Part shown: positions 1-34,728 of the stretch, piece after piece
Layout of the letters: the number at the start of each line of letters is the position of its first letter
Numbering within the stretch: position 1 is the first letter of the stretch
Translations under genes and position numbers: made by a program
Assembly (NCBI GenBank): GCA_014529615.1
Contig: JAABVD010000005.1
Span: forward strand, 1 to 34,728
Origin: Opitutia bacterium
GTDB lineage: Bacteria > Verrucomicrobiota > Verrucomicrobiia > Opitutales > UBA2995
Direction of reading: 5' to 3'
Length of the DNA: 34,728 nt
The notes under the pieces: model-generated
The model's database searches: none
Told to the model about the DNA's origin: nothing
The model's input: the letters and a program-made list of their open reading frames with translations, nothing else

Positions 1-348
1 TCCTGCCTCGGGTTGGTCCTTATGCTGTATTTTGCCCCGCACCTGCAGGAAATGGCAAAATGGGCCCTCCTCATCCTGACCGGGCTGACCGGTGGAATTC
101 TGGGTCTGTGGTTGGAAAAGTGGACCATGAAAGCGGCTACCTCCTTCCTTGGCGCCTGGCATGCCGTTCAAGGTGTTTTATTTCTCTTCAAGTTGTCGCC
201 CTTTCTCCTCCCCTGGGAGCAAATGCTGGGTGAATCCGGCGGTGCCGGCTTGAAGGATTTGGCGGACAGGCCCTGGTATTTCTGGGCCAGCGTTATCGGT
301 CTGTCCATCCTCGGCATGGGAAAGCAGATTTTCCCCGCTCGATCCTGA
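1..348 (+). CDS. C-terminal part of a multi-pass membrane protein (DUF4203/TMEM198-like hydrophobic helices); probably begins upstream of the window
   Basis: ORF 13..348 opens at the window edge with an in-frame TTG and no stop upstream; several hydrophobic helices (WALLILTGLTGGILGLWLE, WYFWASVIGLSILGMG). Confidence 0.5.
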   Translation, partial: SCLGLVLMLYFAPHLQEMAKWALLILTGLTGGILGLWLEKWTMKAATSFLGAWHAVQGVLFLFKLSPFLLPWEQMLGESGGAGLKDLADRPWYFWASVIGLSILGMGKQIFPARS

Positions 349-372
349 TTCCGGAAGAAGACGTCAGGTCTT

Positions 373-1761
373 TCAGCGTTTTCGACCGTCCCAAAGAAAT
401 GCCCGACCCGGGGTATCCGCCGCCTGCCAGCCGTAAAAGAGCAGCATGTCCTGCATTTTCGAGGTCATGTCGGCCGAGATGAACTGGATGCCTTGATACC
501 GCAAACCCGGTTGCGGGGACAGATCCCGTTCCAGTTCCCATCGGGCGCCTCCATCCCGGGAAATCCATCGTTCCACCCGGTGGCCGAAGCCATATTCGTC
601 CATTCCCTCCCTTTTCACTGCCTCCCCTCTTCCGGTAATCATACTGGCGTAATAGACTCCGTCATCCCCCGGTTCCAGGTAGGAGGAATTAAAGGGGTGC
701 AGGGTGTCCGCAATGGGGATCTTGCGCCAACCGCCGTCGACATGGGATACGAAATAAAAAGAGCCGGTATAGGGATCCTGCTTGGACACAGGCAACAGGA
801 AATGGGGTTGGTCGTATTTGTCCAAGGCTAGGGAAGGACCGACCGCGGCCGGCCGTTCGGCCGTGTTCCAAACCAGGCAATGATCGTCCGCATCCAATTT
901 TCTCAGCGGCAGCTCAACCTCCCGGCCGGCGATGTTGTGTCCCTTTCCCGAGGGAAGGTCTACCCAAAGGTAGTAGAGGTTGTAGCGTTGGACGTGGTCG
1001 TGCAGGACCCGGCCAAATCGCTTGTTGTAGAGGAGATCCTCCACCTTCCAGATGAAGGCCACATGCAGGCGTTTTCCATCCGCGCTTATCGCTGTGGTAT
1101 GGTAGGAACCGGCGTGAGAGGCGTGGATCCCATCCTGCGGTTCGCCGCTCAGATCGACCACGGGCCGAGGCGACTCCTTCCAAGTCCGGCCCCCGTCTGC
1201 GGAAATATGATACCGCCAATGACCCAGGTGCCCGGACCAGCGTGAATACAACAAGGTCCGGTCATTGTAAATGCGATGGACCTGGGGGTAGGAAATGGAT
1301 TCCGAGATGTCAGGACCCCGTACCCAGGCATCGGTCGAACGGGGATTCCGGGAAATCAAATGCAGCCCGCTGGTTCGGTGACAACCGTGCAGCACATGCA
1401 GGTAGCCGTCCTTATCCGACCAGATGACCGGAGCATAATGATGATCCTTCCGGTATTTTTTTGGGTCGATTTGATCCTCGTATCCGATCATCAGGTTCCG
1501 AGGCTCGGAAAATTTTCCATTTTGCAGGTCGTAGGTAATCAGGTGGGGATACCCCTTTGCATATCCCCTCCAGACGATATGGACCTCATCTCCAAGAGCC
1601 ACCGCTTGGGGATACATCCGGTTGTCGTAGAACATCTTCAGTCCCCCGTTATGGGCAAAGGATACCACCTTGGCCCCGATCGGGCTCATCCCGGCCAGAA
1701 AAACCGTCACCAAAAGCCAGAGCAACGAAGAAGAGGGCGGGGCAGACCTGGAGCGGGCCAT
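373..1761 (-). CDS. BNR-repeat/sialidase-fold secreted protein (BNR_4-like)
   Basis: ORF 373..1779; signal peptide (SSLLWLLVTVFLAGMSPIGAK) and beta-propeller features (HYAPVIWSDKDGYLHVLHGCH, ISADGGRTWKE, ISRDGGARWE). Start placed at MARSRS (1761) because the longer start lies in a repeat TIR. Confidence 0.7.
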   Translation of the reverse strand: MARSRSAPPSSSLLWLLVTVFLAGMSPIGAKVVSFAHNGGLKMFYDNRMYPQAVALGDEVHIVWRGYAKGYPHLITYDLQNGKFSEPRNLMIGYEDQIDPKKYRKDHHYAPVIWSDKDGYLHVLHGCHRTSGLHLISRNPRSTDAWVRGPDISESISYPQVHRIYNDRTLLYSRWSGHLGHWRYHISADGGRTWKESPRPVVDLSGEPQDGIHASHAGSYHTTAISADGKRLHVAFIWKVEDLLYNKRFGRVLHDHVQRYNLYYLWVDLPSGKGHNIAGREVELPLRKLDADDHCLVWNTAERPAAVGPSLALDKYDQPHFLLPVSKQDPYTGSFYFVSHVDGGWRKIPIADTLHPFNSSYLEPGDDGVYYASMITGRGEAVKREGMDEYGFGHRVERWISRDGGARWELERDLSPQPGLRYQGIQFISADMTSKMQDMLLFYGWQAADTPGRAFLWDGRKR

Positions 1762-1769
1762 TTGCGGGC

Positions 1770-1949
1770 TAGTCCGCATGTCTCACAAAATTCGTCGCGA
1801 GCGAACGGAGACCGAGTGCTGGTGCGGGTTTCGAAGCAGATTCGTGGGTGAAGCTGGGTCGACACCCCGCAAAGTCACGAATCCAACGAAGTCCGCGTCA
1901 GCGCCGGTATTCCGGAGCGCAGTAGAAAATTTATGAGACATGCGGGCTA
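1770..1949. mobile_element. MITE-like element, copy 1 (~180 bp, imperfect 23-bp terminal inverted repeats)
   Basis: Left TAGTCCGCATGTCTCACAAAATT (1770-1792) and right AAATTTATGAGACATGCGGGCTA (1927-1949) are near-perfect reverse complements; internal sequence matches a second copy near 3410-3589 in inverted orientation. Confidence 0.65.
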
Positions 1950-3011
1950 GATCCTTTCGATGCTGATCCGGACGATTTTGACGTCTTCCACCGGCCGGTC
2001 GCCGCCGGAAGTGGCAACGTTCTGGATCGCTTCGGCCACGTCCATTCCTTCCAGGACTCTTCCGAATACCGTATGTTTCCCGTTCAACCAGCCGGCGCCG
2101 TCTTTCTTGGTTACGATAAAAAACTGCGACCCGTTGGTATTGGGACCGGAATTGGCCATGCAAAGGGTACCGTAATCCACCGTTCCGAGAAGTTTGGGCT
2201 GATTGAGCGCAGCTTCGCTTCCCACCAGGGCCTGCAGTTCCTCGATTGTTTTACCAACCAGAGGACGGAGTGAATTCGTCGCAGTGATCTGCGCGTGCAG
2301 TTCTTTGATTTCCGCAACCGAACTGCTCTCCTGGTGTGCCTGCAGGTGAGGCAGCAGCAACTTTTGAAAAACAGTGTTGGCCGTGTATTCGTCTTTAATC
2401 ACCCCTTTGATGGGGATGAGTTCCTTTTCAAACCCGGTCGGTTTTTCGGTCGATCCCAAAAGGGTCTGTAGACCTTCCACATTTCTTCCAATAAGCGGTT
2501 GATAGGATTGAGAGGACTGCATCTGCCCAAACAAAGCGGCTATTTCGGGTATGGGACTGGTTCCGTCATTATCCCTCAAGTGTGGAAGAATCAGTTGGTC
2601 GAACACTTGACCGGCCATTTCCCCATCCCCGATCACCCCTTCCAGTGGGACAACCGTGCCGGCATAGCATTCATCCCGAAAGCTGTATCCAGGCCCCCCA
2701 GTACCTGTTCCCTGAGGGCAGCCACCCTGGATCATGAAGTCCTTGATAACCCGGTGGAAAATGAGTCCGTCAAAAAAAGGTTCATTTTTCTCTTCTCCCG
2801 ATGGAGTCTTCCAGGTTTTGGTTCCCTCGGCCAATCCGACGAAATTTTCTACCGTGATTGGAGTGGTATTCTCGAAGAGCTCGATCACCATCGTCCCCAT
2901 GCTCGTTTCCATACGGGCCACCAGGGTTTTTGGCTTTTGGCGACATCCTGAAAAAATCGTCATGGCAAGAAGTAGCAGGCAGATGGCAGGTTTAAGGAAA
3001 TTTCCCTTCAT
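1947..3011 (-). CDS. Peptidyl-prolyl cis-trans isomerase, cyclophilin type, lipoprotein, with a ~160 aa duplicated insert
   Basis: ORF 1947..3083; cyclophilin motifs [47 protein letters not shown]; lipobox LAMTIFSGC; likely start [10 protein letters not shown] at 3011. Confidence 0.9.
2184..2669 (-). other. Insertion inside the cyclophilin domain containing two tandem divergent ~70-78 aa repeats
   Basis: [63 protein letters not shown] versus [63 protein letters not shown], located between FRDE and [14 protein letters not shown]. Confidence 0.8.
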
Positions 3012-3409
3012 TGAGAGGGAAGGAAAAGCTTGGATCACTCCATGGGCAACTGGAAAAGACGCCCTTACATTCGAAGGGGTCAAACCTGAAATCTCAACAT
3101 CGCAAGCGACGTCAAGACGACACGCCGTTGCATGGCAACTTTGCGACGCACGGTTGCAAGGATCAGCCGTCGCCCAATGGCTGTGGCTAACATGATGATC
3201 CCGACGTCATTCGCCTCATTACCGGGCTTGAAGTCTACCGTAAACCCCATAGGGTTCCTGGGATATTACAGCAAAATTAAATTCCCCGCCTTCCCATCGG
3301 GGATGAGGGAGATCTGAGATGAAACACGGAATTGTCAGGCCAAACTCCGGTCCCCGGTTTGAAAGGAAGCAAATCCTACCCATCGAACGCGCCGTCAACA
3401 GCCTGGCCC

Positions 3410-3589
3410 CAGCCCACAAATCTCACAAGTCTTCTACTGCGCTCCGGAATCCCGGCACTGGTGCGGACTTCGTTGGATTCGCCTGCCCGTGCTCCGCACA
3501 GAAGCAGGCGACTTTGCAGGGTGTCGACCCAGCTTCACCCGCTCATCGGCGCGAACGGGCCAGCTCCTGTTTTGCGGGGACCGACATCT
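3410..3589. mobile_element. MITE-like element, copy 2 (inverted relative to copy 1, degenerate ends, ~28 bp internal insertion)
   Basis: CAGCCCACAAATCTCACAAGTCTTCTACTGCGCTCCGGAATCCCGGCACTGGTGCGGACTTCGTTGGATTCG...GACTTTGCAGGGTGTCGACCCAGCTTCACCC matches the reverse complement of copy 1. Confidence 0.6.
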
Positions 3590-3598
3590 AGGATTCGA

Positions 3599-5122
3599 TT
3601 GAATTTGCTCCCATGGTTGCTCTTTTCTGTAACGGCCGGGTGCCTCATCTCCGCCTGCTCCCATACACCGGAACAGATCTCCTCGGTTTCCCCAACGGCC
3701 GCGGAATTGCCATCGGAGTTTTCAGCAAGCGAGGTTGTCGGCTCCTACGAACCACTGGAGTGGTGGAAGGCGTTCGACGATCCGGTTCTCGACCAGGTGA
3801 TCGCGGCCGTGCTGGCCTCCAATTTCGACTTGGCCGAGGCGGTGGCCCGGGTCGATCAGGCCAGGGCGCGGGAACGCTTCGCCAAATCCTCGGCGATTCC
3901 GTCGCTTCAACCTACTGTTCTCGTAAGCGAATTCGATATTCCCATTAGTTCAGGTATTGGCGCACAATTGGAAGGATTGGGGGTGATTTCCGACGAAAAC
4001 AAAACCTTGTTTCCAGACCGGCTCGGCCTGACTACCTACAATATCGGTCTGGATTTCTCCTACGAACTCGACTTCTGGGGGCGGAATCGCAACGACACGC
4101 TGGCCGCCGGAGCTGAGTTGATGGCATCGGAGTCCGACTACCTGACCGCCCGGATGGGGGTGCTGGCCGAAACCGTTCGCACCTATTTGGAAATGGTCAA
4201 TTTGCGCCACCAGCATGGACTTGCAGGGGAAATCGTAGAGATTTTACTGCAGCGGGAATTGCTGGCCGAGTCCCGGTATGACCGTGGTTTGACCGATTTG
4301 CGCGATCTGCATGCGGTACGGCAGAGCCTGCGGGAAGCTCAGGCCGAATTGCCGCAAATCGAAGCGCTGCTGGCAGATGCGGAGGGACGGTTGTGGATAC
4401 TTGCCGGAGGCTACCGTCCCGACCTCGCGGATATGCTCTCCAATTCCCGGATTCCATCCATTGTGTTCAAACCCGTTCCCGTGGGCATTCCGGCCGACCT
4501 CATGGTGCAGCGGCCCGACATCCTTGCGGCGATGCAGCGCTTGGAAGCGGCCCGATATTCAGTCGGCGCCCGCCGCGCGGATCGGTTGCCGAGGTTGTCC
4601 CTGCAAGGTTCCATCGGACTAAGGTCTACGGATTCGAGCATGTGGTTCGATTCGGAACAATGGTTCCGGACATTCAGCATGAACTTGCTAGGTCCCGTAT
4701 TCCAGGGTTCCCGTATTCGCAGCAACATCGCCCTGGCCGAGGCCAGGTTGAATGAGGCTGTGAACGCCTTTGGACGTTCCGTGGTAACCGCGGTCAACGA
4801 GGTTGAAGCGGCCCTGGTTGGCCTGCAAGCCAGCCGCCAGCGTCATTCACTGCTGGTTTCCCTTGCGGACGAGGCGGAGGCCGAATCAGAGTTGGAGGAG
4901 CAACGCTACCTTTCGGGTGTGGGTGACTATGAAGCTTTCCTGGCCGGGCTGCAGATCCAAATGGGCGCCGAGTCTGCCCTTGCCGCGGCAGGGCGCGATC
5001 TGGGTTATGCCCGCCTCGCGCTCCACCGGGCGCTTGGGGGCGCGTGGACCTCCGAGGATAGGGAGACCCTCCAGCCTCAACCGCATTCCCTGCTTCTCTC
5101 ATCTCGATCCCCTACAGAGTAA
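3599..5122 (+). CDS. RND efflux outer-membrane lipoprotein (NodT/TolC-like OMF)
   Basis: ORF 3332..5122; lipoprotein signal LLPWLLFSVTAGCLISAC; OMF features (WWKAFDDPVLDQVIAAVLASNFDLAEAVARVDQARAR, ADLMVQRPDILAAMQRLEAARYSVGARRADRLPRLSLQGSIGL). Upstream part of the ORF is repeat-derived; TTG at 3599 is the likely start. Confidence 0.88.
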   Translation: MNLLPWLLFSVTAGCLISACSHTPEQISSVSPTAAELPSEFSASEVVGSYEPLEWWKAFDDPVLDQVIAAVLASNFDLAEAVARVDQARARERFAKSSAIPSLQPTVLVSEFDIPISSGIGAQLEGLGVISDENKTLFPDRLGLTTYNIGLDFSYELDFWGRNRNDTLAAGAELMASESDYLTARMGVLAETVRTYLEMVNLRHQHGLAGEIVEILLQRELLAESRYDRGLTDLRDLHAVRQSLREAQAELPQIEALLADAEGRLWILAGGYRPDLADMLSNSRIPSIVFKPVPVGIPADLMVQRPDILAAMQRLEAARYSVGARRADRLPRLSLQGSIGLRSTDSSMWFDSEQWFRTFSMNLLGPVFQGSRIRSNIALAEARLNEAVNAFGRSVVTAVNEVEAALVGLQASRQRHSLLVSLADEAEAESELEEQRYLSGVGDYEAFLAGLQIQMGAESALAAAGRDLGYARLALHRALGGAWTSEDRETLQPQPHSLLLSSRSPTE

Positions 5123-5128
5123 TTGGCC

Positions 5129-6343
5129 ATGTCCCGTATAATCAGTATTGGTGCTTCCGCCGCCATTATCGTGGCTTCGGTTGCTTTGGCTGCATTTTTA
5201 ATTTCACGAGCGCCTGAACCGGTCCGTACCGAACAGCCTCCCCAGATCCCCTTTGTGCAGACTGGCCTGATCCGAGCCGGGACCGGTCCCATACCGGTAT
5301 TTGGATCCGGCACGGTGTGGCCCAGTGCGGAGATCGATATCGTTCCTCAGGTGGGCGGCAAGATCGTCTGGGTGGATCCGGGATTTCAAAGCGGTGGACG
5401 GATAGCGGCGGGCCAAACCATCTTCCGCATTGAAGAGGTCGATTTTCTATACCGGGTAGAGGAAGCGGAAGCCGATCTCGCCGCCAGCCGGGTGGCTTTG
5501 CTCAGAGAGAAGGAACAGGCATCGATTGCCCACGAGCAATACGCATTGTACTCAGACCTGCAGGAGGATGAGGTTTCGCCGTCCACAACGAATCCGCTCA
5601 CCCTGAGGGAACCCCAGTTGAGCTCGGCTCAAGCCGCTTTTGACCGTGACGAGGCCAAACTTGCGGATGCTCAAATTGCTCTTTCCAGAACCAGGGTAAC
5701 GGCTCCCTTTGATGGTTTGGTCAAGGAAGCATCCGTGGACGTGGGAAAAATTGTGGTTGCCGGCCAATCCGTCGGGCGGATATTCGCTACGGATGCAGTG
5801 GAAGTTATCATTCCCCTGTCCGATTCCGATGCCGCTTTGATCCCGGGGTTGTGGTCGCTTTCGGCGGGTGACGGAAACCGGGCAGTGGCTTCGCGTGTAA
5901 TTGCTCGCTACGGCGACGGAACCTATGCCTGGGAAGGTTATGTGGACCGGGTCAAGGCATCCCTAGACAGGCAAACGCGCACTATCGAGGTCATCGTGCG
6001 CGTTCCGGATCCCCTTCATTCAGGGATCCCGGTGGACGGAACGGTTCATCCTGGCGGCAACCCTCCGCTTCTGGTCGGCAAATTTGTGGAGGTGGAAATC
6101 GAGGGACTGGCATTGGAAGCATACTACCGGGCGCCGCGGGCTGCACTAAAATCCGGCAACGAGGTTTGGGTCGTGACCGATGGTGGCGTGGTCAGTATCG
6201 TTCCGGTAGCGGTGCTGCAACGTACCTCCGACGAAGTATATGTGGCCGGAACACTGGAAAACGGCCAACCCGTCGTCACCGGTGGAATCCTGTTCGCCAC
6301 AGAAGGCCTGCGCGTCCTGACGGAAATTGACTCGGCTCCATGA
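5129..6343 (+). CDS. RND efflux periplasmic adaptor (membrane fusion protein)
   Basis: N-terminal TM helix, GSGTVWPSAEIDIVPQVGGKIVWVDPGFQSGGRIAAGQTIFRIEEVDF and TRVTAPFDGLVKEASVDVGKIVVAGQSVGRIF (HlyD/AcrA pattern); sits between OMF and RND genes. Confidence 0.92.
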   Translation: MSRIISIGASAAIIVASVALAAFLISRAPEPVRTEQPPQIPFVQTGLIRAGTGPIPVFGSGTVWPSAEIDIVPQVGGKIVWVDPGFQSGGRIAAGQTIFRIEEVDFLYRVEEAEADLAASRVALLREKEQASIAHEQYALYSDLQEDEVSPSTTNPLTLREPQLSSAQAAFDRDEAKLADAQIALSRTRVTAPFDGLVKEASVDVGKIVVAGQSVGRIFATDAVEVIIPLSDSDAALIPGLWSLSAGDGNRAVASRVIARYGDGTYAWEGYVDRVKASLDRQTRTIEVIVRVPDPLHSGIPVDGTVHPGGNPPLLVGKFVEVEIEGLALEAYYRAPRAALKSGNEVWVVTDGGVVSIVPVAVLQRTSDEVYVAGTLENGQPVVTGGILFATEGLRVLTEIDSAP

Positions 6344-9300
6344 GTTCCGATCCCGACTATAATAAGGAACGGTCCGGCCCGATCGCCTACATGGCCGGCA
6401 ATGGCGTAGCCGCCAATCTATTGATGTGGGTAATTATCGCAGCCGGTCTGGTATCCCTTACCGGCCTGGAGAGGGAAGCGTGGCCCACGGTTCCCTTCTA
6501 CCATATCGAAGTTACGATGGCCTATCCCGGAGCCACACCGGAGGAGGTGGAGGAGTCGATTGTGGTCAAGATCGAGGATCGGGTCAGCGGGTTGGATGAC
6601 GTGAAGGCTGTAAAATCCGTTGCGGCGCCTGGTATGGCATCCGTCCGCATTCAAATGGATTCCGGTACGGACATGGCCCGGGCCTTGAACGATATCGAGT
6701 CTGCGGTCAGTCGAATACAGTCTTTCCCTGCCGGTGCCGAACGCCCTCTATTCTGGGAAATGACCAACCGCCAGAGCATGATGCGGCTCATTGTTTTTGG
6801 GGATGTTTCCGAGCGCTCGCTCAAGGAATTGGCCTTCCAGATCGAGGATGAACTCAAGATGCTTCCCTCCCTGTCACAGGTCGAGGTCAGTGGTGTTCGG
6901 AACTACGAGATCTCTATCGAAGTACCGCTCAATCGGCTGAGAGCCCTTGGACTTACCCTGACCGACATCGCGGACACCATTCGCAGCAGTTCTCTGGACC
7001 TGTCTGCCGGCAGCATCCTGACCCGGGAATCCAGGGTGAGGATCCGGACCCTCGGCCAAAACTACGACCAGCAGGATTTCGAAGAAATCGTCCTTCTCAG
7101 CCACAGCGACGGTACCGTTTTGCGTCTTGGAGATATCGCTGAAGTTCGCGACGGATTTCAGAAAACCAACCTGATTGTCCGGCATCAGAACCATCCCGCT
7201 GTATTCGTCGAGGTTTACCGGGCCAATGGCGAGCAAGTGATGGACGTGGCCAGGACTGTCCGGGAGCACTTGGCCAACGAGGTGATTCCGGCCCTGCCGG
7301 ACGGTGTGGGTATCACGGTGTGGAATGATGAATCCCAGGACTATAAGGAACGGGCCGAAATTCTCCTCAAAAACGGGATTCTTGGTCTGTTGCTGGTGTT
7401 GATTGCACTCAGTTTGTTTCTCCAAATCCGGCTGGCCCTGTGGGTCGCGGTAGGTCTCGCCGTTTCGGGTATCGGCGCCCTGGCGGTCATGCTGTTACTC
7501 GATCTCGCGATTAATGTCCAAAGCCTTTTCTCCTTTGTATTGGCCATAGGTATCGTCGTCGACGACGCCATCGTGGTAGCCGAGCACATTCAATACGAAC
7601 GCAAGCGGGGAACTCCCGGGGTGTTGGCCGCTATCCGCGGCGCCCGCCGGATAAAAGTGCCTTTGACATTCGCGGTCCTCACCTCGGTTGTGGCCTTCGT
7701 CCCGTTGCTCTTCATTCCCGGTGGCATCGGGGAAACATGGCGGGCGCTGCCCATCATCATGATCGCCATTCTTTTGGTTTCCCTGGTCGAATCACTGCTG
7801 ATTCTGCCCAACCACCTGTCCCATCTGCACGGCCCGGAATGGGAGCCGGAAAGAGCGCTCGATCGGTTCTTCGCAAGGCTGCAAGGAGGCGTGAACCGGC
7901 TTCTCAACAGGTTCGTGCAAGGTCCCCTGGACCGGGCGCTTCGGTTCGCCACGGACCAGCCCCTGGTGACGATGGCGGGGGCTGTGGGCATGCTCGTGTT
8001 GAGTATCTCGCTGGTACCCGCGGGTATCGTTCCCACCACTTTCGCCGCTGACGTTGAAGGGGATTATGCAACGGTCACTTTGGAAATGCCCGATGGAACG
8101 ACCGTCTCGAGGACCCACGAGGTGGCGAAGAAATTGGAGTCTGCAGGCCATCGGGTTATCGAACGATATTCCCGCGACCGGCCAGAGGATGCGCCTCCAC
8201 TTCTGAGAGGGGTAACGGTGGTGGTCGGACAGCGGCCAAGAGTCCAGGGAGGAGGACTCAATCCGGAGCCCACCCTCAATCCGGAAGCCAATGTCGCCAC
8301 CATCGAATTCAAACTCCTGAGCGCGCAGCAAAGAAAGATTTCCACTGTCGATTTCGTGCAGGCATGGCGAGAGGAGGTCGGTGCGCTACCTTACGTGCGC
8401 GGAATCATCTTCAGCGGCGAGGTCATCCAGTTGGGCAATCCTGTCGAGGCCGTATTGTCGCATCCGGACCCGAAGTTCCTCGTCCGGATCGCAAACGCGG
8501 TGGTCGATGGTCTCCGTGGAGTGGGAGGCGTCTACGACATACATTCGGATCACACCCCGGGCATCCCGGAAATTCAGCTCGAGCTGCGGCCGGAAGCGCG
8601 AACCCTCGGTCTCACGCTGGAAGAGCTGGCCGAGCAGACACGTGCCGCGTTTTTTGGCGCACGGGCCGTCCGGGTGCAGCGCGGCCGGGAAGAGGTCCGC
8701 GTCTACGTGCGCCTTCCCCTCGACGAACGGAATTCCATTACTGATATCGAAAGGTACCTGCTCCGTACGCCGAGCGGGGCCGAGGTCCCGGTTGCCAGCG
8801 TGGCCTCGCTGAACTCCGGGGTGTCGCCGCCGGCCATTCGACGGAAGGATGGTCAGCGTGTTGTCACGGTTACCGCGGACGTGGACGCCACGGTGATTTC
8901 CGGGGACGAAGCCAACAGCATCCTGGCTGGTTCGATCCTGGCTGATCTGACCGCCGTGTACCCGGACCTGACCTATACGTTCGGAGGTGAACAACAACAG
9001 CAACTCGAGTCCCTGGATGCGCTGTATCGCGGATTTGCCATTGCCTTGATCATGATTTTCGTACTGCTCGCCCTCTCCCTCCGGTCTTACACCAAACCGT
9101 TCATCGTCATGGCCGTCATCCCGTTCGGGTTCATCGGAGTGATTCTGGGCCACTGGGTCCTGGGAATCGCCCTGAGCGCAGTATCGTTCATGGGTGTATT
9201 CGGCCTGAGCGGCGTGGTGGTGAACGATTCCCTGGTCATGATCGATTTCATCGATCAGGAACTCAGGGAAGGCATGTCGGCTCGCACTGCCATCATAGAG

Positions 9301-9525
9301 GGCGCCAAGGGCCGGTTTCGTCCCATCATGCTCACTTCCCTCACTACTTTCCTCGGTTTCTTTCCCCTCATTCTGGAACGCGCAATTCAGGCCCAGTTCC
9401 TGATCCCCTTTGCCGCATCGCTCGGCTGCGGGATTCTCTTTGTCACGGCGCTGCTCATGATGGTGGTACCCGCGCTCTACATGATCCATTTGCGTCTGGG
9501 TTCCTGGCGACGTAAAGCAAGATAG
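6340..9525 (+). CDS. RND efflux permease (AcrB/MexF family)
   Basis: 1061 aa; MAYPGATPEEVEESIVVKIEDRV, SIVVDDAIVVAEHI-type segment, ARTAIIEGAKGRFRPIMLTSLTTFLGFFPL; ATGA overlap with the adaptor gene. Confidence 0.96.
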   Translation: MSSDPDYNKERSGPIAYMAGNGVAANLLMWVIIAAGLVSLTGLEREAWPTVPFYHIEVTMAYPGATPEEVEESIVVKIEDRVSGLDDVKAVKSVAAPGMASVRIQMDSGTDMARALNDIESAVSRIQSFPAGAERPLFWEMTNRQSMMRLIVFGDVSERSLKELAFQIEDELKMLPSLSQVEVSGVRNYEISIEVPLNRLRALGLTLTDIADTIRSSSLDLSAGSILTRESRVRIRTLGQNYDQQDFEEIVLLSHSDGTVLRLGDIAEVRDGFQKTNLIVRHQNHPAVFVEVYRANGEQVMDVARTVREHLANEVIPALPDGVGITVWNDESQDYKERAEILLKNGILGLLLVLIALSLFLQIRLALWVAVGLAVSGIGALAVMLLLDLAINVQSLFSFVLAIGIVVDDAIVVAEHIQYERKRGTPGVLAAIRGARRIKVPLTFAVLTSVVAFVPLLFIPGGIGETWRALPIIMIAILLVSLVESLLILPNHLSHLHGPEWEPERALDRFFARLQGGVNRLLNRFVQGPLDRALRFATDQPLVTMAGAVGMLVLSISLVPAGIVPTTFAADVEGDYATVTLEMPDGTTVSRTHEVAKKLESAGHRVIERYSRDRPEDAPPLLRGVTVVVGQRPRVQGGGLNPEPTLNPEANVATIEFKLLSAQQRKISTVDFVQAWREEVGALPYVRGIIFSGEVIQLGNPVEAVLSHPDPKFLVRIANAVVDGLRGVGGVYDIHSDHTPGIPEIQLELRPEARTLGLTLEELAEQTRAAFFGARAVRVQRGREEVRVYVRLPLDERNSITDIERYLLRTPSGAEVPVASVASLNSGVSPPAIRRKDGQRVVTVTADVDATVISGDEANSILAGSILADLTAVYPDLTYTFGGEQQQQLESLDALYRGFAIALIMIFVLLALSLRSYTKPFIVMAVIPFGFIGVILGHWVLGIALSAVSFMGVFGLSGVVVNDSLVMIDFIDQELREGMSARTAIIEGAKGRFRPIMLTSLTTFLGFFPLILERAIQAQFLIPFAASLGCGILFVTALLMMVVPALYMIHLRLGSWRRKAR

Positions 9526-9589
9526 AAATCTCTCCAACCCGCCTTCTGAATTGCAATCTGCCTTTCCTTGAATCGAACCAGGATATTAT

Positions 9590-10330
9590 ATGAATCTTTC
9601 CCGATTTTTTCGATTTGCAGCGGTAGGGAGCCTCGGGCTCCTGCCAGCCGAGGCCAACGCACAAACAATCGATCAGGCAAGGGCCGCCTTTGAGGAAGGG
9701 CGATTTCTCGAGGCGGCCGATCTTGCGGAATCCCTCGGGACCTCCGCAGGCTACGCCCTGGCGGCGCAATCCCTCGCGGTCTACGGCCACTATGTGGCGC
9801 AGGAGGAGGACAGGATCGGGTTCCTGGAAAGCGCGATGGAACTCGGTGAAGCGGCCGTACGCGCCGATTCAACCAATCCCGAGGCGCATTACCAGTCCTC
9901 CCATGCCGTTGGTCGCTATGCCCAGAGCATCGGTAAAATTTCGGCGCTTGGCCAAGGCTTGGCCGGAAAGATCCGCCGGCTGCTCGAGGCCACCCTGGAC
10001 AACCACCCCGACTTCGCCGAGGCTCATGTGGGCCTGGGGGGCTGGCACGCCGATATCGCCAGCGCCGGGCCCTTTGCCAGAATGATGTACGGGGCAAATC
10101 GAAAAAGTGCGGTCGTCCATTACGAGCGGGCTCTGGAACTCGCGCCGGATTCCAAAGTCGTCTTATTGGAATATGGCATCAGACTGCCTGAACTCGATCG
10201 CAAGGGAGGTCTGGAGAGGGCCAGGGAGTTGCTATCGAAGGCGGTCGAACTACCGGTGAGGAATGCCCACGAGGAGTTCATCCAGCAGGAGGTAGTGCAG
10301 GCCCTGGAGAAGTTGAAGATGGACCGATAG
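9590..10330 (+). CDS. Secreted TPR-like repeat protein
   Basis: 246 aa with signal peptide; helical repeats (AEAHVGLGGWHADIASAG, VVHYERALELAPDSKVVLLEYGIRLPELDRKGGLERARELLSKAVELP). Confidence 0.7.
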   Translation: MNLSRFFRFAAVGSLGLLPAEANAQTIDQARAAFEEGRFLEAADLAESLGTSAGYALAAQSLAVYGHYVAQEEDRIGFLESAMELGEAAVRADSTNPEAHYQSSHAVGRYAQSIGKISALGQGLAGKIRRLLEATLDNHPDFAEAHVGLGGWHADIASAGPFARMMYGANRKSAVVHYERALELAPDSKVVLLEYGIRLPELDRKGGLERARELLSKAVELPVRNAHEEFIQQEVVQALEKLKMDR

Positions 10331-10575
10331 CTCCCCAACCAGCGCAAACATGCGGGCTAATTTTCCATCTTCCTTAATCCTTGAAGCAAAGCCCCATTCA
10401 TTCTCATACATTCCGACGATCCAGGCCATGGAAACCTGAGTTGTTTAGATTTGGCTAATATTTTCAATGTCTATGCTTGATGAGGGTTCACCGGAGCATT
10501 TTAATGTTGTCCCATTTTTACAAATTTAACCGATTAACACTCCGGTTACATCTCTAACCCAATGAGCCGGTATCA

Positions 10576-10914
10576 GTGAAAGTCACCATAGAGAGAGAAG
10601 GCCAAACCTTAGTTGCCATAGTCGAAGACCGCATTGACGGAACCAACGCCGGTGAATTCCAGAAGGAGTTGGAGGCGGTGATTACCGCGGCTGATCGCAT
10701 GATGATTCTGGATTGTGAGAAGCTTACCTACATAAGTAGCGCAGGTCTCAGGGTAGTCCTGCTGACCGCGCGGACGCTGCAAAGGCAAAACTCGAAATTC
10801 GCCATCTGTTCCCTCACCGAAGAAATAGGCAAAGTCTTCCAAATCAGCGGATTCGACAAAGTGATTCCCGTTTTTGCCACTCGTGCGGATGTGCTTGAGA
10901 AATTCGGCAGTTGA
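10576..10914 (+). CDS. STAS-domain protein (anti-sigma-factor-antagonist-like)
   Basis: 112 aa; STAS signature ILDCEKLTYISSAGLRVVLLTARTL with candidate phospho-Ser; GTG start. Confidence 0.88.
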   Translation: MKVTIEREGQTLVAIVEDRIDGTNAGEFQKELEAVITAADRMMILDCEKLTYISSAGLRVVLLTARTLQRQNSKFAICSLTEEIGKVFQISGFDKVIPVFATRADVLEKFGS

Positions 10915-11047
10915 GGAATTGTCATTCGGACTGCCTGCCGCAGTGCGCATTCGATTCGGGAGCAAGCGGTGACTGCATTTCCGTGGTGGATGAAATGCCG
11001 GCCTAATCGAATGTCGCCATAGGCTTTATTTCAGCAATTGCGGGTTT

Positions 11048-12148
11048 TTGACCGACCATCCGGACAAACAAATTGGAAATTCCCATCGACCTTTCTTGAA
11101 TCACATCAATGAGATTTCAGCATTCCCCGAGGGGTGGTATTTTGTAGCGAACCGCGCATCCATTCTGCGAGAGAATCTGATCGAAAAAACATGGATGGGC
11201 CAGGAAATCATCGCCTGGTCCGACGGGGAAGGCCATATCTGCGTGGCCGAAGCGTACTGTCCGCATCTGGGCTCGCACCTTGGGCCTACGGTGGGCGGCC
11301 GAGTGCGCGACGGGTGCCTGGTCTGTCCTTTCCACGGTTTCGAGTTCGACAGGACGGGCCAATGCGTTGCCACTCCAAATGCCCCGGCTCCAAAAGCGGC
11401 GAGACTGAGCGTCTACCGGACCAGAGAGATTCTGGGAATGGTCTTCGCCTGGTGGGGCGTCGGCGGGCGGGCGCCGCAATGGGATCTGCCCGATGATCCC
11501 CCAGCCGGCGCTGAATGGTCCCGTTTGCGATCCACAAAGCTCCGGTTCCGGGGTCATCCCCAGGAGACCACGGAAAACTCGGTGGACGTGGAACACCTCG
11601 GTTACACCCACGGCTATCACGATGTGGCCCCGACCGGTACGATTTCGATTGAGGGGGCTTACCTCAGAAGTTGTTTCGACTTCACTAATGTTAATAGATT
11701 CGCGGGCCTGTTTAACATAACAAGTGAGGTCTCGGCCGTTACCCACGTGCACGGGCTGGGCTATTCCTTCGTGGAAATCCAGGAGAAGACGATAGGCCTG
11801 GATGCGAGATTGTGGGTACTTCCTACACCTGTCGACGGCACATTTGTCAATCTCGTGCTGGTCAGTCAACTACGGGAAATCCGCAAACCCGGACGGTTCT
11901 TCGCGGGGTTGGGTTTCCTGCCGGTGAGGCTGCGCCACAGGTTGATAAATTGTTTCTTCCTGCGGCAGGAGAAGCGGTACGTCATGCAAGATGTGACAAT
12001 CTGGGAACGAAAGCGGTATCAACCTCGCCCCAGGCTCTGTCGTGGGGATGGTCCCATTGGGAAATACCGCCGCTATTGTCGGCAGTTCTATCCAAAGCTT
12101 CAGCCCGAAAAACCGGGTACGGCCGAGATCGAATCCACTCGCCCCTGA
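11048..12148 (+). CDS. Rieske [2Fe-2S] mononuclear-iron oxygenase, DAF-36/Neverland/KshA-like
   Basis: Rieske motif CPHLGSHLGPTVGGRVRDGCLVCPFHGFEFD; catalytic ENSVDVEHLGYTHGYHD (N-x2-D-x2-H-x4-H); C-terminal IWERKRYQPRPRLCRGDGPIGKYRRYCRQFYPK resembling the sterol-oxygenase tail. Confidence 0.88.
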   Translation: MTDHPDKQIGNSHRPFLNHINEISAFPEGWYFVANRASILRENLIEKTWMGQEIIAWSDGEGHICVAEAYCPHLGSHLGPTVGGRVRDGCLVCPFHGFEFDRTGQCVATPNAPAPKAARLSVYRTREILGMVFAWWGVGGRAPQWDLPDDPPAGAEWSRLRSTKLRFRGHPQETTENSVDVEHLGYTHGYHDVAPTGTISIEGAYLRSCFDFTNVNRFAGLFNITSEVSAVTHVHGLGYSFVEIQEKTIGLDARLWVLPTPVDGTFVNLVLVSQLREIRKPGRFFAGLGFLPVRLRHRLINCFFLRQEKRYVMQDVTIWERKRYQPRPRLCRGDGPIGKYRRYCRQFYPKLQPEKPGTAEIESTRP

Positions 12149-12238
12149 GCAGAGGCCCCGCCGCCATAATGGCGCTGTCGATACACCCTCGAGCAACGTT
12201 TGGCAACCGGGGGCACAAAAGCCGCCCCAACCGCGGAC

Positions 12239-13603
12239 TCAGCCCTTCACCTTCCTGAACCTCCGGCCGTACATGATACTCCCGTAGTAATTGAACGCTC
12301 GCCTCGACTCGGAATCGTCGAATGGATATTCCGCTCCCAACTGTCTTGCCGCGGCGAGGCCACTCACCAGGCAGGTTTCCTGGCTGTTGATCAAGGTATG
12401 AGCGCCACAATGCCAGGTTTGCCTCCTGCCCTGAATGAAGCGGAACAAATTGACGAGCCATGCGACATGCCGCACATCGTGCACTATATGTTGAAACCAC
12501 CACCTGCCGACAATCTTTTGTTCATCGATCCGGCTGATCGGATTGTAGGTCACCAGACAGGGTTTGTCAGACCGATTGGCCCACGGTTGCTGGTTGTGCA
12601 TTATGTAGGTGATTTCATAATTGTCCGGTCTGGCGCCGTATTGCTCTATGTGATTGCTCCTTGTCGTGAGGGGCTTGACCTCGTTATCCGGAAGAACTGA
12701 AGCATCCGAATGCACGACGGTATGGTTGTGGAGTTCGCTCTCGTAACGTATGGACGAGAGAATGTAACGCTCCGGAAGGGTAGGTTTATCCAGAATCATC
12801 AGTGTCTGGTTTGCGTTGCAGGCAAAGATCACCTCGTCGAACGTCTCCATTACGCCGTCTTCGTCCTCTACCATGACCTGGGAGGACTGGCGGTAGACCT
12901 TTCGGACAGGACGGTTCAGGTATATCCTGTCCTTGAATCTGGCGGACAGATTCTCGTAGATGCGCCGCGTTCCCTGGTCCCACGTCTGCATGGAGGTAGC
13001 GGATTCGATATCAAAGTATTCGAGATATCGGGAAAAGAGGGCCGCAGGCATATCAAACACATTTGTCGCCATCAGGAAGTTGACAAACATGGGCTTCAGC
13101 ACCTTGTACCTGAAGTCCCCGGAAAACCCGCCAAGATTCAGGACCGTCCCCATGCTGATGTAATTGAACGGATTGAGGGCGTTGAGAAACTTCGACCGGG
13201 ATCGGGTCAGCCACCCAAACCAATGCAGACGCCTGAGGATTCGTTGAAACTTTGCGATCTCGGATTGAAGCTGGTCTCGGATCTCAGAGTCGAAATCGTG
13301 GGCGTATAGACCGCCGTGGTACTTTACGCTGTAGCTGAATCTGGTATCGATCAGTTCGATGCCGAACTGTTTCATCAACGACACGATGTGCTGATACACC
13401 GTTGGGATACAGGCGGTGACGGAAATGTCGAAGGGAATGGAACTGCCGTCATCCTGCGGCATATCGGCGGTTATGGCATTTCCGCCGATCCGGTCCTGGG
13501 CCTCAAACAGCCGGAAATCGAAACGGTCGGGATCGTGATCCAAGGCCCAGGCCGCCCCCAGCCCCGATATGCCTCCGCCTACAATGGCTATGCGTCGTGG
13601 CAT
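12239..13603 (-). CDS. FAD-dependent amine-oxidase-fold oxidoreductase (COG2907-like NAD/FAD-binding protein)
   Basis: N-terminal dinucleotide motif RRIAIVGGGISGLGAAWAL...RLFEAQDRIGGNAITADM; ORF 12239..13636, start at MPRRIAIVGG likely (13603). Confidence 0.85.
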   Translation of the reverse strand: MPRRIAIVGGGISGLGAAWALDHDPDRFDFRLFEAQDRIGGNAITADMPQDDGSSIPFDISVTACIPTVYQHIVSLMKQFGIELIDTRFSYSVKYHGGLYAHDFDSEIRDQLQSEIAKFQRILRRLHWFGWLTRSRSKFLNALNPFNYISMGTVLNLGGFSGDFRYKVLKPMFVNFLMATNVFDMPAALFSRYLEYFDIESATSMQTWDQGTRRIYENLSARFKDRIYLNRPVRKVYRQSSQVMVEDEDGVMETFDEVIFACNANQTLMILDKPTLPERYILSSIRYESELHNHTVVHSDASVLPDNEVKPLTTRSNHIEQYGARPDNYEITYIMHNQQPWANRSDKPCLVTYNPISRIDEQKIVGRWWFQHIVHDVRHVAWLVNLFRFIQGRRQTWHCGAHTLINSQETCLVSGLAAARQLGAEYPFDDSESRRAFNYYGSIMYGRRFRKVKG

Positions 13604-13643
13604 GGTTCTTTTGCCACCGGTTGTTTTTAGGTCCATTGCCGCA

Positions 13644-15674
13644 TCAGGCTGGCAGATCGCGCTTCTTCTCAGCGATGCGAAACTTCAGCTTCTTGGACGG
13701 TTTCATCGACGGAATCGGATTGAACCGAAGCTTGTAATTCGCAGGAAACACCTCGAGCGAAAAGTAATGTGCGACCATCAGCACGTTGACGGCCAGTTGC
13801 AATTCCATCCACCGGGAACCGAGACAGGTGTGTGTGCCCAGCCCGTAGGGCGCGTAGCCGGGATTGAGGTGCTCATTGCGTGGAGGCAGGTAGCGGTCGA
13901 TATCGAAGGAAAAGGGGTTGGGGAAGACATCGTCCATGTAGTGCCCGGCGGTTTGGGCAATGTAGAGCCGTGACCCCACCGGAAGTTCGTAGCCCTCGAC
14001 CACACAGGTGTTCATCACGGTTCTGATGGACATGGGGACAATGGGGTACATGCGCAGGCACTCCATGAGAAAGCGGTGTGTGACATCGATCGCCGATGGG
14101 GTGAAGTCGCCACCATCAGGATCGCCGTCCTTGAACAGGGCATCCGCCTCTCTCCGAATTCTTTCGTAAAGAGCGGGTTGTGAGGCCATGGCGTAGACAG
14201 CGAAGCTGAACCCATCACCCAGGTAGACACTGGCAATAAGGGCTGCGGAAAGAGCGAAACGCAGGTTCGATTCCGGCACGATTTGCGGATCGCTGGCGTG
14301 CAGGCTTAGCAAGTCATCCGCCAAATTCCGCGGACATCCGGCCCGCTGCGCGGGTGTATGAACGCCTTGGACCCGCCCCAACAACGTTTCCACGGCTTTG
14401 GCCCGGCGTTTCATTCCCGGGGTCTTCAGAAGAAATTTGGGAAGGGCTCCTATGATGTGAGTGGTGAGGGCTCGTTCCTTGTACTTTATAAGATCGTCGA
14501 TGATATCCTGCGAATCAACGCTGACGGCGAGCGGTGAGATTTGGGCGTTGATCATTCGCCGGCACAGGCGCGATGCGGGATAGACGTCGCCCACTTTCCA
14601 ATCCGCCATATATTTTCTGACATAACCGTAAAGTTGCTCCAGTTGCCCCGCAAGTCGGGTGCGTGAATAGGCCGGGGACAATGCCTTGCGCAACCGGAAA
14701 TGATCGGCCCCATCCAGGGAGGGCAAAACGCCGACGGCGCCGTAGATTTTCTCGAAGTCGGCAAAATATTCCCTCACTCTCAGGTGCAACCGCCCGTGCC
14801 GGTGCACCCAGCGGTTGGTCTCGGTCCCAGCCAGGAAGATCATGGGTTCCTTAAAAGGGGGACGGACCTCGAATACCGGTCCGAACTCTTTGGTAAGGTC
14901 CGCAAACAACGCGGGAACGTTGCCCTCGCGCAAATGGGGATTGCGCAGCAATTTACCCAGCGGGACACGCGGGATCTGCTTGGTCAAGGTGGATCGCCGA
15001 AGCAATGGACCGGCGAGATTGTGTTGGACCGCAGCGGCTATGGAACGGCCGATCAAGTCCATCTTGCAGATAAACCTGATGCGCTCCTCCGCCTCCTCAT
15101 CGAGTTGGAATATGAAGCGCAGGACGTCGCACGTATTGACGAGGCAAATAATGATGACATCTCTGGGATCGGGAATCTCGTTCATGAAGATGGCCCTGCT
15201 GATGCGCGTTTTGATGAACTGACCAGCGGTGCCTTCCTGGGAATCGTTGGACATATCCGTGTGCCAGATAGTGGGAGCCAGGGTCCAGAAGTCCCCCTTG
15301 TGGTGTTCCAGGATCTTCAGGTCAACCAGGCGGTCCAGCACCGAATCAATGATCGATTCGGCGCGGGGAGCGAGCCTTTCTATCCAATACTGGGTGTTGT
15401 TTTGAACGGGTTCGTTTGCGATTAACTCAAGTATGGGGTCCAGGGCTGAGTTGCCCGTTTCCGTCTTGTCCACCAGGAAGAGGGATTCCATGTCCGTGTC
15501 GATGCGGGACCTGAGCGAAAGTTCCGCCAACACGCCCCCGACCACAGCGCAGTTCAAATCCCAACCGGGCACCTGGTGAAAGTAGCCGGTCTCCTCGTTG
15601 AGGAGCATAAGGATGAGTTCCTGGGTCAAAGTTAACGGTTGGGTCGTCAAATCTCCTGTAGAAGTAGTAGCCAT
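13644..15674 (-). CDS. Fusion protein: N-terminal GPP34 (Golgi phosphoprotein 3-like) domain + C-terminal cytochrome P450
   Basis: ORF 13644..15716; N-term LTLTQELILMLLNEETGYFHQVPG...VVGGVLAELSLRSRID...DPRDVIIICLVNTCDVLRFIF (GPP34 pattern); C-term P450 with ECLRMYPIVPMSIR (ExxR) and YGLGTHTCLGSRWMELQLAV (heme Cys). GGAGG RBS at ~15684-15688 precedes ATG 15674. Confidence 0.88.
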   Translation of the reverse strand: MATTSTGDLTTQPLTLTQELILMLLNEETGYFHQVPGWDLNCAVVGGVLAELSLRSRIDTDMESLFLVDKTETGNSALDPILELIANEPVQNNTQYWIERLAPRAESIIDSVLDRLVDLKILEHHKGDFWTLAPTIWHTDMSNDSQEGTAGQFIKTRISRAIFMNEIPDPRDVIIICLVNTCDVLRFIFQLDEEAEERIRFICKMDLIGRSIAAAVQHNLAGPLLRRSTLTKQIPRVPLGKLLRNPHLREGNVPALFADLTKEFGPVFEVRPPFKEPMIFLAGTETNRWVHRHGRLHLRVREYFADFEKIYGAVGVLPSLDGADHFRLRKALSPAYSRTRLAGQLEQLYGYVRKYMADWKVGDVYPASRLCRRMINAQISPLAVSVDSQDIIDDLIKYKERALTTHIIGALPKFLLKTPGMKRRAKAVETLLGRVQGVHTPAQRAGCPRNLADDLLSLHASDPQIVPESNLRFALSAALIASVYLGDGFSFAVYAMASQPALYERIRREADALFKDGDPDGGDFTPSAIDVTHRFLMECLRMYPIVPMSIRTVMNTCVVEGYELPVGSRLYIAQTAGHYMDDVFPNPFSFDIDRYLPPRNEHLNPGYAPYGLGTHTCLGSRWMELQLAVNVLMVAHYFSLEVFPANYKLRFNPIPSMKPSKKLKFRIAEKKRDLPA

Positions 15675-15893
15675 CAGTCTTAGCCTCCCTGCATGATCTC
15701 GAAACCAAGGGACCATTCCCCTTGTTTTCTCATAGTGGGTATATTGATCCCGCTTGGGTGGGGCAAGTCATATTCTCATGCGCAGCTGACCCTGGGCAGT
15801 TTCGGGGAAAGGCCCTCCGGCAGGTAGTTCTGCTAACAGATTGCTCAACCCGGAGCGCAGGCCAAATTTTCCGCTGAGCCTTCCATCGGTTCC

Positions 15894-17168
15894 TCAGCTT
15901 TGCCCGCCGATGCAGTACAAGCGGTTTGCGGTGCGAAGGTAAAGCCGGTCGTCGTGTGGAACGGGGGAGGCGATGGCGCTGCCTGGCAATGTATTTTCGG
16001 CAAGGATTTCCATGCCGTCTTCGCTCAATCTGCAGACAAAAATCGTTCCATCTTCGCGGCTGCAAATCAGCCGGTCACCCGCCACCACGGGGGAGGCATA
16101 GTAACGGGTGGGCTTCCTCGGCAGGTTGCTCTGCCATTTGATTGCGCCCGATTTTACTTCTATGGCGGTGAGACTGCCGCGATCATTCAATATGATGGCC
16201 GTGTCGCGGTAGATGGCCGGAGTCGGCACATCGGGTCCGATACGTTCAATCTCCCAAAGTCTTGAATTCTTGGTGATGTCGCCTTCGCCCCCCATTTGAA
16301 TGCCGGCAACGGCGTAGCCGCGGCCGTAAGGCACGATGGCCACGTCATCCGCAATGGTATGGGAAGCGATGGTCCTCCAATTCTTGGCCTCGTTCGGGTT
16401 GAAGTTCTTGCACCTCCAGATAAGACTGCCGTCTTTCAAGGAGTGTCCGGTCAATTGGTCGGCTCCCCAGATTACCAGTTGTTTTTCTCCGTCTACGGTT
16501 GCCACCAGAGGGGTGGAGTAGGAGTCGTTGGATTCGACCGGGGCATTGAGGTTGCGTTCCACCAGCCAGGCTTCTTTGCCCGAGTCCTTGTCGAAGGCTA
16601 CGACGTAGGCGCTGGCCTCTTTTCCGTCCCTGCGCTGGGTTTGTTGCATAACGGCGACGATGAGGAGATCGTCTACCAGAACGGGAGAGGTGCCCTCATC
16701 CCACCAGTGGCCGTCGATGCTGTATTCCTGCTTCAGATTGGTTTTCCATATTTGCTCACCGCTGTGAGAAAGTTTGGCCAGATTCCCGGACTTGTAGTAA
16801 ACATAAACGCCGCCGGCGTCGACCACCGGACTGGAATTGGCCCCGGTACCGGCCCGGTTGCTGCCTGCAACGCCCAATCCGATTTCCGCTTCCCATCTTT
16901 TTTGACCCTGGTTATCGAAAGCGATGGCCAAATCGAGACCGTCATAAAAACAGGTCAGGTACACGGTATCTTTCCAGATGGCCGGTGTAGAGGTGCCTTC
17001 ACCGGGAATGGGAACGGACCAAACCACGTTTTCGGAGTCCGAAAACTGGCTGGGAAAGGCCTGCTCCCCGGTGGAAAGATTGAAGTTGGGGCCCCTCCAG
17101 TTGGTCCAGTTGGCCAGGAGGGAAGAAGATGCCAGACAAATAATGAGGATGATATGTTTTTGGCGCAT
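15894..17168 (-). CDS. Secreted PQQ-like (BamB/WD-like) beta-propeller protein
   Basis: 424 aa; signal peptide; repeats of Trp-docking type (LSHSGEQIWKTNLKQEYS, LAIAFDNQGQKRWEAEIG, VVAFDKDSGKEAWLVERN). Confidence 0.85.
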   Translation of the reverse strand: MRQKHIILIICLASSSLLANWTNWRGPNFNLSTGEQAFPSQFSDSENVVWSVPIPGEGTSTPAIWKDTVYLTCFYDGLDLAIAFDNQGQKRWEAEIGLGVAGSNRAGTGANSSPVVDAGGVYVYYKSGNLAKLSHSGEQIWKTNLKQEYSIDGHWWDEGTSPVLVDDLLIVAVMQQTQRRDGKEASAYVVAFDKDSGKEAWLVERNLNAPVESNDSYSTPLVATVDGEKQLVIWGADQLTGHSLKDGSLIWRCKNFNPNEAKNWRTIASHTIADDVAIVPYGRGYAVAGIQMGGEGDITKNSRLWEIERIGPDVPTPAIYRDTAIILNDRGSLTAIEVKSGAIKWQSNLPRKPTRYYASPVVAGDRLICSREDGTIFVCRLSEDGMEILAENTLPGSAIASPVPHDDRLYLRTANRLYCIGGQS

Positions 17169-17269
17169 GATGTATTCCTAATGCATGTTTCGTTTCAGGA
17201 AATTGTCTGATTGACAGGTTTTCAACCTTGGATTGCATGGAGGCCCTCTTTTAACCATCTTTTTTTTAT

Positions 17270-19366
17270 ATGCAAACAGCCAAAAGCATTCCCTGCATTG
17301 TCTTTTTTCTTGTTTTTGGGTCGAAGGACATGGTCCTTTCCGGCCAGGAGAATCTGGATACGGTTGACCTCGACACCTTTGAAATTCAGGGGGATTATCA
17401 AGCAACCGATTTGCAAATCGACCTTTCCAAGTCGATAATCGAGGAAAATCTGCTGGCCATTTATGGCGCCACTCAGTTGCAGGACCTTTCCGGTTTGGCC
17501 CCGAACCTTTATTCCAGCAACGCCGACACGCGTGGTTTTGGCGACATAATCTCCATGCGGGGAAGCGCCAATACCATGTTCTTCAGTTCACCGGCGGTTG
17601 CTCTTTATATCGATGATATTCCGGCCAGTTCGGTATCTACTTATCCGAGCGACTTGTTGAGCATCGCCAATCTGACGGTACATTCCGGTCCCCAATCGAC
17701 GCGTTACGGGCGCAATGCCCCGGCCGGGGTCATCGAGATCCGTTCGCGCGAGCCCAGCAAGACCCACTACACCCATCTGCAAATCGATTCCGGGTCCTAC
17801 GATGCGCTGACGGTCAAGGGGGCCTTCGACGGGCCGATAAGCGAAGGAATCGGCTACAATTTCAGTTTTGGGTTTCACCAACGGGATGGATATTTGCACA
17901 ACACGTTTCTGGATCGCACGGCGGATAACCGCGAGTCCCTCAGTGCGCGGGCCAATATATTTTTCAGGCCCAACGAGGATGTCCAAATTCGGCTCGGGCT
18001 GTTTGTGGAAAGCGACGATGATGACGCGACCCGGCTCAGTTCGCTTCATAGTGAAAATCCCTATCAGGTGGCTTCGGATTTCAATAGTCAGACCGTGGTC
18101 GACCGCGGTCAGGTTAATTTCCAGTATCGCAAGCTTTATGATTGGGGGAGACTGGTTGCGACCACTGCTTTCCAGGGTTGGGAATTGAATCCGTCCAGCC
18201 TGGATTTGGACTTCAGCCCGGCTCCGATTTCCACTTCCTTGATCGTGGGGGAGGAAGATACTTTCACGCAGGAAGTCTGGTTGGAATCCCTCGACTTTGA
18301 CGGCCCCATGACCTGGAAGTCCGGGTTGTTGTATTTTGATTCGGAGTACAGTGTGAATTTCTACCGGGAATTTGCAGTTCCGCCCAATGCCTTTATTCCT
18401 CCGGGATTGATACAAATGGAGGGCACGGATTTTGAAATCGGGCAGCTCAACCTGGCGGCATACGGGGACGCTGACTTTGCCGTTTCGGATACGACCTCGC
18501 TCAATCTGGGTGTCCGGGTGGACCATTTCGATGCCGGTGTCTCCAGGGCCTCGCAAAATTCCAACAATTTCATGATTCCCTTATTTCCCCCCGAACCGGA
18601 TGTCGACACGTCGCGCAAGGAATTGAAAGGTTCGGTGAGTGGCGGCGCCACATTCGCCATCAAGGAAAACATGGACATCGTCCTTCGCTCTTCCCTGGCC
18701 CAACAACACCATGGATTCAGCAGTTTTGCCGGCAACCCGGAATTGCTGGGGTATCAGTCCGCCGATATTTGGGCCAATGAAATAGGCCTTGATTTTGCCA
18801 GCGAGGACGGGGAAACCGGGTTCAGCATCCTGTTTTTCTACAATCAGACGGACGATTACCAGCTCGAGAGAACGATCCCCATGACAACGGATTTTTTGGT
18901 TATCAATGCGGAAGAGGTCTCCGCACAGGGTTTGGAAGGCAAACTGGTGTTCAGTCCTCTGGACAACTTTTACGTGGATATACAATTCGGTTATAATGAC
19001 GTAACCTTCGAACGGCACACCGATGGGTATGGTTTGGACGTGAGTGGAAATCGCGTTCCTTTTATTCCCGAGTACACCTTCAGAACGGGAGCGCGTTACG
19101 AATTGGACAACGGGCTATTTGCCAGCGTTACCCATACCGCATTTGGGGATACCTATTACGACGAGCAAAACACTGAAAATTTCAGCCAATCCTCCTATTA
19201 CCTGTTAAGTACTCAATTTGGTTATCGCATTGGGCGGTATTCCTTTACCGTTTTCGGGCATAATGTGACCGACGAACGCTATTATCAGTTTATTAATCGG
19301 GATATACAGGCCGGAAGCCCGGGAGCGCCCCAGAGATTTGGCTTGCGAATGAATTATATCTTTTAG
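17270..19366 (+). CDS. TonB-dependent outer-membrane receptor
   Basis: 698 aa; plug domain (ISMRGSANTMFFSSPAVALYIDDIP...VHSGPQSTRYGRNAPAGVIEIRSREPS), C-terminal beta-barrel ending in ...RFGLRMNYIF with aromatic terminus. Confidence 0.93.
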   Translation: MQTAKSIPCIVFFLVFGSKDMVLSGQENLDTVDLDTFEIQGDYQATDLQIDLSKSIIEENLLAIYGATQLQDLSGLAPNLYSSNADTRGFGDIISMRGSANTMFFSSPAVALYIDDIPASSVSTYPSDLLSIANLTVHSGPQSTRYGRNAPAGVIEIRSREPSKTHYTHLQIDSGSYDALTVKGAFDGPISEGIGYNFSFGFHQRDGYLHNTFLDRTADNRESLSARANIFFRPNEDVQIRLGLFVESDDDDATRLSSLHSENPYQVASDFNSQTVVDRGQVNFQYRKLYDWGRLVATTAFQGWELNPSSLDLDFSPAPISTSLIVGEEDTFTQEVWLESLDFDGPMTWKSGLLYFDSEYSVNFYREFAVPPNAFIPPGLIQMEGTDFEIGQLNLAAYGDADFAVSDTTSLNLGVRVDHFDAGVSRASQNSNNFMIPLFPPEPDVDTSRKELKGSVSGGATFAIKENMDIVLRSSLAQQHHGFSSFAGNPELLGYQSADIWANEIGLDFASEDGETGFSILFFYNQTDDYQLERTIPMTTDFLVINAEEVSAQGLEGKLVFSPLDNFYVDIQFGYNDVTFERHTDGYGLDVSGNRVPFIPEYTFRTGARYELDNGLFASVTHTAFGDTYYDEQNTENFSQSSYYLLSTQFGYRIGRYSFTVFGHNVTDERYYQFINRDIQAGSPGAPQRFGLRMNYIF

Positions 19367-19433
19367 TGTTTATGACGATTTTCTGTGGAAGGGAGGGTGG
19401 TTTCCGAATTTCTTTCCCCTATTTGAACGCTCT

Positions 19434-21701
19434 ATGAAGCACAATATCCGTTCCCTTCATCTACCTGTTTTTATTCTGGCAGCCTGGTCTGTCAGTCTCG
19501 ACCTTTCGGCCGTTACCGGTTGGCTGAACTGGCGGGGACCGGAACAGAATGGAACCTACGATGCCGTGTTGAGCCTTCCCGAGGAGCTGGACCTGGAAGG
19601 TTCGGATCACCTTTGGTCCTACCCGGTACGGGGCGGGGGAACTCCGGTCGTGGCGGATGGTCGATTGTACGCCTTCGGTTTTTATGGAGAAACCGGGGAG
19701 GTAGAGGAAACGTTGCTTTGCCTGGATGCCGAAAGCGGCCAAAAACTGTGGGAACACCGCTTCTCCGATTTCATCAGCGACATCATTTACAACCGTTATG
19801 GTATCGGGGCCCCCACCATCGATGAGGAGACCGGAAACGTCTATGTAAAATCTACCAACGGGTTGGTCATGGGTTTTACGGCTGAGGGGGAAGCCCTGTG
19901 GGAACGCTCCATGATGGAGGAATTTGGCATGCTCACCTTCCCCAATGGGAGAACCGGTGCGCCGGTGGTGGAGGGAGATCTGGTCATCATTCACGGGATC
20001 ACGGCAAACTGGTCGACCAATGGCCCTGCCCGCAATCGATTTTATGCTTTCGACAAGCTTACCGGTGGCTTGGTGTGGTTCAGCACTCCCGGGGTAAGGC
20101 CCATCGACAGCTCCTTCTCCACTCCCGTCTTCGGCAACCTGGGTGACCAGCGCGTATTTTATGCCGGGACCGGATGTGGCAATGTGGTGTGTATAAACGC
20201 GCGCACCGGTGAACCGGTATGGCGGTTCCAACTGGCGGTGGGGGGGGTTAATTCCAGCATGCTGCTTTATGGCAAAGACCGCTTGATCGCGGTGCATGGG
20301 AAGGAGAACGTGGATACGACGGCCAAGGGTCGGCTGGTCAGCCTGAAAATACCCACCGAATATCCGAGTGGCCCATTGCCCTTGGTTCTTGGTTCGGAAA
20401 TAGAGGCTTGGCGCAACGACGATCACGTGGCCTTCACCAGTTCCCCCATACTTGTGGGTAATCGCATTTTTACCACCATCGCCACGGGTACGCTGGAATG
20501 TGTCGACGCCGACACCGGGAAAACCCTCTGGAGCGAAAAACTGGGGCCGGATCAATTGCATGCATCCCCCGCCTACGCGGACGGCAAAATCTATGTGCCC
20601 ATGCTGGACGGGCTCGTTCACGTGATGGAACCTTCCGAGAAAGGCGCGCAAATTTTGAGTGTCGAGGAAATGGGCGCACCCTGTCTGGGCGCACCCGCCT
20701 TTTACCGCAATCGCGTATATGTTTTTACGAAGCAGGCCCTGCATTGTTTTGGCGAAGCGGAGGCCGCGGCCCTGCCCCAAGCCTCCCCATATCAACGGGA
20801 AAAGCCCGGACCCATCGCGCAGATTCAACTCGTTCCGGCCGAATTTGCCCTGGCTCCCGATGAACAACAGATTTTCGAGGTTTACGGGCTGGATGCCGGT
20901 GGCCGGCGGGTAAGCTCGGTGACCGAGGAGGCCGAGCTGTCCCATTGGTCGCCTCCGGGGGGTAAGCCATCCAAGGTGGATGCCACCATTTCCGGCAATG
21001 TTCTGGCGACCGATGGGGATGCCAGGATTTCGGTCGGCCACATTCGGGCTTCCTGGAAAGGCCACACCAGCGCGAGCCGCGGGCGGATCGTGGTCGGTTA
21101 CGGTTACGAGGAAAATTTCGATGCATACCCGCTTCCCTTGAAGGACAAGGACGGGGTGGCCGTCGCCCCTCCTCCCCCCATATGGCTGGGAGCAGGCCCG
21201 AAGTGGCACATTATGAAAATGGGAGAGGGTCAGGCCATCGCCAATCGTTTGGAGGTTGTGCTGTGGCAGCGGACCATGAATTTCATGGGGAAACCCAACC
21301 TGCACAGCTACACCTTTTCCGCCGATGTAATGACGGACGGGACCCGCCGGGTCATGTCCACGGTGGGATTGGTCAACCAGCGCTACCTGATCACTCTTGC
21401 GGCCAATCGCCGCATCTTGGAAATTTCCAGCAATCACGAGCGCCTCAAGGAATCCGTCCCCTTCCCGGTCAAACCCAAGACCTGGTATCATTTGAAGACC
21501 CGGGTCGACACCCGTCCCGACGGGAGCGGGGTGGTGCGGGCCAAGGCTTGGGAGAAAGGAAGCGAGGAACCCTCCGATTGGTCCATCCAGGTCGAACCGG
21601 ACAAGGTTCACCGGCAGGGAGCGCCCGCCGTTTACGCCTTTTCCCCGCAAAGTTTGAAACGCGTCTTTGTCGATAATCTCTCCTTGACCGCCAACCCCTG
21701 A
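19434..21701 (+). CDS. PQQ-like beta-propeller protein with C-terminal jelly-roll/LamG-like domain
   Basis: 755 aa; propeller motifs (LLCLDAESGQKLWEHRF, VVCINARTGEPVWRFQL, LECVDADTGKTLWSEKLG) followed by ENFDAYPLPLKD...TWYHLKTRVDTRPDGSGVVRAKAWEKGSEEPSDWSI...AFSPQSLKRVFVDNLSL. Confidence 0.88.
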   Translation: MKHNIRSLHLPVFILAAWSVSLDLSAVTGWLNWRGPEQNGTYDAVLSLPEELDLEGSDHLWSYPVRGGGTPVVADGRLYAFGFYGETGEVEETLLCLDAESGQKLWEHRFSDFISDIIYNRYGIGAPTIDEETGNVYVKSTNGLVMGFTAEGEALWERSMMEEFGMLTFPNGRTGAPVVEGDLVIIHGITANWSTNGPARNRFYAFDKLTGGLVWFSTPGVRPIDSSFSTPVFGNLGDQRVFYAGTGCGNVVCINARTGEPVWRFQLAVGGVNSSMLLYGKDRLIAVHGKENVDTTAKGRLVSLKIPTEYPSGPLPLVLGSEIEAWRNDDHVAFTSSPILVGNRIFTTIATGTLECVDADTGKTLWSEKLGPDQLHASPAYADGKIYVPMLDGLVHVMEPSEKGAQILSVEEMGAPCLGAPAFYRNRVYVFTKQALHCFGEAEAAALPQASPYQREKPGPIAQIQLVPAEFALAPDEQQIFEVYGLDAGGRRVSSVTEEAELSHWSPPGGKPSKVDATISGNVLATDGDARISVGHIRASWKGHTSASRGRIVVGYGYEENFDAYPLPLKDKDGVAVAPPPPIWLGAGPKWHIMKMGEGQAIANRLEVVLWQRTMNFMGKPNLHSYTFSADVMTDGTRRVMSTVGLVNQRYLITLAANRRILEISSNHERLKESVPFPVKPKTWYHLKTRVDTRPDGSGVVRAKAWEKGSEEPSDWSIQVEPDKVHRQGAPAVYAFSPQSLKRVFVDNLSLTANP

Positions 21702-21714
21702 AACATCCTCTAAA

Positions 21715-23241
21715 ATGAATTTACGGTCTATCGTCCTGCTTTTGTTCTCAATCGGCCCATTGCCAGTGGTCCAGGCTTCCGACTGGCCCATGTGGGGTCG
21801 CTCAGCCGATCGCAACATGGTGGGGGAGGCCTCCGGTATTCCCATCGACATTGCCAGCGGAGACTTCCTGCCCAAGAGCGAGGAAATAAACATGGAAACG
21901 ACCAAGGGGGTCAAGTGGGTGGCCAAATTGGGTTCCCAGGCCTACGGTTCTCCCGTGGTGGCCGGCGGTAAGGTTTACTCGGGAACCAATAACGAGTCTC
22001 CACGCGACCCGTCTCAACGGGGTGACCGCGGGGTGTTGATGTGCTTTGATGAAGCGAGCGGTGAATTTCTCTGGCAACTGATCGTTCCCAAAGTCGGAGC
22101 CGGCAAAGTGAGCGACTGGGAGTACGTGGGGCTGTGCTCATCCCCGGCCATCGAAGGCAACCGCGGCTGGGTCGTGACCAATCGGGGCGAGATCGTGTGC
22201 TTTGATACGGATGGTCTGGCCAATGGCAATGACGGAGACTTTCAGGACGAAGCCACCTTTTATTCCACCACTGGAGAGCCGGTTGAATTGACCGATAAAT
22301 ACGCCGATATCCTTTGGATTTACCAGGCGCGGCAGGATTTGGGAGTATTCCCCCACAATGTTTCGAGTTGTTCGCCGCTCGTTTTTGGCGACTACGTCTA
22401 TGTCGCCACTTCAAATGGGGTGGATTGGTCCCACAAGAACATACCCGCGCCTTATGCCCCTTCCCTGGTAGCTATCGACAAGGAAACGGGCGAACTCGTG
22501 GGGGAAGAGGTTTCGGGTGTGTCCGAAAGGGTATTGCACGCCAGTTGGAGTTCCCCGTCGGCGGCCACGGTAAAGGGAAAACCCATACTGGTTTGGGGAG
22601 GAGGGGATGGTTTCTGTTACGGTTACGACGTGGATCCCTATCAACATGAAGACGGTTTTGCGGCGCTCAAGGAATTGTTCCGCTACGATGGCAATCTTCC
22701 CCAATACCGAACCAGGGACGGGGAACCGATCAAGTACGCCACCTACGACGGACCCAGCGAAATTATCGCCACCGCCATCCTTTACCGGGACAAGGTTTAT
22801 GTCGCCATCGGGCAGGACCCCGAGCATGGCGATGGAGTCGGGCTTCTCAGTTGTATCGATCCGACCCTTTCCGGGGACATTTCCGGCCAAGCCATCTGGA
22901 CCAGCCCGGAAATTGGCCGAACCATTTCAACCGCCAGCGCCAAGGACGGATTGATTTACCAGGCGGAATACGATGGAGATATTCACTGTTTCGACGCCGA
23001 TACGGGGGAACACCTCTGGGCGCACGAAACCAACAGCCGCATCTGGTCCTCCACGCTGGTGGCCGACGGAAAGGTATTTATCGGCAACGAAGACGGTGAA
23101 CTGGTCATTCTGAAAGCCGGTCGCGAAAAGGAAGAAATTGCTCTCATTGATTTTTTTACCCCGATTTATTGCAGTCCGGTTGCGGCCAACGACACCCTTT
23201 ATTTATCGACGCAAACCCATCTGTATGCCATCGGCCGGTAA
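21715..23241 (+). CDS. PQQ-like beta-propeller protein
   Basis: 508 aa; DWPMWGRSADRNMVGEASGIP start, LVAIDKETGELVGEEV, IHCFDADTGEHLWAHETNSRIWSSTLVADGKVFIGNEDGELVIL. Confidence 0.88.
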   Translation: MNLRSIVLLLFSIGPLPVVQASDWPMWGRSADRNMVGEASGIPIDIASGDFLPKSEEINMETTKGVKWVAKLGSQAYGSPVVAGGKVYSGTNNESPRDPSQRGDRGVLMCFDEASGEFLWQLIVPKVGAGKVSDWEYVGLCSSPAIEGNRGWVVTNRGEIVCFDTDGLANGNDGDFQDEATFYSTTGEPVELTDKYADILWIYQARQDLGVFPHNVSSCSPLVFGDYVYVATSNGVDWSHKNIPAPYAPSLVAIDKETGELVGEEVSGVSERVLHASWSSPSAATVKGKPILVWGGGDGFCYGYDVDPYQHEDGFAALKELFRYDGNLPQYRTRDGEPIKYATYDGPSEIIATAILYRDKVYVAIGQDPEHGDGVGLLSCIDPTLSGDISGQAIWTSPEIGRTISTASAKDGLIYQAEYDGDIHCFDADTGEHLWAHETNSRIWSSTLVADGKVFIGNEDGELVILKAGREKEEIALIDFFTPIYCSPVAANDTLYLSTQTHLYAIGR

Positions 23242-23280
23242 ACCCGGGGGTGGCGGGCCCGATGTGAACCCATTTTCCTC

Positions 23281-23532
23281 ATGCGCAAAAAATCGTTAAT
23301 CATAGGCTTTTTGATCCTGCTTTTCTTCCTCCATCAGGATTTTTGGCTAAAAGACAACCCTTCCCTGGTCTTCGGCTTTCTGCCTGCCACGCTGGCCTAT
23401 CACATGTTCTGGACGGTGGCGGCAGCCTTTGGCTGGTGGTGCCTGGTCAGGTTCGCCTGGCCGCCGGAGTTCGAGGAAAGTGATTCCGCTACCTCGGCTT
23501 CGCTTCCCAAGGAAGGGGGGGCCGAGGAATGA
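23281..23532 (+). CDS. Small membrane protein, DUF3311-like (symporter partner)
   Basis: 83 aa; LLFFLHQDFWLKDNPSLVFGFLPATLAYHMFWTVAAAFGWWCLVRFAWP; ATGA overlap with the symporter gene. Confidence 0.75.
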   Translation: MRKKSLIIGFLILLFFLHQDFWLKDNPSLVFGFLPATLAYHMFWTVAAAFGWWCLVRFAWPPEFEESDSATSASLPKEGGAEE

Positions 23533-25046
23533 CCCCGGTCATTATCGTCTGTCTCTACCTGGGTTTGCTGATCATTCTCGGAGTGGTCAGCAATCGTTTC
23601 TTCCGCGGCAGTCCCTCGGATTATTTTGTGGCGAGCCGTTCCATGGGTCCGTTCGTACTGTTCATGACGGTATTCGGCACCACCATGACCGCCTTTGCCA
23701 TGGTCGGCAGCACGGGTGAATCCTACCGCGTGGGTGTGGGCACTTACGGCAAGATCGCCTCCGCCTCCGCTCTGATTCATTCGGCCTGCTTCTTCCTGGT
23801 CGGACTTCGGCTGTGGGCCTTGGGCAAAAAACACGGTTACATGACCCAGATCGAATTTTTCCGGGACCGTTTCGAAAGCCGCGGCTTGGGGTATTTGTTA
23901 TTTCCCATATTGGTTGGATTGTTGATCCCCTATTTGTTGGTGGGTCTTCTGGGCGCTGGAACAGTGCTGAGCGGAGTGACCCGGGGGGCATTCCCGGTAG
24001 CTTTTGCTTCCACCGGGGGCTCCATTCCACCCGCTCTGACCTCGGCGGTGATATCGGCGGTGGTATTGTCCTACATTTTCATGGGCGGAGTGCGCAGCGC
24101 GGCCTGGGCCAATACCTTTCAAACACTGGTCTTCATGTTGATGGGCCTTTTGGCTTTCATCCTTATTTCGACAAAACTGGGCGGGCTCTCCGCCGCCTCG
24201 CAAATGGGCGATCCCGGCAAAGCCGTGCGCGCGGGCAATATTTCAGAACTCCAGTTTCTGACCTATTGCCTGATACCCCTCTCCGTGGGCATGTTTCCCC
24301 ACCTGTTTCAGAATTGCCTCACTTCGAAATCATCCAGGAATTTCAAGTTCATGCTGGTGGCGCATCCCATCAGCATCATGATCACCTGGATCCCGTGTAT
24401 CCTGATCGGTTTCTGGATGACCGGTGCCGTTATACCGGGGACGGAAGCGCGCATAATTCCGGAGGCGGCCAGCCCGAACGCGGTTCTGGGTATTGCAGTG
24501 GGAAAGCTTGCCACTCCAGTAATTTCCGGATTGGTCACTGCCGGGGTATTGGCAGCCATCATGTCGTCGCTGGACTCCCAGTTCGTATCGGTTGGAACCA
24601 TGTTCACACGGGATATCGTGGTCCATTTGTTGGGCAAGGACCGCTTCTCGGACACGGCCATGGTGTGGTTGGCCCGGGGATTCATATCGTTCATCGTATT
24701 GGTAACCTTCCTCTTCAGCCTGGCCGAGCCACGGCAGGTGTTTACCTTGGGCATCTGGTGTTTTAGCGGTTACGCCAGTCTCTTCCCGCTCGTCTTCGCC
24801 GCCATTTACTGGAAGCGCACCACCAAGGCGGGGGCCTATGCCGCCGTGGTGGCGACCGCGGTGGTGTGGTTTCTCCTTTTTCGCGCCTCGGACTACGGGG
24901 CCAACACCTCTTATCTGGTGGGGGGTATGATGCCGGTCGTTTTGATGTTTGCCGCCTGTGTGTTGACTTTGATCCTCGTATCCCTCATGACCAAGGCGCC
25001 TTCCCGTCGAACGTTAGTTAAATTTTTTCCCGCAAATAAGGTATGA
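23529..25046 (+). CDS. Sodium:solute symporter (SSS family)
   Basis: 505 aa with ~13 hydrophobic helices; YFVASRSMGPFVLFMTVFGTTMTAFAMVGSTGESYRVG, AGVLAAIMSSLDSQFVSVGTMFTRDIV. Confidence 0.92.
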   Translation: MTPVIIVCLYLGLLIILGVVSNRFFRGSPSDYFVASRSMGPFVLFMTVFGTTMTAFAMVGSTGESYRVGVGTYGKIASASALIHSACFFLVGLRLWALGKKHGYMTQIEFFRDRFESRGLGYLLFPILVGLLIPYLLVGLLGAGTVLSGVTRGAFPVAFASTGGSIPPALTSAVISAVVLSYIFMGGVRSAAWANTFQTLVFMLMGLLAFILISTKLGGLSAASQMGDPGKAVRAGNISELQFLTYCLIPLSVGMFPHLFQNCLTSKSSRNFKFMLVAHPISIMITWIPCILIGFWMTGAVIPGTEARIIPEAASPNAVLGIAVGKLATPVISGLVTAGVLAAIMSSLDSQFVSVGTMFTRDIVVHLLGKDRFSDTAMVWLARGFISFIVLVTFLFSLAEPRQVFTLGIWCFSGYASLFPLVFAAIYWKRTTKAGAYAAVVATAVVWFLLFRASDYGANTSYLVGGMMPVVLMFAACVLTLILVSLMTKAPSRRTLVKFFPANKV

Positions 25047-26116
25047 TCCTCGAACGCGCAATTGAATCGGCCCGGGAGACTCTGGATGCGCATACCCGAG
25101 CCATGATGGTCTGGCACTTCTCTGCCGAGACCGGCTGTCCCTACTGGTTGGATTGGGTCGCCTCGGCCGGCTGGAATCCCATCGAAGAAGTTCAATCCTT
25201 TCAGGACATGCTGAAATTTGATCACTTCGATGACGAAACCCTGCGCAAGGAAATGCCGGAGCGTTTCATACCGCGGTTCTACCGGGACCGGCCCTACAAT
25301 GTCTTTGAGACGGGTGGAACCACCGGGATGCCGAAACAGCGCATCGGTTGGGACGATTACAAGAAGGACTACGAAGAATTCAGCGATCACTACGGTGATT
25401 CGTTTTTCCCCTTAGGGGCGAACTGGCTCATGGTGGGGCCGACGGGACCCCGTCGTTTGCGTTTGGCCATCGAACATCTGGCCAACTACCGGGGCGGCGC
25501 CTGTTACTTTGTCGATCTCGATCCGCGGTGGGTAAAGCGCCTCATATCCTGGGGAGAGGTCCATGCCGCTCGGCGCTACCAGGAACACGTAATCGATCAG
25601 GCATCCGCCATTCTGCGGCACCGCAACATCCAGTGCCTCTTCACCACGCCCAAGTTATTGGAAAGCCTGGCCGAGCGGATGTCCCTGGTCAAAGCAGGGT
25701 TGAAGGCCTGCTTTGCCGGCGGAACCACCATGACGCCTCAATACGTGCGTTTTCTCACCGAGGAGGTTCTGGAAGGTCAGATCAATTTCGCCCCGACTTA
25801 TGGCAATACGCTAATGGGTCTTGCCATAAGCCGAAAACTGAAACCGGAAGATAACTACAGCCTGACTTACTACGCCCCCCAACCGCGGGCGGTGTTGCGG
25901 GTGGTCGATCCGGACAATCCAGACCAACTCGTCGACTACGGGGAATGCGGAAGGGTGGAATTGACCACCATGACCCGGGAATTTTTCGTGCCGCGATTCC
26001 TCGAAAGAGATGAAGCTATTCGACGTGAGCCATGCCATGAGTTCGCCTGGGATGGCGTTGGGGATGTGCGTCCCTTCCGCTCGGGTTCGAAAGCGGTCAT
26101 CGAAGGTGTTTATTGA
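25043..26116 (+). CDS. ANL-superfamily adenylate-forming enzyme (EhpF/PaaK-like), apparently lacking the C-terminal domain
   Basis: 357 aa; A3-like loop VFETGGTTGMPKQRIGW, FTTPKLLESLAERM...AGGTTM, FAPTYGNTLMG, GDVRPF near the C-terminus, then stop. Confidence 0.82.
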   Translation: MILERAIESARETLDAHTRAMMVWHFSAETGCPYWLDWVASAGWNPIEEVQSFQDMLKFDHFDDETLRKEMPERFIPRFYRDRPYNVFETGGTTGMPKQRIGWDDYKKDYEEFSDHYGDSFFPLGANWLMVGPTGPRRLRLAIEHLANYRGGACYFVDLDPRWVKRLISWGEVHAARRYQEHVIDQASAILRHRNIQCLFTTPKLLESLAERMSLVKAGLKACFAGGTTMTPQYVRFLTEEVLEGQINFAPTYGNTLMGLAISRKLKPEDNYSLTYYAPQPRAVLRVVDPDNPDQLVDYGECGRVELTTMTREFFVPRFLERDEAIRREPCHEFAWDGVGDVRPFRSGSKAVIEGVY

Positions 26117-26193
26117 TGAGGAGTTCTGAACAACGGCCATTCCCCGCACGGATCGGACCTCTCGGGTAGGTTTTTTGGCCAAGGCGAAGCAAG

Positions 26194-27342
26194 ATGGTCG
26201 ACCCCTTTGTATCCAGGCCCGCTCCCAAACTGGTTTTTGGCAACGGTGTATTGCGAGAACTCCCCTCCTGTGTAGGCGAGTTGGGAGTATCGTCCGTGCT
26301 GTTGGTTACCGACCAGGGCATTGTCCGGGCCGGGCACGTGGAAACGGCCCGCTCTTTGTTGGAAGCCAACGGCATTCCCGTTTCGGTTTACGATGCGGTT
26401 CAGGAAAACCCGACCGAGTCCGATGCGGCCGAGTGCTGTGAAATGGCACGGGGGGTGGACTTCGATTGTTTCGTGGCCCTCGGCGGCGGCAGCAGTTTGG
26501 ACACGGCCAAGGCTTGTAATTTTCTTCTTACCAATGGAGGGAGGATGAGCGATTACCAGGGCTACGGGAAAGCGGCCGAGCGCATGCTTCCTTTGATTGC
26601 CATTCCCACCACCGCCGGCACGGGAAGCGAATGCCAATCCTACGCCTTGGTCAGCCGGGATGACAACGGGGAGAAGATGGCCTGCGGAGACCCCAAGGCC
26701 CTGGCCAAAACCGCCATTCTCGATCCGGATATTTCGGATACTCAACCCCGGCAGGTTGCCGTTCAAACCGGTATCGACGCCTTGGCCCACGCCCTGGAAT
26801 CGGCCGTATCCATCCGAAGAACCGAGTTATCGTCTCTTTATGCGGAAGCGGCCTTTCGACACATTTCCCGGGCCATTGGCGATATCATCGATGGACAGGT
26901 CAAGGGTGACGACCGCGGGCATATGTTGTTGGGCGCCGCTTTGAGCGGCCGAGCCATCGAAAACAGCATGCTGGGCGCGGCCCATGCTTGCGCCAATCCT
27001 CTGACGGCGCGACACGGGGTGATTCACGGGAGGGCTGTGGCCCTGATGCTGCCTCACGTCATGCGGCTCAATGCGGCCGACCCGGACGCGGCCCGGATTT
27101 ATGACCGTTACTCCCATATCCTCAGGGAGACGGTTACCTGCTCCCAAACCTTGATCGATTGGGTGGCCGACCTGGTCGGCAGAATCGAACAGCCCGGGTT
27201 CACGGCCAATGAGTCGGAGATACGAAAATTGGCCTCGGCCGCGGCCACTCAGTGGACCGGACGGTTTAATCCCATTCCTCTGAAAGCGGAAGGCTTTGCC
27301 GATCTGTATCGTTCTGCCTTCGCCATGCTGGAACCCGCCTGA
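26194..27342 (+). CDS. Iron-containing alcohol dehydrogenase family protein
   Basis: 382 aa; GGGSSLDTAKA, IPTTAGTGSECQSYALVS, metal-ligand segments QTGIDALAHALES and GAAHACANPLTARHGVIHGRAVALMLP. Confidence 0.92.
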   Translation: MVDPFVSRPAPKLVFGNGVLRELPSCVGELGVSSVLLVTDQGIVRAGHVETARSLLEANGIPVSVYDAVQENPTESDAAECCEMARGVDFDCFVALGGGSSLDTAKACNFLLTNGGRMSDYQGYGKAAERMLPLIAIPTTAGTGSECQSYALVSRDDNGEKMACGDPKALAKTAILDPDISDTQPRQVAVQTGIDALAHALESAVSIRRTELSSLYAEAAFRHISRAIGDIIDGQVKGDDRGHMLLGAALSGRAIENSMLGAAHACANPLTARHGVIHGRAVALMLPHVMRLNAADPDAARIYDRYSHILRETVTCSQTLIDWVADLVGRIEQPGFTANESEIRKLASAAATQWTGRFNPIPLKAEGFADLYRSAFAMLEPA

Positions 27343-27353
27343 CCCAAATTGCC

Positions 27354-28500
27354 ATGGCGAATTTTTCAGGAATGGTATCGGGAGGATTTATCGGGATCGG
27401 TCTGATCCTGTCGACCGGTTGCGGCAAAACCGAAACCGCTTCCGGGGAGGATGCACAACAGGTGTCGGCGGCAGTTCCCACCGCTTGGTCCATGACGCGG
27501 GGTGGACCGGACCTGAGCGGAAGAATTTCGGCGGTCGTTCCGAAGAATCCGACCCTCAAATGGACTTTTGATGCCGAGGAAATGGTTAGCGCGGAAGCTG
27601 CCATTGCCCACGATCGCGTCTACGTGGGAAATGAATACGGGGTTCTCTTTGCCATAGATAATCAGACGGGGAAGCAGGTTTGGAGGTTTACCACCGAGGA
27701 TGCCATTACGGCCGCCCCGGCGGTGAATGAGGCCGCCCTTTTTCTTCCCTCCAACGATGGAAACCTTTATGCGCTCGACCCCGATTCGGGAACCGGGATC
27801 TGGCAATATTCCACCGAGGACAAGATCAGCTCATCCCCGGTATTGGTAAATGATCCGGAGAGCGGCGATGCCTGGGTATTGGTCAATGGATACGATGGCT
27901 CCACCCGCTGTCTGGATGCCGCAACCGGCAATATCGTGTGGGAATATGAAACACAGGATTTCATTAACGGATCTCCCGCCGTGGTGGATGGTCGATATGT
28001 GGTATTTGGAGGGTGTGACGCCCAACTGCACGTGGTAAATTTGGCCGATGGTTCTTTGGTCCGCATGATTCCGCCCGATGCGCAGATAATTAATTCCATC
28101 GCGACCAGGGGCGCCATGGCCTTTTGTGGAAATTATGCCAACCAAGCCTTGGGATTCGACATCGCCGAGGGCAAGGTAACCTGGGTTTACCAGGACAGGA
28201 ACCTGCCCTTTTACAGTTCCCCCGGGGTGAGCGAGGATTCATGCCATCGACCAGGATTCGGGAATGGCGGCCTGGAAATACCGGACCGGAGCCCGGGTCG
28301 AGGGATCGCCCATCGTATTTGATGATGCGGTGGTCTTCGGATCCGATGACGGCCGCATTTACGCCTTAAAACTCGACAGCGGGGAAGAGATATGGAAGCT
28401 CGATCTCGGTGAGGGACTATCTGCCTCCCCTGCTTTCGGTTATGGCAACATCGTCATTAGTGGAGAAGATGGAACCGTTTTTGCCCTGGGGGATTCCTGA
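27354..28500 (+). pseudogene. PQQ-like beta-propeller (lipo)protein interrupted by a frameshift near 28243-28256
   Basis: ORF 27354..28322 carries propeller repeats up to ...FYSSPGVSED; the downstream frame resumes HAIDQDSGMAAWKYRTGARVEGSPIVFDDAVVFGSDDGRIYALKLDSGEEIWKLDLGEGLSASPAF...GTVFALGDS, ending at 28500. Confidence 0.75.
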
Positions 28501-28541
28501 AAAGGCGCCCGGGCAAGGGTAATCAGTAACCATCCAACACC

Positions 28542-29876
28542 ATGGAAATAGATCAACAGCAACCGGCCAAAAGCGCGAAGACCTCCACCTTGGCGGGCAA
28601 TTATTTTATTTCCAACTATCCGCCTTTTTCCTTTTGGTCGGAGGGCCAGAACGTGGAAGCGGAGATGGCGTTGAACTCCGAGCCTGACCCGGAAGTCAAG
28701 TTGGGGCTCTACCACCACATACCGTTTTGCCGCAAGCGGTGCCATTTCTGTTATTTTCGGGTTTATACCGATAAGAACGCCAGGCAGATCAGGGAATATC
28801 TGGATGCAACGATTGCGGAATTGAAAGCGATGGCGGAACGGCCGTTGATCCGGGGGCGCAAACCCCATTTCGTCTACTTCGGCGGTGGAACACCATCATA
28901 TCTGTCCGTCAAGCAACTGAGGGAACTTACGGACCGGATGAAATCCTTCCTGTCCTGGGATCATGCCGAAGAGGTGGCCTTCGAGTGTGAACCCGGCACC
29001 TTGACACCCGGCAAATTGACTGCAGTCAAGGATATCGGGGTGACACGCCTGAGCCTGGGAGTGGAAAACTTCGACGACCATATTCTGGTCATCAACGGAC
29101 GGGCCCACCGCTCCCCCGAGGTATTCCGGGCCTACGAACGGGCCAAGGCGGAGCAGTTCGACCAAATCAATATCGATCTCATCGCCGGCATGTTGGAAGA
29201 GACCGAAGAGAACTGGCAGCGCAACATCGAGCAAACCATCGAGCTCGAACCGGACAGCGTCACCATATATCAGATGGAGATTCCCTACAACACGGGCATC
29301 TACAAGGAGATGGCCGCCAGCGGCGCTCTGGAAGCGCCTGTGGCGGACTGGGAAACCAAACGGCGTTGGGTAAAGGAAGCGTTTGCCGCTCTGGAAGGGG
29401 CCGGTTACACTATCGCCAGCGGTTATACCGCAGTGCTCAATCCGGAACGGACAAAGTTCATCTACCGGGACGAATTGTGGCGAGGAGCCGATTTGATCGG
29501 GCTGGGAGTGGCCTCATTTTCCCACGCGGCCGGGGTCCACTATCAAAATTATACCGAAATGGAACCCTATCTGGAGGCCATCGGGAAAGGAACCCTGCCC
29601 ATCAAGCGGTCCTTTCGCACATCGGTTGAAGAACGTATGATACGGGAGTTCATTCTGCAGATGAAACTGGGCCGGGTGGAATTGGGATACTTCCGGGAAA
29701 AGTTCGGCCAGGACGTCGGCCTGCGGTTTTCCGACCAGCTCCGGAACCTGACCGAGAACGGATTTCTGAGGGTTGAGGACGATGAAATACTTCTAAACCG
29801 CGACGGCCTGCTTTGCGTGGATAGCATACTGCACCAATTTTTCCTGCGAGAACACCGCACCTCCAGGATTGTCTGA
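28542..29876 (+). CDS. HemN/coproporphyrinogen-oxidase-like radical SAM protein
   Basis: 444 aa; YHHIPFCRKRCHFCYF (CxxxCxxC), YFGGGTPSYLS, FECEPGTLTPGKL, RLSLGVENFDDHIL, NIDLIAGMLEET. Confidence 0.9.
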   Translation: MEIDQQQPAKSAKTSTLAGNYFISNYPPFSFWSEGQNVEAEMALNSEPDPEVKLGLYHHIPFCRKRCHFCYFRVYTDKNARQIREYLDATIAELKAMAERPLIRGRKPHFVYFGGGTPSYLSVKQLRELTDRMKSFLSWDHAEEVAFECEPGTLTPGKLTAVKDIGVTRLSLGVENFDDHILVINGRAHRSPEVFRAYERAKAEQFDQINIDLIAGMLEETEENWQRNIEQTIELEPDSVTIYQMEIPYNTGIYKEMAASGALEAPVADWETKRRWVKEAFAALEGAGYTIASGYTAVLNPERTKFIYRDELWRGADLIGLGVASFSHAAGVHYQNYTEMEPYLEAIGKGTLPIKRSFRTSVEERMIREFILQMKLGRVELGYFREKFGQDVGLRFSDQLRNLTENGFLRVEDDEILLNRDGLLCVDSILHQFFLREHRTSRIV

Positions 29877-29900
29877 TCCGGGCAGTCCCCCACCCTCGCC

Positions 29901-30584
29901 ATGGTTGAAGCTGTTATTCAGAAAATGCCCGCGTGTTTGCGTGAGTTCATCCAAAACGACTGCGCCTTGTCCATGGAATCCTTCCGGTTGATCAAACCGG
30001 CGAAAATGCCCCAGCCCCAGAGAAAGCTCCTGTGTCACGACGGCGACATGACATCGGCCCTGTCCGCATTTCATGGCGGCGGCCTGCAGGTGGAAGCGCT
30101 GCAGAAACAGAACCGGAAGGGAACCTACATTCGCGAAGTCTATTTGCGTGCGGGGAATAAGGGGAAAATTGTCGAGTATGGGGTAATCGCCATTCTCCTG
30201 CAGGGGTTCGACCGGCAACAGAGAAAGCTGATCAAGCAGGACCGGGAACCCCTGGGAGGGCTTTTGCACCGATTTGAGATCAAATTCACCAGCGCCCCAC
30301 TCTGCTTCTTTTTCCTCAGCCAGGATGCCGTTGCCCGGAATCCAATGGCCGGATTCGGTCAGAGACCCTGGCCTGGATCATGGAAATCTTACCCGGCTGA
30401 CAGCCAATTAATCGTGATCCTGATCATGATCATGATCGTGATCTCTCACCCTCATTCCTTCTCCCCTTTTTGCGTTCTTTTGTGGCTATTTTTCCTATTA
30501 CTAGTTGGAGGGTCGCGCAGTTCACTGCAGGAGGGGGTTTTTGCCGCGATTGGGGTGAAGCTCTTTCATGGGATCGCGGCGTAA
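29901..30584 (+). CDS. Chorismate-lyase-like (UbiC-fold) protein with a repeat-encoded C-terminal hydrophobic extension
   Basis: 227 aa; TYIREVYLRAGNKGKIVEYGVIAILLQGF...RKLIKQDREPLGGLLHRF resembles chorismate pyruvate-lyase-like proteins; tail IVILIMIMIVI is encoded by the GATC hexamer array. Confidence 0.5.
   Translation: MVEAVIQKMPACLREFIQNDCALSMESFRLIKPAKMPQPQRKLLCHDGDMTSALSAFHGGGLQVEALQKQNRKGTYIREVYLRAGNKGKIVEYGVIAILLQGFDRQQRKLIKQDREPLGGLLHRFEIKFTSAPLCFFFLSQDAVARNPMAGFGQRPWPGSWKSYPADSQLIVILIMIMIVISHPHSFSPFCVLLWLFFLLLVGGSRSSLQEGVFAAIGVKLFHGIAA
30411..30443. repeat. GATC-containing 6-bp tandem array (left arm)
   Basis: ATCGTGATCCTGATCATGATCATGATCGTGATC: five GATC at 6-bp periodicity. Confidence 0.85.
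30525..30554 (-). repeat. Diverged REP-like element, inverted partner of the next one
   Basis: CTGCAGGAGGGGGTTTTTGCCGCGATTGGG aligns with the reverse complement of 30570-30598 (CTGTAGGAGCGGCTTTACGCCGCGATCCC). Confidence 0.55.
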
Positions 30585-30598
30585 AGCCGCTCCTACAG
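30570..30598 (-). repeat. REP-like element (GTAG tetranucleotide + GCGGC hairpin when read on the - strand)
   Basis: GGGATCGCGGCGTAAAGCCGCTCCTACAG; stem GCGGC(GTAAA)GCCGC at 30576-30590, adjacent to CTAC (=GTAG on - strand). Confidence 0.7.
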
Positions 30599-30661
30599 TT
30601 AAAAGCCATTACTCTGAAACCTGCTCCAAAAGCCGGACCTCTCACCTGCAGCTATTTTTTC

Positions 30662-30690
30662 GATCACGATCACGATCACGATCATGATCA
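30662..30690. repeat. GATC-containing 6-bp tandem array (right arm, inverted relative to the left arm)
   Basis: GATCACGATCACGATCACGATCATGATCA: five GATC at 6-bp periodicity. Confidence 0.85.
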
Positions 30691-30834
30691 AGATTGAGAG
30701 CCAACCTGTCCTGCCGTAGCCTTCTGGCGAAGCGGGATCCGTGGTCAATTCTCTCCCTTTGTGCCTTTCCCCCTGCCTTTTGTGCTTTTTGTGGTTAATC
30801 CCTTCCTCTCTCCCTTCCTCCCTACGCCCCGCGC

Positions 30835-31113
30835 CTAAAACCATTTCAGGCGGGCGATGATGACGACCAACAGGATGGCGTGGAGGATGAGGGAAGCGAT
30901 GAGGACGTAACGGAATTTCTGGTTTTGCGATTTGTGCTCGAACAGCCAGATGCCGACGAAACCGCCCGGGAATCCTCCCAGGAGGGCCAGGGTGTGAAAC
31001 CACCGTTCGGGAATGCGCTTCCACTTGGCTTTGGCCAGGAATTTGTCCAGGCCGAACAACATCAGGGTCAGGATGCTGATGATGAGGTAACCCCTCCAAA
31101 GCAGGCGATACAT
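30835..31113 (-). CDS. DUF1294 family small membrane protein
   Basis: 92 aa; LFGLDKFLAKAKWKRIPERWFHTLALLGGFPGGFVGIWLFEHKSQNQKFRYVL matches the DUF1294 pattern. Confidence 0.88.
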   Translation of the reverse strand: MYRLLWRGYLIISILTLMLFGLDKFLAKAKWKRIPERWFHTLALLGGFPGGFVGIWLFEHKSQNQKFRYVLIASLILHAILLVVIIARLKWF

Positions 31114-31120
31114 GCCGAGG

Positions 31121-31411
31121 TCAGGAAAGGAACGCGGTCGCGAGCGATCTCCACTCTTCCTGCAAAGTCCCTTTATGCCGGGGTTTTCCAGCCCGGTTGT
31201 ACCAATAGGAGGCGTTGCTCAAATCCCCTTCCTTGCGGTGGAGGTAGGCATGTACCCAATCACCTTCCACGGAAGCGGCCCGCTGACAAAGCTCGTGCGC
31301 TCTTTCCCAATCGCCCTTGGCGTCCCACCACAGGGCTTGGAGGCTGGCGGACAGGGTCGTATCCGGAGCGTCGTTGTGGGAGGTGGATTGGATGAATTCT
31401 GTCAGGTTCAT
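31121..31411 (-). CDS. Small conserved protein with TPR-like helices
   Basis: ORF 31121..31483, likely start MNLTEF; ALWWDAKGDWERAHELCQRAASVEGDWVHAYLHRKEGDLSNASYWYNRAGKPR. Confidence 0.65.
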   Translation of the reverse strand: MNLTEFIQSTSHNDAPDTTLSASLQALWWDAKGDWERAHELCQRAASVEGDWVHAYLHRKEGDLSNASYWYNRAGKPRHKGTLQEEWRSLATAFLS

Positions 31412-31590
31412 GTCAAGATGGCAAAAAAGTGGAAGGGTCGCCGCTGAAGAATGCCGGGAAAAAATGTTTTTCGGAGATGGCAAACGATCCTTTTCCCCGG
31501 CGCCTCATTATTTTCCTAAAATGGGAAAAAACATTTCCTTGGCAATAGCGATTCCTGCCATGCCGAGGCATCGGCCTTGAACGGGCCGGC

Positions 31591-32790
31591 TTACTCGAAC
31601 CTCCTTAAGATTCCTTGCAAGCGGCTACGAATTTTCCCGGTCAGGGCGGGACCGCCCGTTTTTGTGCCGAGCGAGCGCTCTCGCAGGAATTGCCGGACGT
31701 CAATGGGGGTATCAAATTTGATTTCCGCGGTGCGGGGGCCGTAATATTTTTCGGAATTCAGGACGTCCTCCTCGAGTTTGAACAGTGTCTCGGCGATGCG
31801 GTCATGGGTCGGGTTCCGTTGGAGGTAACGGCCAGGGTAGCTGTAAAGTTGCTGGGCTACGAAAATCCGGTCCAACTGATCGTAGAGATCTGCTTCCTTC
31901 CGGGAATCCAAAGGGGACTTCCTATCAGTGAGTTCCTTGCGAATCCTTGCCCGCAGGGCCTTTATGCGCATGGGCATTTTCAAGTCGCTGTTGGATAATT
32001 TGTAGATGGACTCGATGGATTCTATCAGGCTGGTCTGGAGACCTCGAATGCGATCGACCAGATTCCCCGGCCGGGTCCGACCCAGAAACTCCTCTTCCTT
32101 TATGGAAAGCAGGGCCGAACCCAGGCGGTAAATGCGATCGACCGGACCCAGTCCCGATTTTGGCTTCCAGGTTATGTAGGCTTCCAGGCAATCCAAACGA
32201 TCGGAAAAGGTTTTCCCGATATCCGGGCTGTTCCGGATGCGAATTCCGGTCGGGACGACGTAACTTGTCCTGTTTTCGGGCAGTTTGGCGGTGGCTCGCA
32301 GCAGTATGGTGGCTACGCCTTCGTTCAACTCGTCCAGCATCTCGTGATGATGATAAATTTCCCCTTCCGGAAAAATCACCAGGGGAAATTCACCCTTCTG
32401 GAGGATGCGGATGGCGGTTTTAATTGCTCCCAGATCGCCGCCTTCGCGATTTATGGAAAAAGCCCCGGACTTTTGCAGGAAAAAACGCTGTAACTCCCCC
32501 CTCTCAAACCCTTCCCTGGCCGCCATGAAATGGAAGGTCATTCCGTAGCGCCGGGCCACCGTCAGCATGAGGCTGGGATCAGCGTGGTCGGCATGATTGG
32601 GAGCCACCAAAACCGGTTGCCGCTTACGCGCGAGGTCGGCCACCCTTTCGGCGCCGCTGATTTTAATATTCCTTACCTTGAACTTGCGGGTGAGAAAATA
32701 CCTGGAAATGAGGGAAGCGACCGGTTTGAACCAGGGCGAGTACTGGGGCGGCCTGAAACGGTAGGGCACTTGTGGACGGAAGAGGTTCAC
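31591..32790 (-). CDS. 1-acyl-sn-glycerol-3-phosphate acyltransferase-like protein (PlsC)
   Basis: 399 aa; VAPNHADHADPSL (HX4D), SINREGG, FPEGEIYHH. Confidence 0.85.
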   Translation of the reverse strand: MNLFRPQVPYRFRPPQYSPWFKPVASLISRYFLTRKFKVRNIKISGAERVADLARKRQPVLVAPNHADHADPSLMLTVARRYGMTFHFMAAREGFERGELQRFFLQKSGAFSINREGGDLGAIKTAIRILQKGEFPLVIFPEGEIYHHHEMLDELNEGVATILLRATAKLPENRTSYVVPTGIRIRNSPDIGKTFSDRLDCLEAYITWKPKSGLGPVDRIYRLGSALLSIKEEEFLGRTRPGNLVDRIRGLQTSLIESIESIYKLSNSDLKMPMRIKALRARIRKELTDRKSPLDSRKEADLYDQLDRIFVAQQLYSYPGRYLQRNPTHDRIAETLFKLEEDVLNSEKYYGPRTAEIKFDTPIDVRQFLRERSLGTKTGGPALTGKIRSRLQGILRRFE

Positions 32791-34631
32791 TTTGTCGAAC
32801 TTTCAAATGGTTGGGCCAGATCCTGGACGGCTTGGCGGACCTCGGCGGGCTGGGAGTGCGCCGCCATCGGTTTGCCGAACCTGACCGATACCGGATAGGG
32901 GATCCGTTTGGGCATCTTCCAGACAGCCCTGCCGCGCTCGTAGCTGAAAATGCTTCCCCATACACCGCCCAGATTCACCGGGATGATCGGGTTGTCCAGA
33001 TCGCGCATGATCCTGACAAATCCCCTGCGGAACGGCAGCAGGTTTCCGGTGCGTGAAACCTGCCCCTCGGCAAAGATGCAGACCACCTCACCAGCCACGA
33101 TCCGTGCGGATGCTTCCCGCAGGCCTTGGACGATTTGACGGGGCCGTTGCCTGGAGGGCATGGGAATTACCTGCAAAATTTTGGCGAACGGTTTGACAAA
33201 CCAGATCCTGTAGGCGTCGTCCGACATGATAAACCGGATGGGGCGGTCGATGGAGGCGAACAAGAACAAGGCATCGATGTAAGACAGGTGATTGCAGACA
33301 AACAGCACACCTCCCTTGTCGGGTATATTGTCCCGCCCCCGGATGCGAATGCGGTACAGTGTATTGGTCAGCAAAACCAACAGTAGGCGCAGGAAGGAAT
33401 CGGGCAGCAGCCAGAGTACGTAGACGGTGGCTACGAGGGTGACGGCCCCTACGACGGTAAAGATATTCGAAGTGCTGAGCCCGATCGATTTCAGCAAAAA
33501 ATAGACCCCGGAGGCCAGGAGGATGCCCACCCAGGAGAGAAATGCCTGCATGGCGATTATGGAACCTTTCCTCCTGCTCTCGGGCCGGTGCTGAACCAGG
33601 GCATTGATGGGCACGATATAAAATCCTCCGAAAAATCCCACACATCCGAGGAAAAGGCCGAATTGGTGGGTGGGAAGTCCGGCCTGGCCCATGAGGAAGC
33701 TGAATACCGATACGCCGATTGCCCCCAAGGGAATAAGGCCGGTTTCAATTTTTCGCTTTGATATATACCCGGCAGCCATACTGCCCAGGCCGATGCCCAC
33801 CGCCATCATGGCAAACAGGATGCTGGTGTTGAAAAAACTCAATTGCAGTTCGTTGCGGCCGTATATCATTACCGACTGCTGAACCAATGCGCCCAAAAAC
33901 CAGAAATAAGTGCCCCCCACGATCGAAATGAGCAAGACGAAGTCTTTCCGCGCATAGGTGAACTGCCTCCAGAATTCCCCCAGAAAATTCAGGCGGTATG
34001 GTTTTGCCGGATCAGCCGGCGGCACCCGACTGATACCCCGACTGGCCATCATGCCGGCAGTGGCCAGGGCGATGAGGATGAAGCCGGTGTTGGTCTGGTT
34101 GTCAAACGCGTCAAACAAAAGTCCCCCGGCAATCGTTCCGAGGATGATGGAAATGAAGGTTCCCAGTCCTATGATGCCGTTGCCCCAGGATAATCGCTTT
34201 TCCACCAGGAGTTCGGGAAGAAGGCCGTATTTGACCGGACCGAAAAATGCGCTCTGGGCGCTCATCAGGAAAATCACCCCCAACAACAGATTGAGGTATC
34301 CCAGGTAGAGGCCGATTGCCCCCAGGCACATGATCACCATCTCCCCGAGCTTGATCCGAATCGCCACCGATCGTTTGCTGAACCGGTCCGCACAGAACCC
34401 CCCCGTCATGGTAAACAAAATGAAAGGAACGGCAAACAATGCCCCGATGAGCGATACCAGCCGGTCCTGGTCCGACTCGTTCGGATACAGGCTCATGGCT
34501 GAAAAAATCACCACGAATTTAAATACGTTGTCGGAAAAGGCGCCCTGGCACTGGGTGACCCATAAGCTCCAAAACCCCTTCAGCCAATCTTTGGGCGGTC
34601 CTGAGCGGGTCGTTTCGGGCATGGGTTCCAA
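32787..34631 (-). CDS. MFS transporter-acyltransferase fusion (LplT-PlsC-like, Aas-type without an AMP-ligase domain)
   Basis: 614 aa; N-term MFS helices (WVTQCQGAFSDNVFKFVVIF..., GGFCADRFSKRSVAIRIK), C-term acyltransferase FVCNHLSYIDALF (HX4D) and FAEGQVSRTGNLLPFRRG. Confidence 0.9.
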   Translation of the reverse strand: MEPMPETTRSGPPKDWLKGFWSLWVTQCQGAFSDNVFKFVVIFSAMSLYPNESDQDRLVSLIGALFAVPFILFTMTGGFCADRFSKRSVAIRIKLGEMVIMCLGAIGLYLGYLNLLLGVIFLMSAQSAFFGPVKYGLLPELLVEKRLSWGNGIIGLGTFISIILGTIAGGLLFDAFDNQTNTGFILIALATAGMMASRGISRVPPADPAKPYRLNFLGEFWRQFTYARKDFVLLISIVGGTYFWFLGALVQQSVMIYGRNELQLSFFNTSILFAMMAVGIGLGSMAAGYISKRKIETGLIPLGAIGVSVFSFLMGQAGLPTHQFGLFLGCVGFFGGFYIVPINALVQHRPESRRKGSIIAMQAFLSWVGILLASGVYFLLKSIGLSTSNIFTVVGAVTLVATVYVLWLLPDSFLRLLLVLLTNTLYRIRIRGRDNIPDKGGVLFVCNHLSYIDALFLFASIDRPIRFIMSDDAYRIWFVKPFAKILQVIPMPSRQRPRQIVQGLREASARIVAGEVVCIFAEGQVSRTGNLLPFRRGFVRIMRDLDNPIIPVNLGGVWGSIFSYERGRAVWKMPKRIPYPVSVRFGKPMAAHSQPAEVRQAVQDLAQPFESSTK

Positions 34632-34654
34632 AGAGACGGAAAATCGGCAATGTC

Positions 34655-34728
34655 TCAGGGTTTCCCCAAGGTGACCCCGACCATGCCGAAGGGTACAGCT
34701 ACCTGCTGAAACTTCTTTCCAAGGCTCT
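34655..34728 (-). CDS. Possible C-terminal end of an upstream - strand gene (truncated by window)
   Basis: Minus-strand frame reads SLGKKFQQVAVPFGMVGVTLGKP* immediately upstream of the MFS-PlsC gene; too short to classify. Confidence 0.3.
   Translation of the reverse strand, partial: SLGKKFQQVAVPFGMVGVTLGKP

Follow-up and report, generated by a model that had tools for sequence, protein, structure and literature searches.

A GPP34-cytochrome P450 fusion and a candidate sterol-tailoring module in sponge-type symbiotic bacteria

Described systems and the present locus

Sterol gene clusters of sponge symbionts and their horizontal transfer have already been published, as the accessible parts of three papers attest (PMC9531527, PMC7074536, PMC10070321). 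The Ircinia CSG of Kelly et al. 2022, as far as its available text goes, comes from the same kind of host and the same organisms as those considered here, is distributed over 10 phyla by horizontal transfer, and is described in terms of ERG24, CYP51, LSS, SMT, FDFT1, and DFR; the terms GPP34, Rieske, and efflux do not occur in that portion of the text (PMC9531527). In the available account of the msb cluster of a Melophlus symbiont (Mohanty et al. 2020, PMC7074536), a bifunctional squalene epoxidase/cyclase, a sterol reductase, a C30 demethylase, a Rieske protein, an NAD oxidoreductase, and a sterol C24-methyltransferase (SMT) occur together, an arrangement shared by G390, a genome of the same genus as the one studied here, whose squalene epoxidase-oxidosqualene cyclase (SQE-OSC) fusion resembles MsbE. 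The same account describes no GPP34-P450, however, and states that the cluster termini are devoid of sterol-like genes. The accessible text of Brown et al. 2023 (PMC10070321) tests the SMTs of sponge symbionts only, and the term P450 is absent from it, although SMT is the gene that most often directly adjoins the GPP34-P450 gene described below.

At the level of the individual domains, the nearest solved P450 by sequence is the CYP51-ferredoxin of Methylococcus capsulatus (6mcw/7jj1), a bacterial P450 that acts on sterols and, like the present protein, carries a fused domain. It differs from the present protein in that its partner is a redox partner, its I helix carries a His-Thr pair, and it is a 14alpha-demethylase. 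The N terminus shares fold and Pfam family (PF05719) with GOLPH3/Vps74, but the PI4P-coordinating arginines of those proteins are absent from it and it is joined to an enzyme. A literature search, which left most subscription papers outside its reach, did not turn up any description of a GPP34-P450 fusion; where bacterial papers use the name "Gpp34", most mean the unrelated pesticidal protein Cry34.

Here we analyse a 34,728-nucleotide stretch (the window) of an Opitutales genome (G000), in which an original prediction made from the letters alone had placed a GPP34 domain fused to a cytochrome P450. The P450 belongs to a known class of cluster; what is new is its domain architecture, its altered active site, and the extent of the conserved module, which is wider than that described. 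Features of the window are collected in Table 1.

Table 1. Features of the window, with positions, strands, and the observations on which each assignment is based.
Feature	Position	Strand	Basis or remark
Outer membrane efflux protein of pump	3332..5122	+	Pfam, ORF clustering
Membrane fusion protein of pump	5123..6343	+	Pfam, ORF clustering
RND (AcrB-type) transporter	6340..9525	+	73-88% identical across phyla beside GPP34-P450
TPR-type protein recurring in module	9590..10330	+	Pfam, ORF clustering
Rieske oxygenase, KshA_C domain (steroid-hydroxylase-like)	11048..12148	+	Pfam; nearest structures
FAD oxidoreductase (amine-oxidase fold; nearest solved LkcE)	12239..13636	-	7 bp downstream of fusion; Pfam, PDB
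GPP34-P450 fusion gene	13644..15674	-	676 aa from ATG 15674; Shine-Dalgarno and start kept in G390
Cytochrome P450 domain	13716..14939	-	PF00067; nearest solved sequences CYP51, CYP120; fold
Heme-ligand cysteine C631 in YGLGTHTCLG	13824..13826	-	Invariant in 54 aligned relatives, one row gapped
ExxR motif (K helix)	14052..14063	-	E552/R555 invariant in 54/54
I helix, acid-Thr pair replaced, one residue shorter	14181..14273	-	Alignments, AlphaFold model, HMM vs CYP51
GPP34 (GOLPH3-like) domain	15021..15629	-	PF05719; profile match GOLPH3 3kn1; Foldseek GOLPH3/Vps74
Shine-Dalgarno AGGGAGG	15684..15690	-	9 nt upstream of ATG 15674
AATATGACTTGCCC upstream element	15761..15774	-	About 90 bp upstream of start; identical in G390
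Empty site	15779..15859	.	81 bp; G390 has about 10.2 kb with sterol biosynthesis cluster
PQQ-type beta-propeller protein	15894..17168	-	Syntenic flank common to G390
TonB-dependent receptor	17270..19366	+	84% identical in G390, syntenic flank

Architecture, distribution, and mosaic origin of the fusion gene

A single protein carries both domains. The open frame extends over 13644-15716 on the minus strand (690 aa, the frame to which all residue numbers refer), and the ATG at 15674, the gene end implied by the original prediction, is the true start because this ATG and the Shine-Dalgarno sequence preceding it are both kept in the same-genus genome G390. The prediction had assigned the N-terminal ~220 residues to GPP34 and the remainder to a P450, and had proposed Pfam searches and an AlphaFold model as checks; both assignments are borne out. 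PF05719 matches residues 30-232 (E 7.4e-29; score 101.7 bits, gathering threshold 29.1), covering model positions 1-200 of 201, and is likewise matched by other fusion members. PF00067 matches residues 453-667 (E 5.6e-28), and the ExxR motif and heme-cysteine loop are present. The sequence profile of the GPP34 domain matches GOLPH3 3kn1 (E 6.6e-7). AlphaFold models were built from 34 and 15 sequences; the full-length AlphaFold2 model (pLDDT 83, pTM 0.73) recovers a P450 part similar to solved P450s (Foldseek; TM 0.82 by target length to the CYP51-ferredoxin 6mcw), and when the GPP34 domain is folded alone, its significant Foldseek matches are GOLPH3 and Vps74 only (8 matches; E 8.5e-10 to 1.8e-5; best TMq 0.75).

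The original prediction had left unanswered how common this architecture is and had called for an architecture search. When two peptide patterns taken from the GPP34 domain were run against 85,462 genomes, 60 loci were recovered. Of these, 59 match most of the protein at 43-78% identity; they fall in the Chloroflexota, Actinomycetota, Latescibacterota, Binatota, Gemmatimonadota, Pseudomonadota, Poribacteria, Dadabacteria, Verrucomicrobiota, and Acidobacteriota. A sample of 349 genomes of the Chloroflexota yielded another 24 GPP34 frames, 680-830 aa long; 18 of these were fetched, 16 being of the window type and 2 of a second subfamily, bringing the total to about 75 relatives with the GPP34-P450 architecture. 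Among 390 genomes of the window's phylum no GPP34-P450 frame was found besides that of G000, and among 248 Actinomycetota genomes the fusion was confined to the centre genome of the sample. The remaining long frames with GPP34 in the samples from Verrucomicrobiota and Actinomycetota proved not to be fusions: they are open frames without a P450 (G165, G554, G575) or weak chance hits (G013, G209). The architecture is thus rare in general, yet common in one part of the Chloroflexota and shared across phyla in sponge-type MAGs. An assembly artefact or stop read-through is ruled out by a full-length copy in G390 (61-62% identical to the window protein), by the 59 scan loci, and by the 16 Chloroflexota loci, given that independent assemblies share the architecture. 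Two window-type genes, in tandem or close together, were seen at each of five loci (L095, L097, and L099 of Acidimicrobiia, L096, and L113). No plasmid record covers 80% of the fusion protein, the best matches being other P450s, and a "Rosetta stone" test of 30 GPP34 genes that stand alone found no P450-domain match in their 1.5-kb flanks.

The jk18x series, which includes G390 (jk18x7bins.13, an Opitutales MAG), consists of Ircinia sponge MAGs according to the available text of PMC9531527. For locus L116, the sponge is named in the assembly title. The other fusion MAGs are presumably also of sponge origin, judging from isolate names and earlier studies, so that most named fusion genomes apparently come from marine sponges; as the scan used two peptide patterns only, we do not claim strict restriction to sponge symbionts.

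Comparison of the two halves of the protein points to a mosaic gene. In its GPP34 domain, the window protein shares 81-82% identity with G390, L086, L089, and L093, while its P450 domain is only 52-54% identical to the same four and 82% and 78% identical to those of L113 and L107, respectively; the change in identity occurs at residues ~225-240, the domain boundary. In favour of horizontal transfer, the window protein shares 79-80% identity with a Latescibacterota copy, compared to 61% with that of its own congener. Separate GPP34 and P450 trees disagree: a P450 tree forced to group the window with L114 (= G390), L086, L089, and L093 is worse by 389 log units (AU p 3.5e-6), and imposing the P450-tree grouping on the GPP34 data is rejected (p 7e-4), p values that are weakened because the groups were named after the identities had been seen, although the effect is large. 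Upstream of the gene the DNA is G390-like, and downstream the FAD gene is of the L107 type, a position occupied by an SDR in G390 and in the Latescibacterota copies. On these alignments and trees, the simplest reading would be a recombination at the domain boundary that replaced the P450 half and the downstream gene and kept the promoter and GPP34 half; this supersedes independent acquisition of the whole gene by the window genome and G390. The upstream element AATATGACTTGCCC has near matches in the Latescibacterota copies L089 and L093 although the P450 halves differ; it was rejected as a family-wide operator, being found only at the window, G390, and two Latescibacterota copies. An OSC is present in 9 of 14 tested genomes on the P450 branch of G390 versus 3 of 34 on that of the window (Fisher p 2e-4; branch counts taken by hand, in a test that ignores kinship).

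Recurrent module and empty site

Open reading frames surrounding the loci were grouped by name-independent clustering. The FAD oxidoreductase, which is likely co-transcribed with the fusion gene, recurs at 31 loci including the window in several phyla, mostly at 76-88% identity. The Rieske oxygenase, whose nearest structures are 3-ketosteroid 9alpha-hydroxylases, recurs at 38 (tblastn; 54-73% identical), and the RND pump at 13 (73-88%), both counts again including the window. An MMPL transporter with a sterol-sensing domain and weak BstA/HpnN similarity accompanies 17 loci. SMT was matched at 24 loci, counting G390 twice, at 40-49% identity outside G390; in 21 GPP34-P450 loci it lies at a median gap of 43 bp, 18 of them within 1.5 kb, the gap being approximate for five loci with frameshifted genes. 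The SMT-bearing loci belong to the Chloroflexota, Gemmatimonadota, Pseudomonadota, Dadabacteria, and Verrucomicrobiota. At the 16 further Chloroflexota loci, the FAD oxidase was found 14 times, the Rieske protein 15 times (plus one weak partial match), the MMPL transporter 13 times, SMT 10 times, and paired ERG4/ERG24 reductases 5 times (L146:12408-14721, L141, L142, L144, and L148). The available flanking DNA of eight loci, several of them on short or edge contigs, contained none of the module genes. Genome-wide, Sterol_MT_C was detected in 40 of 52 GPP34-P450 genomes versus 0 of 248 Actinomycetota, a control unmatched for sponge habitat, and a true OSC (>550 bits) in 13 of 50 fusion genomes.

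Several further families were observed near these loci or within the window. Beside gammaproteobacterial GPP34-P450 genes lie several copies of a 306-aa family without a Pfam match (L121:7694-8614 and relatives at L117-L120). The window itself encodes a cyclophilin-type peptidyl-prolyl isomerase (1947-3083, minus strand) in which a long insert, seemingly holding two similar repeats, splits the Pfam match in two, and two adjacent minus-strand genes (31591-34631) whose translations resemble an acyltransferase and an MFS-plus-acyltransferase protein.

In G390 the fusion gene abuts an SQE-OSC fusion (L052:9109-12555; 1148 aa, TIGR03463 at 724 bits), CYP51, ERG4/ERG24, SdmA (408.8 bits), SdmB, and SMT. 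Given that NCBIfam equivalog cut-offs are not reached, OSC, SdmA, and SdmB are named here by family rather than by curated equivalence. The same sterol gene set occurs at the gammaproteobacterial loci L117 and L118, and OSC frames longer than 1000 aa were also seen in other fusion genomes. By contrast, searches of G000 (91% complete) yielded no match to SQE-OSC, ERG24, SMT, SdmA, or SdmB beyond weak P450, Rieske, and methyltransferase similarity, and likewise no CYP51 or OSC. The ERG24-CYP51-OSC core of the type reported by Kelly et al., present in G390 (itself a MAG of that study, as far as the accessible text of PMC9531527 goes), L117, and L118, was thus absent from the searches of the window and of G000. 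Window and G390 DNA are 86% identical over 6.2 kb on the TonB/PQQ side, fail to align over 81 bp, and resume alignment at the GPP34-P450 promoter, where identity is 70%. This empty site lies inside one contig, and hence the absence of the cluster is not a contig break. Since G000 has an empty site and neither OSC nor SMT, the window module probably acts on acquired sterols that G000 does not make; the TonB-dependent receptor may take part in uptake.

Active site, membrane role, and candidate function

The nearest solved P450 sequences are CYP51 (sterol) and CYP120 (retinoid). The I helix of the window type nevertheless reads A-S-V-Y-L-G-D against A-G-H-H-T-S-S in CYP51, and both the HMM alignment to CYP51 and a multiple alignment with the second subfamily and the G390 CYP51 show the acid-alcohol (D/E/H-T) pair to be missing. 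Tyr498 is invariant among 54 aligned relatives, and residue 499 is Leu, Val, or Met, with one Gly. The CYP51-type His-Thr I helix is absent from the window type, and G390 has a separate CYP51 with FAGQHTS. Without the acid/Thr pair, the window-type (type-1) enzyme has no proton relay of the usual kind; with the I-helix Thr gone, an ordinary monooxygenation that depends on O2 is less assured. Among P450 families without an I-helix Thr are monooxygenases that rely on substrate assistance, peroxygenases, and enzymes of the isomerase/dehydratase type. The second GPP34-P450 subfamily (L143:8284-10287, L158:1272-3311, L159:5996-7978 on the minus strand, and L107:5288-7309; the last two both in Binatota genome G433) has the same domain order in 661-680 aa, is ~30-36% identical to the window type, and keeps the I-helix Asp, as D-T in three of the four members and D-P in the fourth. 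No sterol genes were detected next to it in the DNA retrieved around L143, L158, and L159.

Taken together, we consider it probable that the fusion protein is a membrane-associated sterol-tailoring P450 belonging to a horizontally shared sterol module found mainly in sponge-type symbiotic bacteria. The suggestion in the original prediction that the P450 acts on a lipid is supported and narrowed to sterol by the sterol-gene neighbours in many phyla; for the window genome itself, the sterol link would rest on its homologues and on the Rieske/FAD/RND module. In this proposed mechanism, the substrate would be a sterol, which G000 would obtain from its host or from symbionts nearby. Acting with the Rieske and flavin enzymes, the P450 would oxidise or desaturate the ring or side chain of that sterol; RND/MMPL pumps would then move the product. 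The GPP34 domain would keep the P450, itself soluble, at the inner leaflet or in contact with a partner, and may in this way allow membrane-dissolved sterols to reach the active site.

GOLPH3-type domains are peripheral membrane proteins, and by this analogy docking of the P450 on the membrane is plausible. A second role for the N-terminal half, doubtful but deserving consideration, would be that of an adaptor rather than a membrane dock, one that dimerises or binds partners and so keeps the P450 close to the Rieske, flavin, or SMT enzymes. GOLPH3 and Vps74 are themselves adaptors that grip enzyme tails (PMC8421267, PMC13408441), and the residues by which GOLPH3 binds PI4P (W81, R90, R171, and R174; PMC13408441) are lost in the fusions: across 54 of them the R90 position is V, A, or I in every case, the R171 position is I, V, or L and never basic, the R174 position is mostly L, S, M, or T and basic in at most a few, and only a nearby, displaced Trp corresponds to W81. 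The fusion GPP34 domain instead has strongly conserved positions of its own (W111, R171, and R185). Against an adaptor role stand the lack of a known partner and the peripheral membrane character of the GOLPH3 type.

With regard to the substrate, the GPP34-P450, the KshA-like Rieske protein, and the flavin enzyme could alternatively initiate breakdown of host sterols for carbon. The KshA-type Rieske protein accords with such a catabolic module, as does the enrichment of steroid degraders in sponges, whose MAGs carry divergent KshA (PMC5790920). SDRs, a flavin monooxygenase, a CoA-transferase III, an amidohydrolase, and a further P450 moreover recur near Acidimicrobiia loci (L100, L092, L094, and L097), which is suggestive of a longer, perhaps catabolic, pathway there. 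We nonetheless regard catabolism as unlikely for the module at large: the adjacent SMT and ERG4/24 reductases and, in some cases, OSC and CYP51 are anabolic, the RND/MMPL pumps are of the export type, and the CoA-type neighbours are confined to Acidimicrobiia-type loci. Quite unlikely, in our estimate, is action on another isoprenoid or membrane lipid (hopanoid, carotenoid, or sponge lipid), with the sterol genes as mere co-residents of a mobile island. While CYP120 is among the nearest structures and about 20 of 50 fusion genomes have squalene-hopene-cyclase-like matches and no OSC, a SQE-OSC protein query found no triterpene cyclase match in G000, and the direct partner at many loci is SMT, a sterol-specific family. 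Docking on PI4P as in eukaryotic GOLPH3, perhaps on host membranes, is highly improbable despite the homology of the domain, since R90, R171, and R174 are replaced, leaving the phosphoinositide-binding idea of the original prediction unsupported, and no secretion signal is evident in the N-terminal sequence of the fusion protein.

Building on the sterol-tailoring reading, we put forward a more speculative and rather doubtful proposal: type-1 GPP34-P450s may constitute a new class of sterol enzymes that has given up the proton-relay Thr for another oxidation or rearrangement, with the GPP34 domain as membrane dock. Together with symbiont SMTs, they would make unusual side-chain- or ring-modified sponge sterols, possibly including those read as the 24-isopropyl sponge biomarker. 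As genomes alternate between sterol synthesis and sterol scavenging, the catalytic half would pass from one phylum to another while the GPP34 half stays in place.

Which sponge partner makes the strange sterols is an open question that bears on the oldest proposed animal biomarker. By tying the symbiont SMTs of many phyla to lipid pumps and to a P450 not described before, along with the Rieske and flavin enzymes that accompany it, we offer concrete candidate genes for the missing tailoring and transport steps of sponge sterols. Exchange of P450 domains across phyla can be seen at a domain boundary, and bacterial GPP34 domains gain a biochemical setting in which their function may be tested.
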